Source of the DNA: Candidatus Tenderia electrophaga
GTDB taxonomy: Bacteria > Pseudomonadota > Gammaproteobacteria > Tenderiales > Tenderiaceae
NCBI GenBank assembly: GCA_001447805.1
Contig: CP013100.1
Location: 1 to 42,766, forward strand
DNA length: 42,766 nucleotides
Reading direction: 5' to 3'
Numbering within the stretch: the first letter of the stretch is position 1; each line of letters begins with the position of its first letter. Below the pieces are notes generated by a model. The model made no database searches and was not told where the DNA came from. It saw only the letters and a list, made by a program, of their open reading frames with translations. A program made the translations under genes and the position numbers. Below are positions 1 through 42,766 of this stretch, piece after piece.

Positions 1-421
1 AGAGTTCACCAAACCGACCGTGGATCTCGCAAATACCGTCCGCGCTTACGCTGCGCCCGCGCACTCCGCCGCCGTCGATCCATTGCTGAACCGCGATGTG
101 TGCTTTGGCTTCGAGTTGCAGGTTCCGTTTTTCCGCGTTGGTGCTGTAATCGTTTTTCAGGGCGCGTTCGATGTCGACCGGGTGGGTATCGTGGCCTTCG
201 ATTAGGTTGCTGTAATAACAGTTCATTGCCCGGACCAGCTCCGCCAGGGATGTCAGGATGCCTTCCGGGAGGCTCCGGCGAAATCCTGCGGAATGCGCCG
301 CCAACTCGACCGCAAGATCGGCGAGCTCTCCCCTATCGCGAGAACCTTCGGAGATCCTCATAGGTTCCATCAAAGATACGGGCTCACCCCTGTCCAGGGG
401 TGTGCTATTGTCCGGCTTCAT
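1..421 (-). CDS. Fic family protein, N-terminal part (runs off the window)
   Basis: Reading the minus strand from the ATG at 421-419 gives about 140 open codons up to the window edge. The translation contains NCYYSNLIEGHDTHPVDIER followed by a region ending AKAHIAVQQWID. This is the N-terminal helical part of Fic/DOC proteins. The SNLIEG stretch matches the (S/T)xxxE(G/N) inhibitory helix, which in class II Fic enzymes blocks ATP binding until relieved. Fic enzymes usually AMPylate target proteins; the catalytic HPFxxGNGR motif would lie beyond the window and cannot be checked. Plus-strand ORFs here are shadows. An upstream ATG pair at about 445 is out of frame and hits a stop. The gene is transcribed out of the window, with the AT-rich stretch at 440-540 as its probable promoter region. 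Fic genes occur as toxins and in defence islands, but its role here is open. Confidence 0.8.
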   Translation of the reverse strand, partial: MKPDNSTPLDRGEPVSLMEPMRISEGSRDRGELADLAVELAAHSAGFRRSLPEGILTSLAELVRAMNCYYSNLIEGHDTHPVDIERALKNDYSTNAEKRNLQLEAKAHIAVQQWIDGGGVRGRSVSADGICEIHGRFGEL

Positions 422-878
422 GGCCGCTTCTTTGTCCGCATCATAACTAGTCATAAATTACATAATATCATAAAGATATGTAGAAATTATGTCTATTATT
501 TGCGCTATTGTGGCCGCTTTCAGGGCCGGTTTGATAATATAACGAACAAGGTTGTTAAGAGATCTCTCTCATCCCGTCTGGGGCCGAGCCATGGTGCCGG
601 AGGCGACGTGGTGGGGTGCCGTGGTCGAGCGGTACAGGTGTCGTCTGTCGGGATTCGTCATTCGATCCAACCGGTAGCGCGTCGTAACTGCCGGGGCGAG
701 GTATGCATTGCTTTTTGCCTACTTCACTTCCATTTGGGCGTCGTCTCCTATATGTCTGCTTCCGGCCAGGAGCAGACATTCGTTGCACACTGGGTCACAG
801 GATAAAGCTCAATATTTACTTTTGTGCCCGATGCAGAGCTTTATGGGCTCAGCGCCAGACTACGACCTAAGGAGTGCT
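422..878. other. Gene-free stretch upstream of the Fic gene
   Basis: About 450 bases in which I see no convincing gene. Bases 440-540 are AT-rich and lie just upstream of the Fic start, so they probably hold its promoter. Bases 590-790 are more GC-rich and end in the perfect inverted repeat at 752-779. A minus-strand ORF at 555-788 starts inside that repeat with MSAPGRKQT. This kind of peptide is commonly annotated but is really the translation of a dispersed palindromic repeat, so I do not call it a gene. Confidence 0.5.
752..779. repeat. Dispersed palindromic repeat, copy A
   Basis: The arms ATGTCTGCT (752-760) and AGCAGACAT (771-779) are perfect 9-base inverted repeats around a 10-base GC-rich loop. 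Related sequences occur at 4801-4822 and 9573-9592. Elements reading TGTCTGCTTTGGGTCG are scattered between genes in many proteobacteria and yield spurious ORFs starting MSAxGxKQT. Function is unknown. The palindrome could form a transcript hairpin or be a non-autonomous mobile repeat. Confidence 0.65.
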
Positions 879-1910
879 CTATTTATTTAATAGCTCGAAG
901 CTATTTAAATTTTTGTATCCTATTTCTTTAAGTATTTTTTTGGGGAAATCTGAATTGAAAGTAAAACCAACGTTGTTCCCACTTCCCTGAATAGAACAAT
1001 ATTTAGTAAATTCTTCCCAATTAGACAAAAAACCTGTAGCAGTTAATGATGGGTGGTTATTTATTCTAATGAAGTGAAATACCCGTCTGCTTATCCAGGG
1101 TATATCCTTTGTGCTTATACTATTAGGGCGCTCACTTAAACTAATAAGAGGTTCTACAACATGGTACTTTTCCGACCCAGCCCCAGAACCCCCGAATTCA
1201 ACGATTCTTAGAACCATTAGATCTCCAATGTACTTCACTTTTATTATGCGCTTCCAAAATCCGAATCTTACCGACGTATTTGATTCATGAGTTGCCTCCC
1301 AGAAAACAATAAGATAATCATCCAGTTTCTCTAAAGCGGCTCCATTAGCATAGAGAAACTCAAGTGGACCACCCCAAGAGCTTTTAAGTCCCCATCCGGA
1401 AATATAATTGGAGGAAAAGGTTGTAAAGAAAGTTGATAACACATGATAAAACGCGTTATCACTGTTTGTGCCAACACTTATCGGATATATTTTCTTAAAG
1501 TCGCTACTCATACGTTCTAATAAGTCGACGATCTCACATCCACCTGACCCCCCGTAATTTACATTCTCTAGGGGGTGAAAAGAATCAGACTTCATACTCC
1601 AGTTTCCTAAAGTTAAACTGGCACCATCCAAGCTTAATAAGTTTAACTGTAAGTCAATATCCTTGTTCCTCAAGTCTTCGGCAAACTTATCAATAACTTG
1701 GAATACATCCCCATGGCTCTCGTTTTGTATAACAAGTTCTTGCAATAAAGACTTGGCAGCGTCACTTGATCCACTCCACGAAAGAGCTAAATTATTATTT
1801 AAAAGATGTATTTTTTGTTTTATTGACTTAAAGCTTTCTGGAAGGCTAATTAAGCTATCTGCCATTACGTAAGGCCTATTCTCATATAAAAATTGAACTA
1901 TGAACGTCAC
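879..1910 (-). CDS. Unknown protein with a proteasome/Ntn-hydrolase-like N-terminus
   Basis: 343 aa with a GTG start; AT-rich. The protein starts MTFIVQFLYENRPYVMADSL and continues with KIHLLNNNLALSWSGSSDAA. This resembles the opening of proteasome beta/HslV subunits: a Thr directly after Met as possible N-terminal nucleophile, an Asp about 16 residues later (MADS), a Lys-containing strand (QKIHLL, K33) and a Gly turn (SWSGS). After removal of Met1, T2, D18, K33 and G47 fall at 1, 17, 32 and 46, close to the proteasome positions Thr1, Asp17, Lys33 and Gly47. The rest has no motif I recognise. At 343 aa it is longer than HslV (about 175 aa), so it carries an extra C-terminal domain. It stands alone on the minus strand downstream of the WGR/KfrA pair. 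The fold is inferred from pattern only and proteolysis is not shown. Confidence 0.55.
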   Translation of the reverse strand: MTFIVQFLYENRPYVMADSLISLPESFKSIKQKIHLLNNNLALSWSGSSDAAKSLLQELVIQNESHGDVFQVIDKFAEDLRNKDIDLQLNLLSLDGASLTLGNWSMKSDSFHPLENVNYGGSGGCEIVDLLERMSSDFKKIYPISVGTNSDNAFYHVLSTFFTTFSSNYISGWGLKSSWGGPLEFLYANGAALEKLDDYLIVFWEATHESNTSVRFGFWKRIIKVKYIGDLMVLRIVEFGGSGAGSEKYHVVEPLISLSERPNSISTKDIPWISRRVFHFIRINNHPSLTATGFLSNWEEFTKYCSIQGSGNNVGFTFNSDFPKKILKEIGYKNLNSFELLNK

Positions 1911-2093
1911 GATAAATAGCTTTCAGAATTATTTTTTTAAATATATATCAGCATTAGGGGTCATAATCCAACTTAGTGACATATACAAAGAGCCTTGTCT
2001 TTGTCGTTTAAATTCCGCTTTGGGTCGTTTTCGGCCTTCAGATAACACAAAAACCTCTTGGGTAATATTGGCGAGGATGCTGCCCAAGCATTA

Positions 2094-2384
2094 TTAACTA
2101 TTTCTGATAGGCATCGAATAGCGCCGGGACGAAAGGCGTTGCGATAGCATTCTGTAGCCGCGTCGAATGCGTCGCTTTGTTACCTGGCCCATTAAATCCT
2201 TTCCTTCGTTCAGGCCCTTGACTGGATTAGAGCTAGCGACGCCGGCAATTTTCGTCTTGCCACCCCAAATGCATTCGACTTCCCAATCACCAAACAGATT
2301 TTGTTGTAATGAGGCTAAATAGTACCGCCCATCGGAATCACGGGCAAAGCGCAGCGTCTGCCATTTATCTAGCTCGTACTTCAC
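2094..2384 (-). CDS. Small WGR-domain protein
   Basis: 96 aa. The stretch YYLASLQQNLFGDWEVECIW followed by a G-containing loop, then KRRIRRGYRM near residue 75, matches the WGR domain (tryptophan-glycine-arginine). That domain occurs in PARPs and in small bacterial proteins, and in PARPs it binds DNA ends. Here the signature reads WGGK rather than WGR. The GTG start overlaps the stop of the upstream KfrA-like gene (GTGA), so the two are translationally coupled. WGR plus KfrA-like pairs are recurrent on plasmids and integrative elements. A role in DNA binding or element maintenance is inferred, not seen. Confidence 0.7.
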   Translation of the reverse strand: MKYELDKWQTLRFARDSDGRYYLASLQQNLFGDWEVECIWGGKTKIAGVASSNPVKGLNEGKDLMGQVTKRRIRRGYRMLSQRLSSRRYSMPIRNS

Positions 2385-3439
2385 GATTTGCCTCTCCGCC
2401 CGTTGCTCGATTTGTCCAGTTGGCGCCTAAAAACCTCTTTTTCAATGACAGCCTCATTATATTGATCTTTGAGGGTCTTCAGTTCTGAAACAAGTTCCTG
2501 CCTATCTTCGGCCAGACCTTCGATTTCGGCTTGGAGATTCTCGATATTGGCCTGAAGCTTCGAGCATTCGCCGAGCTTGTGCCTGAGCTCTTTATCCATT
2601 GAGCGATTGTCCCGCTCTAATGCCCTCACGGCTTCCCCCTGCGCTTCAATGGTCGCCTGGTTACGGCTGGCCTCCACCTGTAGCGTATGCACGTTATTAT
2701 TTGAGGTATCTAATACTTTCTGCAGCTTCTTAATTTCTTCGGCGCTGTCTCTCTCTAGCGTCCGGCGGAAGGATTTCTGCTCTTCGAGCAGAGCAACAAG
2801 CCGATTTTCGGTTTCATCATGGCGCTGGTCGGCGAGTTTGACTTGCTCCCGGGCCTCGACAAGCTTTTGCTCCATCTCCCGGACCTTTGCTTCCGCATTC
2901 TGCACCATGGCCTTGGCGTCGGCGCGGATATTCTCCACTTGGCTCTCTAACGACTCACAGCGTCCCTCGGCCCGCTCTAAGTCCCGCTCCAGGGTTCGTG
3001 CCTGGTTTGATAGGCCTGCGATGGTCTCTTTCAGGGCCTCGATGTCGCTGTCTGCCTGCCGTTTCCCTGAAATCGCTTCATCCTTTTCTAGGGTTAGGTT
3101 GGCCACTTCAGCCTGCGCTGCCTCGATTTGAGCGTCATAGGCCTTAAGCGCATGCTGCGCAGATTCGGCCTGGACAGCCTTGATGGCATCCATTAAGGGT
3201 TTAGCCACCTGCTCCGGCAGCTTAAAGAAGCCCTCAAGCTGGGTGACGTGGCTACCGGTATCCTCCCACCATGTATCCAAAGCCTTTTGGATGGTGGTCA
3301 GGCTCCCTTGGCCAATGATCTCAAGAATCTTACGAGTGGTGATCTCGTGCCCCCTTCCTTGGCGGAATAGATTATCCGCGGCCTCATGAACCAGCGCATC
3401 GGTGCGCTTAGGCGTTTCTTTTTGTGCGACTTCCGACAT
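2381..3439 (-). CDS. KfrA-like DNA-binding coiled-coil protein
   Basis: 352 aa. Residues about 10-85 (ALVHEAADNLFRQGRGHEIT, then RKILEIIGQGSLTTIQKAL) fit the KfrA N-terminal DNA-binding domain. Residues about 95-340 are a long, charged, heptad-rich coiled coil. KfrA proteins of broad-host-range plasmids autoregulate their operon and help plasmid segregation; the chromosomal relatives sit next to integrases. The gene is divergent from the tyrosine recombinase at 3715, and the 275-base gap carries inverted repeats that could be its operator. The C-terminus overlaps the WGR gene by 4 bases. Confidence 0.8.
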   Translation of the reverse strand: MSEVAQKETPKRTDALVHEAADNLFRQGRGHEITTRKILEIIGQGSLTTIQKALDTWWEDTGSHVTQLEGFFKLPEQVAKPLMDAIKAVQAESAQHALKAYDAQIEAAQAEVANLTLEKDEAISGKRQADSDIEALKETIAGLSNQARTLERDLERAEGRCESLESQVENIRADAKAMVQNAEAKVREMEQKLVEAREQVKLADQRHDETENRLVALLEEQKSFRRTLERDSAEEIKKLQKVLDTSNNNVHTLQVEASRNQATIEAQGEAVRALERDNRSMDKELRHKLGECSKLQANIENLQAEIEGLAEDRQELVSELKTLKDQYNEAVIEKEVFRRQLDKSSNGRRGKS

Positions 3440-3525
3440 AGGGTGCTCAGTTCCCGGTGGTTGTGTGGTGCGGCCGTAATGGGCTCATCATTTGACATAA
3501 TTATAGGCTGTTACGGATTACTCGT

Positions 3526-3579
3526 ATAGTAACTATGTTACGTATTAAGTGTATAGGTGTATGATAACTAGAATTATCA
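3526..3579. promoter_or_regulatory. Inverted repeats in the kfrA-like/integrase divergent gap
   Basis: Two palindromes lie in an AT-rich patch between the divergent genes: ATAGT-A-ACTAT at 3526-3536 and TGATAA-N6-TTATCA at 3562-3579. Their centres are about 40 bases apart. The position between a KfrA-like regulator and the integrase makes them candidate operators, since KfrA proteins bind repeats at their own promoters. Assignment is by position and symmetry only. Confidence 0.4.
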
Positions 3580-3714
3580 AACGTCTTAGTGCTAAAATTC
3601 CAAGATCCCCTGGGTTCTCGGAGCACCGAGGCATTTTGGCTCAGCTGTGAGCCTGTGCCGCCACTCCAGGAGTGCTTCCAGAGCAAACTAAAACCCGAAC
3701 ATTAGGAGACGCCG

Positions 3715-4773
3715 GTGACGGAGCTGTTACAACCTATTCATCAGGTCGTGAATCTGCCGCCCGACCGTCTCCCTACGGCTAGCTGCTGGGAAAAGCTGAG
3801 TCCCCACTGGCCCTCGCCAGCCGATCGCGAGACGGGGCAATGGGAGGCGAAGGTCAAGTTGTTTCACTACCTGGCCAAGGCCTGGGGCGCGGTCTCGGAT
3901 GACTCCTACCGCGCCTTGTGTTCCGACTTGAGGTTGTTCTTTCAATGGTGCCGCGCCAGGGAGCTCCTTGCCCTCCCCGCCCGGCCGGGGACCATCGTCG
4001 CCTTCATTGAGGATCAGGCGGAGATCAAGGCCAAGGCCTCGGTGCGACGTTACATGGCCTCAATTTCAAAGGCCCATCAATATGCTGGCGTCGCCAATCC
4101 ACTACGCCACGAGGATGTGGTGCTGGCCTTTGATCGTTTATATAAGAGTGATACGAGCGAACCGGAACAGGCCGCGGGCCTGCGCTGGGAGCACATCCGC
4201 ACCGCCCTGCTGGCCATGGGTGACCGTCCCATCGACATCCGCGATCGGGCATTGATCCTGGTTGCGTATGATTGCATGCTGCGCTGCTCGGAAGTGCCAC
4301 GCCTGACCCTCGATGGGCTCAGCGATGGCACCCAGGGGTATAAGCTGCGCGTAATCCGATCAAAACGGCGTGCCAAGCAAGGTGTGATCAAATACAAGTT
4401 CATTGACGAGACCACCGCGCATGCCGTGTACCGTTGGTGCGATATGGCCGGGATCGATAAAGGGACAATCTTCCGTGGCGTGGCCAGCGACGGCACTGTC
4501 CTCGATGCCCCGTTAAGCAAACAGGGGGTTAACCGCGCCGTCCAACGCGTAGCAAAGGCCGCAGGCCTTGATCCGCGCGACTATAGCGGCCAATCCTGCC
4601 GCATTGGTGCCTGCCAAGATATGGCGGCGGACGGGATCGATTTAGGGAAGATCATGCTGGCCGGGGATTGGGAGCGTCCGGAGATGCCGGCCTATTACGC
4701 TCGCAAACTTGCGCCTGATAAAGGCGCTATGGCTGATCTTGCTAAGCGGCAGAATCGGCAGGCGATAATATAA
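3715..4773 (+). CDS. Tyrosine recombinase/integrase
   Basis: 352 aa with a GTG start preceded by AGGAG about 8 bases upstream. The N-terminal SAM-like core-binding region spans about 45-140. The catalytic domain spans about 155-345: R190 in MLRCSEVPRL, K217 in RSKRRAK, box II SGQSCRIGACQ with R296, W319 and the nucleophile Y328 (or Y327) in MPAYYARKL. In box II the usual HxxR histidine is glutamine (Q293), and a related fragment at 34461-34658 keeps this change, so it is a family trait rather than decay. It probably integrates or excises the element. It is divergent from the KfrA-like/WGR pair, a typical integrative-element module. Confidence 0.9.
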   Translation: MTELLQPIHQVVNLPPDRLPTASCWEKLSPHWPSPADRETGQWEAKVKLFHYLAKAWGAVSDDSYRALCSDLRLFFQWCRARELLALPARPGTIVAFIEDQAEIKAKASVRRYMASISKAHQYAGVANPLRHEDVVLAFDRLYKSDTSEPEQAAGLRWEHIRTALLAMGDRPIDIRDRALILVAYDCMLRCSEVPRLTLDGLSDGTQGYKLRVIRSKRRAKQGVIKYKFIDETTAHAVYRWCDMAGIDKGTIFRGVASDGTVLDAPLSKQGVNRAVQRVAKAAGLDPRDYSGQSCRIGACQDMAADGIDLGKIMLAGDWERPEMPAYYARKLAPDKGAMADLAKRQNRQAII

Positions 4774-4800
4774 TATGTAGTAGACGAGATTACTGCACAT

Positions 4801-4822
4801 TCCGCCTTCGGCCAAAAGCGGA
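4801..4822. repeat. Dispersed palindromic repeat, copy C (divergent)
   Basis: TCCGC (4801-4805) and GCGGA (4818-4822) flank TTCGGCCAAAA-like sequence, followed by CAT. This is a divergent member of the TGTCTGCTTN...AGCAGACAT family seen at 752 and 9573. It lies between the 3' ends of the integrase and the E1-like gene, so it could also act as a transcription-stopping hairpin for either. Confidence 0.4.
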
Positions 4823-4861
4823 CATAGAAAAACCAGCTTTTGACCGAAATAAAGTTTCCCA

Positions 4862-5749
4862 TTAATCTTTTGGCTTAGCTTTAACACTCAAATACCGTTC
4901 GACATTTGCCTCGTGCCTTTTGTTATAAAGACTACAACAATAGCAGCCGTTATTCTCACCCATCTGTACTTTCGTGATCGATTTTAAATGACCCCGATAA
5001 TTCAGATAGCGCGAGCTATTTTTAGGGTCGGTAATGTGCAACTTAAATTCCTGAACACCAAGGGAAGCAATGATTCCGTTTAAATCCACCACAGACGGGC
5101 CAGAAGCCGCATCAAGGCTTTCTTTATCTACACCATAAACCTTTGCTTCATTCTCTAATTGCGTTTCATCGGCTAAGTATCGCCTGACCTCGGTTTGGTC
5201 TAGACCATCACCCATACAATGCAAACATCCATTTCTTTCTTTGACGACCGCAACCCGGCCACCAAATGTCCCATCTTCAAACACTTCACTTGCAAGATCA
5301 ATGTAAGTAACACCATAGGCAATACTCAACTCGTTAAGAATAGAGCGTGCACCATCACTGTCGAGGCAGCCCACAACAATATCAGCCCACTTTATGGCGT
5401 CGAACGCTTCACGAGACTCCAGCTTGTTTTTAATAAGTTTTATATTCACTTCTGGATCTATGCCTTTTGCTACGCGCTCGGCAACCATCACTTTGTCAAC
5501 TCCGGTGCCTTTGTCAGCATCAAAATCGCTATGCAAGAACCCTATATACCGATTCCGATTTGTTTCTGAAAAAGTCTCATGCTCAACCACAGTAATATCT
5601 CTTACGCCGAGTAAACAAAGTTGCGGTAACATGAATGTTCCCAGCCCGCCGAAACCGACTAGCACTACCTTGGTGGATTGAATTTTTTCTTGGCCTTGTA
5701 AGCCAAAAATTGCAATCTGCCTGTTAAATCGTTCATTTGCTGATGACAT
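4862..5749 (-). CDS. ThiF/E1-like ubiquitin-activating enzyme homologue
   Basis: 295 aa, start ATG with a strong SD (AGGAGG). A Rossmann nucleotide-binding loop VVLVGFGGLGTFMLPQLCLL (residues about 28-47, GxGGxG) is followed by VVEHETFSETNRNR, the region where E1/ThiF/MoeB proteins hold their ATP ligands, and ADIVVGCLDSDGAR near 130. Cys pairs CLHC (about 177) and CYCC near the C-terminus look like the zinc site of the family. E1-like proteins adenylate the C-terminus of a ubiquitin-like protein using ATP. Here the partner would be the multi-ubiquitin-like protein encoded two genes upstream. The start overlaps the JAMM gene by 17 bases; it is the last gene of the operon. Confidence 0.88.
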   Translation of the reverse strand: MSSANERFNRQIAIFGLQGQEKIQSTKVVLVGFGGLGTFMLPQLCLLGVRDITVVEHETFSETNRNRYIGFLHSDFDADKGTGVDKVMVAERVAKGIDPEVNIKLIKNKLESREAFDAIKWADIVVGCLDSDGARSILNELSIAYGVTYIDLASEVFEDGTFGGRVAVVKERNGCLHCMGDGLDQTEVRRYLADETQLENEAKVYGVDKESLDAASGPSVVDLNGIIASLGVQEFKLHITDPKNSSRYLNYRGHLKSITKVQMGENNGCYCCSLYNKRHEANVERYLSVKAKPKD

Positions 5750-6266
5750 GCCTACCTCCTAATGTCATACCTGTTGGCTTCAATACCTTTTTATCCACGC
5801 GTAATGCCGATAGGCATTCTGGTGAATTAGGGTCTTTCTGCCAAACGAGTGAATCAAAACCACGTGGTGAAACGACAATTGCTGCATAGGGCCTTCCAGG
5901 CAACCTCCACCACATGTGCGGAACAGTTTCTTCGAATCCATTCATGTCAGCGAGAGAGAAAGCAGCAGACCACGGGCTATCAAAAGGATGAGAATGCAAC
6001 TCGATGAGTGCCGTATTCGTTTGGTGCGCCTTTTTGATGATGGAAATCCGACTCTCGTCCGACAACTCGATATAGTCATCGTATTGCGCGATGAAGCCAT
6101 CTTGCCCAACAAGATAATAGTCCTGAGCTTTGAGCAACAAAGTTTGATTGTCTTCGTGGAATTCGGCAAAAATGAAAGCAGCGGATTCCTGGGTGGCACC
6201 TTCGGGTAGAAGGTGGCCCCAGATAACATCATGCTGTTTTTCGGTAAGGTCAATAAAGAATTGCAT
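5733..6266 (-). CDS. JAMM/MPN (JAB) metalloprotease of a ubiquitin-like system
   Basis: 177 aa. The JAMM signature is visible: LHSHP at 90-94 (H91, H93), S104 and D107 in FSLADMNG, with a possible catalytic Glu in FAEFHED near 35. JAMM proteases are zinc isopeptidases that trim or remove ubiquitin-like modifiers. In bacterial operons they pair with E1 and E2 proteins. The spacing from HSHP to the Ser (nine residues) is a little longer than the canonical motif. The ATG overlaps the TAA of the multi-ubiquitin gene by one base (TAATG), so translation is coupled. Confidence 0.85.
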   Translation of the reverse strand: MQFFIDLTEKQHDVIWGHLLPEGATQESAAFIFAEFHEDNQTLLLKAQDYYLVGQDGFIAQYDDYIELSDESRISIIKKAHQTNTALIELHSHPFDSPWSAAFSLADMNGFEETVPHMWWRLPGRPYAAIVVSPRGFDSLVWQKDPNSPECLSALRVDKKVLKPTGMTLGGRHVISK

Positions 6267-7309
6267 TATTCACCCTCCAGCAAGCGGTTGCGGAAACTTC
6301 TCGCCCAACCCCACAGGTTATCGCCGGTAGTAACGTCTGCTCCAGGACGCCAGTTTTCGACGTCCCATGATGCAAAACGCCAGCTTCCTTCGAATGGCGG
6401 TGGATGCTGCGGATTGTTGAGCATCAAAACCCGATCACCGAATTTAACGCCTGACGGTATATAAAAGCCGTAAGGCTTAGGAACTGGATGGCCAGCAGTG
6501 ACACTAAACACGACTGATATCACTTCAGGTGAAAGGGGTGAAGGGAGCGAATAATCTTCGATTTTGAACCAATGAAGATTTTTAACTTCCTTGTATTCCA
6601 CATGTGCAAAGTTTTTCTGTAAGAGCAGAACTTCTTTTCCGATACGGGAATTCTCATCAAATCCACGCTTGAAACGCTGTTTCTTACAAAAGTTATGTCC
6701 GGGCTTTAGCTTGATAACTTCACCGGATGCTAGCGGACGCTCATTTTGGTCTTTGTCCACTTCCACAGCGCCTTGGCTTGCATCCCAGCCACCGAGTTGA
6801 ATAATTTCTTCTGTTGTAATCGTCTTCTTCGACCACTCAAACACCTTGCCTTCAATGCAAATTGAGTATTTGGCCCCAACCCTGAACTGTTCAATTCCTT
6901 CAATGCTAAGGTTAACTACGTCAGAATCCTCAATGAGCTTGTCTTCACCGGATTTGGTTTTCTGCCAAATGCCAACTTCATCCGGCTCATCAACCTCAGT
7001 AAGACGCTTAATGGCTCGTCCTGTAATGTAATCTGAGCCCCATTCACGCGGCTTTCCATTGACTTCCAGCCGATAGAGCACATCTGCTCTGAAAGTACGG
7101 AACTTCTCGATTCCGGTTCGTTGCAAATCGACCACTTCCGTAGGACGGATGCTTTCCATGTCTCCATCCTCAAGAAGAAGATAGATAGCGAATTCTCCCG
7201 GTGGCTGCTTGCCAGCCATAAAAAGTAACTCATTGCCGGAAATCGCGGCTTTGTCAGTCTCATAGACATCGCCATTAATATCTACTTGATACAATACGTC
7301 TACGTTCAT
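6266..7309 (-). CDS. Multi-ubiquitin-like protein fused to an E2-like domain
   Basis: 347 aa. Three tandem ubiquitin-like beta-grasp repeats are seen at about 5-72, 76-144 and 146-205. Each has the pattern Y..-(I/V)-(N/E)-G-K-x-(Y/W/E) ... I.....L ... (V)VDL/VVNL...GIE(K/Q)FR. The C-terminal region (about 220-345), with VTAGHPVPKPYGFYIP and FEGSWRFASWDVENWRPG, looks like the prokaryotic E2 family E. The only Cys near this region is C208, before the fold; I see none where a canonical E2 active-site Cys would be. The domain may therefore be catalytically degenerate or use another residue. The neighbouring JAMM and E1 genes support a ubiquitin-like conjugation pathway, probably in defence. Confidence 0.85.
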   Translation of the reverse strand: MNVDVLYQVDINGDVYETDKAAISGNELLFMAGKQPPGEFAIYLLLEDGDMESIRPTEVVDLQRTGIEKFRTFRADVLYRLEVNGKPREWGSDYITGRAIKRLTEVDEPDEVGIWQKTKSGEDKLIEDSDVVNLSIEGIEQFRVGAKYSICIEGKVFEWSKKTITTEEIIQLGGWDASQGAVEVDKDQNERPLASGEVIKLKPGHNFCKKQRFKRGFDENSRIGKEVLLLQKNFAHVEYKEVKNLHWFKIEDYSLPSPLSPEVISVVFSVTAGHPVPKPYGFYIPSGVKFGDRVLMLNNPQHPPPFEGSWRFASWDVENWRPGADVTTGDNLWGWARSFRNRLLEGE

Positions 7310-7366
7310 TTTTAAATCTCCAATAGGTTAACGAACTTACGGAGATCATTATGAACAGTCAGGGGT

Positions 7367-7408
7367 GTGTGAATTGGTGGGCCAAGGGTGTGAAAATTGG
7401 TGTGAATT
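7367..7408. promoter_or_regulatory. Short direct repeats upstream of the multi-ubiquitin gene
   Basis: GTGTGAATTGGTG (7367-7379) and GTGTGAAAATTGGTG (7388-7402) start 21 bases apart, two helical turns. A third partial copy, GTGTGAATT, overlaps at 7400-7408. They lie 58-100 bases upstream of the multi-ubiquitin start, in the only real gap of the five-gene cluster. Iterated motifs in helical phase suggest an operator for a repressor or activator. The protein encoded at 7451 has a winged-helix-like C-terminus and could be that regulator; this is inference. Confidence 0.35.
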
Positions 7409-7450
7409 TCATTTTTTGATGTTTATTTAGGGTGTAAATGAGAATGGCTC

Positions 7451-8368
7451 TCACAATTCAAGCCGATAATTTCCTTTCCCATCGTTTTTAATTACTTCCC
7501 CCCAAGCTTGGTTAGTTTTCCCCCTGCTTCTGAAAACTTGTAATAGCTTGCTTTGGGTAGAATTAATTTCTGCAAGAATCTCATCTTGGTGTCGAGCGCC
7601 TCCTGCATTGTACAAAAATTCAACAGCCTCAGCCTGCTTCTTTGTAAACTGATACTGCTTGCCATTCACAACTAGACTTCTAAAGCCACCGCTAAAGCCA
7701 TCCTGACTAATACTGCCTCCCATCTTCCCAGCGAGAAGAAAAGTATTCAGCTCAAAATCATCCTTATCCCATTTTATGGCTTCATTAAGCCTCCCTAACT
7801 GGTTTTGGTTTGGCAGCTCCAAATGATCCGGGAGATTCTGGTCTAAAGCAATTACTAACGCCGGGTTAGAGGATTTATGATGTATTTTCAGATAATTTTT
7901 AAGCGCATCAAGTACAACGCCACTCTTCATATCCCTTACAACCAGGATGTTAGTGTTTTGCTTTTCAATTCTATGCTGGCCTAACGCCCAGATTTTACCT
8001 TCCAAAATAACCTTTGGAGTATGCCGATCTGCTATGTCTAACGCGTCCATAACCCTTCGCAGGAGCCATTCGAAGTTTACTTGATATAGGTTTATATCCT
8101 CATCATTAACGGCAACCCAACCATCCGCAGCAGAAAAATACATATTTTTGCCGTCCCTGCGCTGTATATCTGCAAAAAATTCACAGTCTCCGTCGAACAC
8201 TTCAACGGATTTAAGTATTTTAAAATGAGTGAGAATGCCACTCTCCACCAATTCCTGAAATAAATCGCCAAACTCCTCTTTGGCAAGCTTTTCAATTATA
8301 GCTGCATCCTGTGTCTCACTAATCTTCAGCAATTTCTCTATTGTGGTTCTCTGCACCCCATTGCTCAT
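7451..8368 (-). CDS. Unrecognised protein linked to the ubiquitin-like operon
   Basis: 305 aa, AT-rich, no signal peptide or membrane segment. I do not recognise the family. Residues about 115-185 (PKVILEGKIWALG, then NILVVRD and NPALVIAL) look like an alternating alpha/beta region. The last 70 residues, from QYQFTKKQAEAVEFLYNAGG through ILAEINSTQSKLLQVFRSRG to GNYRLEL, have the helix-helix-helix-hairpin look of a winged-helix DNA-binding domain. Its ATG overlaps the stop of the 391-aa gene (TAATG), so the two are co-translated. They precede the multi-ubiquitin gene by 141 bases on the same strand. It may be a regulator or a substrate/adaptor of the conjugation system. Confidence 0.6.
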   Translation of the reverse strand: MSNGVQRTTIEKLLKISETQDAAIIEKLAKEEFGDLFQELVESGILTHFKILKSVEVFDGDCEFFADIQRRDGKNMYFSAADGWVAVNDEDINLYQVNFEWLLRRVMDALDIADRHTPKVILEGKIWALGQHRIEKQNTNILVVRDMKSGVVLDALKNYLKIHHKSSNPALVIALDQNLPDHLELPNQNQLGRLNEAIKWDKDDFELNTFLLAGKMGGSISQDGFSGGFRSLVVNGKQYQFTKKQAEAVEFLYNAGGARHQDEILAEINSTQSKLLQVFRSRGKTNQAWGEVIKNDGKGNYRLEL

Positions 8369-9543
8369 TATATAATCTCAACCAATTCCCACTTCTCAAG
8401 GTATTTGTCGCCTATTAACTTTTCTTTTTGGGACTTGCTCTTTAGATCACACCCGTTTGGCTCTCGGATTTTCACATGCAGTATCTTTCCTCTCCTGCTT
8501 TCTTCATCGGGCATAAATCTAATGCTGATTCTTACTTGTTTTAGTTTAAAACCAGAATTTAGCGGGTCATTCTCGCCAAAATATTCCTTTGAAATGTCGT
8601 AAATACTACGCTCTTCCTTTGTAGCAACATCCAACGTGACAGTATTGTAGCTATTTGGTTGAGCAACTTTGAGCATCGTGACATCAACTGACTCAATCCC
8701 ATCATCTGGATCAAAAGATAGCGTTCTCTGCTTTAGCAAGCTTTGAATGGTGTAGCGTTTTAAGGGTATTTTTTCCCCATCAATAGGGGATTTCAGAAGC
8801 GTCTCTGAAAATATTTTTGGAATTGCTTTTCTGTTTTCCTTGCCTTCAACGACAACCTCGATATGTCCACTTTCAGGCTCGTAAGTCAATGCAACTTCTT
8901 TAACGGGCCGAACAATATTTGAAACCAGACTCTCATCTTCAAAAGCAAGCTGAGTGCTAGGCAAGTCTTCCCTATAGACCATTATTTGTATGAGTTCTAT
9001 TTGGCGATCATCACCCTCTGAACGCGTTCTTTCAAATATGTCTATGTGAACATTTCCGACCGCCCGAAACAACTCCATTATTTTGTTCTTGAAGGCCAAA
9101 ACATCAATATCACTTTTACTGACTGATATATTTTTAGGGCCTATGAATGCGTCCCATATACGCCCATTTCGGCCTGTGTCTGTGTACCAACAGTCCTCAA
9201 CTTGCCTGAACCGCGAAGCATCCTTTAAAAATAACCATAGAACTCGATCATGCTCATTCTCCAGGTCATAGTATTCTTGCAGCTCACTATCACTCACGGA
9301 ATGCTTTAAGATGCTTTGGCCAAGCTCATCCGTTAACGCATTTATTCGTTCTGAATCTGATTTGAGTAGAGCTAATTTATCTCCTACTGCCGCTTCGGCA
9401 ATTTGTAATAATAATTTCCTAACAGCAATTTCGTCGTCATCCCAATCGACTTTCTGCACTAGATCAGTGTTATTGGCCTCGAAATACTTTTGAAGCGACT
9501 TCAATGGTGTTTTCTTTATAAACTTTGATATATCAGTACCCAT
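8368..9543 (-). CDS. Unrecognised 391-aa protein, first gene of the ubiquitin-like cluster
   Basis: 391 aa, acidic and soluble-looking, AT-rich; no domain recognised. The N-terminal third is helical and rich in D/E/L (WDDDEIAVRKLLLQIAEAA). The middle and C-terminal parts are beta-rich, with segments such as LIQIMVYREDLPS and KRYTIQSLLKQRTLSFDPDD, ending in KWELVEII. It has no Walker, nuclease or metal motif I can point to. It starts the minus-strand cluster and is coupled to the 305-aa gene. Its place next to the E1/E2/JAMM genes suggests a target, sensor or effector for the modifier, but nothing in the sequence proves that. Confidence 0.6.
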   Translation of the reverse strand: MGTDISKFIKKTPLKSLQKYFEANNTDLVQKVDWDDDEIAVRKLLLQIAEAAVGDKLALLKSDSERINALTDELGQSILKHSVSDSELQEYYDLENEHDRVLWLFLKDASRFRQVEDCWYTDTGRNGRIWDAFIGPKNISVSKSDIDVLAFKNKIMELFRAVGNVHIDIFERTRSEGDDRQIELIQIMVYREDLPSTQLAFEDESLVSNIVRPVKEVALTYEPESGHIEVVVEGKENRKAIPKIFSETLLKSPIDGEKIPLKRYTIQSLLKQRTLSFDPDDGIESVDVTMLKVAQPNSYNTVTLDVATKEERSIYDISKEYFGENDPLNSGFKLKQVRISIRFMPDEESRRGKILHVKIREPNGCDLKSKSQKEKLIGDKYLEKWELVEII

Positions 9544-9572
9544 TGAGTTTAACCTTTATTTTAAAAACACCT

Positions 9573-9592
9573 AATGTCTGCTTTGGGTCGGA
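9573..9592. repeat. Dispersed palindromic repeat, copy D (half preserved)
   Basis: AATGTCTGCTTTGGGTCGGA is the classic left half of the TGTCTGCT...AGCAGACA family. The right half has decayed (GGGGCTGTCAG). It lies upstream of the 391-aa gene, between the ubiquitin-like cluster and the first PEP-CTERM cassette, a place where a module boundary is expected. Confidence 0.5.
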
Positions 9593-9724
9593 AGGGGCTG
9601 TCAGAAAAACAAGTCAATTACAATGCAGATCATCCACCTATATCCCATCGATCAGTCCCTCCAGTCACAAGATCTCGATTAACTCGCTCTCGCAATCCAT
9701 CAAACGAAACTTAACTTTCTCAAT

Positions 9725-10666
9725 CTAATTATCCGATGAAGGCATTTGCGAGGCACTAAGTACAATCAATCCAAGAGTGAATAACAGCGCCGAGACCGGT
9801 TCAGGCACTGAGTAGGCGCTGATCCGCCAAATCTTATCTGCATCTCCCACGAACATATTGCTAACGCCGTCGAACACGAAATCGTTCGGCCCGATGAAGG
9901 GTGCATCGCCCTTGCCTGCGAAGCCGGTGGCGAAGGCCTCGAGCACGGTTTGATCATTCAGGAACAACAGAGCGCCTAAGTTGACGTCGCTAAGAAACAA
10001 CCGCCCGCCCAAGCCGATGCCGGTGAACGTGCCGCCGAGCGGGGTGACTTGCCCTAGCTGCGTCTGGTTGCCCAAGGCGTCTGCGCCGTAGACCGTGCCG
10101 CTGCCGTGGTCGATGAAATACATCTGGCCGGAGTCGGAAAAGGAGATCCCGTAGGGCCCGTTCGGAGCACTCAGACCGGAAAGAAATACCGAATCATTGC
10201 CTAAATTGTCGATGCGCGACATGGTGCCGTCGCCGCTGTTGCTGACGAAGAATTCGCCTCCCAGAGCCTCGATGGAGGTGGGGAAGGAAAAGCCCGAGGC
10301 GAACAGTGACGTGGAGCCGTCGGCTAATACCTCAAAGACGTCGCCTCGGCTGGACGTGCTGGAGGCGACATACAGCCGTCCATCCGCGTCGAAGGCAAGG
10401 TCGGTGGGCTTGTCTATGCCGGTGGCATAAGTGTGGAGGACGGCAGGGCCGTTGATCTTGAGGATCCGCCCACCATCATAATCGGCGGCGTACAGACGGC
10501 CCTGGTCGTCGAGGGTTAAGCCGGTGACGGCCCCCACGCCTTGGGCAAAGAGTTCCACGGCATAACCGTCAGGAACGACCGGCACTGCAACCGCCGCGCC
10601 GGGCATCAGAAACAAACAGGCGATGAGCGCCCGGCACCCGCGATGCATCCTATCGATTAAACCCAT
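9725..10666 (-). CDS. NHL/SMP-30-like beta-propeller protein with PEP-CTERM tail, copy 1
   Basis: 313 aa. An N-terminal signal peptide (ALIACLFLMPGAAVAVP) is followed by repeated propeller blades such as GLTLDDQGRLYAADYDGGRI, PTDLAFDADGRLYVASSTS and NDFVFDGVSNMFVGDADKIW. The C-terminus is a PEP-CTERM sorting signal: VPEP, a hydrophobic helix (SALLFTLGLIVLSAS) and a short tail with little positive charge. PEP-CTERM proteins are processed by exosortase and linked to the cell surface or exopolysaccharide. No exosortase gene is in the window. A near-identical copy lies at 31393-32442. It follows the 302-aa gene on the same strand. Confidence 0.85.
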   Translation of the reverse strand: MGLIDRMHRGCRALIACLFLMPGAAVAVPVVPDGYAVELFAQGVGAVTGLTLDDQGRLYAADYDGGRILKINGPAVLHTYATGIDKPTDLAFDADGRLYVASSTSSRGDVFEVLADGSTSLFASGFSFPTSIEALGGEFFVSNSGDGTMSRIDNLGNDSVFLSGLSAPNGPYGISFSDSGQMYFIDHGSGTVYGADALGNQTQLGQVTPLGGTFTGIGLGGRLFLSDVNLGALLFLNDQTVLEAFATGFAGKGDAPFIGPNDFVFDGVSNMFVGDADKIWRISAYSVPEPVSALLFTLGLIVLSASQMPSSDN

Positions 10667-11457
10667 GAATCCCCCAGATATGCGTTTATGTTACCCACGG
10701 GGTTATATAGGCGCAACCGCATGGCGCGATTTATTGTGCCTCGGACATGTTTATACAGTCGGCGCGGAATGGGTTAATGGCCCTTTCTGCGCTCAATTCT
10801 CGCAATCATTCTCCACAGCGATGCTGAAATGATCGTCTCGTTTCCCGGCAAGCCGTCCTTGCGAAAACGCTTGCCCCATAGCAAAAACGTCACCTCCTTG
10901 TCAGAGGCCAGTGTGGACATCCCTTCGACCGCAATCCGAACTGGCCTTCCGCGCTGTTCGACAACGATGATATCCCCGACGGTGACGCCCAATACATCCT
11001 GGCACAGGCTGGCCATCTCTGCCTCGAGTTCCTGTTCCCAGCGTTCCAAGTCGGCATCCACCCGTCGCCAGGCTTGTCTAACCGATGCGAGCGAACGTGC
11101 GTCGTTCCGAGAAAACCAGAGATGATCAAAGAGCGCGAGGCGCTCATTCGGCATCGAGCGTTCCATGTCAATGGCCGCACTATACAACGCATCGTAAATC
11201 GCCCGTGCCTGCATAAGCGCCCGGCAGCGATCCGCATAAGGCCTGAGCCAGGTACGGCCTATGCGGCCGGGCAGTCGCGCCGGATTGCGCGGCATCAGCT
11301 CGATCGGGCAGATGTCATTGAGCATAAAGGGCTTGGTCTCGAACCGATGCGTGGTCCAGTCGTTGCGCACTACGCACAGCAACCAAAGCTCATGGGGCGA
11401 AACGCATAACTGGACTCGGGATTGACCGCTCGTGCCCGGCATATAGACACTACCGAT
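9731..11457. repeat. 1.73 kb duplicated cassette, copy 1
   Basis: Bases 9731-11457 align end to end with 31507-33235 in the same orientation, at roughly 90% identity judged by eye. The cassette contains the PEP-CTERM gene and most of the 302-aa gene, including the gap between them. Homology starts at ATCCGATGAA near the PEP-CTERM stop and ends at ACCGAT inside the 302-aa gene. No terminal inverted repeats or transposase are visible, so this is a segmental duplication or two related acquisitions rather than an insertion sequence. Confidence 0.85.
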
Positions 11458-11682
11458 CGACCAGGCGTGCTCCGTGGCTGCCAGTTCCGCGGTGACATAC
11501 GCCAGCCCGTTCTCGCGCGCAAGGTCGGCAAGGTGGGCAAGCCGCCCCAGAAAATCAGCCGAGGCGCGAACAGTGATCGCTTGGCCGCCGCCCTCCTCCG
11601 CCCTGCGTCGAAAAATAAGTATTTGGTCCTTTGCCAGCGGCTGCAGTTTGCCGAGTTTACTCACGCTATTGCTCGGAGCCAC
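10774..11682 (-). CDS. Unknown 302-aa protein with a frameshifted C-terminus
   Basis: Soluble, Arg/Ala/Leu-rich protein; family not recognised. Segments include NDWTTHRFETKPFMLNDICP, WLRPYADRCRALMQARAIYD and EVTFLLWGKRFRKDGLPG, with EVTFLLWGKRFRKDG near the end looking like a beta hairpin. Compared with the second copy at 32570, this one lacks one base near 10850 (GGGAAACGAG versus GGGGAAGCGGG). The last about 20 residues are therefore read in another frame (NETIISASL instead of KRDxHFSIAVENDC) and the ORF ends at 10774. With the base restored it would stop at about 10793. This may be a real mutation or a sequencing error in a G run. It precedes the PEP-CTERM gene. Confidence 0.65.
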   Translation of the reverse strand: MAPSNSVSKLGKLQPLAKDQILIFRRRAEEGGGQAITVRASADFLGRLAHLADLARENGLAYVTAELAATEHAWSIGSVYMPGTSGQSRVQLCVSPHELWLLCVVRNDWTTHRFETKPFMLNDICPIELMPRNPARLPGRIGRTWLRPYADRCRALMQARAIYDALYSAAIDMERSMPNERLALFDHLWFSRNDARSLASVRQAWRRVDADLERWEQELEAEMASLCQDVLGVTVGDIIVVEQRGRPVRIAVEGMSTLASDKEVTFLLWGKRFRKDGLPGNETIISASLWRMIARIERRKGH

Positions 11683-11998
11683 GATATACGCAAACCGAAC
11701 AGCAGGTCAGGGCCTCAAAAGCGGGAATCTGGCAGATCGGAGGTCTTCAACAGCGGCCCTGGGAGTGGCGACACCAGCGCAAATAGTTTTCGATATAACT
11801 GATTGTTTTAAGTATATTTTAGTTGTGCTGGATACATGGTGCGCACCCACATCTCGTGCATAAAGAAATATTGACACACGCTAAAGATACACATATCGTG
11901 TACATGAGACGGGTAAGTCCTATAGCACGCCCAGGGTGCTTCCTTCCATCGGTTGGCTATGAGCCTTGGGGCATCAGGTGTTATAGGGGCCGTCTTTT
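11683..11998. other. Gap between the 302-aa and DUF3800 genes
   Basis: About 316 bases without a convincing gene. The part at 11780-11910 is AT-rich and contains an inverted repeat, TACAC-N5-GTGTA, at 11888-11902, which could be an operator for the leftward 302-aa/PEP-CTERM genes. I see no clear terminator for the DUF3800 gene, which ends at 11999. Confidence 0.35.
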
Positions 11999-12667
11999 TT
12001 ATTGCCCCGCCGGTTCACGTAGATAGTGCGTCTCGAACTTTATGTGGCGCCCAAATTCCCCATACCACTCCAAATCCCGATAGGCGTATTTGCGCCAGAT
12101 ACCCCAACAAAACAAGTCCACCGCTTGCAGACCGGCGCTCTCATGGGAGCCTTGATGGTCGATATCCAGGCGTGTATTCAGGGGCAATAAGGCCTCCAGC
12201 TGATTGGCGACGTAGCCGTTGAAATCCCTGATCTCCTCCTGATTCTTGCATCGATCGACCACCAGGCTGACCCGCGACAGATCCTCTGAGAATGAGACCT
12301 GCTCTAAAAGGTGGCGAGCCAGGAAGTTATACAGCTTCTTTTTCCCGGCCACCGTCTGCAGATGGGGTTCGACGCGCCGTTTGTTGAGCGTGAGCGCATA
12401 GATCCGCCATCCGGAGCCCGGAAGTTGCCTGTAAAAATACCGCTTGATGGCGAGGGTCGTGGCCGTCCCCTTGAGCTCGTGGACCCGCCGACGCTTATTC
12501 TTCTTGTGATTGAGCTTGTTTTTCAGCGTGCGCTCGACCGCCCGTTTAAAGCCGACCTGAACGGCATGGCTATCACAGACCAACAGCGTGATGACGAAAA
12601 CGCGAGAGGTCTTGTGCTTGCTGAAATCAAAGCCCAGATCACCGGATTCGTCAAGAAAAATTAGCAA
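11999..12667 (-). CDS. DUF3800 domain protein
   Basis: 222 aa. The start LIFLDESGDLGF and the C-terminal SHESAGLQAVDLFCWGIWRK are hallmarks of DUF3800, a family thought to have an RNase H-like fold with conserved acidic residues (D6, E7, D10 and a late Asp in QAVDLF). Function is not established, but the family is frequent in defence islands and mobile elements. The start is TTG at 12667; an in-frame TAG lies a few codons upstream, so no earlier start is possible. It is divergent from the BREX-like operon. Confidence 0.85.
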   Translation of the reverse strand: MLIFLDESGDLGFDFSKHKTSRVFVITLLVCDSHAVQVGFKRAVERTLKNKLNHKKNKRRRVHELKGTATTLAIKRYFYRQLPGSGWRIYALTLNKRRVEPHLQTVAGKKKLYNFLARHLLEQVSFSEDLSRVSLVVDRCKNQEEIRDFNGYVANQLEALLPLNTRLDIDHQGSHESAGLQAVDLFCWGIWRKYAYRDLEWYGEFGRHIKFETHYLREPAGQ

Positions 12668-12875
12668 GTGCTGTCCCTAGCAAGTCTTTGTGTGGGGAAC
12701 GGGCCACGGCAACGATCAATGGTTCGGATACCCAGGCGCTCCATGCGCCACTGTCCACGTCCGCCTTAGTAGACACTAAGACTACCCAGCCACCTCGGAT
12801 TCCCGTATCATTCTGCGTAATTCAAACACAGTACATACTCAATACATCCTACATCCTCGCGGGCGGGAGGAGAAA

Positions 12876-13073
12876 ATGGCTACCGGCAAGACTACCACAC
12901 TGAGCTTCCGCATCGAGCCGGGTCTGAAAGAGGCATTGCGTGAGGCTGCTAATCGTGAACACCGATCGATCGCCAATATGGTGGAAGTGCTCATTCTTGA
13001 ATACTGCGAACATCACGGCATAGCAGTTCCGACACGCGCTGCCACCAGGAGCGATGGGGGCAAGAAGGGGTGA
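12876..13073 (+). CDS. Ribbon-helix-helix protein heading the BREX-like operon
   Basis: 65 aa, ATG preceded by GGGAGGAG. The sequence TTTLSFRIEPGLKEALREAA, then REHRSIANMVEVLILEYC, is a ribbon-helix-helix (Arc/CopG-like) DNA-binding domain. A beta strand (TTLSFRI) is followed by two helices with the turn at HRSIANM. The gene lies 40 bases upstream of the DUF499 ATPase on the same strand, so it is probably the autoregulator of this operon. No toxin gene pairs with it. Confidence 0.82.
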   Translation: MATGKTTTLSFRIEPGLKEALREAANREHRSIANMVEVLILEYCEHHGIAVPTRAATRSDGGKKG

Positions 13074-13113
13074 GCGCCATCGTGGGTGTAACAGAACACT
13101 TCCGGAGACTTTC

Positions 13114-15840
13114 ATGCTTGGATTAAGCCTGCGCGACGAATTCAAGGGCCGCCGTCTTAAAGGCACAGCCATTGAGCTGACAAACAAGAACAACACAGGC
13201 GCCACGCAGGTCTCGGCGTCCGATTTTCTGCGCATCACCTACCCATCCCACGATCTGCTGAAGGCCATTGAAGCCGCTGGCCCTGATCAGGGTCGCCCCG
13301 TCACGCTCAAAGGCGAAAGGGGGCAGGGCAAATCCCATTTGATGGGGGTTCTCTACCATGCGTTTACCGATCCTTCTGCGACGAAGGATTGGCTGAATAA
13401 CTGGTCGCACACCCTGGGTGATGCCAAGATCGGCCAGATTCCACTGCGTGGGGGCATGCACGTCATCAGTGAAAGCCTGCACCGGCAGCGCTACAAGTTC
13501 TTATGGGATCTTGTCTTCGATAACCACCCGAACGGTAATTACTGTCGCGGAAAATGGGAGGCGCTCGGCGACAAGAAACCCGATGTGCCAAGCGATGAGA
13601 TACTACTGGAACTGTTCAAGCACACGCCAACGGCGCTGATTCTGGATGAATTCCAGACCTGGTATGACGGCTTGACCAACACGAAACAGTATCCATGGCG
13701 CACCTGGGCCTTCAACTTCATTCAGGTGCTTTCCGAGATTGCCATGGAGTACCCGGAGTACCTGGTGCTGGTGGTTTCCGTAAGGAACGGCAATACCGAT
13801 GCGTTCCAGCAAATTCAACGAGTGAATCCCGTCATCGTCGATTTCAAAGGCCCTTCGGCCAAGACCGATCGCTTGCGGCTGTTGCTGCACCGCTTGTTCG
13901 AAAATCGGATTCAGGTGGACGCCACGGCCATTCAGTCGTTGGTTGAAACCCACGTCAACGAGTACTTCCGTCTCAAAAATATTGCCCCTGCGGAGCAGGA
14001 GAGGATTCGCGGGGAATTCATTGAGGCCTGGCCGTATGCACCTCACCTCATGGACCTGCTGGAAGATCAGGTGTTGATCGCCACCAGTGCGCAGGGTACG
14101 CGCGACCTGATCCGAATTCTCGCGGACCTGTTCAAGTACAATGGGGATAAGCAGCCGATCCTGACGGCCGCGGATTTCCGCCTTGATGATGAACACAGCG
14201 GGATTACGGCACTGCTCGACTCGGTGGCCAACCAGCATCACGCCAAGCTGCGTGAAAAGGCGCTACGCAATCTCGAAGCGGTCAGCGACGCCATCGCCGG
14301 AAGCGGCCACAAGCTTCCCCACCTTGAAGAGATCATCGGGGCCTTATGGCTACGCTCACTGGCAGAGGTCAATCAGGCTGGCGCTGACCGAGACACACTT
14401 CATGTCGATGTGACCCGCGACCAGCCGGTGGATGACAATGCCTTTCAAGTCGAACTGACCACCATCGTGGAAAACAGCTTTAACATCCACGAAGACGGTA
14501 ACCGATTCATTTTCAGAGAAGAAGAAAACCCCCAGGCCAAGCTTATTGCCAGCGCGCGCAATGACAAGCTGTTTCAGGATGACGAGGACCGCTGGCACCT
14601 TGCGAAGGAAACACGCTATGTCCTGGAGGGTGGCGGGGACGTGGAGCTGCCCTACCGGGTCATCGTTTTGCCCCAGGCGTGGAAGAATAACCCATGGGAA
14701 AAGCTGGACGACAGTGAGGCGCCAGCGAACTGGAGTAACCGTATTCCGGTTGTTGTCCTGCCTGAATCACCGGCCAATACAGAGGCGGCACTGGGTGAAT
14801 GGCTGCGGGATAACCTGCAAACCAACCGCAATGTGGTTCGTTTTCTTCTGCCCAGAGACGGATCCAGCCATCTGTTTCTGGACCGTGACCTTCTAGTGTT
14901 GGCTCGCTGTGTCTATCTGGCCGAGCGCTGGAAGAAGGAGAATCCGGAGTACGGCCGGCTGCAGACCAAATACCAGAAGGAGTTGCGCGATATTCTCAAG
15001 TCGCGATTTGATCGCTTCGCCATCATTTCGAACTGGAATTTCCAGAAGCCGCAGAACTGTCGCTTTGCCATCGAGAGCCACAAGGCCGAAGGCGCCCGGA
15101 TTCCTGATGCCATCGACAAGAGCATCCGAGAGAACCTCTTCATACCTGAAGACTTCGATGCGTTCATCCTGGCGGCAGCACCGAACAACGAACCCATCAG
15201 CAAACTGCTCCGGGAGCTGCGAGAGCCCCGCCCGGGCGGCGAGGACTGCATTCCCTGGCTTGGCGAAACGCTCGTCAAGGAACGCATCGTTCGCCTGTGC
15301 GCTCGTGGTGAAATCGCGATCAACCTGCGCGGCATGGAGTATCTCCAGGCCCACGACGGTGAGGACGAGGAAGCTGCGTTCAAGCGGATGCGCGGCAAGC
15401 TCGGCACGGGCAAGCACCTGGAAGAAACCCATGTGCTGCTTCCGCAGAACGTGCCGGCCACCGGTGGGGTAACCCAACCAGGTGCTGTCCAGCCGGCGCC
15501 TCCCGGTCCCGGTGGGGTGATTCAACCGGGAGGCGGTCCTGGCGTTGTCGCTGAGCCACCACAGCCGGGCACGCCTGGTGAGCCAGGAGCGCCCGGTCAG
15601 CCGACCCCTGGAGGTATCTTTGGCGGTGGTGGGGCTTTTACGCCTCTATCTGCGTCGACAACATCGTCGTTGAATCTTCTGGGCAAGGTCGAGCAATGGG
15701 GCATCGGCACCGGCACGCAGCTGCGCGGGCTGACGCTCCGGGTGGATCAGTTGACCGGGGCACAACTCCAGGAACTGATCCGCAAATTGCCGGATGGCAT
15801 GACTTACGCGCTGGACCTGGAGAAGGAGGACCCGCAATGA
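13114..15840 (+). CDS. DUF499 ATPase (BrxC/PglY-like)
   Basis: 908 aa from the ATG at 13114 (SD CCGGAG); the 20 codons upstream in the same frame overlap the RHH gene and look untranslated. Walker A GERGQGKSHL is at 67-76, and Walker B is TALILDEFQTWYDG near 172-185. These fit the DUF499 family of large P-loop ATPases that act with PglZ proteins in BREX/Pgl systems (BrxC, PglY). Residues about 790-860 form a Pro/Gly-rich, collagen-like linker leading to a last small domain (WGIGTGTQLRGLTLRVDQL). The stop overlaps the PglZ start by 4 bases (ATGA). At 908 aa it is shorter than typical BrxC (about 1,200 aa). Confidence 0.85.
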   Translation: MLGLSLRDEFKGRRLKGTAIELTNKNNTGATQVSASDFLRITYPSHDLLKAIEAAGPDQGRPVTLKGERGQGKSHLMGVLYHAFTDPSATKDWLNNWSHTLGDAKIGQIPLRGGMHVISESLHRQRYKFLWDLVFDNHPNGNYCRGKWEALGDKKPDVPSDEILLELFKHTPTALILDEFQTWYDGLTNTKQYPWRTWAFNFIQVLSEIAMEYPEYLVLVVSVRNGNTDAFQQIQRVNPVIVDFKGPSAKTDRLRLLLHRLFENRIQVDATAIQSLVETHVNEYFRLKNIAPAEQERIRGEFIEAWPYAPHLMDLLEDQVLIATSAQGTRDLIRILADLFKYNGDKQPILTAADFRLDDEHSGITALLDSVANQHHAKLREKALRNLEAVSDAIAGSGHKLPHLEEIIGALWLRSLAEVNQAGADRDTLHVDVTRDQPVDDNAFQVELTTIVENSFNIHEDGNRFIFREEENPQAKLIASARNDKLFQDDEDRWHLAKETRYVLEGGGDVELPYRVIVLPQAWKNNPWEKLDDSEAPANWSNRIPVVVLPESPANTEAALGEWLRDNLQTNRNVVRFLLPRDGSSHLFLDRDLLVLARCVYLAERWKKENPEYGRLQTKYQKELRDILKSRFDRFAIISNWNFQKPQNCRFAIESHKAEGARIPDAIDKSIRENLFIPEDFDAFILAAAPNNEPISKLLRELREPRPGGEDCIPWLGETLVKERIVRLCARGEIAINLRGMEYLQAHDGEDEEAAFKRMRGKLGTGKHLEETHVLLPQNVPATGGVTQPGAVQPAPPGPGGVIQPGGGPGVVAEPPQPGTPGEPGAPGQPTPGGIFGGGGAFTPLSASTTSSLNLLGKVEQWGIGTGTQLRGLTLRVDQLTGAQLQELIRKLPDGMTYALDLEKEDPQ

Positions 15841-16832
15841 CCTTGCCGCTCCAAATGGTGCAGACGCTGCAGAGTGCCGAGCCGAACGATGCCTGGGCCG
15901 CCGTATTTGAACATGCCTGGGAAGTCTGCTCGCAAAGCCTTGCGCCGGGACAAGCCGTCGCGGAGGTGCTGAAGCGTGACCGCAGCCTGGCGGATGTGGA
16001 TCTCTATCTGGCTACAGCGGGTTGGGATTTGTGGTCACACTTCGAGGAAGTCGTCCCACGCACCTCACAGGAGCTGGCTGGCTGGTGGGCCAACCAGGCA
16101 CCCGGTAGAGCAGTCCTGATTCTGGATGCCCTCTCAATGCGCGAGGCGCCCTGGATTTTGCACCAAGCGGAGGAGCGAGGATTTATCGTGCATCAGGCCC
16201 GCCCCACCGGGGCCGAGCTGCCCGCGGATACCACGCCTTTCGCCAAGGCCCTGGGTTTTGGCCAGCGCTCCGCCCTTGGCAATAACGGGGCGGGGGGCAG
16301 CCATGCCTTCCCCGGTGCCCGCGCGGAGTCGGTGGACATCGCCTGGGCAGACTGCGCGGCGCTGATCGGCTCCGAACCGGACTGGGTGTTCTGGCACCAC
16401 TGGCCGGATCATCGCCTGCACGATCACGACGACCCAGGCAAGGGACTGCAAACGCTGACCGAGGAAGTAGAGGAACACCTCAGCGGTGACGCCTTCTGGT
16501 CATTGGTCGAGCGGCTGGCCACCGGGCGCCGTCTCATCATTACGGCTGACCATGGCTATGCCGCCAGTGGGCAGTTCATCGACAGCAATGCCGAGCAGTC
16601 GGACTATCTCAAAGGGCGCTACAAAAGCGGCCGGGCCATTCCCGGCAATGATCCGGCCGGCGCCTGGGTGCCGCCGATTGACCTGGCCATCGAAAGCGCG
16701 CATGGGCGGCATCTCTATGTCAACGGCCGGCGCAAATGGAAGAGCCAGGGCGGTTATCCAACTCTCACCCACGGCGGCTTGAGTGTGCTGGAGGTCGCCG
16801 TGCCGTTTATCGAACTCAGCAGGAAGAAATAG
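15837..16832 (+). CDS. pglZ: Short PglZ-domain protein
   Basis: 331 aa. Alkaline-phosphatase-superfamily features of PglZ are visible: AVLILDALSMREAP (D97, S100) as the first metal/nucleophile region and LIITADHGYAASG (near residues 232-244) as the DHG metal motif. A final PTLTHGGLSVLEVAVPF matches the conserved THGG end of PglZ. It is about half the length of PglZ in classic BREX systems, which have 600-900 aa, and lacks the extra N- and C-terminal domains. PglZ is a metal-dependent hydrolase-like partner of the DUF499 ATPase in phage exclusion. The start overlaps the ATPase gene, and the methylase follows after one base. Confidence 0.88.
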   Translation: MTLPLQMVQTLQSAEPNDAWAAVFEHAWEVCSQSLAPGQAVAEVLKRDRSLADVDLYLATAGWDLWSHFEEVVPRTSQELAGWWANQAPGRAVLILDALSMREAPWILHQAEERGFIVHQARPTGAELPADTTPFAKALGFGQRSALGNNGAGGSHAFPGARAESVDIAWADCAALIGSEPDWVFWHHWPDHRLHDHDDPGKGLQTLTEEVEEHLSGDAFWSLVERLATGRRLIITADHGYAASGQFIDSNAEQSDYLKGRYKSGRAIPGNDPAGAWVPPIDLAIESAHGRHLYVNGRRKWKSQGGYPTLTHGGLSVLEVAVPFIELSRKK

Positions 16833-16833
16833 T

Positions 16834-19800
16834 ATGTCGGACGACAAGCCTTGGAAAGCCAGAGGCATGAACAAGGCGGATTGGCTGGCCGAGGAAGTGG
16901 CCAAGGCGGTCGGCGCCGGCAAGACCTGGGAGTGTGAGACCGTCGACTTCTCTGATCCCGACCGGCCGGCGACCTGCATCGAGGTGGATTTCCCGATTAT
17001 CCCGATCAATCAGATCGCGGCCATAGAGGGGAACGCCGGCAAGCCCATCTACCAGATGTCCAAGTGGTGGGCACGTCGCCGTAGCAGCGTGTTTCGCTCC
17101 ATGTTGCTGGCCTCCGCCATCAAGGCGCCGGATGACCCGGCCGAAGCCGCCAAGCTGGTCTGGGACTGCTATTACGGCAACCACCAGAGAAAAGGCGCCT
17201 TCAAGCAATTGAAGGTCGCCGACATCTTCATGGGCGGTGGCACCACCGTCGTGGAAGGTTCCCGCCTTGGCATGCAGATGGTGGGCAACGAGCTCAACCC
17301 GGTGGCGTGGTTCGTGGTCAAAAATGAGTTGGCCCAAGTGGATAAAGCCGAGGTCGAAGCTTTGCTGGCGGAGATCGAGGCCGAAGTCAAACCCCAGATC
17401 ATGCCCTTCTACGCCTGCGAATGCCCGCGCGGCCACAAGGGGCAGTGGACCCGCATCAGCACCGGCGAGACCATGGGCGAGGACTTCGATCCCCTGACAT
17501 TGTCGCCGCAGGAGCGCAAGGACTACCGCTACCACGGCCCGGAAATCATCTACAGCTTCTGGGCCAAGCACGGCCCCTGCCAGGTGACAGGGTGCGGTCA
17601 CCGTACCCCGATCATGACCAGCCCCGTCATGGCGGTGAAAACCCTTTCGGTGAAGACCTGGTCTCGCACCTGCTCCCATTGCGGTGAACAGTACGATCTG
17701 GAAGAACGGGATGCGCGCATGGCGCCGGCGGTTTCGCTGGTGGTGGCGGAGACGGAACGCCCTTTCGCCGTCGCCAGGCTCAACCAATACAGCGGCGAGC
17801 CGGAGAGTGCCGACTGCCCCTGCTGTGGCAAGACCGAGACATTCGGCAAGCTGGGTAAGGGCAAGCGCAAGAAGGTGGAGCTGTCACTGCTGGTGCATCC
17901 CCAGTGGCTGGAGGGCGAGGCCTCCCGGGACGAGCAGGGGCACCCCTACGGTGGCAGCGTTGAAGACCCGATAGACGCGACCGTGCGCTGGAACCAGGCC
18001 AGGGCGCAGACCTGCAAGCTGATCGAGGTGCGCGGCAAGCTGCCCGAATCCATCACCTGTCCGGATACCGGCACTGTCATTCTGACCGGCAACGAAGGGG
18101 GCACGGTTCCCAAGCGCAGCAATTACGCCTGCGGCGCCTGCGGCACGGTTCAGGATGTCCTTCGAACGGTCAAGGCTTCCGGGAAAACGGGGCCGGTAGC
18201 CATCTACGGCCATCAGGGTTACTGCCCACACTGTTATGAGGAAGGACAGACCTACGGTGGGCGCTTCTTTATCGATGGGAGCGATCCTTCCGCTTTCGAT
18301 TCAGCCTGCAAGGAATGGGAGGCACGCAAGGATTCAGACTTGGAGGACTATTGGCCGCGTAGTGAACTGCCCTTCGGTTTCATGACCCACAAGCTCAATG
18401 GCGGCATCCCGAACCACGGGTTTACCCATTGGTGGAAGATGTTCAATCCCCGGCAGTTGTTGGTTCTATGCCAGCTCCTGAAGGCGATCAATATTGGCGG
18501 GGAGCATTCAGATCCAGTCCGAGACTTTGTGCTGGGCGCCTTTCAGAACTTCCTACGCAACCAAAACATGTTTTCGTTCTGGCATAAGAAGTTAGACAAG
18601 TTGGCGCCGGCTCTTTCCAATAGCAATTTTCACCCCAAGAACAATGTTGTTGAGGTTGGCGTTTTCCCTCCAATGGGATACGGCCCGTGGTCTTCCACAG
18701 TAGAGGTGCTTCACAAAGCTCACAACTGGCGTATTAACCCTTGGGAGCTTGTGCACAACGAGCGGCTTTCCACGCACAACGAGAGTCTGTCTGAATTTGT
18801 TGCCGGCAATAGTGAAAAAGTCGAGTGTGGCGATCCGATACAAGATGCCGAGGTGTTCTGCGCTTCCTCAACCGACCTCAGCATGCTGAGCTCGGGGAGT
18901 CACGACTTGGTTGTGACCGACCCACCCTTCGGCGGCTTGCTGCATTATTCCGAGCTTTCCGATTTCTTCTATGTCTGGCTGCGCTTGGCGCTGAAAGATC
19001 GTTACCCTGAATATTTCGGCCCGGAGTACACACCCAAAACGCTGGAGGCGGTAGCGAATCGTGCTCGGCATCCGGGGCGGGACGAAGAAACGGGCCTGGA
19101 GAACGCGGATCGCTTCTATCAGCGCCTGCTCACCGAATGTTGGCGCGAGGCGGGACGGATTCTCAAGCCGGGCGGGCTGCTGAGCTTTACCTTCCACCAC
19201 AGTGAAGATGCACCCTGGGTGTCCGTGCTCGAATCGCTGTTCGATGCCGGTTTCTACCTGGAGGCCACCTATCCCATCCGCAGCGATGAAACCAAGGGCG
19301 CGGGCGAGTTCGGCTCCCGCAAGATCGAATACGACATCATTCATGTCTGCCGAAAGCGCATCGAGGACCCCAAGCCCATTTCCTGGGCCAAGCTGCGGCG
19401 GCAGGTACTGCGCGATGTGCGTGATCTGCAAGACCTGCTGGAGCACCACCAGGAGGAAGGGCTGCCGGAAGCCGATGTACAGGTGATTCGTCGTGGCAAG
19501 GCGCTGGAGTATTTCTCCCGCCACTATGGCCAGGTCTACAAGGACCAGGACACATCGATGACGGTGCTGGAGGCCTTGCTGGGCATCAACCAGTTGCTGG
19601 ACGAGGAGGCTGGCGGCATCAAGGAACCGCCGCCCCATAACGCCGAACCTTTCACGCGCATGTTGCTGCGCCTGTTCGATGGCATCAATCAACTGCCGCG
19701 AGACCAGTTGCAGAAATTCCTACGCGGGACGGGCATCGGGCCGTCGGATTTTGCCAGCCGGGGTTGGGTGTACGAGGAGAAGAAGATCTTTCATCTCACC

Positions 19801-20121
19801 TCGCCGCTGGAGCTGGCCCAGAGCTGGGTTGGCCGGCATCGACGGGGGATGCAGAGCGATTACGAGCAGGCCATGTTCCTGATCGGCGCCTGTTTCGAGG
19901 GCAGCGGCATCAACGCCAGCGAGACCCTGAACAACGACAATTTCAAGCCCCACCCGGCCCTGGGTGCGATCCTGACCTGGTTCAAGACCCGCGGCGCTGA
20001 TTCGCCTACCCGCAATGCGGCCACCACCGCCGCATCGCTCTATCAGTCCTGGGCGTCGCGCAATCAGGACAAGGTGAAGCAGCTCAGCCTGTTTGAACGC
20101 ATGGGCGAGGAGGAGGACTGA
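16834..20121 (+). CDS. DUF1156/COG1743 adenine-specific DNA methylase (PglXI-like)
   Basis: 1,095 aa; start ATG at 16834 preceded by AGGAAGAAA, downstream of an in-frame but unlikely ATG inside pglZ. The DUF1156 region is at about 53-95 (FPIIPINQIAAIEGNAGKPI, then KWWARRRSSVFR). SAM motif I DIFMGGGTT is at 130-138 and catalytic motif DPPF at 696-699 (VVTDPPFGGLLHYSELSDFF). Between them are several zinc-ribbon Cys pairs (CSHC, CPCC, CGAC, CPHC). This matches the COG1743 methylase used in type 3 BREX and in helicase-methylase-ATPase defence systems, marking self DNA by N6-adenine methylation. The motif order (I before IV) is that of beta/alpha-type permutations. The stop overlaps the next gene by one base. 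Confidence 0.9.
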   Translation: MSDDKPWKARGMNKADWLAEEVAKAVGAGKTWECETVDFSDPDRPATCIEVDFPIIPINQIAAIEGNAGKPIYQMSKWWARRRSSVFRSMLLASAIKAPDDPAEAAKLVWDCYYGNHQRKGAFKQLKVADIFMGGGTTVVEGSRLGMQMVGNELNPVAWFVVKNELAQVDKAEVEALLAEIEAEVKPQIMPFYACECPRGHKGQWTRISTGETMGEDFDPLTLSPQERKDYRYHGPEIIYSFWAKHGPCQVTGCGHRTPIMTSPVMAVKTLSVKTWSRTCSHCGEQYDLEERDARMAPAVSLVVAETERPFAVARLNQYSGEPESADCPCCGKTETFGKLGKGKRKKVELSLLVHPQWLEGEASRDEQGHPYGGSVEDPIDATVRWNQARAQTCKLIEVRGKLPESITCPDTGTVILTGNEGGTVPKRSNYACGACGTVQDVLRTVKASGKTGPVAIYGHQGYCPHCYEEGQTYGGRFFIDGSDPSAFDSACKEWEARKDSDLEDYWPRSELPFGFMTHKLNGGIPNHGFTHWWKMFNPRQLLVLCQLLKAINIGGEHSDPVRDFVLGAFQNFLRNQNMFSFWHKKLDKLAPALSNSNFHPKNNVVEVGVFPPMGYGPWSSTVEVLHKAHNWRINPWELVHNERLSTHNESLSEFVAGNSEKVECGDPIQDAEVFCASSTDLSMLSSGSHDLVVTDPPFGGLLHYSELSDFFYVWLRLALKDRYPEYFGPEYTPKTLEAVANRARHPGRDEETGLENADRFYQRLLTECWREAGRILKPGGLLSFTFHHSEDAPWVSVLESLFDAGFYLEATYPIRSDETKGAGEFGSRKIEYDIIHVCRKRIEDPKPISWAKLRRQVLRDVRDLQDLLEHHQEEGLPEADVQVIRRGKALEYFSRHYGQVYKDQDTSMTVLEALLGINQLLDEEAGGIKEPPPHNAEPFTRMLLRLFDGINQLPRDQLQKFLRGTGIGPSDFASRGWVYEEKKIFHLTSPLELAQSWVGRHRRGMQSDYEQAMFLIGACFEGSGINASETLNNDNFKPHPALGAILTWFKTRGADSPTRNAATTAASLYQSWASRNQDKVKQLSLFERMGEEED

Positions 20122-20642
20122 TGGTCAAGACACGCTTCAATCAAGGCTGGCCGCGTCGCGGTATCGCGCTGCTGTGGGACGCCGACATTCTCGCCGGTCT
20201 GAACGCCCCTGACGAGGTGGTGTCACTGCGTCAGTTCTTCGCCATGACCGATGACTGGCCGGATGATCTGCCTGCCGCGGACGGCGACGCCCTGGTGGTG
20301 GCGGGGCTGGAAGGCTGCCTGGATGTGCTGGCTGGCGAGGATGCCAGGGGCTGGCTGGAAACCGACCTGAAAGAGGCCTTGCTGTCGTTCCAGGACTTTT
20401 ATCAGGGGCAGGCCGGTTTGATTTTCTGGATGCCGAGCGGTCGCAATCGCATCAGCATGAAAGGGGCCAGCGAGGCCTATTACTGGCGCCACCGACATTC
20501 GGGAACGGAAGGATTACCCATCGGTCGCCTGCTGTTCTCCGGCGCCGAGAATGAGGCCGAGCGCCTGCTCAATACGGACGACCCGCATGCCGATTACGAC
20601 GGCAAGCACTGGGCGGGCTTGCACCACCCGCGGATCAGCTAG
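20121..20642 (+). CDS. Unknown 173-aa protein in the BREX-like operon
   Basis: Acidic, soluble-looking protein starting MVKTRFNQGWPRRGIALLWD, with alternating strands and helices (DALVVAGLEGCLDVLAGED, AGLIFWMPSGRNRISMKG). No Walker motif, nuclease motif or membrane helix is visible, and it is not a recognisable BrxA, BrxB or BrxF. The TGATG overlap with the methylase and the 13-base gap to the helicase mean it is co-translated with them. It is therefore a likely core component, perhaps a specificity or assembly factor. Confidence 0.65.
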   Translation: MVKTRFNQGWPRRGIALLWDADILAGLNAPDEVVSLRQFFAMTDDWPDDLPAADGDALVVAGLEGCLDVLAGEDARGWLETDLKEALLSFQDFYQGQAGLIFWMPSGRNRISMKGASEAYYWRHRHSGTEGLPIGRLLFSGAENEAERLLNTDDPHADYDGKHWAGLHHPRIS

Positions 20643-20655
20643 GGAGGTGCGATCG

Positions 20656-23418
20656 ATGACCGAGCCCAGCTACCAACCGGGCCAGCGGGTCCTGCACGCT
20701 GAGTTTGGCGAAGGGGTGGTGGTTCAGCTCACCGCCAACGGTTATGTGCGGGCGTTCTTCCCGAGTGGTGAGCGGCAGGTCTTCGGTGAATCGCTGCGTC
20801 CTGTTACCAGTCGGGCCGAACAGATCATTGCCCATGTGGAGGGCGGTTCGCAGCGCCTGCGTGATGCCTGGCTGCATGTGGAGGCGCATGCGCTGCCGCT
20901 GATGGAGAATGCAGCGGCACTGACATCGGCACGCATCGACCTGCTGCCGCACCAGGTGGTCTTGACGCACCAGGTGGCAACGGCTGCGCCCCGGCGCTTT
21001 CTGGTGGCTGACGAGGTGGGCCTCGGCAAGACCATCGAAACCGCCCTGATTCTGCGCGAGCTGGCCAGTCGCGGTGAACTGGAGCGGGCCTTGATGGTGG
21101 TGCCGGCAGGGCTGGTCAACAACTGGCATCGGGAGCTGAACGAGGTCTTCAACCTGGATTTCGAGGTGTTCGGCGCGGAAGGCGATGTGACCGACCGTCG
21201 CAGCAATGCCTTTGCCAAGCACAATCGCCTGATTGCCAGTGTGGACACCTTAAAGCGGCGAGCGCGGATCAACCGATTGAAGGAGGCGCCGCCGTGGGAC
21301 CTGGTGGTGTTCGACGAGGCCCACCACCTGTCGGCATACCGGAACGGCCGTAAGGTGCGAAAGACCGAGAACTACAAACTGGCTGAAGCCCTGCGCGACC
21401 ACGCGCGGGATCTGATCCTGCTCTCCGCCACGCCACACCAGGGCGATCATTTCCGCTTCTGGATGCTGATCCAGTTGCTCAACCCCACGCTGTTCAGGAG
21501 TCCCGAGGAGATGGTGGCCGAGCGCCACCGCCTCAACGAGGTGGTCTATCGGCGCACCAAGGCCGATGCCTGCACGGCGGACGGTTCGCCGCTATTCGCC
21601 CGACGCTGGGTCCACACCGAATCCTTCACCATGAGTGCCGCCGAGAAGGCCTTTTACGCCAAGCTGCGCGAATACCTGATCGACGGTTTCGATCTCGCCA
21701 AGCAGCAGGGCAACCAGGGCCGAGCCCTCGGCTTTGTGATGACCATCTTCCAGAAGATTGCGGCTTCCAGTTTCGCGGCGGTTCGCAGCACCTTGCTGCG
21801 CCGCCAGTTGGCGCTGACCATTCACGAGGCCATCCTGAAGGATGATGCACTCGACATCGACGGCCACCAGGCGCTGATGGAGGAAGCGCGTCAGTTGATC
21901 CATCAAAACACCAGCCTGGCTGATGATGCCGTAGGCCGTGGTGAGGTGGATCGTGTTCTCGCTGACCTCAAGCTCCGCTTGATTCGCAAGCTCGATGAGG
22001 ATCGCCTGGCGGCGGTGGCCTCATCCGAGTCCGCGGAAGAGGTGACCGCGGAAGGCGAGGAGGCCGCGACGACGGCGGTGGAGCTGTCGTTGCCGGAGGA
22101 ACGGCTTCGCATTGCCGATTTGCTCAAGGTGTGCCCGCAGGAACGGGAGACAAAGGTCGACAAGCTGCTGCGCGGGCTTGGCGCCTTGTGGGAACAGAAT
22201 CCGGGCGAAAAGGTGGTCATATTTGCGACCTACTTGGCGACAGTGGAGCTGTTGGGCAGGGAGATCGACGCCGCTTATCCAGGGCAAGGCGTGGTGGTGC
22301 TGCGTGGCGGAGACCACGGCACGAAACTGGCCGCAGAAAGACGCTTTCGCAAGCCCGACGGTCCGCGAGTGTTGATCTGTACCGCAGCGGGCCGAGAGGG
22401 GATCAATCTGCAATTCAGCCGGGTGCTGTTCAATTTTGATCTGCCCTGGAATCCAATGGATGTCGAGCAGCGCATCGGGCGCATCCATCGCTACGGACAG
22501 AAGGATACCGCTCAGGTCTATAACCTGGTGCTCTCTGACACCATCGAGGGTCGCATTTTCCTCATGCTGACCGACAAGCTACAAGAGATTGCACGCACCC
22601 TGGGCAAGGTGGATGAACAAGGCAATGTTGCCGAGGATTTGCGCGGTCAGATTCTTGGGCAGCTTACCGATCGCCTGAGCTATGACCAGCTTTACCGGGA
22701 GGCGCTGTCCGATCCCGAACTGAAGCGCACGCGCCAGGAACTGGAAGCGGCGATGAGCAATGCCAGGGAGGCGCGCAAGGTGGTCTTCGAGCTGTTTCAG
22801 GACCTGGATCGATTCAGTCTCGAAGACTACAAGCCGCTGGCGAACATTGATGAGAGCAAAGCGCGGATCATGGAATTCGTGCGATCGGCCGTGGAATACA
22901 GTGGGGGAAGCTTTAGAACAATCGACGAGCTTCGCTTCGAAATCACCGAGGATGCGAATTCGGCGCCGATGGTTTGCACCCTGGACCGTGATCTCGCGCA
23001 GCAGCAAGAGCAGTTGGAGCTGATCGGCATTGATCACCCGCTCGTTGACCGGCTTCTGAACCGATGGCGGTCAGCGGAACCGTCGTCGTTAGGCGCTGCG
23101 GCTTCGGTTGGTATCGAGCAGCCGGTCGCGCTTAGCATCTGGTTGGTGCATTCCTTCGGAGCCCGGCAGGATGCTGGTTCCCATCTGGTTCCCATTGCTG
23201 TCGAGCGAACGGGCAAGCGTGTTCCGAACATCGAGAAGCAATACCGCGATTGCTTCAAGGCCCCGACCGGAAGGCCCCAATTTCAGCCTGACGAGCGGGC
23301 CGCGCTGCTTCATGAATATATTGAGCCCATGTTGCAGCGCGAACTGGGTCATCGTGGGATCGCGAATCCGGACAAAGGCTACGCGACGGAAATGCTTGCT
23401 TGGGTAGAGATGGATTGA
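20656..23418 (+). CDS. SNF2-family helicase (BrxHII/COG0553-like) with N-terminal DUF3553/Tudor-like module
   Basis: 920 aa; ATG at 20656 with SD AGGGAGG. An N-terminal SH3/Tudor-like module covers about 6-50 (YQPGQRVLHAEFGEGVVVQL). The two RecA lobes show motif I DEVGLGKTIET, II DEAHHL, III LLSATPHQGD, IV VVIFATYL, V AAGREGINLQ and VI QRIGRIHRYGQ. This is a SWI2/SNF2 translocase of the RapA/COG0553 group, as used in type 3 BREX, DISARM and related systems, where it acts on invading DNA. The C-terminal 250 residues are helical, with no nuclease motif seen. It is the last gene of the operon; a GC hairpin lies about 95 bases downstream. Confidence 0.9.
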   Translation: MTEPSYQPGQRVLHAEFGEGVVVQLTANGYVRAFFPSGERQVFGESLRPVTSRAEQIIAHVEGGSQRLRDAWLHVEAHALPLMENAAALTSARIDLLPHQVVLTHQVATAAPRRFLVADEVGLGKTIETALILRELASRGELERALMVVPAGLVNNWHRELNEVFNLDFEVFGAEGDVTDRRSNAFAKHNRLIASVDTLKRRARINRLKEAPPWDLVVFDEAHHLSAYRNGRKVRKTENYKLAEALRDHARDLILLSATPHQGDHFRFWMLIQLLNPTLFRSPEEMVAERHRLNEVVYRRTKADACTADGSPLFARRWVHTESFTMSAAEKAFYAKLREYLIDGFDLAKQQGNQGRALGFVMTIFQKIAASSFAAVRSTLLRRQLALTIHEAILKDDALDIDGHQALMEEARQLIHQNTSLADDAVGRGEVDRVLADLKLRLIRKLDEDRLAAVASSESAEEVTAEGEEAATTAVELSLPEERLRIADLLKVCPQERETKVDKLLRGLGALWEQNPGEKVVIFATYLATVELLGREIDAAYPGQGVVVLRGGDHGTKLAAERRFRKPDGPRVLICTAAGREGINLQFSRVLFNFDLPWNPMDVEQRIGRIHRYGQKDTAQVYNLVLSDTIEGRIFLMLTDKLQEIARTLGKVDEQGNVAEDLRGQILGQLTDRLSYDQLYREALSDPELKRTRQELEAAMSNAREARKVVFELFQDLDRFSLEDYKPLANIDESKARIMEFVRSAVEYSGGSFRTIDELRFEITEDANSAPMVCTLDRDLAQQQEQLELIGIDHPLVDRLLNRWRSAEPSSLGAAASVGIEQPVALSIWLVHSFGARQDAGSHLVPIAVERTGKRVPNIEKQYRDCFKAPTGRPQFQPDERAALLHEYIEPMLQRELGHRGIANPDKGYATEMLAWVEMD

Positions 23419-23510
23419 GGTTTCCCGGCAGCATTAGTCCCCGACCGCCCGTCACGCCCCTTGCAACCCCAGGCAAGCGCCGCGCCGGGCTAGGGCGGTG
23501 CCAGCCCCAC

Positions 23511-23532
23511 CCGCCGGGCAATGCTCCGGCGG
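23511..23532. terminator. GC hairpin downstream of the SNF2 gene
   Basis: CCGCCGG (23511-23517) and CCGGCGG (23526-23532) are a perfect 7-base all-GC stem with an 8-base loop. No T-run follows, so it is not a classic intrinsic terminator. Its position about 95 bases after the operon suggests transcript end protection or termination. Confidence 0.35.
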
Positions 23533-23796
23533 CTACGGCCCAGATACGCCTTCGCCACCTGCGCAATGCCCTCAGTGCCTTCACTTCCCGTCTGGCCCCT
23601 CCGTTCCCGCCACCGCCTCGCACTCGCCCAGCTCGGCTGGTTGCTACGAGCCCTTTAATGGCAAGCTAACGGATTTCGACACGATCCGGCGAATAACATA
23701 AAAGGTCAATAACGTTGCCTTAGTCGGCTTTTGTCATGCTGCGGCAAGGATTAAGACTTTAATAATGCACGCTGATCGTGCTGATAGACGTACCTC

Positions 23797-23868
23797 TTTA
23801 TGCTGAGGACAGTAATGTCGGAATGTATACAAGGCTTTGGCTGATTCCGTTAGAAGCCTCAGCATAAA
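23797..23868. repeat. Nested long inverted repeat
   Basis: TTTATGCTGAGG (23797-23808) and CCTCAGCATAAA (23857-23868) are a perfect 12-base inverted pair. Inside lies a second pair, CGGAAT (23819-23824) and ATTCCG (23844-23849). The 72-base element would fold into a two-tier stem-loop. It lies in non-coding DNA about 380 bases past the SNF2 gene and 80 bases past the stop of the lipoprotein gene. It may be a structured RNA, a site-specific recombination site or a miniature mobile repeat. Confidence 0.55.
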
Positions 23869-23950
23869 ATGAAATCAGAATTGGCGTAAGCACGACTAAT
23901 TAGAAGTTAAAACCCGATAAAATAGGCTTCCTGAGGTTTTTCAGTTCGAA

Positions 23951-24766
23951 CTAAAACTCTTGATCTGAAGACGCTAGATCATCGAGCACGGGCATTTTTT
24001 CGAGTTTTTCTCCGTTCAAACTTCTTACTATCAGTTTAACCGCGTCAGTTGATATGCCCTTAAATGCATCGATTAGCTCTTCTCTAGGAATCTGGTCAGC
24101 GTTCGCCTCACTACCGCGATAGGCCTTCTCTCCAAATACAATCACTGTATCGCGCCAGATGACCTGGTGGTTATCTGCTCGTCGCGCGATCCCCATGACC
24201 CTAATAAACGGTCGATATGATTTGACAAATCCAAACTGTTCTTTTCCTTGGCGCATTCCAATACCATATGCCATCTTCATTACTGCAATGGTTGGGCTGT
24301 CGCTCGGTAAAGCCTCTGCAATAGCAGTGCAACTGCCCGCATCGGAACATTTAACGTATTCAACGGATTTGACTGTTATATCAGCATTGTCGTTAAAGAC
24401 TAAGCTTAGTAACGTGCTTGACTTCGTGCCTTGTCTCAATTCCTTAATGAAATGTTGGCTGACATCAAAAGCACCAAGCAGTTTTTCATATTCATTGCTC
24501 TCGAGGCGTCGATCGTTCCTGCCTTCATAATTGCCGAATGCATACCAGCCTAAGGGTCCATCAATAAAAGGCTTAAATATGCCCATAAATCGTGGTTGAA
24601 AATAGGTGTTGGTATAAGCAACAGCTAGCGTGTTTCCCTGTTTTGCCGGCAGCTTGTCCGAATTGATCTGAACTGGTGTGTGTATTGATGCGCAGCCACC
24701 ACTGAAAAGGACGACTAATAATAAAAACGAATGCTTAGCAATTGGAATCACCACTGCTATCCTCAT
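23951..24766 (-). CDS. Predicted outer-membrane lipoprotein, function unknown
   Basis: About 271 aa from the Met at 24766 (an in-frame Met lies 8 codons earlier). The N-terminus, with Arg then KHSFLLLVVLFSGGCAS, is a type II signal peptide with lipobox SGGC. The mature part has no recognised domain; it contains YFQPRFMGIFKPFIDGPLGW and IRVMGIARRADNHQVIWRD, the latter like the conserved end of small outer-membrane lipoproteins that bind assembly partners. A Cys pair in KCSDAGSC could form a disulfide. The gene stands alone in AT-rich DNA between two GC-rich blocks. Confidence 0.7.
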   Translation of the reverse strand: MRIAVVIPIAKHSFLLLVVLFSGGCASIHTPVQINSDKLPAKQGNTLAVAYTNTYFQPRFMGIFKPFIDGPLGWYAFGNYEGRNDRRLESNEYEKLLGAFDVSQHFIKELRQGTKSSTLLSLVFNDNADITVKSVEYVKCSDAGSCTAIAEALPSDSPTIAVMKMAYGIGMRQGKEQFGFVKSYRPFIRVMGIARRADNHQVIWRDTVIVFGEKAYRGSEANADQIPREELIDAFKGISTDAVKLIVRSLNGEKLEKMPVLDDLASSDQEF

Positions 24767-25019
24767 TAATATAGAGGTAAAATATATCATACATTACGAG
24801 CAATTGGATGGCGATGAGGGCAATATAAATGGGTTTACCTTGAGACTTTTTCCCACCAAATGATGGGTTCTGTAAATGAAGAAACATATCCTGAGTTCTG
24901 ACTTTTGGTCGTTTGCCCTGTTTTAAATCAATTAAAGTTATAGGCGGCTGAGGCTGCGCAACTGTTATTATCACTAAGGATCCATGTACGAAGTTATATG
25001 CTCGCTCACGCTCGCCCAT
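24735..25019 (-). CDS. Possible small membrane peptide, weak
   Basis: An ORF of up to 94 codons overlaps the start of the lipoprotein gene by about 30-55 bases in another frame. Its C-terminal half (from the internal Met of MFLHLQNPSF) contains one hydrophobic segment, IYIALIAIQLLVMYDIFYLY, of a length that could span the membrane. The N-terminal half looks random. I see no good SD. It could be a small coupled membrane protein or just chance in AT-rich DNA. Confidence 0.2.
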   Translation of the reverse strand: MGERERAYNFVHGSLVIITVAQPQPPITLIDLKQGKRPKVRTQDMFLHLQNPSFGGKKSQGKPIYIALIAIQLLVMYDIFYLYINEDSSGDSNC

Positions 25020-25156
25020 CCGCCTCCCCCGCCCACCTGCCCGGCCCCCTAGTTGGTCCCGGGCCGTCAGCCGCCGCCCTTGGTCTCAACTGGCAAAGCT
25101 TCTCCCGGCGCCGATGCACCGGGGCCGGGCGGGCGGTGTCGCGGGCTTGAGCCATG
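24791..25156. other. Intergenic region with a GC-rich block
   Basis: Apart from the weak ORF above, I see no gene. Bases 25018-25150 are extremely GC-rich and include CCCGGC...GCCGGG arms (about 25106-25131), unlike the AT-rich DNA on either side. A similar composition shift occurs at 23430-23640, so the lipoprotein gene sits between two such blocks. Confidence 0.35.
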
Positions 25157-25468
25157 CTATTGCTCGAACGACTTAATGCTCCAGATGACAGTAAGTGGGT
25201 CGTCGAATGTCTTCTCGAAAAATTCTCTGGCCTCTATCTCCGGGTACGTCTCGGGAACGAAGGCGTTTATGATCAATTGTTGCTGGGCGTCCAGTAATAG
25301 TCTGAGGTTCACGCCGCACTTCTCGCAGACGAGGATTGCATCGCCAGAGCCAAAATATTTCTTTGCTTTAAATTGGCCACAGCCCGGGTGAGCAAGTTCG
25401 AGTTCTTCTAGGGTGGGCAAAGGCTCGGCGTGGTATTGGTAGTATTTCATCGAAATCTTTCGGTTCAT
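25157..25468 (-). CDS. Small cysteine-containing hypothetical protein
   Basis: 103 aa; the ATG at 25468 is preceded by AAGGG at a good distance, so I prefer it to the Met six codons later. The sequence has PGCGQFKAKKYFGSGDAIL and CEKCGVNLRLLLDAQQQL. The CxxC with the earlier Cys suggests a small metal-binding knuckle. The remaining acidic C-terminus (YPEIEAREFFEKTFDD) is not recognisable. It stands alone, with no neighbouring gene within 200 bases on its strand. Confidence 0.55.
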   Translation of the reverse strand: MNRKISMKYYQYHAEPLPTLEELELAHPGCGQFKAKKYFGSGDAILVCEKCGVNLRLLLDAQQQLIINAFVPETYPEIEAREFFEKTFDDPLTVIWSIKSFEQ

Positions 25469-25692
25469 CTGGTAACCCTTTTAGTTAAGAATGAACGGGC
25501 TACCATAGCGAAACACGCGCGGGGCTTTTACTATCATGCCGCTTTTTACTGTTGCTTCCGGACGTGCGAGAGCCAAGCGATTTCTAGCCATTTCTCGTGA
25601 TTCAGCCCAACCATAGGCAACCGCAGTCATTCCGCGGCTGGGCAGTTTTCCCCAGGTACTTGCTGGCGCGGACCGTCTGGCGATGATGAACG

Positions 25693-26358
25693 TTAGTATT
25701 TTTCCTTAATCAAATCCGCCCCTTCGTTCCGTGCATTGTTGACCACAGTGCTTACTGGATAGCACTCCATCTTCGCAGGCGGGTAGGGTGTGAGCAGGTC
25801 GCGAAGCGTGTTCGTGTTGTGGTTGTCCGGGTCGAGCCAAGTATCGTAACCTTTGGTCGAAAGTATCACCGGCATCCGGTCATGGATAGGCTCGATGAGT
25901 TTGTTCGCCTCGGTCACGATAATCGAGCAGGAATCAATCACCTCGCCCTCCGGACCCTCCCAATGCTCCCACAGCCCGGCGAAGGCGAAGATGTCGGTAT
26001 CCTTCAGCCGGATGTTGTAGGGCTGCTTGCGCCCCTTCTCTTTGCGCCACTCATAGAAACCACTTGCCGGAATCAGGCAGCGGCGCTTCTTGAACGCCTC
26101 GCGGTAGGCAGGTTTCTCGTGCACCGTGTCGGCCCGGGCGTTGATCATACTGTATTTGAGCTTCTCATCCTTGGCCCAGAAAGGGATCAGCCCCCAGTGC
26201 AGCAGCGCCAATTCCCGCCCGGCGTCCTGCTGCCGAACGACGGGAACGTCCTGGGAGGGTGCGATGTTGTAGCGTGGCGAAAAATCGATTTCATTCAGCA
26301 CGTCGAAATAATCAACTAAGGCCTGGGCGTCGGTGATGATGTTATAGCGTCCGCACAT
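25693..26358 (-). CDS. yedK: SOS response-associated peptidase (SRAP/YedK family)
   Basis: 221 aa from the ATG at 26358, giving the required MCGRYN start. Cys2 becomes the N-terminal residue that links covalently to abasic sites in single-stranded DNA. Other family signatures are NARADTV, CLIPASGFYEWRKEKG (active-site Glu) and DRMPVIL near the C-terminus, with LHWGLIPFWAKD between. HMCES/YedK proteins protect abasic sites and may self-cleave. The longer ORF from 26433 adds 25 unlikely residues before Cys2. The gene follows the M16 protease on the same strand, 37 bases away. Confidence 0.93.
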   Translation of the reverse strand: MCGRYNIITDAQALVDYFDVLNEIDFSPRYNIAPSQDVPVVRQQDAGRELALLHWGLIPFWAKDEKLKYSMINARADTVHEKPAYREAFKKRRCLIPASGFYEWRKEKGRKQPYNIRLKDTDIFAFAGLWEHWEGPEGEVIDSCSIIVTEANKLIEPIHDRMPVILSTKGYDTWLDPDNHNTNTLRDLLTPYPPAKMECYPVSTVVNNARNEGADLIKEKY

Positions 26359-26395
26359 TAGAATATTATAAATACCTCGTGCATGGCTGTCGCCC

Positions 26396-27847
26396 TTATG
26401 CGTTCTTTTTAAACAATTTCCTGCGAAATACAATCAGAGCTAAAAAAGTACATAGTCCGGCTAGCAGCAATGCCAGTTGCCCATAGGTCAGGGTGGGCTC
26501 ATTAATGATCACAAGCTGTTTGTCCGGCGAAAACAGCTGTTGTGCGGCTTTATGTATATCCGCCGGTGTTAGGGCCGTGATGCGTTCCTCTTCGTCCACG
26601 AAATCCCCGTAAAGCTTCAGCTCAAATGCAGAATTTGCATAGTAGTCAGCGATGTCGCTGTTGGCCTCTATCCCCTGTACCCGGCTTAGAAGCTCTTGAC
26701 GTTTGACGGCTTCAAAGCTTGATGCGTCCAGCGGGTCGGTTCGCAGTTTGTCGAGTTCTCGCTGGATGATCGCTGTCGCATCCTGTACGTGCTCGAGATC
26801 TACATCAGCACTAAGTAGAAGTGCGCCGTGTTCGAGGTTATTGACCAGTTCAACTGAGGGCGCATACGCCAGGCCAGATTCGGTTCTCAAGGCGTCATAG
26901 AGGACGAAGTCCAGATATGTTGCGATCAAAGTGTGGGCATAATAATCACTACCCCGAAAACCATTTGTAGGGAAGGCCAACGCGATCCAGGCATCACTGC
27001 CTAACGGAGGGTTGAGGGTGCCCGAGAGGCGTAGCGGTCCGGTGTACGCTGTTGCCAGTCTCTGTGATACGCGAGAAACCGTAGAGGCGGGTAACCGACC
27101 GAAGGTCTGTATGATTTTCTCCCTGACACGGTGTGGCAAAAAATCACCCACGACGATCAGTGTCATGTTGTTAGGAACATAATAGCGATTGAAAGTCGCC
27201 ACGATATCGTCTCGTGTAATATTTTCGGCAGTTTCCTTACGCGTGCAGCCTTGAGATAAAAATTGCGCGGCTTTGTCCAGTCCCGATTTGCCAATCCCAT
27301 TGTCGTAAAGCCAGGCATCCAAGTTAGAGGGCTTTCCCCCGCTCTCGCGGTGGATGATGTCGCGGGTAACGGCCACGCGCTCCTCGCTCATGGTCGAATC
27401 CGTTACTATCTCATAAAGGAGATCCAGCCCTTCATCCGTATAGGGGCTGTAGAGATCGACTTCATATATTGTGTCGTCCGTCGAAGTCGTTGCGTTCCAA
27501 TACCCCCCGTAATCGCGGATAAGCGCGTCCAGCTCCGCTTCTGTGTGATTGGAGGTGCCCGCGAATAGTAAATGTTCAAGAAAATGCGGAGTTTCTCGCC
27601 TGCCGCAGGGGAAGTCGGAAAATCCTACACCCACCGCCAATCTAATAGAAACGGTACGAGCAGTGTCGCGGGGTTTGAGAATGACTTGAAGGCCATTATC
27701 AAAGGTCTGGTGCTCTACATCGTATAGGCCGGGCGGGCTATACACTCCTGCCCATACCAAGGTGATCGAATAAAATAAAAGAAATAAACCTGATAATACC
27801 GAACGCAGCATCATTTTTCGTTGACTCACTACCGTGATATGCCCCAT
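26396..27847 (-). CDS. M16-family zinc metallopeptidase, exported and membrane anchored
   Basis: 483 aa. The N-terminus has a hydrophobic signal (LRSVLSGLFLLFYSITLVWA). The inverted zinc motif HxxEH is present as PHFLEHLLFAG (H88, E91, H92), with a second ligand Glu in RDIIHRESGG. The second half is the inactive-type M16 domain. The last 25 residues (ALLLAGLCTFLALIVFRRKL) are a transmembrane anchor with a positive tail, which is unusual for M16 enzymes such as PqqL/YmxG. A shorter start at the MM about 11 codons in is possible. It probably acts in the periplasm on peptides or small proteins. It is in operon-like arrangement with the SRAP gene. Confidence 0.9.
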   Translation of the reverse strand: MGHITVVSQRKMMLRSVLSGLFLLFYSITLVWAGVYSPPGLYDVEHQTFDNGLQVILKPRDTARTVSIRLAVGVGFSDFPCGRRETPHFLEHLLFAGTSNHTEAELDALIRDYGGYWNATTSTDDTIYEVDLYSPYTDEGLDLLYEIVTDSTMSEERVAVTRDIIHRESGGKPSNLDAWLYDNGIGKSGLDKAAQFLSQGCTRKETAENITRDDIVATFNRYYVPNNMTLIVVGDFLPHRVREKIIQTFGRLPASTVSRVSQRLATAYTGPLRLSGTLNPPLGSDAWIALAFPTNGFRGSDYYAHTLIATYLDFVLYDALRTESGLAYAPSVELVNNLEHGALLLSADVDLEHVQDATAIIQRELDKLRTDPLDASSFEAVKRQELLSRVQGIEANSDIADYYANSAFELKLYGDFVDEEERITALTPADIHKAAQQLFSPDKQLVIINEPTLTYGQLALLLAGLCTFLALIVFRRKLFKKNA

Positions 27848-27956
27848 CGTCCTTATCGGCCGCTTTGGTATATGTATCCAGTAAAAGCTTCATAATATGG
27901 CTTGTTAAGCCGATATATTTCTTATTGGTTGGCTTATAGTAAAAAGGGGATTACCA

Positions 27957-28202
27957 ATGAGATTCGCAATAATGACGTTATTTCTGGGGCTTGGATATCT
28001 ACTGCAAGTATTTGGCGGCATAGCTCTGCTCGCGATATTCATTTTTGGAATATATACACTATTCACAACTTCGATGGCGACTGGCCTTATGTTGATTGGT
28101 GGCGTCGTTGTTGGTGCGTGGATCCTCCAAATTATTTCAGCATTGTTAATTACGATAGGAACAGGGGCGGCGGCAATTGGAATTAAAGATGAGGAAAACT
28201 AA
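27957..28202 (+). CDS. Small membrane protein, 81 aa
   Basis: ATG preceded by AAGGGGAT. There are two or three transmembrane helices (LFLGLGYLLQVFGGIALLAI, ATGLMLIGGVVVGAWILQII, then ALLITIGTGAAAIGI) with a short charged tail, KDEEN. No family is recognised. It lies alone on the plus strand, divergent from the M16 gene and convergent with the helicase gene. Small Gly-rich membrane proteins in islands may be holin-like or toxin-like, but nothing specific is seen. Confidence 0.6.
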   Translation: MRFAIMTLFLGLGYLLQVFGGIALLAIFIFGIYTLFTTSMATGLMLIGGVVVGAWILQIISALLITIGTGAAAIGIKDEEN

Positions 28203-28232
28203 CTCAGCTAAATTGAATTAGTTTCGGCTGAG
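28203..28232. terminator. Possible shared terminator hairpin
   Basis: CTCAGC (28203-28208) and GCTGAG (28227-28232) form a 6-base stem, with CTAA/TTAG pairing inside the loop. It lies exactly between the converging stops of the small membrane protein and the helicase gene. Its stem overlaps the last helicase codons, and no strong T-run is seen. Confidence 0.3.
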
Positions 28233-31200
28233 CGCGTAGTACTTTATTCCCGCCACAATAGTTTCAATCGGTAGATCCGGGCTAGGTATTTTCCACCCGC
28301 GGGAGACCCATCTCTCCGAATTGACCATCTGCTCCTCAGTCAAAATGGCTACAGGTGGCGATGCCTCTGGCCATGCCAGCTCAGAAAATAAGTCGTCTTC
28401 GCCCGGCAAATAATACTCCGTGTCTGGTGCTGGCGCGCCAGATTCCTGAAGTGCAGAGACCAGATCTCGGAGGCAAGGGGATACGTTTGCGCGTACAAGA
28501 ACCCATGGACTCATGTCCTTTGTTCTTGGTGTTGATGCGGTTTCGGTAAGCGCGCCAGACGTCTCGATCCGTGTCCGGATCTTTGCCCCAAAACTACCTA
28601 ATGAAGGTGACTTGTTGAGGCCGCATTTATTTAGGTCTGCGTCCATCATCGACTTATTCTTTATGGGATTGAGGAAAGGTGACTCCGTACCTTTGTCCGT
28701 TAACATGTACAGGCAGTGCTCAGCTCGAGTCATGGCTACGTAAAATAGCCGTCGCTCTTCTTCAAGCACAGCATGGGGTGTCACGCCAAATAGTTCGAAC
28801 AGAAGGTTATCCGGATGTATTTTTGGAAATTGCCGCCATGTGACATCCAGAATAATGACTCGGTGCGCTTCTTGGCCTTTCGAACTATGCGCAGTCATTG
28901 TGTTAATACACTTTTCTAGACTCTCTGGCTTCACCTTTCTGAGGGTAGACAATATCTTGATCAGCCGAGCTCTGAAGTCTGCTAGCTCGATTCCATAGAC
29001 TTTGCCGGTGCGGGCCAATAGTATGGTTTTCTGATCCGGTGAACCAAGAATAATCTGTGTACATTGCTTCAATGCCTGTGCTTGCCGTAACGCGAACTCG
29101 GACGGGTTTTTCCCATCAGATCGTGGTAAAAGATATAGATAGTCGGACTCTCGCTTCTCCCGAAACTGATCTCCCGGCCGGAACTCAATCCAAACATCAC
29201 CGAGATATTTCGTTTCAATATGCCCCTGTGCTAATCGACTGACCTTTGCCGGAGTTCCGCGTCCGTTCATCAGTTGGTTTCCGGCGGTGACAACTGACCG
29301 ATTACTTCGGTAGTTGGTCGTAACTCCAACTGTCTCTGCGTTAGGAAAGTATTCGCCAAATCGCTCATAAAAACGAAGTTCTGCCCCGGCAAAGGCGTTG
29401 ATAGCTTGCCAGTCGTCACCAACCGCCACTAATCGGATACTTGGGTTGGCCCTTAAGATTGCGCCAAGCATTCTAAAATACAGTTCGGAGAAGTCTTGGA
29501 ACTCGTCCAACAAAATCCACCTAAGATTGCCAAGTGGTTGCATTCGGCCCTGCCCAAGGTGAATACTGGCCGATGATCCGCGGGCCTCTACCTCCTCAGC
29601 CGCTTGCACGAGGAGGTCATCAAAGTCCATGGCTTGATGCTCGTCTAACATATCTTCATATTCACGGTACGCGCGCAAGGCGAGTTGATGGAACATCCTG
29701 GCACGGGGCTCCTTGTCTGGCTTTTCCGCAATGCGGCAGGCGATTACGTCGGCCGACCAGCCGCGCTTTTTGGCGCGCTGAATGAACTGCATGAATAGCT
29801 CTGCCATCCGGGATATGGCGAAGTCTTTTTCGAAGACACGGCCGATGATCTCGTCCTTTGGAAGTCGTTGGCACCGGATGCCGGCTCTTTGGAGAACGCT
29901 CCTTATCCGGCTCTCAAACGTCTTTCGACCATCTAGCGCCAAGCCGGCATGCGTTTCTAGCAGTGGCTTACCCTTTGATTCCCAAAACGCTCTTTTGTCC
30001 AAGATTTGTTTCCGGTATTGTTCTGTGGATATATCCCAATGTTCTGGCAGATCCGCATTACGATTCTCCGGGTCGATCGCCCAGTGCTCAAGGATGTAAT
30101 CATGTCCGTTCGCGACGATGGAAAAATCGGGCTTGTATGTCGCGCCGTCCAGGAAGTCGCTTTTCCATTCCCAAGCGCGTTCGTACCGATACTCGATCCC
30201 ATGTTCGAACAGAAAGTCGGCGATGAACTTCTCGCCGTTGGATTTTACTCTTTCACCGCGTAGAGTTACCAACTCTAAAGCCCGGCGAAATTGCAGATAT
30301 TCTTTGGGCGGCAGGTCTCGACCGATATTTTCAATCTGCTCTAGTTCCTTCCGAAAAAACTCAACCATCGCTTCCTTGAATGCGGGGTTTAGGATTCGTT
30401 GCATCATGCGCTGAACGAAGCGGCTCTGTTCGCGGGCAGAAGGATGGCCGCCAGTATCAAATAGCAGTTTCCGTTTGGGCTTGACGAGCTGGTAGGCAAG
30501 GCTGTGGAAAGTCCTGGCGTTTTGATAGTCAGGGATGCCACTTGTCTTCTGGATACGGTGCTTCACCTCAACAGCAGCAGCCTTGTTGAAGGCCAAAATC
30601 ATGACCTGATTAGGCGTCAGACGCTCATCACGTATCGCCAATGCCGCGCGCGCACACAACGTACGTGTTTTTCCTGATCCGGCTCGAGCCTTGATTAGGA
30701 CACGAGATTCGGGGCGTGCATTGGCTCGCTCCTGCTCTTCATCTAATCGCATTCCGATGGCAGTGAGATGACTGCGCACCTTCGGAAGTTTAAGTGTGAT
30801 GAAATCGTCTGTAGAAAATTCCACGAACTCAGCACGATTGTTATAAATGGTGTCCAGATCTGCCATTGATCCATTGCGGAAGGTATTAATGAAGTGATGC
30901 ATGAACTGCGCTTCTGACTTTGCGGCTTCATAGTCGATTCGAGCCCACCAGTCAGCGCAGCTGGCCTCGTAACAATGATCGGCTTCACGGTAATTGGCCT
31001 CATCAAGTAGTCCCTGAACTTGTTCGCGAATTTTCCTGCGTGCTACGGCGATCTTGCGAGCATCTTCTTCTGCGACCTTCCGAGCTTGCTCTTTCTTTGC
31101 GCGGGATACGGCTATCTGGTATTCAGCGACCGGCCACCATTCGACGCACTCATTGCTATATAGATTATCTGCCTTGGTATATTCGCATACGTTCAGAAGA

Positions 31201-31400
31201 TCTAGCACCTCTGCTTTTAGTTGCCGCCGTGCTTCAATGCGAAGATCTTCCTCCACAGAAATTAAACTATCCAATGGGATCCCGCTGAAGGATCCGTTTG
31301 GAAAAATTGCTGTACAGTGTCCATCAGGATGAATCTCAATGAGCTCTCCAATCCCGAAATCTGGACGTGACTTGTGTCTAACTCGTTCGCCTTTATTCAT
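28218..31400 (-). CDS. UvrD/Rep-like helicase with inserted nuclease-like domain
   Basis: 1,060 aa. Residues 1-50 form a Tudor/DUF3553-like module (GERVRHKSRPDFGIGELIEI). Residues 64-166 hold a tandem repeat of about 40 residues (LL...Y..AD..Y...C..WW....Y..A.S.A). SF1A motifs follow: I KARAGSGKTRTL, Ia AFNKAAAVEV, II LLDEFQDFSEL, III VAVGDDWQAIN, IV TTNYRSNRSV, V MTAHSSKGQEA, VI LFYVAMTRAEHCLY. An insertion between Ia and II, with GEKFIADFLFEHGIEYRYER, YKPDFSIV and ILEHWAID, resembles the PD-(D/E)XK-like insert of helicase IV (HelD)-type proteins. This looks like a stand-alone defence-associated helicase/nuclease. Confidence 0.88.
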   Translation of the reverse strand: MNKGERVRHKSRPDFGIGELIEIHPDGHCTAIFPNGSFSGIPLDSLISVEEDLRIEARRQLKAEVLDLLNVCEYTKADNLYSNECVEWWPVAEYQIAVSRAKKEQARKVAEEDARKIAVARRKIREQVQGLLDEANYREADHCYEASCADWWARIDYEAAKSEAQFMHHFINTFRNGSMADLDTIYNNRAEFVEFSTDDFITLKLPKVRSHLTAIGMRLDEEQERANARPESRVLIKARAGSGKTRTLCARAALAIRDERLTPNQVMILAFNKAAAVEVKHRIQKTSGIPDYQNARTFHSLAYQLVKPKRKLLFDTGGHPSAREQSRFVQRMMQRILNPAFKEAMVEFFRKELEQIENIGRDLPPKEYLQFRRALELVTLRGERVKSNGEKFIADFLFEHGIEYRYERAWEWKSDFLDGATYKPDFSIVANGHDYILEHWAIDPENRNADLPEHWDISTEQYRKQILDKRAFWESKGKPLLETHAGLALDGRKTFESRIRSVLQRAGIRCQRLPKDEIIGRVFEKDFAISRMAELFMQFIQRAKKRGWSADVIACRIAEKPDKEPRARMFHQLALRAYREYEDMLDEHQAMDFDDLLVQAAEEVEARGSSASIHLGQGRMQPLGNLRWILLDEFQDFSELYFRMLGAILRANPSIRLVAVGDDWQAINAFAGAELRFYERFGEYFPNAETVGVTTNYRSNRSVVTAGNQLMNGRGTPAKVSRLAQGHIETKYLGDVWIEFRPGDQFREKRESDYLYLLPRSDGKNPSEFALRQAQALKQCTQIILGSPDQKTILLARTGKVYGIELADFRARLIKILSTLRKVKPESLEKCINTMTAHSSKGQEAHRVIILDVTWRQFPKIHPDNLLFELFGVTPHAVLEEERRLFYVAMTRAEHCLYMLTDKGTESPFLNPIKNKSMMDADLNKCGLNKSPSLGSFGAKIRTRIETSGALTETASTPRTKDMSPWVLVRANVSPCLRDLVSALQESGAPAPDTEYYLPGEDDLFSELAWPEASPPVAILTEEQMVNSERWVSRGWKIPSPDLPIETIVAGIKYYALSRN

Positions 31401-32442
31401 TTACGCCCCACATCCCACCACTAGTTGAGGCATCGCTTGCGCGCAAGATCAAGGATAACCTGTGGGTCCGTTTCCATAACCAAAAGTCCACTCCCTCATT
31501 CAAATCATCCGATGAAGACTTTCGCGAGGCACTTAGCCCGATCAATCCCAGCGTGATCAATAGCGCCGAGATCGGTTCTGGCACGGAGTGGGCGGTGATC
31601 CGCCAAATCTTATCTGCATCGCCCACGAACATGTTGCCACCACCGTCGAACACGAAATCGTTCGGCCCGATGAAGGGCGCATTGCCCTTGCCTGCAAAGC
31701 CGGTGGCGAAGGTCTCGAGCACGTTTTGATCATTCAGGAACATCAGAGCGCCTAGGTTGACGTCGCTAATAAACAACCGCCCGCCGAAGCCGATGCCGGT
31801 GAACGTGCCGCCCAGCGCGGTGACTTTCCCTAGCTGCGTCCGGTTGCCCAAGGCGTCTGCGCCGTAGACCGTGCCGCTGCCGTGGTCGATGAAATACATC
31901 TGGCCGGAGTCGGACAAGGAGATCCCGTAGGGCCCGTTCGGAGCACTCAGACCGGAAAGAAATACCGAATCATTGCCTAAATTGTCGATGCGCGACACGG
32001 TGCCGTCGCCGCTGTTGCTGACGAAGAATTCGCCGCCCCAAGCCTCGATGGAGGTGGGGAAGGAAAAGCCCGAGGCGAACAGTGACGTGGAGCCGTCGGC
32101 CAACACCTCAAAGACGTCGCCTCGGCTGGACGTGCTGGAGGCAACATACAGCCGTCCATCCGCGTCGAAGGCAAGGTCGGTGGGCTTGTCTATGCCGCTG
32201 GCATAGATGTCGAGGTCGGCAGGGCCGTTAAGCTTGAGGATCCGCCCGCCATCATAATCGGCGGCGTACAGATTGCCCTGATCATCCATGGCTAAGCCGG
32301 TGACGGCCCCCACTCTTTGGGCAAAGAGTTCCACGGCATAACCATCAGGAACGACCGGCACGGAAACCGCCGCACCGGGCATCAGAAGCAAACACGCGAG
32401 GAGTGCCCGGCACCCGCGATGCGTCCTATTGATCAACCCCAT
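31393..32442 (-). CDS. NHL/SMP-30-like PEP-CTERM protein, copy 2
   Basis: 349 aa, nearly identical to the protein at 9725-10666: signal peptide ALLACLLLMPGAAVSVP, propeller blades and VPEPISALLITLGLIGLSAS with RK after the helix, a better PEP-CTERM end than copy 1. Here the stop of copy 1 is not present, and the frame continues 30 residues (DDLNEGVDFWLWKRTHRL...). It ends at 31393, overlapping the helicase start by 8 bases. The extension is derived from flanking DNA and probably not functional. Confidence 0.82.
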   Translation of the reverse strand: MGLINRTHRGCRALLACLLLMPGAAVSVPVVPDGYAVELFAQRVGAVTGLAMDDQGNLYAADYDGGRILKLNGPADLDIYASGIDKPTDLAFDADGRLYVASSTSSRGDVFEVLADGSTSLFASGFSFPTSIEAWGGEFFVSNSGDGTVSRIDNLGNDSVFLSGLSAPNGPYGISLSDSGQMYFIDHGSGTVYGADALGNRTQLGKVTALGGTFTGIGFGGRLFISDVNLGALMFLNDQNVLETFATGFAGKGNAPFIGPNDFVFDGGGNMFVGDADKIWRITAHSVPEPISALLITLGLIGLSASRKSSSDDLNEGVDFWLWKRTHRLSLILRASDASTSGGMWGVNE

Positions 32443-33235
32443 GTATCCCCCAAATTTGTGTGTTTATGTTAACCATGGGGGTGGTACCGGCGCAACCGCG
32501 TGGCACGCTTTTGTGCCCTGGACATGTTCATACAGGCGGCGCGGAATGCTTCAAAGGCCCTCTCTTCGCTCACTTGTCACAATCATTCTCCACCGCGATG
32601 CTGAAATGTTCGTCCCGCTTCCCCGGCAAGCCGTCCTTGCGAAAGCGCTTGCCCCATAGCAAAAACGTCACCTCCTCATCCGAGGCCAGTGTGGACATCC
32701 CTTCGACCGCAATCCGAACCGGCTTTCCGCGCTGTTCGACAACGACGATATCCCCGACGGTGACGCCCAATACGTCCTGGCACAGGCTGGCCATCTCCGC
32801 CTCGAGTTCCTGCTCCCAGCGTTCCAAGTCGGTATCCACCCGTCGCCAGGCTTGTCTGACCGATGCGAGCGAACCTGCGTCAATCCGGGAAAACCACATA
32901 CGATCAAAGAGCGCGAGGCGTTCATTCGGCATCGAGCGCTCCATATCAATCGCCGCACTATACAACACGTCGTAAATCGCCCGTGCCTGCATAAGCGCCC
33001 GGCAGCGATCCGCATAAGGCCTGAGCCAGGTTCGGCTTATACGGCCGGGCAGGCGCGACGGCTCGCGCGGCATCAGTTCGATCGGGCAGATGTCCTTCAC
33101 CATAAAGGGTTTGGTCTCGAACTGATGCGTTGTCCAATCGTTGCGCACTTCGCACCGCAACCAAACCTCATGGGCCGAAACGCATAACTGGGCTTGGGCC
33201 TGACCGGTTACCCCCGGCATATAGACAATACCGAT
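31507..33235. repeat. 1.73 kb duplicated cassette, copy 2
   Basis: Direct copy of 9731-11457, 21.8 kb away. The left end lies at the 3' end of the PEP-CTERM gene. The right end falls inside the 302-aa gene at ACCGAT (33230-33235), where the sequence switches abruptly to a truncated Mrr endonuclease gene. The two copies bracket the whole DUF3800/BREX-like/helicase region and could recombine to delete or duplicate it. Confidence 0.85.
32570..33235 (-). pseudogene. Truncated copy of the 302-aa protein gene
   Basis: This matches residues about 77 onward of the protein at 10774-11682 (IGIVYMPG, then NDWTTHQFETKPFM and others). The first about 76 codons are missing, replaced by the antisense of the Mrr gene; the ORF continues to 33301 only by chance (MQAVEGVQGRGQGG...). 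The C-terminus (GKRDEHFSIAVENDCDK) appears to be the original frame, unlike copy 1. The gene probably lacks its own start and promoter. Confidence 0.7.
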
Positions 33236-33759
33236 GTCATGACGCCGTAAAGTTCGCGCACCACCTTGACCCCTACCTTGAACGCCTTCCACTGCTTGCA
33301 CTGGACCAACAGCTTCTCGCCCGGCTTGGTCAGCACGAGATCCACCCCGCCGTCCGGCCCGTCGCCGCCCAGCTCACGCACATCATAGCCCTGGCGGCGG
33401 TAGGCCTCTCCGACCAGCATCTCGAATTCAGACCAGGACATGCCGTCCAGAACAGTGGGCGAATCAACGCTGGCGACGCGGCAGTGAAGCGAAGCACGTT
33501 TACTGCGGGCGATAAGCGACATAAGGGCGCCGAGCCCGAAGACAAAGGGCAGGAGGTATTGGAGAAAGGTCGCGAACGTTTTGAGCATTTGCGGCCCCAC
33601 CACCGATGCGGGTCTATGCCCAGGGTCAGGTGTGATGGCTTGCGAGGCTTCGTGGCTGAAGTAGAGGTAACTAGCAATGGCCAATAGTACCCCAACCCAC
33701 CAGGGTAGCTTGGACGTGATATCTACCAAATCTTCGAATATGGATTGCCGTCTCGGCAT
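33208..33759 (-). pseudogene. Mrr-type restriction endonuclease, 3' truncated
   Basis: From the ATG at 33759 the protein starts MPRRQSIFEDLVDITSKLPW and has two membrane-spanning helices (WWVGVLLAIASYLYFS and TFLQYLLPFVFGLGALMSLI). The Mrr_cat domain follows: SWSEFEMLVGEAYRRQGYDV, GPDGGVDLVL (Asp) and KLLVQCKQWK (QxK). After ELYGVMTS the frame runs into the duplicated cassette and ends with VLSICRG. The normal C-terminal part of Mrr_cat (about 50 residues after GVM) is lost. The PD-(D/Q)xK residues are intact but the fold is incomplete. The native enzyme would be a membrane-anchored type IV-like restriction nuclease. Confidence 0.8.
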
Positions 33760-34217
33760 CGGACCCCCATCCCACCATTGTCGGTTTCCCCGCCCAATAG
33801 ACCTGAATGTTGGCACATCACGGCCGGGATGCAAATCACGTCGAGCAGACCTGCCAAGACTTCTGTAATTATTACATTGCCCACGACTCCCTCTCCTACT
33901 GGGTGGTGTTAGTCTGCGCCGCTGCGACCTTTTGCTCGGATCTGGTGTGCTCCGGCGATTTTGGACGACAAAGATGATGCCCTTGGGTCATAATCACACC
34001 AAGACCACATCCTTAAGACCGAGCCAAGGACATCTGCCCTGCCAGCCTCGATGCCTCCCGTAAGGCGAGAAATCCCGCCTATCGCGACTTTGTCCAGACA
34101 CGGCGCGCTCAGGACCACGGAGGATTAGTGGACGGCATTGAAGTCTATTCAGTAGCCATCGGAAGACAACAAGGAAGGGTTTGTGCAGTTGTTGATTACC
34201 ATACGGGGGATAAGAGC
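33760..34217. other. Gap between the Mrr remnant and the integrase remnant, probably debris
   Basis: About 460 bases. A short in-frame plus-strand stretch (AKDICPASLDASRKARNPAY, 34027-34130) looks like former coding sequence, closed upstream by a stop. No complete gene or terminal repeat is seen. Confidence 0.35.
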
Positions 34218-34427
34218 ATGAGTGATGCGATAAACCGTGAAGCGGATATTCGGACGCTTATGGCCCAGACCGGCATGTCGCGGACAGAAGCTGCATTTGT
34301 GCTCGCCATTGAGAGTGGCGAAATCGCTGGCGATATCATCGAACTTGGGGTAAGTGACGAGGCTCCTGAGACTGTTGCACGGCCGGGCCAACAACGAACC
34401 GAACGTCATGACCTGGATAACGATTGA
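34218..34427 (+). CDS. Small hypothetical protein upstream of the integrase remnant
   Basis: 69 aa from the ATG at 34218 (an open frame exists from 34128). The sequence MSDAINREADIRTLMAQTGM, then SRTEAAFVLAIESGEIAGDI, is mostly helical and could be a small helix-turn-helix-like protein, but no match is recognised. It lies 33 bases before the integrase fragment and may be part of the same decayed module. Confidence 0.35.
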   Translation: MSDAINREADIRTLMAQTGMSRTEAAFVLAIESGEIAGDIIELGVSDEAPETVARPGQQRTERHDLDND

Positions 34428-34460
34428 ATACGTGCTTGGCTTTTATGGTGAAATCCAGGC

Positions 34461-34658
34461 TTGATGCCCGACTATAGCAGCCAATCTTGCCGCATTGGTG
34501 ACTGCCAGGAAATAGTGGCAGACGATTTAGGGAAAATCATGCTGGCGGGGGACTGGGAGCGCCCGGAAATGCCTGCCATTTACGCCCGAAAACTTGCGCC
34601 TGATAAAGGAGCGATGGCTGAGCTTGTTAAGCGGCAAAATCGACAAATGATAATATAA
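34461..34658 (+). pseudogene. 3' remnant of a tyrosine recombinase
   Basis: MMPDYSSQSCRIGDCQEIVA through RQNRQMII matches the last about 65 residues of the integrase at 3715-4773, including box II (Q in place of His), LAGDWERPEMPAIYAR with the nucleophile Tyr, and the end KRQNRQ.II. A 6-base in-frame deletion occurs after VADD. The upstream catalytic Arg and Lys regions are gone. It lies in the same orientation 29.9 kb downstream of the intact gene, and both copies end in GATAATATAA (4764-4773; 34649-34658). Confidence 0.85.
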
Positions 34659-34759
34659 ACCGTAGTTGTCGCGGCCTAATCTGGCAGTTACTTATTATTT
34701 TGCAGGATTCATTTTCCGCCAAGTGAGAGACGGTGTCCTACCAATTAGGGTTCAATTGC

Positions 34760-35938
34760 CTAGATTGTTGGGCTGATGTTTGATAGCTTAGTTAGCGCCC
34801 CATCAATCATTCTTGTAGCCTCAGTCAGCTCTAAATCTGTAGTCTCAAAACCAATACTAAACCGTATAACTGAGTCTGCGTCTTCACTGGTTAAGCCGAT
34901 GGCTTTAAGCACGTGAGACGGCTCCGGAATTCCCGACGTACATGCCGAGCCGGTTGAGGCTGCAATATTTGGCTGAAGTACTGCAAGTATGTCTTGCGCA
35001 TTGAATCCGGGAAAGCCAATCGAAATGTTTCCAGGGTGACGATGATCCATAGGGGGCCCATATAAATTAGTGTCCCACGATAGTGTTGTGAGCATTGTCG
35101 CAAATTTATCTCGACGAATACGTAATTCATTACGCAATCGATCCAACTGGTTTGTACACATATACTCGGCGGCCGCCCCCATTCCAACACATAACGGTGT
35201 AGGCAAAGTGCCTGATCGTAATCCTTGTTGCTGACCACCTCCGTATATTAATGGCTCGATGCTATCCTGTAATTCACGGCGAATATAAAGTACGCCAATA
35301 CCCTTGGGGCCGTACATTTTATGGCCAGATAGACTTAGCAGATCAACATTGTGACCGAAATTCTTCATATTCATGGCTATAGGCGCTTGGGATGCATCGC
35401 AATGAAAAACAGCCCCATAAGCTCTAACGGCCTCCGATAGACTAGTGATATTCTGCATGGAGCCGATTTCATTGTTAACGGCCATAATGGAGGCCACGAG
35501 CACATCATCTCCGAGCTGCTGCTCTAGGTCGCCTAAGTTAATATGGCCGTTATTATCTACAGGTATGGATTCCACGGTAAATCCGTATTGCCGTTCCAGA
35601 ATGCGTCCAACGGATAAAACACATTTGTGCTCTATGGAGCTCAGAAGAATCCTCTTTCGCTGAGAACCTTTGAGGACAGCACGTTTGGCTAGGCCTAGCA
35701 ACGCCAGATTATTCGACTCTGTAGCCCCGGAGGTAAAGACTACTTCATCGTTATCGACACCGATGAGACAGGCAATTTGTTGCGCTGCGCTCTCGATCGC
35801 AGCCGCAGATTTCCAGCCAAGCACGTGATCTGATGCGTGCGGGTTAGCGAAGAATTCAGCGAAATATGGTTGCATTTTGAGCATAATTTCGTCTGAGACA
35901 GGTGTAGACGCTTGATAGTCAAAATACAGTGTTTTCAT
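34760..35938 (-). CDS. sspA: Cysteine desulfurase of a DNA phosphorothioation system
   Basis: 392 aa, class V aminotransferase fold. The PLP lysine is K207 in SLSGHKMYGPKG, H104 lies in SSIEHK and the sulfur-carrying Cys333 in STGSACTSGIPEPSH. It is homologous to IscS/NifS and DndA. It removes sulfur from cysteine and, in SspABCD systems, passes it to SspD for insertion into the DNA backbone. It is divergent from sspBCD across a 158-base promoter region, exactly the arrangement described for sspA. I prefer SspA to DndA because the partner operon has DUF4007 rather than DndB/C/D/E. Confidence 0.85.
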   Translation of the reverse strand: MKTLYFDYQASTPVSDEIMLKMQPYFAEFFANPHASDHVLGWKSAAAIESAAQQIACLIGVDNDEVVFTSGATESNNLALLGLAKRAVLKGSQRKRILLSSIEHKCVLSVGRILERQYGFTVESIPVDNNGHINLGDLEQQLGDDVLVASIMAVNNEIGSMQNITSLSEAVRAYGAVFHCDASQAPIAMNMKNFGHNVDLLSLSGHKMYGPKGIGVLYIRRELQDSIEPLIYGGGQQQGLRSGTLPTPLCVGMGAAAEYMCTNQLDRLRNELRIRRDKFATMLTTLSWDTNLYGPPMDHRHPGNISIGFPGFNAQDILAVLQPNIAASTGSACTSGIPEPSHVLKAIGLTSEDADSVIRFSIGFETTDLELTEATRMIDGALTKLSNISPTI

Positions 35939-36009
35939 GATTTAACAGTAATATCAATGTATTATGAGGTATTATTCTAATTGCCAATCTGCTGAGATTT
36001 CGACCGGTT

Positions 36010-36087
36010 TCTGGGGGAAGCTCCCAGATAGACATTGACCATAGCACACGCCCTATATTAGAGTCACCTGGACGGATCATCCAGGAG
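36010..36087. promoter_or_regulatory. Inverted repeats in the sspA/sspB divergent gap
   Basis: TCTGGG-N7-CCCAGA lies at 36010-36028. CCTGGA-N7-TCCAGG lies at 36067-36085, and its right arm overlaps the SD sequence AGGAG (36083-36087) of sspB (ATG 36097). The first may be an operator; the second could fold over the ribosome binding site and limit SspB synthesis. A TTGACC box at 36035 fits a -35 element only loosely. Confidence 0.4.
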
Positions 36088-36096
36088 AACAAGACC

Positions 36097-37047
36097 ATGG
36101 CGCGCGGGCCACTCTACCAACAAGACTACAAGCCTCAATTTTCAGGGCATGAGACCTTTCCGTTACGGTACGGATGGCTAAAGAAGTGCTTTGACCGCGT
36201 ATCTAAAACCGAGCAAGATCCCGACAACAAGCCCCTATGTTGGGGCGACGATGCCATTGCGCACTTTGGTGTGGGTAAGAATATGGTGTCATCTATGCGC
36301 CATTGGGCCACTGTTGCAGGCATTATTGAGGAGCCGTCAGGCACTAATCACGTCAAGACCACTCCGCTCGGCCAACTGCTATTCGGAGACAACGGGGTTG
36401 ATCCTTATCTGGAGCACCCCAATTCGTTATGGCTGATTCATTGGAAATTGGCAACAGAATGGAAAAAAAAGACGACGTGGTATTGGGCGTTTAGTTACTA
36501 CTCGGCCGTAACCTTTGAGCGGGACAAATTCATAAAGCGTTTACTGCGTGATTGGCCCAATGCCGCTCAAACTACGGTTAAGAATGATGTGGCTTGTTTT
36601 GTTCGCACATATGCGGCGCAACCGTCTTCCGCAAAAGCGGGAAGAGACGACTCTCTTGAATGTCCACTTACAGAACTCGGGCTAATCAAGCCTGTTTCAA
36701 AGCGTGATGAATTCAGGTTTGTTCGCGGCCAGAAGACCACATTATGTGACGGCACGTTTGCCTATGCCTTGCTGGAATTTTGGAAGGAGTTCTCCCCGGC
36801 GTCTTCAACACTCTCTTTTGAAGCGATTGTGCATGAGCCGGGCTCACCGGGGCGCGTCTTTTTGCTCGATGAAAATGATGTTGCCGACAGGCTATCTCAT
36901 ATAGATAGCGTGACTAATAATGCACTGCGATGGTCAGAGACCGCGGGACTTAAGCAGGTTGTTAGTACTCCTGAGTTTGATTTCGGTAATGCTCTAGATT
37001 TTGTTCAAAAGGACTTCGAACGATTAAATGACAGGGAGGCGGCATAG
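36097..37047 (+). CDS. sspB: DUF4007 protein, SspB-like (phosphorothioation nickase)
   Basis: 316 aa. The N-terminal FSGHETFPLRYGWLKKCFDR and FGVGKNMVSSMRHWATVAGI are the DUF4007 signature. WLIHWKLATEWKKKTTWYWA follows in the middle. In SspABCD, SspB is the nicking enzyme that opens one strand at the modification site, and it is a DUF4007 protein. The gene is first in the sspBCD operon; its TAG overlaps the GTG of the next gene by one base. The function is taken from the family and the gene order. Confidence 0.85.
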   Translation: MARGPLYQQDYKPQFSGHETFPLRYGWLKKCFDRVSKTEQDPDNKPLCWGDDAIAHFGVGKNMVSSMRHWATVAGIIEEPSGTNHVKTTPLGQLLFGDNGVDPYLEHPNSLWLIHWKLATEWKKKTTWYWAFSYYSAVTFERDKFIKRLLRDWPNAAQTTVKNDVACFVRTYAAQPSSAKAGRDDSLECPLTELGLIKPVSKRDEFRFVRGQKTTLCDGTFAYALLEFWKEFSPASSTLSFEAIVHEPGSPGRVFLLDENDVADRLSHIDSVTNNALRWSETAGLKQVVSTPEFDFGNALDFVQKDFERLNDREAA

Positions 37048-40000
37048 TGGCGTTAGTTGATCAAGTTGCCATCGCCCGACGTTTTCTAAAATCCATTCGC
37101 ATTGATACGGATTTCGGCGATAAGAATGCTCTTGATGGGTTCATCTGTCCGCAATCTTCCGCCGACATTCTTATATCGATGGCCCAGCATGCCTCTGATG
37201 CCGGGCAAGGCGCTTTTACGTGGACCGGCCCTTACGGCAGCGGCAAATCTAGTCTGGCAATCGCGCTGAGTGCATTGCTCAATGGCAATCAGGAGTTACA
37301 GAAAGAGGCGGCAAAAGTCTTTGGACGTAAGCTCACCAATGCCATATGGAAGGCGTTTCCGACTGGCTCAAAAGGTTGGCGTGTTCTACCGGTTGTAGGC
37401 CGGAGAGACGATCCCGTCGAGGTTCTTGGAGAAGCCTTAAAAGAAGCAGGATACGTTGTCCGTCGCCCCAAAGGGGGCTGGACAGAAGGGCATGTGGTCG
37501 ACGGCTTAATGGATATTGCGACGAGCAAACCTAGGACGCATGGCGGCTTAATCCTGTTTGTAGATGAAATGGGGAAATTCCTTGAGGCGTCTGCGCAGGA
37601 TGGTTCGGATGTTTATATTTTCCAGCAACTCGCAGAGGCTGCCTCCCGAAGCAATGGCCGTTTTTTGTTCGTCGGTGTTTTGCACCAAGCCTTTGACGAA
37701 TATGCACACCGTCTTTCACACGAGCTTCGTGATGAATGGGCGAAAATTCAGGGACGCTTTGTTGACCTGCCAGTCAACACAATCGGCGAAGAACAGATAG
37801 ACCTGATATCTCGTGCGATTGAATATAATAATGTGGCTCCTCGCGCTAAGGATCAATCTAAAGCTGTTGCCAAGATAGCTCGAAAGGATCGCAGTCAGGA
37901 TGCCGACCGTCTAGCGGAGATGCTAAAAAATTGTTGGCCGCTACATCCGGTTGTTGCCTGTCTGCTCGGACCGATTTCCCGTCGCCGGTTTGGTCAAAAC
38001 CAGCGCAGCATTTTTGGTTTTCTCAATTCGGCAGAACCGAATGGCTTTCAGGACTACTTACGTTCGGCTGATGAGGAAGACCTCTATACACCTTCGAAAC
38101 TTTGGGATTACTTACGCGCCAATCTGGAGCCTTCCATTCTCGCCTCGCCGGATGGTCACCGTTGGGCGCTCGCCGCAGAAGCATTGGAGCGCTGTGAAGC
38201 TTTGGGAGGTGATGGATTTTTAGTTGATCTTCTAAAAACGATAGCCGTGGTTGATCTCTTTAAAGAGCGCTCCGGTCTCGTTCCAAGTTTTGGGCTCATC
38301 CAGACATGCTTTCCTGATGTTAGTGCGAAGGATCTCAAGGCTGCACTGGAGAGGCTGGATAAATGGTCCCTGACTATTTTCAAGAAGTTCCAGAATGCAC
38401 ACGCCATTTTTGCCGGTAGTGACTTCAATATTGATCAAGCCGTAGGCGTGGCACTCGACGAAATTGATGAGCTTGATTTTGATGCACTCAAATCATTGGC
38501 AGGGTTACAGCCCATTCTGGCTAAACGCCACTACCATGAAACCGGTGCTATGCGGTGGTTTGATGTGAATATCACGCCAGCCAAAGATGTCATGGATGTG
38601 GCGACTCGCTTTAAACCCAAGAATGGCGTCATCGGCGAATTCCTGCTTGTGGTGCCGACCGAGGGTGAAGAGGAAGGGCACGTTAAAACACTTTGCCGGG
38701 ACGCAGCCAAATTGAGCGACCAATGGGACATCGTGGCAGGCTATTCACCACGAGCCTGGTCGGTTGTAATGTTGGCCCGCGAATTATTGGCGCATGATAA
38801 AGTGAATAATGATCATCCGGAGCTAGCGGGTGATCCTGTTGCGCGGCGAGAGGTCACAGCAAGACTTGCAGACTTGCAGGCACAGTTGGAAACCGAACTC
38901 ACGAAGTCCCTCGATAAGGCCGAATGGTGCCGAAAACATCATTCTACAAAACACTATCGCCAGTCTGATCTGAATAGCCTCGCCTCCGATCTAGCAGAAA
39001 GACGTTATGATCAATGTCCAAAACTTCACAATGAGCTTCTGAACAGACAAAAGCCCTCCAGTAGTGCTATTGCAGGGCAAAACGCTCTCTTGCGGCACAT
39101 GATCACAAGAGAGGGCGAACCACGTTTGGGAATTGACGGTTATCCGGCAGAAGGCGGTCTTTACGCCTCGTTGCTGGAAGCCACAGGGCTGTACTCAGAA
39201 ACAAAAGACGGGTGGCGCTTTGTAGCTCCCTCCGATAATGAGGCGGATACATATAGGCTCTTTCCTGCCTGGAATGCAGCCATCCAGTACATAAAGAAGA
39301 ATAAAAAACGCTCGGTTGCCATCTCAGAGCTTTATGCTCTCTGGGCGGAGCAGCCATACGGGATTAAGGATGGATTGATGCCGGTTCTGTCGGTCGCGTT
39401 TATTCTCACTCAGCGGGAGAATCTTGCTATCTATCGGGAAGGTATTTTCCGTGCGCGGTTTGATGATGTCGATGTTGAGTATATGGCCAAAGATGCCGAG
39501 ACGATCCAACTGCGCTGGATGGACCTGAATAAGATTTCACGTCGCATGCTATCCGATATGGCCGACGTTGTACGAGACCTTGATGAGAAAAACGAACTAA
39601 AACACCTACAGCCGATTGATGTAGCCCGTGGTCTTGTGGCGATCTATGAAAAATTGCCGAACTGGACGAAACGGACAATGCGTCTTTCAGCAAGAGCTAT
39701 TCAAGTCCGCGACATTTTCAAGCGCGCGCGTGACCCGAATAAATTTTTGTTTGACGATATCCCTGCACTGGTCAATTCCAAAAAAACCGACATATCCGAC
39801 AGAGACGACATTCGTAATATCGTCTCGATAGTGAAGGAAGGGTTGCAGGAGTTGGTGCAGGCATATCCTCTTATGGTTCATCGGCAAAGGGACATGCTTC
39901 TTGCCGAGCTACAGGTTCCTAACCTTTCACGTCAGTCTCTCTTGGAGCTTCGTGAGCGGGCTGAGAATGTTAAAGAACTTGCCGGAGATTTCCGTTTAGA

Positions 40001-40442
40001 TGCTTTTGTCGGGCGCTTGGCTCAATTTGAGGGAGATGATGAAGGCTTCGAGGGCATTGCAAGTCTTGCAGCAAACAAGCCGCCCAGAGATTGGGTTGAC
40101 CCGGATATGGATCGAGCATCTATCGAGCTAGCGGATATGGCGCAGAAGTTTCTCAGAGCCGAAACTTTCACACGGATCAAAGGACGCCCGGAAAAGCGCC
40201 AAGCGATGGCGGTTTTGGTTGGAATGGAAGGCAGACCGGCCCCGCTACTGGAAGAGTTTGATGTGATCGACTCGGATAGGGATGCCATTAACGATCTTAT
40301 CGACCGGGTTTCGAAAACGCTTGATTCAGTTGATACCAATAGCCGAAGCATTATTCTTGCCGCCTTGGCAGAGCTGAGCGCCCGGTATATGCAGGCTCCC
40401 GAGGTGGAGAAACGAAAAACAGGAAACGGAAAGGTCGCATAG
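37047..40442 (+). CDS. sspC: Large P-loop ATPase, SspC-like
   Basis: 1,131 aa. GTG start, SD AGGGAGG about 9 bases upstream, overlapping the DUF4007 stop. Walker A GPYGSGKSS is at 61-69 and Walker B GGLILFVDEMGKF near 170-182; the sequence before Walker A (KNALDGFICPQSSADILISM) is typical of the family. The rest is long and helical without further known domains. In SspABCD the ATPase supplies energy for assembling the modification complex on DNA. SspC is usually about 700-1,100 aa, so this length is at the high end. The stop is 3 bases before sspD. Confidence 0.82.
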   Translation: MALVDQVAIARRFLKSIRIDTDFGDKNALDGFICPQSSADILISMAQHASDAGQGAFTWTGPYGSGKSSLAIALSALLNGNQELQKEAAKVFGRKLTNAIWKAFPTGSKGWRVLPVVGRRDDPVEVLGEALKEAGYVVRRPKGGWTEGHVVDGLMDIATSKPRTHGGLILFVDEMGKFLEASAQDGSDVYIFQQLAEAASRSNGRFLFVGVLHQAFDEYAHRLSHELRDEWAKIQGRFVDLPVNTIGEEQIDLISRAIEYNNVAPRAKDQSKAVAKIARKDRSQDADRLAEMLKNCWPLHPVVACLLGPISRRRFGQNQRSIFGFLNSAEPNGFQDYLRSADEEDLYTPSKLWDYLRANLEPSILASPDGHRWALAAEALERCEALGGDGFLVDLLKTIAVVDLFKERSGLVPSFGLIQTCFPDVSAKDLKAALERLDKWSLTIFKKFQNAHAIFAGSDFNIDQAVGVALDEIDELDFDALKSLAGLQPILAKRHYHETGAMRWFDVNITPAKDVMDVATRFKPKNGVIGEFLLVVPTEGEEEGHVKTLCRDAAKLSDQWDIVAGYSPRAWSVVMLARELLAHDKVNNDHPELAGDPVARREVTARLADLQAQLETELTKSLDKAEWCRKHHSTKHYRQSDLNSLASDLAERRYDQCPKLHNELLNRQKPSSSAIAGQNALLRHMITREGEPRLGIDGYPAEGGLYASLLEATGLYSETKDGWRFVAPSDNEADTYRLFPAWNAAIQYIKKNKKRSVAISELYALWAEQPYGIKDGLMPVLSVAFILTQRENLAIYREGIFRARFDDVDVEYMAKDAETIQLRWMDLNKISRRMLSDMADVVRDLDEKNELKHLQPIDVARGLVAIYEKLPNWTKRTMRLSARAIQVRDIFKRARDPNKFLFDDIPALVNSKKTDISDRDDIRNIVSIVKEGLQELVQAYPLMVHRQRDMLLAELQVPNLSRQSLLELRERAENVKELAGDFRLDAFVGRLAQFEGDDEGFEGIASLAANKPPRDWVDPDMDRASIELADMAQKFLRAETFTRIKGRPEKRQAMAVLVGMEGRPAPLLEEFDVIDSDRDAINDLIDRVSKTLDSVDTNSRSIILAALAELSARYMQAPEVEKRKTGNGKVA

Positions 40443-40445
40443 GAT

Positions 40446-41282
40446 ATGTCTGGAAATGAGATGCACGTTCTGGGATTGTCCGGCGGTCGAGATAGCGCTG
40501 CACTTGCTGTTTACATGCGGCAGCACCACCCGGACATTGAAATTGAATATTTCTTTACCGACACAGGTAAGGAACTCCCCGAAGTATACGAGTACCTTGG
40601 CAGGCTAGAAGGATTCTTGGGCCAACGTATTCGCAAGCTAAATCCCGACAGAGATTTTGATTTCTGGTTAAAACAATACAACGAATTTTTACCTTCAGCA
40701 CAGACGAGGTGGTGTACACGACAGTTAAAGCTGAGACCATTTGAGCAATGGGTTCGGCCTTTGCTCGAAGAAGGTAAAATAATATACAGCTATGTTGCAA
40801 TTCGTGGCGATGAAGAATATCGGGAGGGTTATTCTTCGAAAGATGAAAATCTGATCATTAAGTTACCCTTCAAAGAAGCCGGGATAGATAAGGCTGGCGT
40901 GCTGGATATTTTGGAGGGGGCCGGTCTCGGGCTTCCGCATTACTATTCTTGGCGAACACGCAGTGGCTGCACCTTTTGCTTCTTTCAGCAAAAAATTGAA
41001 TGGGTGCGCCTAATGGAGCGCCATCCCGAGGCGTTCGAAGAAGCTAAAGCCTATGAGAAGAACGCTGTTGATCACGGCTCTCCGTTCACCTGGAGTCAGG
41101 GCGAATCTTTGGATGAGCTGTCTAGGCCGGAACGTGTTCAACAAATCAAAGAAGATCATGAACAGCGTCTTGCCAGGCAGAAAAGCAAATCCCAACCGAA
41201 CCCGCTACGGTCAGATAGCGAGCCTTTGGATATTGATGATCTATATGGTAAGGCCAAGGTGTGCCTTGCTTGTCACAAATAA
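40446..41282 (+). CDS. sspD: PAPS-reductase-family sulfurtransferase, SspD/DndC-like
   Basis: 278 aa. PP-loop LSGGRDSAAL at 11-20 binds ATP, with DTGKELPEVYEY after it. Cysteines in RWCTRQLK (C90), SGCTFCFF (C175, C178) and the C-terminal CLACHK fit an iron-sulfur or zinc site as in DndC. The protein adenylates the DNA phosphate and transfers sulfur from SspA, yielding phosphorothioate DNA. It is 3 bases downstream of sspC, so the three genes are one operon. Confidence 0.85.
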   Translation: MSGNEMHVLGLSGGRDSAALAVYMRQHHPDIEIEYFFTDTGKELPEVYEYLGRLEGFLGQRIRKLNPDRDFDFWLKQYNEFLPSAQTRWCTRQLKLRPFEQWVRPLLEEGKIIYSYVAIRGDEEYREGYSSKDENLIIKLPFKEAGIDKAGVLDILEGAGLGLPHYYSWRTRSGCTFCFFQQKIEWVRLMERHPEAFEEAKAYEKNAVDHGSPFTWSQGESLDELSRPERVQQIKEDHEQRLARQKSKSQPNPLRSDSEPLDIDDLYGKAKVCLACHK

Positions 41283-41320
41283 ATGGCGGAAATTTGATAA
41301 GTAATAATTAGTGCATGTAG

Positions 41321-42409
41321 ATGAACCCTGAAAATATAGTTGCAGCAATTGAAAAGTTTTTCTTTGAGATCATCGGGCAACTGTTGCCTGGCTTTCTATT
41401 CCTGGTCGGCTTGTACTTTGTTCTTCCAGATGCGTTCGTAAAAAGTTATACACCTTCAAATAGTCTCGGATATTGGAGCCTTGTCGGTGCGTCGTATGCA
41501 ACAGGTAGCGCGCTCACGGCGCTTGGGAGCTACATTATTATCCCGCTATATCTTCGTATTGTAGCAAGTACACTTATTTCTTGGGTGCTTTCGAAACGTA
41601 TTAAAGATATGCTTTTATCAAACGCGGAGATTGATAAAAAGCTACGGCAAGGTGCGGCGTTTCAATTCATTAAGGCTCAGTATCCCGAGAATGCATCGCT
41701 GCGCACATTAAGGAATGTGGCGATGTCATCCATAAACTCATCTGACAAAGAAACTACGATCAGATTTATGTTTCTCAGTCTTTTGAGCCAGGGGATTGCA
41801 ACAAGCATTCTTCTCCTTGCTGTTATCCAATCAGTCGTTTGGTTGCCGACATATATGAGGATTTTGGAGGGGGTAGGCTCCACAGCAGTACTATTCATGA
41901 CTGCGCTAATTGTCGCACTACCATTTATCCTGAGAGAGCGCGAGTTTTTTGATCGGGCTCGTCGCCTGCCAATAGACAGTTATTTTGCAACCCTGAAGCC
42001 GACGGTCTCTGCCGAGAACCCAGGCCAGCCAATGAAAACCGTATATCTGTCTGGCGGTCATTATTCGGGTTGGCAGAAAGATGTAATAAAAGAGGCTAAT
42101 GGTTTCGAATATAAGGATCCCAGTAAAAATGACCTCACCGATCCAAGACTTTACACAGAGTGGGATTTAGAAGCTATCCATAGCAGTGATATAGTGTTTG
42201 CGTATTTTGAAGACGCGAATCCAGCTGGGTATGGCCTTTCCTTGGAGGTTGGTTACGCCGCAGCACTCGGCAAACATATCATATTCGTTGACGAAAAATC
42301 TCATCAATCACCTGATGTAGGACGTTACCTTAAAATTGTGCAAGAAACGTCAAACGTTGTCTTTGATTCGTTGAACGATGGAATCAGTTACTTGAAATCA
42401 CTATCGTAA
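41321..42409 (+). CDS. Membrane protein with nucleoside 2-deoxyribosyltransferase-like domain
   Basis: 362 aa. Four membrane segments are visible: IIGQLLPGFLFLVGLYFVL (about 17-35), VGASYATGSALTALGSYIII (about 54-73), one around 148-172 and one around 183-203. They are followed by a soluble C-terminal domain (about 237-362). That domain reads KTVYLSGGHYSGW, LYTEWDLEAIHSSDIVFAYF and SLEVGYAAALGKHIIFVDEK. The last is the Glu-containing motif of nucleoside 2-deoxyribosyltransferase-like proteins, a family also used in nucleotide-signalling defence. It lies 38 bases downstream of sspD on the same strand. It could be a membrane-bound effector that acts on nucleotides when phosphorothioate marking fails. 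It is not SspE (no DUF262/DUF1524). Confidence 0.7.
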   Translation: MNPENIVAAIEKFFFEIIGQLLPGFLFLVGLYFVLPDAFVKSYTPSNSLGYWSLVGASYATGSALTALGSYIIIPLYLRIVASTLISWVLSKRIKDMLLSNAEIDKKLRQGAAFQFIKAQYPENASLRTLRNVAMSSINSSDKETTIRFMFLSLLSQGIATSILLLAVIQSVVWLPTYMRILEGVGSTAVLFMTALIVALPFILREREFFDRARRLPIDSYFATLKPTVSAENPGQPMKTVYLSGGHYSGWQKDVIKEANGFEYKDPSKNDLTDPRLYTEWDLEAIHSSDIVFAYFEDANPAGYGLSLEVGYAAALGKHIIFVDEKSHQSPDVGRYLKIVQETSNVVFDSLNDGISYLKSLS

Positions 42410-42421
42410 TTAGCCGTGATG

Positions 42422-42766
42422 TTACAACCATGCCCGTCGAATGATGTCAGCAAGCTCTGCTATATCATCCTCAGAGGCAAACGGCACCTGAGCCAGAATA
42501 ACTCTTCCTTCTCCCGACAGTTTTGCAGCTAGATGCCCGCGACCAAGTAATCTCTCAGCGCCAGGTTCATCAAGAACCAGCATAGAGTTTTTCTTGTCGG
42601 CAACCTTCAGCACCAGTCTGTTTGTTAAATTGGCACGAAGCTGCATCGGCAGTGCGTCTTTGTCCGGTCGCTGTGTAATCAGCACAAGGTTTATTCCTGC
42701 TGCCCGTGCCTTAACGCCCAAGCGGCTTGCGTTCAAATCAACGGCATCCCTGTATTCGTTAATCAT
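42422..42766 (-). CDS. FtsK/HerA-type DNA translocase, C-terminal part (runs off the window)
   Basis: 114 codons read leftward; the Met at the window edge is chance. KARAAGINLVLITQRPDKDA, ANLTNRLVLKVADKKNSMLV and PGAERLLGRGHLAAKL match the C-terminal half of the FtsK/SpoIIIE-HerA ATPase core (sensor and arginine-finger region). Walker A and B lie beyond the window. The gene is convergent with the membrane-NDT gene. In Dnd/Ssp loci a large ATPase of this class (DptH, SspH) is the restriction component, so it may be part of the restriction arm, but an unrelated conjugative or division translocase is also possible. Confidence 0.65.
   Translation of the reverse strand: MINEYRDAVDLNASRLGVKARAAGINLVLITQRPDKDALPMQLRANLTNRLVLKVADKKNSMLVLDEPGAERLLGRGHLAAKLSGEGRVILAQVPFASEDDIAELADIIRRAWL

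Follow-up and report, generated by a model that had tools for sequence, protein, structure and literature searches.

The question raised by positions 879 to 1910 is what kind of protein is encoded there, and what a lone gene of this kind does on a plasmid rich in defence genes. The window, meaning the whole stretch of DNA analysed (42,766 nucleotides), begins at base 1 and ends at base 42766 of a contig of 106,908 bases. Family alignment and structure prediction make it very probable that the product is a catalytically competent Ntn hydrolase without a propeptide, a member of the proteasome-like family that belongs to neither the 20S nor the HslV family. This assignment is built on the open reading frame (ORF), the predicted fold and an alignment of relatives.

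The gene is a minus-strand ORF running from 1910 to 879, with a GTG start and a 343-aa product that begins MTFIVQF, so the reading frame and the threonine after methionine given in the preliminary description were both borne out. The open frame comprises only 347 codons. A TGA stop lies four codons before the GTG, which forces threonine into position 2 whichever ordinary start is used. Only one plus-strand ORF of at least 60 aa (69 aa) lies wholly within 879-1910. GC content is 0.367 in the gene versus 0.496 in its flanks.

Structure prediction placed the protein among proteasome subunits. AlphaFold2 reached a pLDDT of 61.2 and a pTM of 0.68 with a 7-row alignment, and 49.6 and 0.56 with a 4-row alignment; confidence in the model is moderate overall and poor beyond residue 298. 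Both models run strand-strand, strands, helix-helix, strands, helix-helix, strand-strand, which is the order of a proteasome subunit, and the 7-row model has a two-sheet, four-helix topology in which a sheet core of S1-S11 is accompanied by H1-H4 (with H1 and H2 predicted at residues 49-62 and 66-83). For each model, the best 50 rows of a Foldseek search against the PDB were all proteasome chains. VIA-align 2 matched the 7-row model to proteasome subunits with a Z of 12.3 and an rmsd of 3.1 over 176 residues, and the 4-row model gave the same outcome (Z 12.2). In the superpositions of the 7-row model, residue 2 coincides with the first residue of numerous beta chains, including 1pma_1, 1iru_H and 5t0c_AN. 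HslV, Anbu and connectase were not among the best 50 VIA-align matches of either model, which excludes none of them. When predicted viral proteins were compared, phage proteasome/HslV-like proteins were the best of the structural matches that carry a name.

Nine relatives at eight distinct loci, with 17-22% identity, were found by tblastn of plasmid records, genome searches and a genome-contig scan. They are encoded on an Oscillatoria nigro-viridis plasmid (L002), in a Mariprofundus metagenome-assembled genome (MAG; L003/L012, one locus with a 100% identical match), in Marinicaulis flavus (L013), on Rhizobium plasmids as two near-identical genes (L007 and L008), and in four genomes of the window's phylum (L006 in G063, L031 in G788, L032 in G839 and L030 in G855). 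Together with the window protein they form the ten rows of alignment A8, two of which are 99% identical.

In this alignment, only ten query positions are invariant, namely M1, T2, D18, K33, W45, G47, G121, G123, G180 and P254. Four of these had been named beforehand in the preliminary description, and all four are the same in 10/10 rows: Thr2 (codon at 1905..1907, minus strand, as are all those that follow), which would become the N-terminal nucleophile once methionine is removed; Asp18 (1857..1859), equivalent to Asp17 of proteasome beta subunits; Lys33 (1812..1814), equivalent to their Lys33; and Gly47 (1770..1772), equivalent to the oxyanion-hole glycine. The chance of finding the four among nine non-Met invariant columns placed at random is P ~2e-7. 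This value errs on the optimistic side, as similarity was the basis on which the relatives were collected and one pair of rows shares 99% identity. The proposed proteasome-like spacing stood in part: after Met removal the threonine and aspartate match Thr1 and Asp17, whereas the lysine and glycine, then at 32 and 46, are one short of proteasome numbering. With the alpha-beta-beta-alpha topology predicted and Thr2 conserved throughout, the earlier proposal of a proteasome fold outside the HslV and 20S families has gained considerably, and both checks suggested for it, structure comparison and an alignment of homologues, came out in its favour.

Met-Thr is the first in-frame start or the annotated start in six of ten rows (the window protein, L002, L013, L030, L031 and L032); for L003/L012, L006, L007 and L008, the Met-Thr start was chosen despite earlier in-frame starts or a different annotated start. 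We note that the RefSeq start of the Rhizobium genes (L007:7998-9083 and L008:7998-9083) lies 72 residues too late, so that the catalytic Thr, Asp and Lys are omitted from the annotated protein.

Searched on its own, the window protein had no match in Pfam, NCBIfam, PADLOC or the PDB (for PADLOC-DB 2.0.0, 0 families at E<=0.001), and two PHROGs matches with E of 0.3-0.36 were treated as chance. Searching the PDB with profile A1, built from 3 rows, returned 18 matches at E<=10, of which 15 were to proteasome chains (the best with an E of 0.18) and three to phosphosulfolactate synthase. With the 10-row profile A8, all 18 matches at E<=10 were proteasome or HslV chains, with a best E of only 0.005; they cover the stretch from Lys33 to Gly47, within which the lysine is matched to proteasome chains, and the helix after it. 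None of the ten members matches PF00227 or any other Pfam family even at E<=10. Compared by hhalign with profiles of close relatives of HslV (from 10 sequences) and of Anbu (from 3), the family reached probabilities of 1.1 and 0.3 respectively, which column-shuffled controls equalled; this is weak evidence against a relationship, excluding nothing, because the templates were narrow (Neff ~1.2).

Proteasome alpha subunits share the fold yet are inactive, and the family could on that precedent consist of catalytically dead scaffolds or binding proteins. We consider this highly improbable, as there is no variation at Thr2, Asp18, Lys33 or Gly47 in a family that has otherwise diverged almost throughout. 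The survival of four catalytic residues at ~20% identity argues strongly for catalysis. The auxiliary residues of the active site nevertheless seem to differ from those of proteasome beta subunits: the 10-row alignment shows no conserved Asp or Ser immediately ahead of the Gly-Gly pair at G180, the region in which beta subunits have Asp166 and Ser169. A further motif, Gly121-Ser122-Gly123 (1542..1550), has both glycines invariant and Ser or Thr in the middle in nine rows (Val in one), and presumably resembles the Gly-Ser-Gly around Ser129 of beta subunits.

Sequence alone cannot tell peptide hydrolysis, ligation and small-amide hydrolysis apart, and two of the alternatives to a peptide hydrolase turn on where the family departs from proteasome subunits. 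The first departure is the stretch that separates the catalytic Asp from the catalytic Lys and appears to be the S3/S4 site; it comprises 14 residues in the window protein, close to the spacing of proteasome beta subunits, versus 36-43 in the other nine rows (eight loci). In archaeal connectase, this site carries a two-helix specificity insert, and helices H1/H2 are absent (PMC8665760). The insertion at eight of nine loci, apparently at connectase's own insert site, would suit a protein ligase or very specific transpeptidase of that kind, in which the acyl intermediate on Thr would be passed to an amine rather than to water; connectase is also a lone enzyme, and no partner unfoldase was seen here. 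However, the window protein lacks the insert, and H1/H2 are predicted in it, so that for this member a ligase appears unlikely.

The second departure is the C-terminal part, in which 162 residues follow the Gly-Gly pair. Many Ntn hydrolases act on small amides, and a part of this length could form a pocket for a small molecule, which would favour an amidohydrolase that does not act on protein. The diversity of the Ntn clan (PMC8665760) is in keeping with such a substrate. Against it, the structural and sequence matches, among those listed, are proteasome subunits and HslV and not other Ntn clans, and we hold an amidohydrolase of this type to be rather unlikely too.

The family is rare. With profile queries, members turned up in 3 of the 398 genomes sampled from the phylum, 4 of 385 in the class of G063, 1 of 369 in the window's class (the window genome itself) and 1 of 78 in the class of the Mariprofundus MAG (G296). 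As a single query, the window protein gave hits in 1 of 37 relatives (itself only) and in 2 of 299 genomes, and the Rhizobium protein in 1 of 199 genomes; these genome samples overlap, and the counts are not additive. Of two genome-contig scans, the first yielded none and the second two loci, one already known. Viral contigs scanned with the window protein, A1 and P0001 contained no relative, nor did a phage collection queried with the window protein. Queried with L013, the same collection gave a single 95-residue match (E 0.04), to a Lactobacillus phage structural protein, which was disregarded.

Family members occur sporadically, as AT-rich lone genes. At all nine loci measured, the gene's GC content was below that of its flanks, by 0.108 to 0.303, a pattern in keeping with horizontal transfer. 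A PF00227 gene was present elsewhere in each of the seven whole host genomes that were searched. In the window genome there are only two PF00227 matches, both on the chromosome, which we take by motif to be HslV and Anbu; no alpha subunit was among the PF00227 matches. No alpha subunit, AAA+ partner or HslU was found beside the window gene, and the earlier description of the protein as lone is therefore accurate in the sense that no such partner adjoins it, with HslV and Anbu located elsewhere in the genome.

The contig itself is a plasmid, as it encodes ParA, ParB, KfrA and a TrbI-like protein (below its cut-off). It is very probably circular, because joining its ends restores a 415-aa reading frame, Fic-like by eye, that covers window positions 1-454 and the contig end. 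It is probably also conjugative; this label is an inference, since the other transfer-like ORFs on the contig had no Pfam match. The nearest neighbours of the window gene are a KfrA-like gene and the Fic-like gene. All are on the minus strand, but an operon is doubtful, as 183 bases separate the window gene from a 96-aa ORF adjoining the KfrA gene and 424 bases separate it from the Fic-like gene.

Several other regions of the window carry defence-related genes or bracket them. An ATPase, a PglZ-like protein, a DUF1156-type methyltransferase and an SNF2 helicase are encoded at 13054-23418 (plus strand), forming a BREX/DISARM-like defence cluster. Genes for a cysteine desulfurase (DndA/IscS-like), a 316-aa ORF, a 1131-aa ATPase and a PAPS-reductase-like protein lie at 34760-41282, which looks to us like a DNA phosphorothioation (Ssp/Dnd) cluster. 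Two very similar ORF pairs in the same order (313/349-aa, secreted-looking, and 302/243-aa), at 9725-11682 and 31393-33301, bracket ~20 kb of the defence region and could be a duplication.

The preliminary description had placed the gene in a defence island and suggested a suicide protease. The first of these applies in a loose sense only: the plasmid is rich in defence genes, but the gene's immediate neighbours are KfrA-like and Fic genes, and most relatives sit among housekeeping genes. A defence or abortive-infection effector triggered by phage would accord with the several defence loci on the window plasmid and with the Oscillatoria relative, which is lodged within a type I restriction operon (L002:8001-9182), with hsdS on one side and hsdR on the other, starting one base after hsdS and overlapping hsdR. 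That gene might regulate the restriction enzyme. At the other seven loci no defence gene was recognised alongside, by product names or by eye: among the features listed, family members stand singly amid genes for transport, metabolism or repair (for L006, ~1.5 kb was viewed on each side). Eight flanking proteins from six loci, compared with PADLOC, gave a match only for UvrA, through ABC-ATPase similarity; the window protein itself had none, and no antitoxin-like neighbour was seen. Nothing specifically in favour of a suicide protease was found, and with most relatives being lone, AT-rich genes among housekeeping genes, we regard a phage-triggered effector as improbable.

A second neighbourhood of interest involves ubiquitin-like genes. 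At 4862-7309 (minus strand), genes for a multiubiquitin with three Ub-like repeats, a JAB-like protein (below the curated cut-off) and ThiF stand in a row with no E2, and constitute a bacterial ubiquitin-like module. Upstream of this operon lie a 305-aa ORF and, adjoining it, one of 391 aa (7451-9543, minus strand); neither had a match in Pfam, NCBIfam or PADLOC. Multiubiquitin/ThiF modules occur near two of nine loci, that of the window at a distance of 3 kb and that of Oscillatoria, where multiubiquitin, E2 and ThiF genes lie 5 kb upstream; a position inside a type I restriction operon occurs at one of nine. We treat both neighbourhoods as leads only. Of the nine host genomes or records, three contain PF14452 (in Marinicaulis counted genome-wide, irrespective of distance from the family gene), whereas in the phylum sample, from which the window genome was set aside, it was present in 3 of the 199 remaining genomes (Fisher one-sided p 0.001; without the window genome, 2 of 8 hosts, p 0.012), a comparison in which the control is the whole of the window's phylum, one host is a cyanobacterium, two of nine hosts are plasmid records and the second Rhizobium record is excluded. 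Given the mismatched control and mixed records, we do not accept a multiubiquitin link as shown, and mobile gene-rich regions could explain the rest. It is conceivable, at long odds, that a mobile proteasome-like protease pairs with multiubiquitin/E1 modules as a small moving ubiquitin-proteasome system acting on tagged proteins, possibly restriction subunits; if so, the window and Oscillatoria plasmids would be two instances of a ubiquitin-proteasome pair.

Taken as a whole, these observations are probably best explained by an active, stand-alone, peptide-directed threonine Ntn hydrolase that has no propeptide, works without an AAA+ partner and has moved horizontally. Host methionine aminopeptidase would strip Met1 and expose Thr2, so that no propeptide would be needed. 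The threonine hydroxyl would then attack an amide carbonyl, most likely that of a peptide, with its own free amino group serving as the base, while Lys33 and Asp18 would tune Thr2 and Gly47 would line the oxyanion hole. The enzyme may be monomeric or assemble in another way. As it would have no dedicated AAA+ unfoldase, its substrate is probably an unfolded or specific peptide, rather than proteins at large in general degradation. The gene would have spread by horizontal transfer as a single accessory gene.

Compared with the 20S proteasome beta subunit (PF00227), the window protein has the same predicted fold and the same active-site residues, namely the Thr at the N-terminus, the Asp, the Lys and the Gly. 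It differs in having no propeptide, no adjoining alpha gene and no PF00227 match, in its longer C-terminal part, and in the family's lack of a conserved Asp or Ser in the Asp166/Ser169 region. HslV and Anbu are also bacterial proteasome homologues, and both are present on the chromosome of the window genome as separate genes; hhalign with narrow profiles detected no similarity to either. HslV works with HslU, and no partner gene is seen at the window locus.

Fuchs, Alva and Lupas (2021) described 22 new proteasome-like families, without functional genomic context, and for most of them neither a function nor a clue from the genome is known (PMC8665760). Barrel proteases stand at one end of the proteasome-like proteins and a monomeric ligase at the other (PMC8665760). 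A 2026 JBC review cites the work of Fuchs, Alva and Lupas (PMC13022661). The kind of protein is thus already known, as a class described in 2021; this member was not found in the literature covered, though it may correspond to PMI-5 or another of the 22 families. The literature titles and abstracts listed, with most subscription journals outside their coverage, described no proteasome-like protein in defence or restriction loci. Like connectase, the window protein is a lone proteasome-like enzyme, and it differs from connectase at both distinguishing features, the S3/S4 insert and H1/H2. PMI-5 and PMI-6 also have inserts at S3/S4, that of PMI-5 predicted to be unstructured, and PMI-5 is rare (19 sequences) and restricted to proteobacteria (PMC8665760). 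By their published description, to which our comparison is limited, both resemble the eight loci with an apparent S3/S4 insert; in contrast to PMI-5, the family described here has a cyanobacterial member as well. The window protein, encoded on a plasmid, escapes the standard family libraries and yet has its catalytic set intact. This intact set, the forced N-terminal threonine and the simple genetics of a lone gene make direct expression and testing possible, and the insert beside the active site, present at eight loci and absent from the window protein, provides a natural with/without comparison of substrate specificity.
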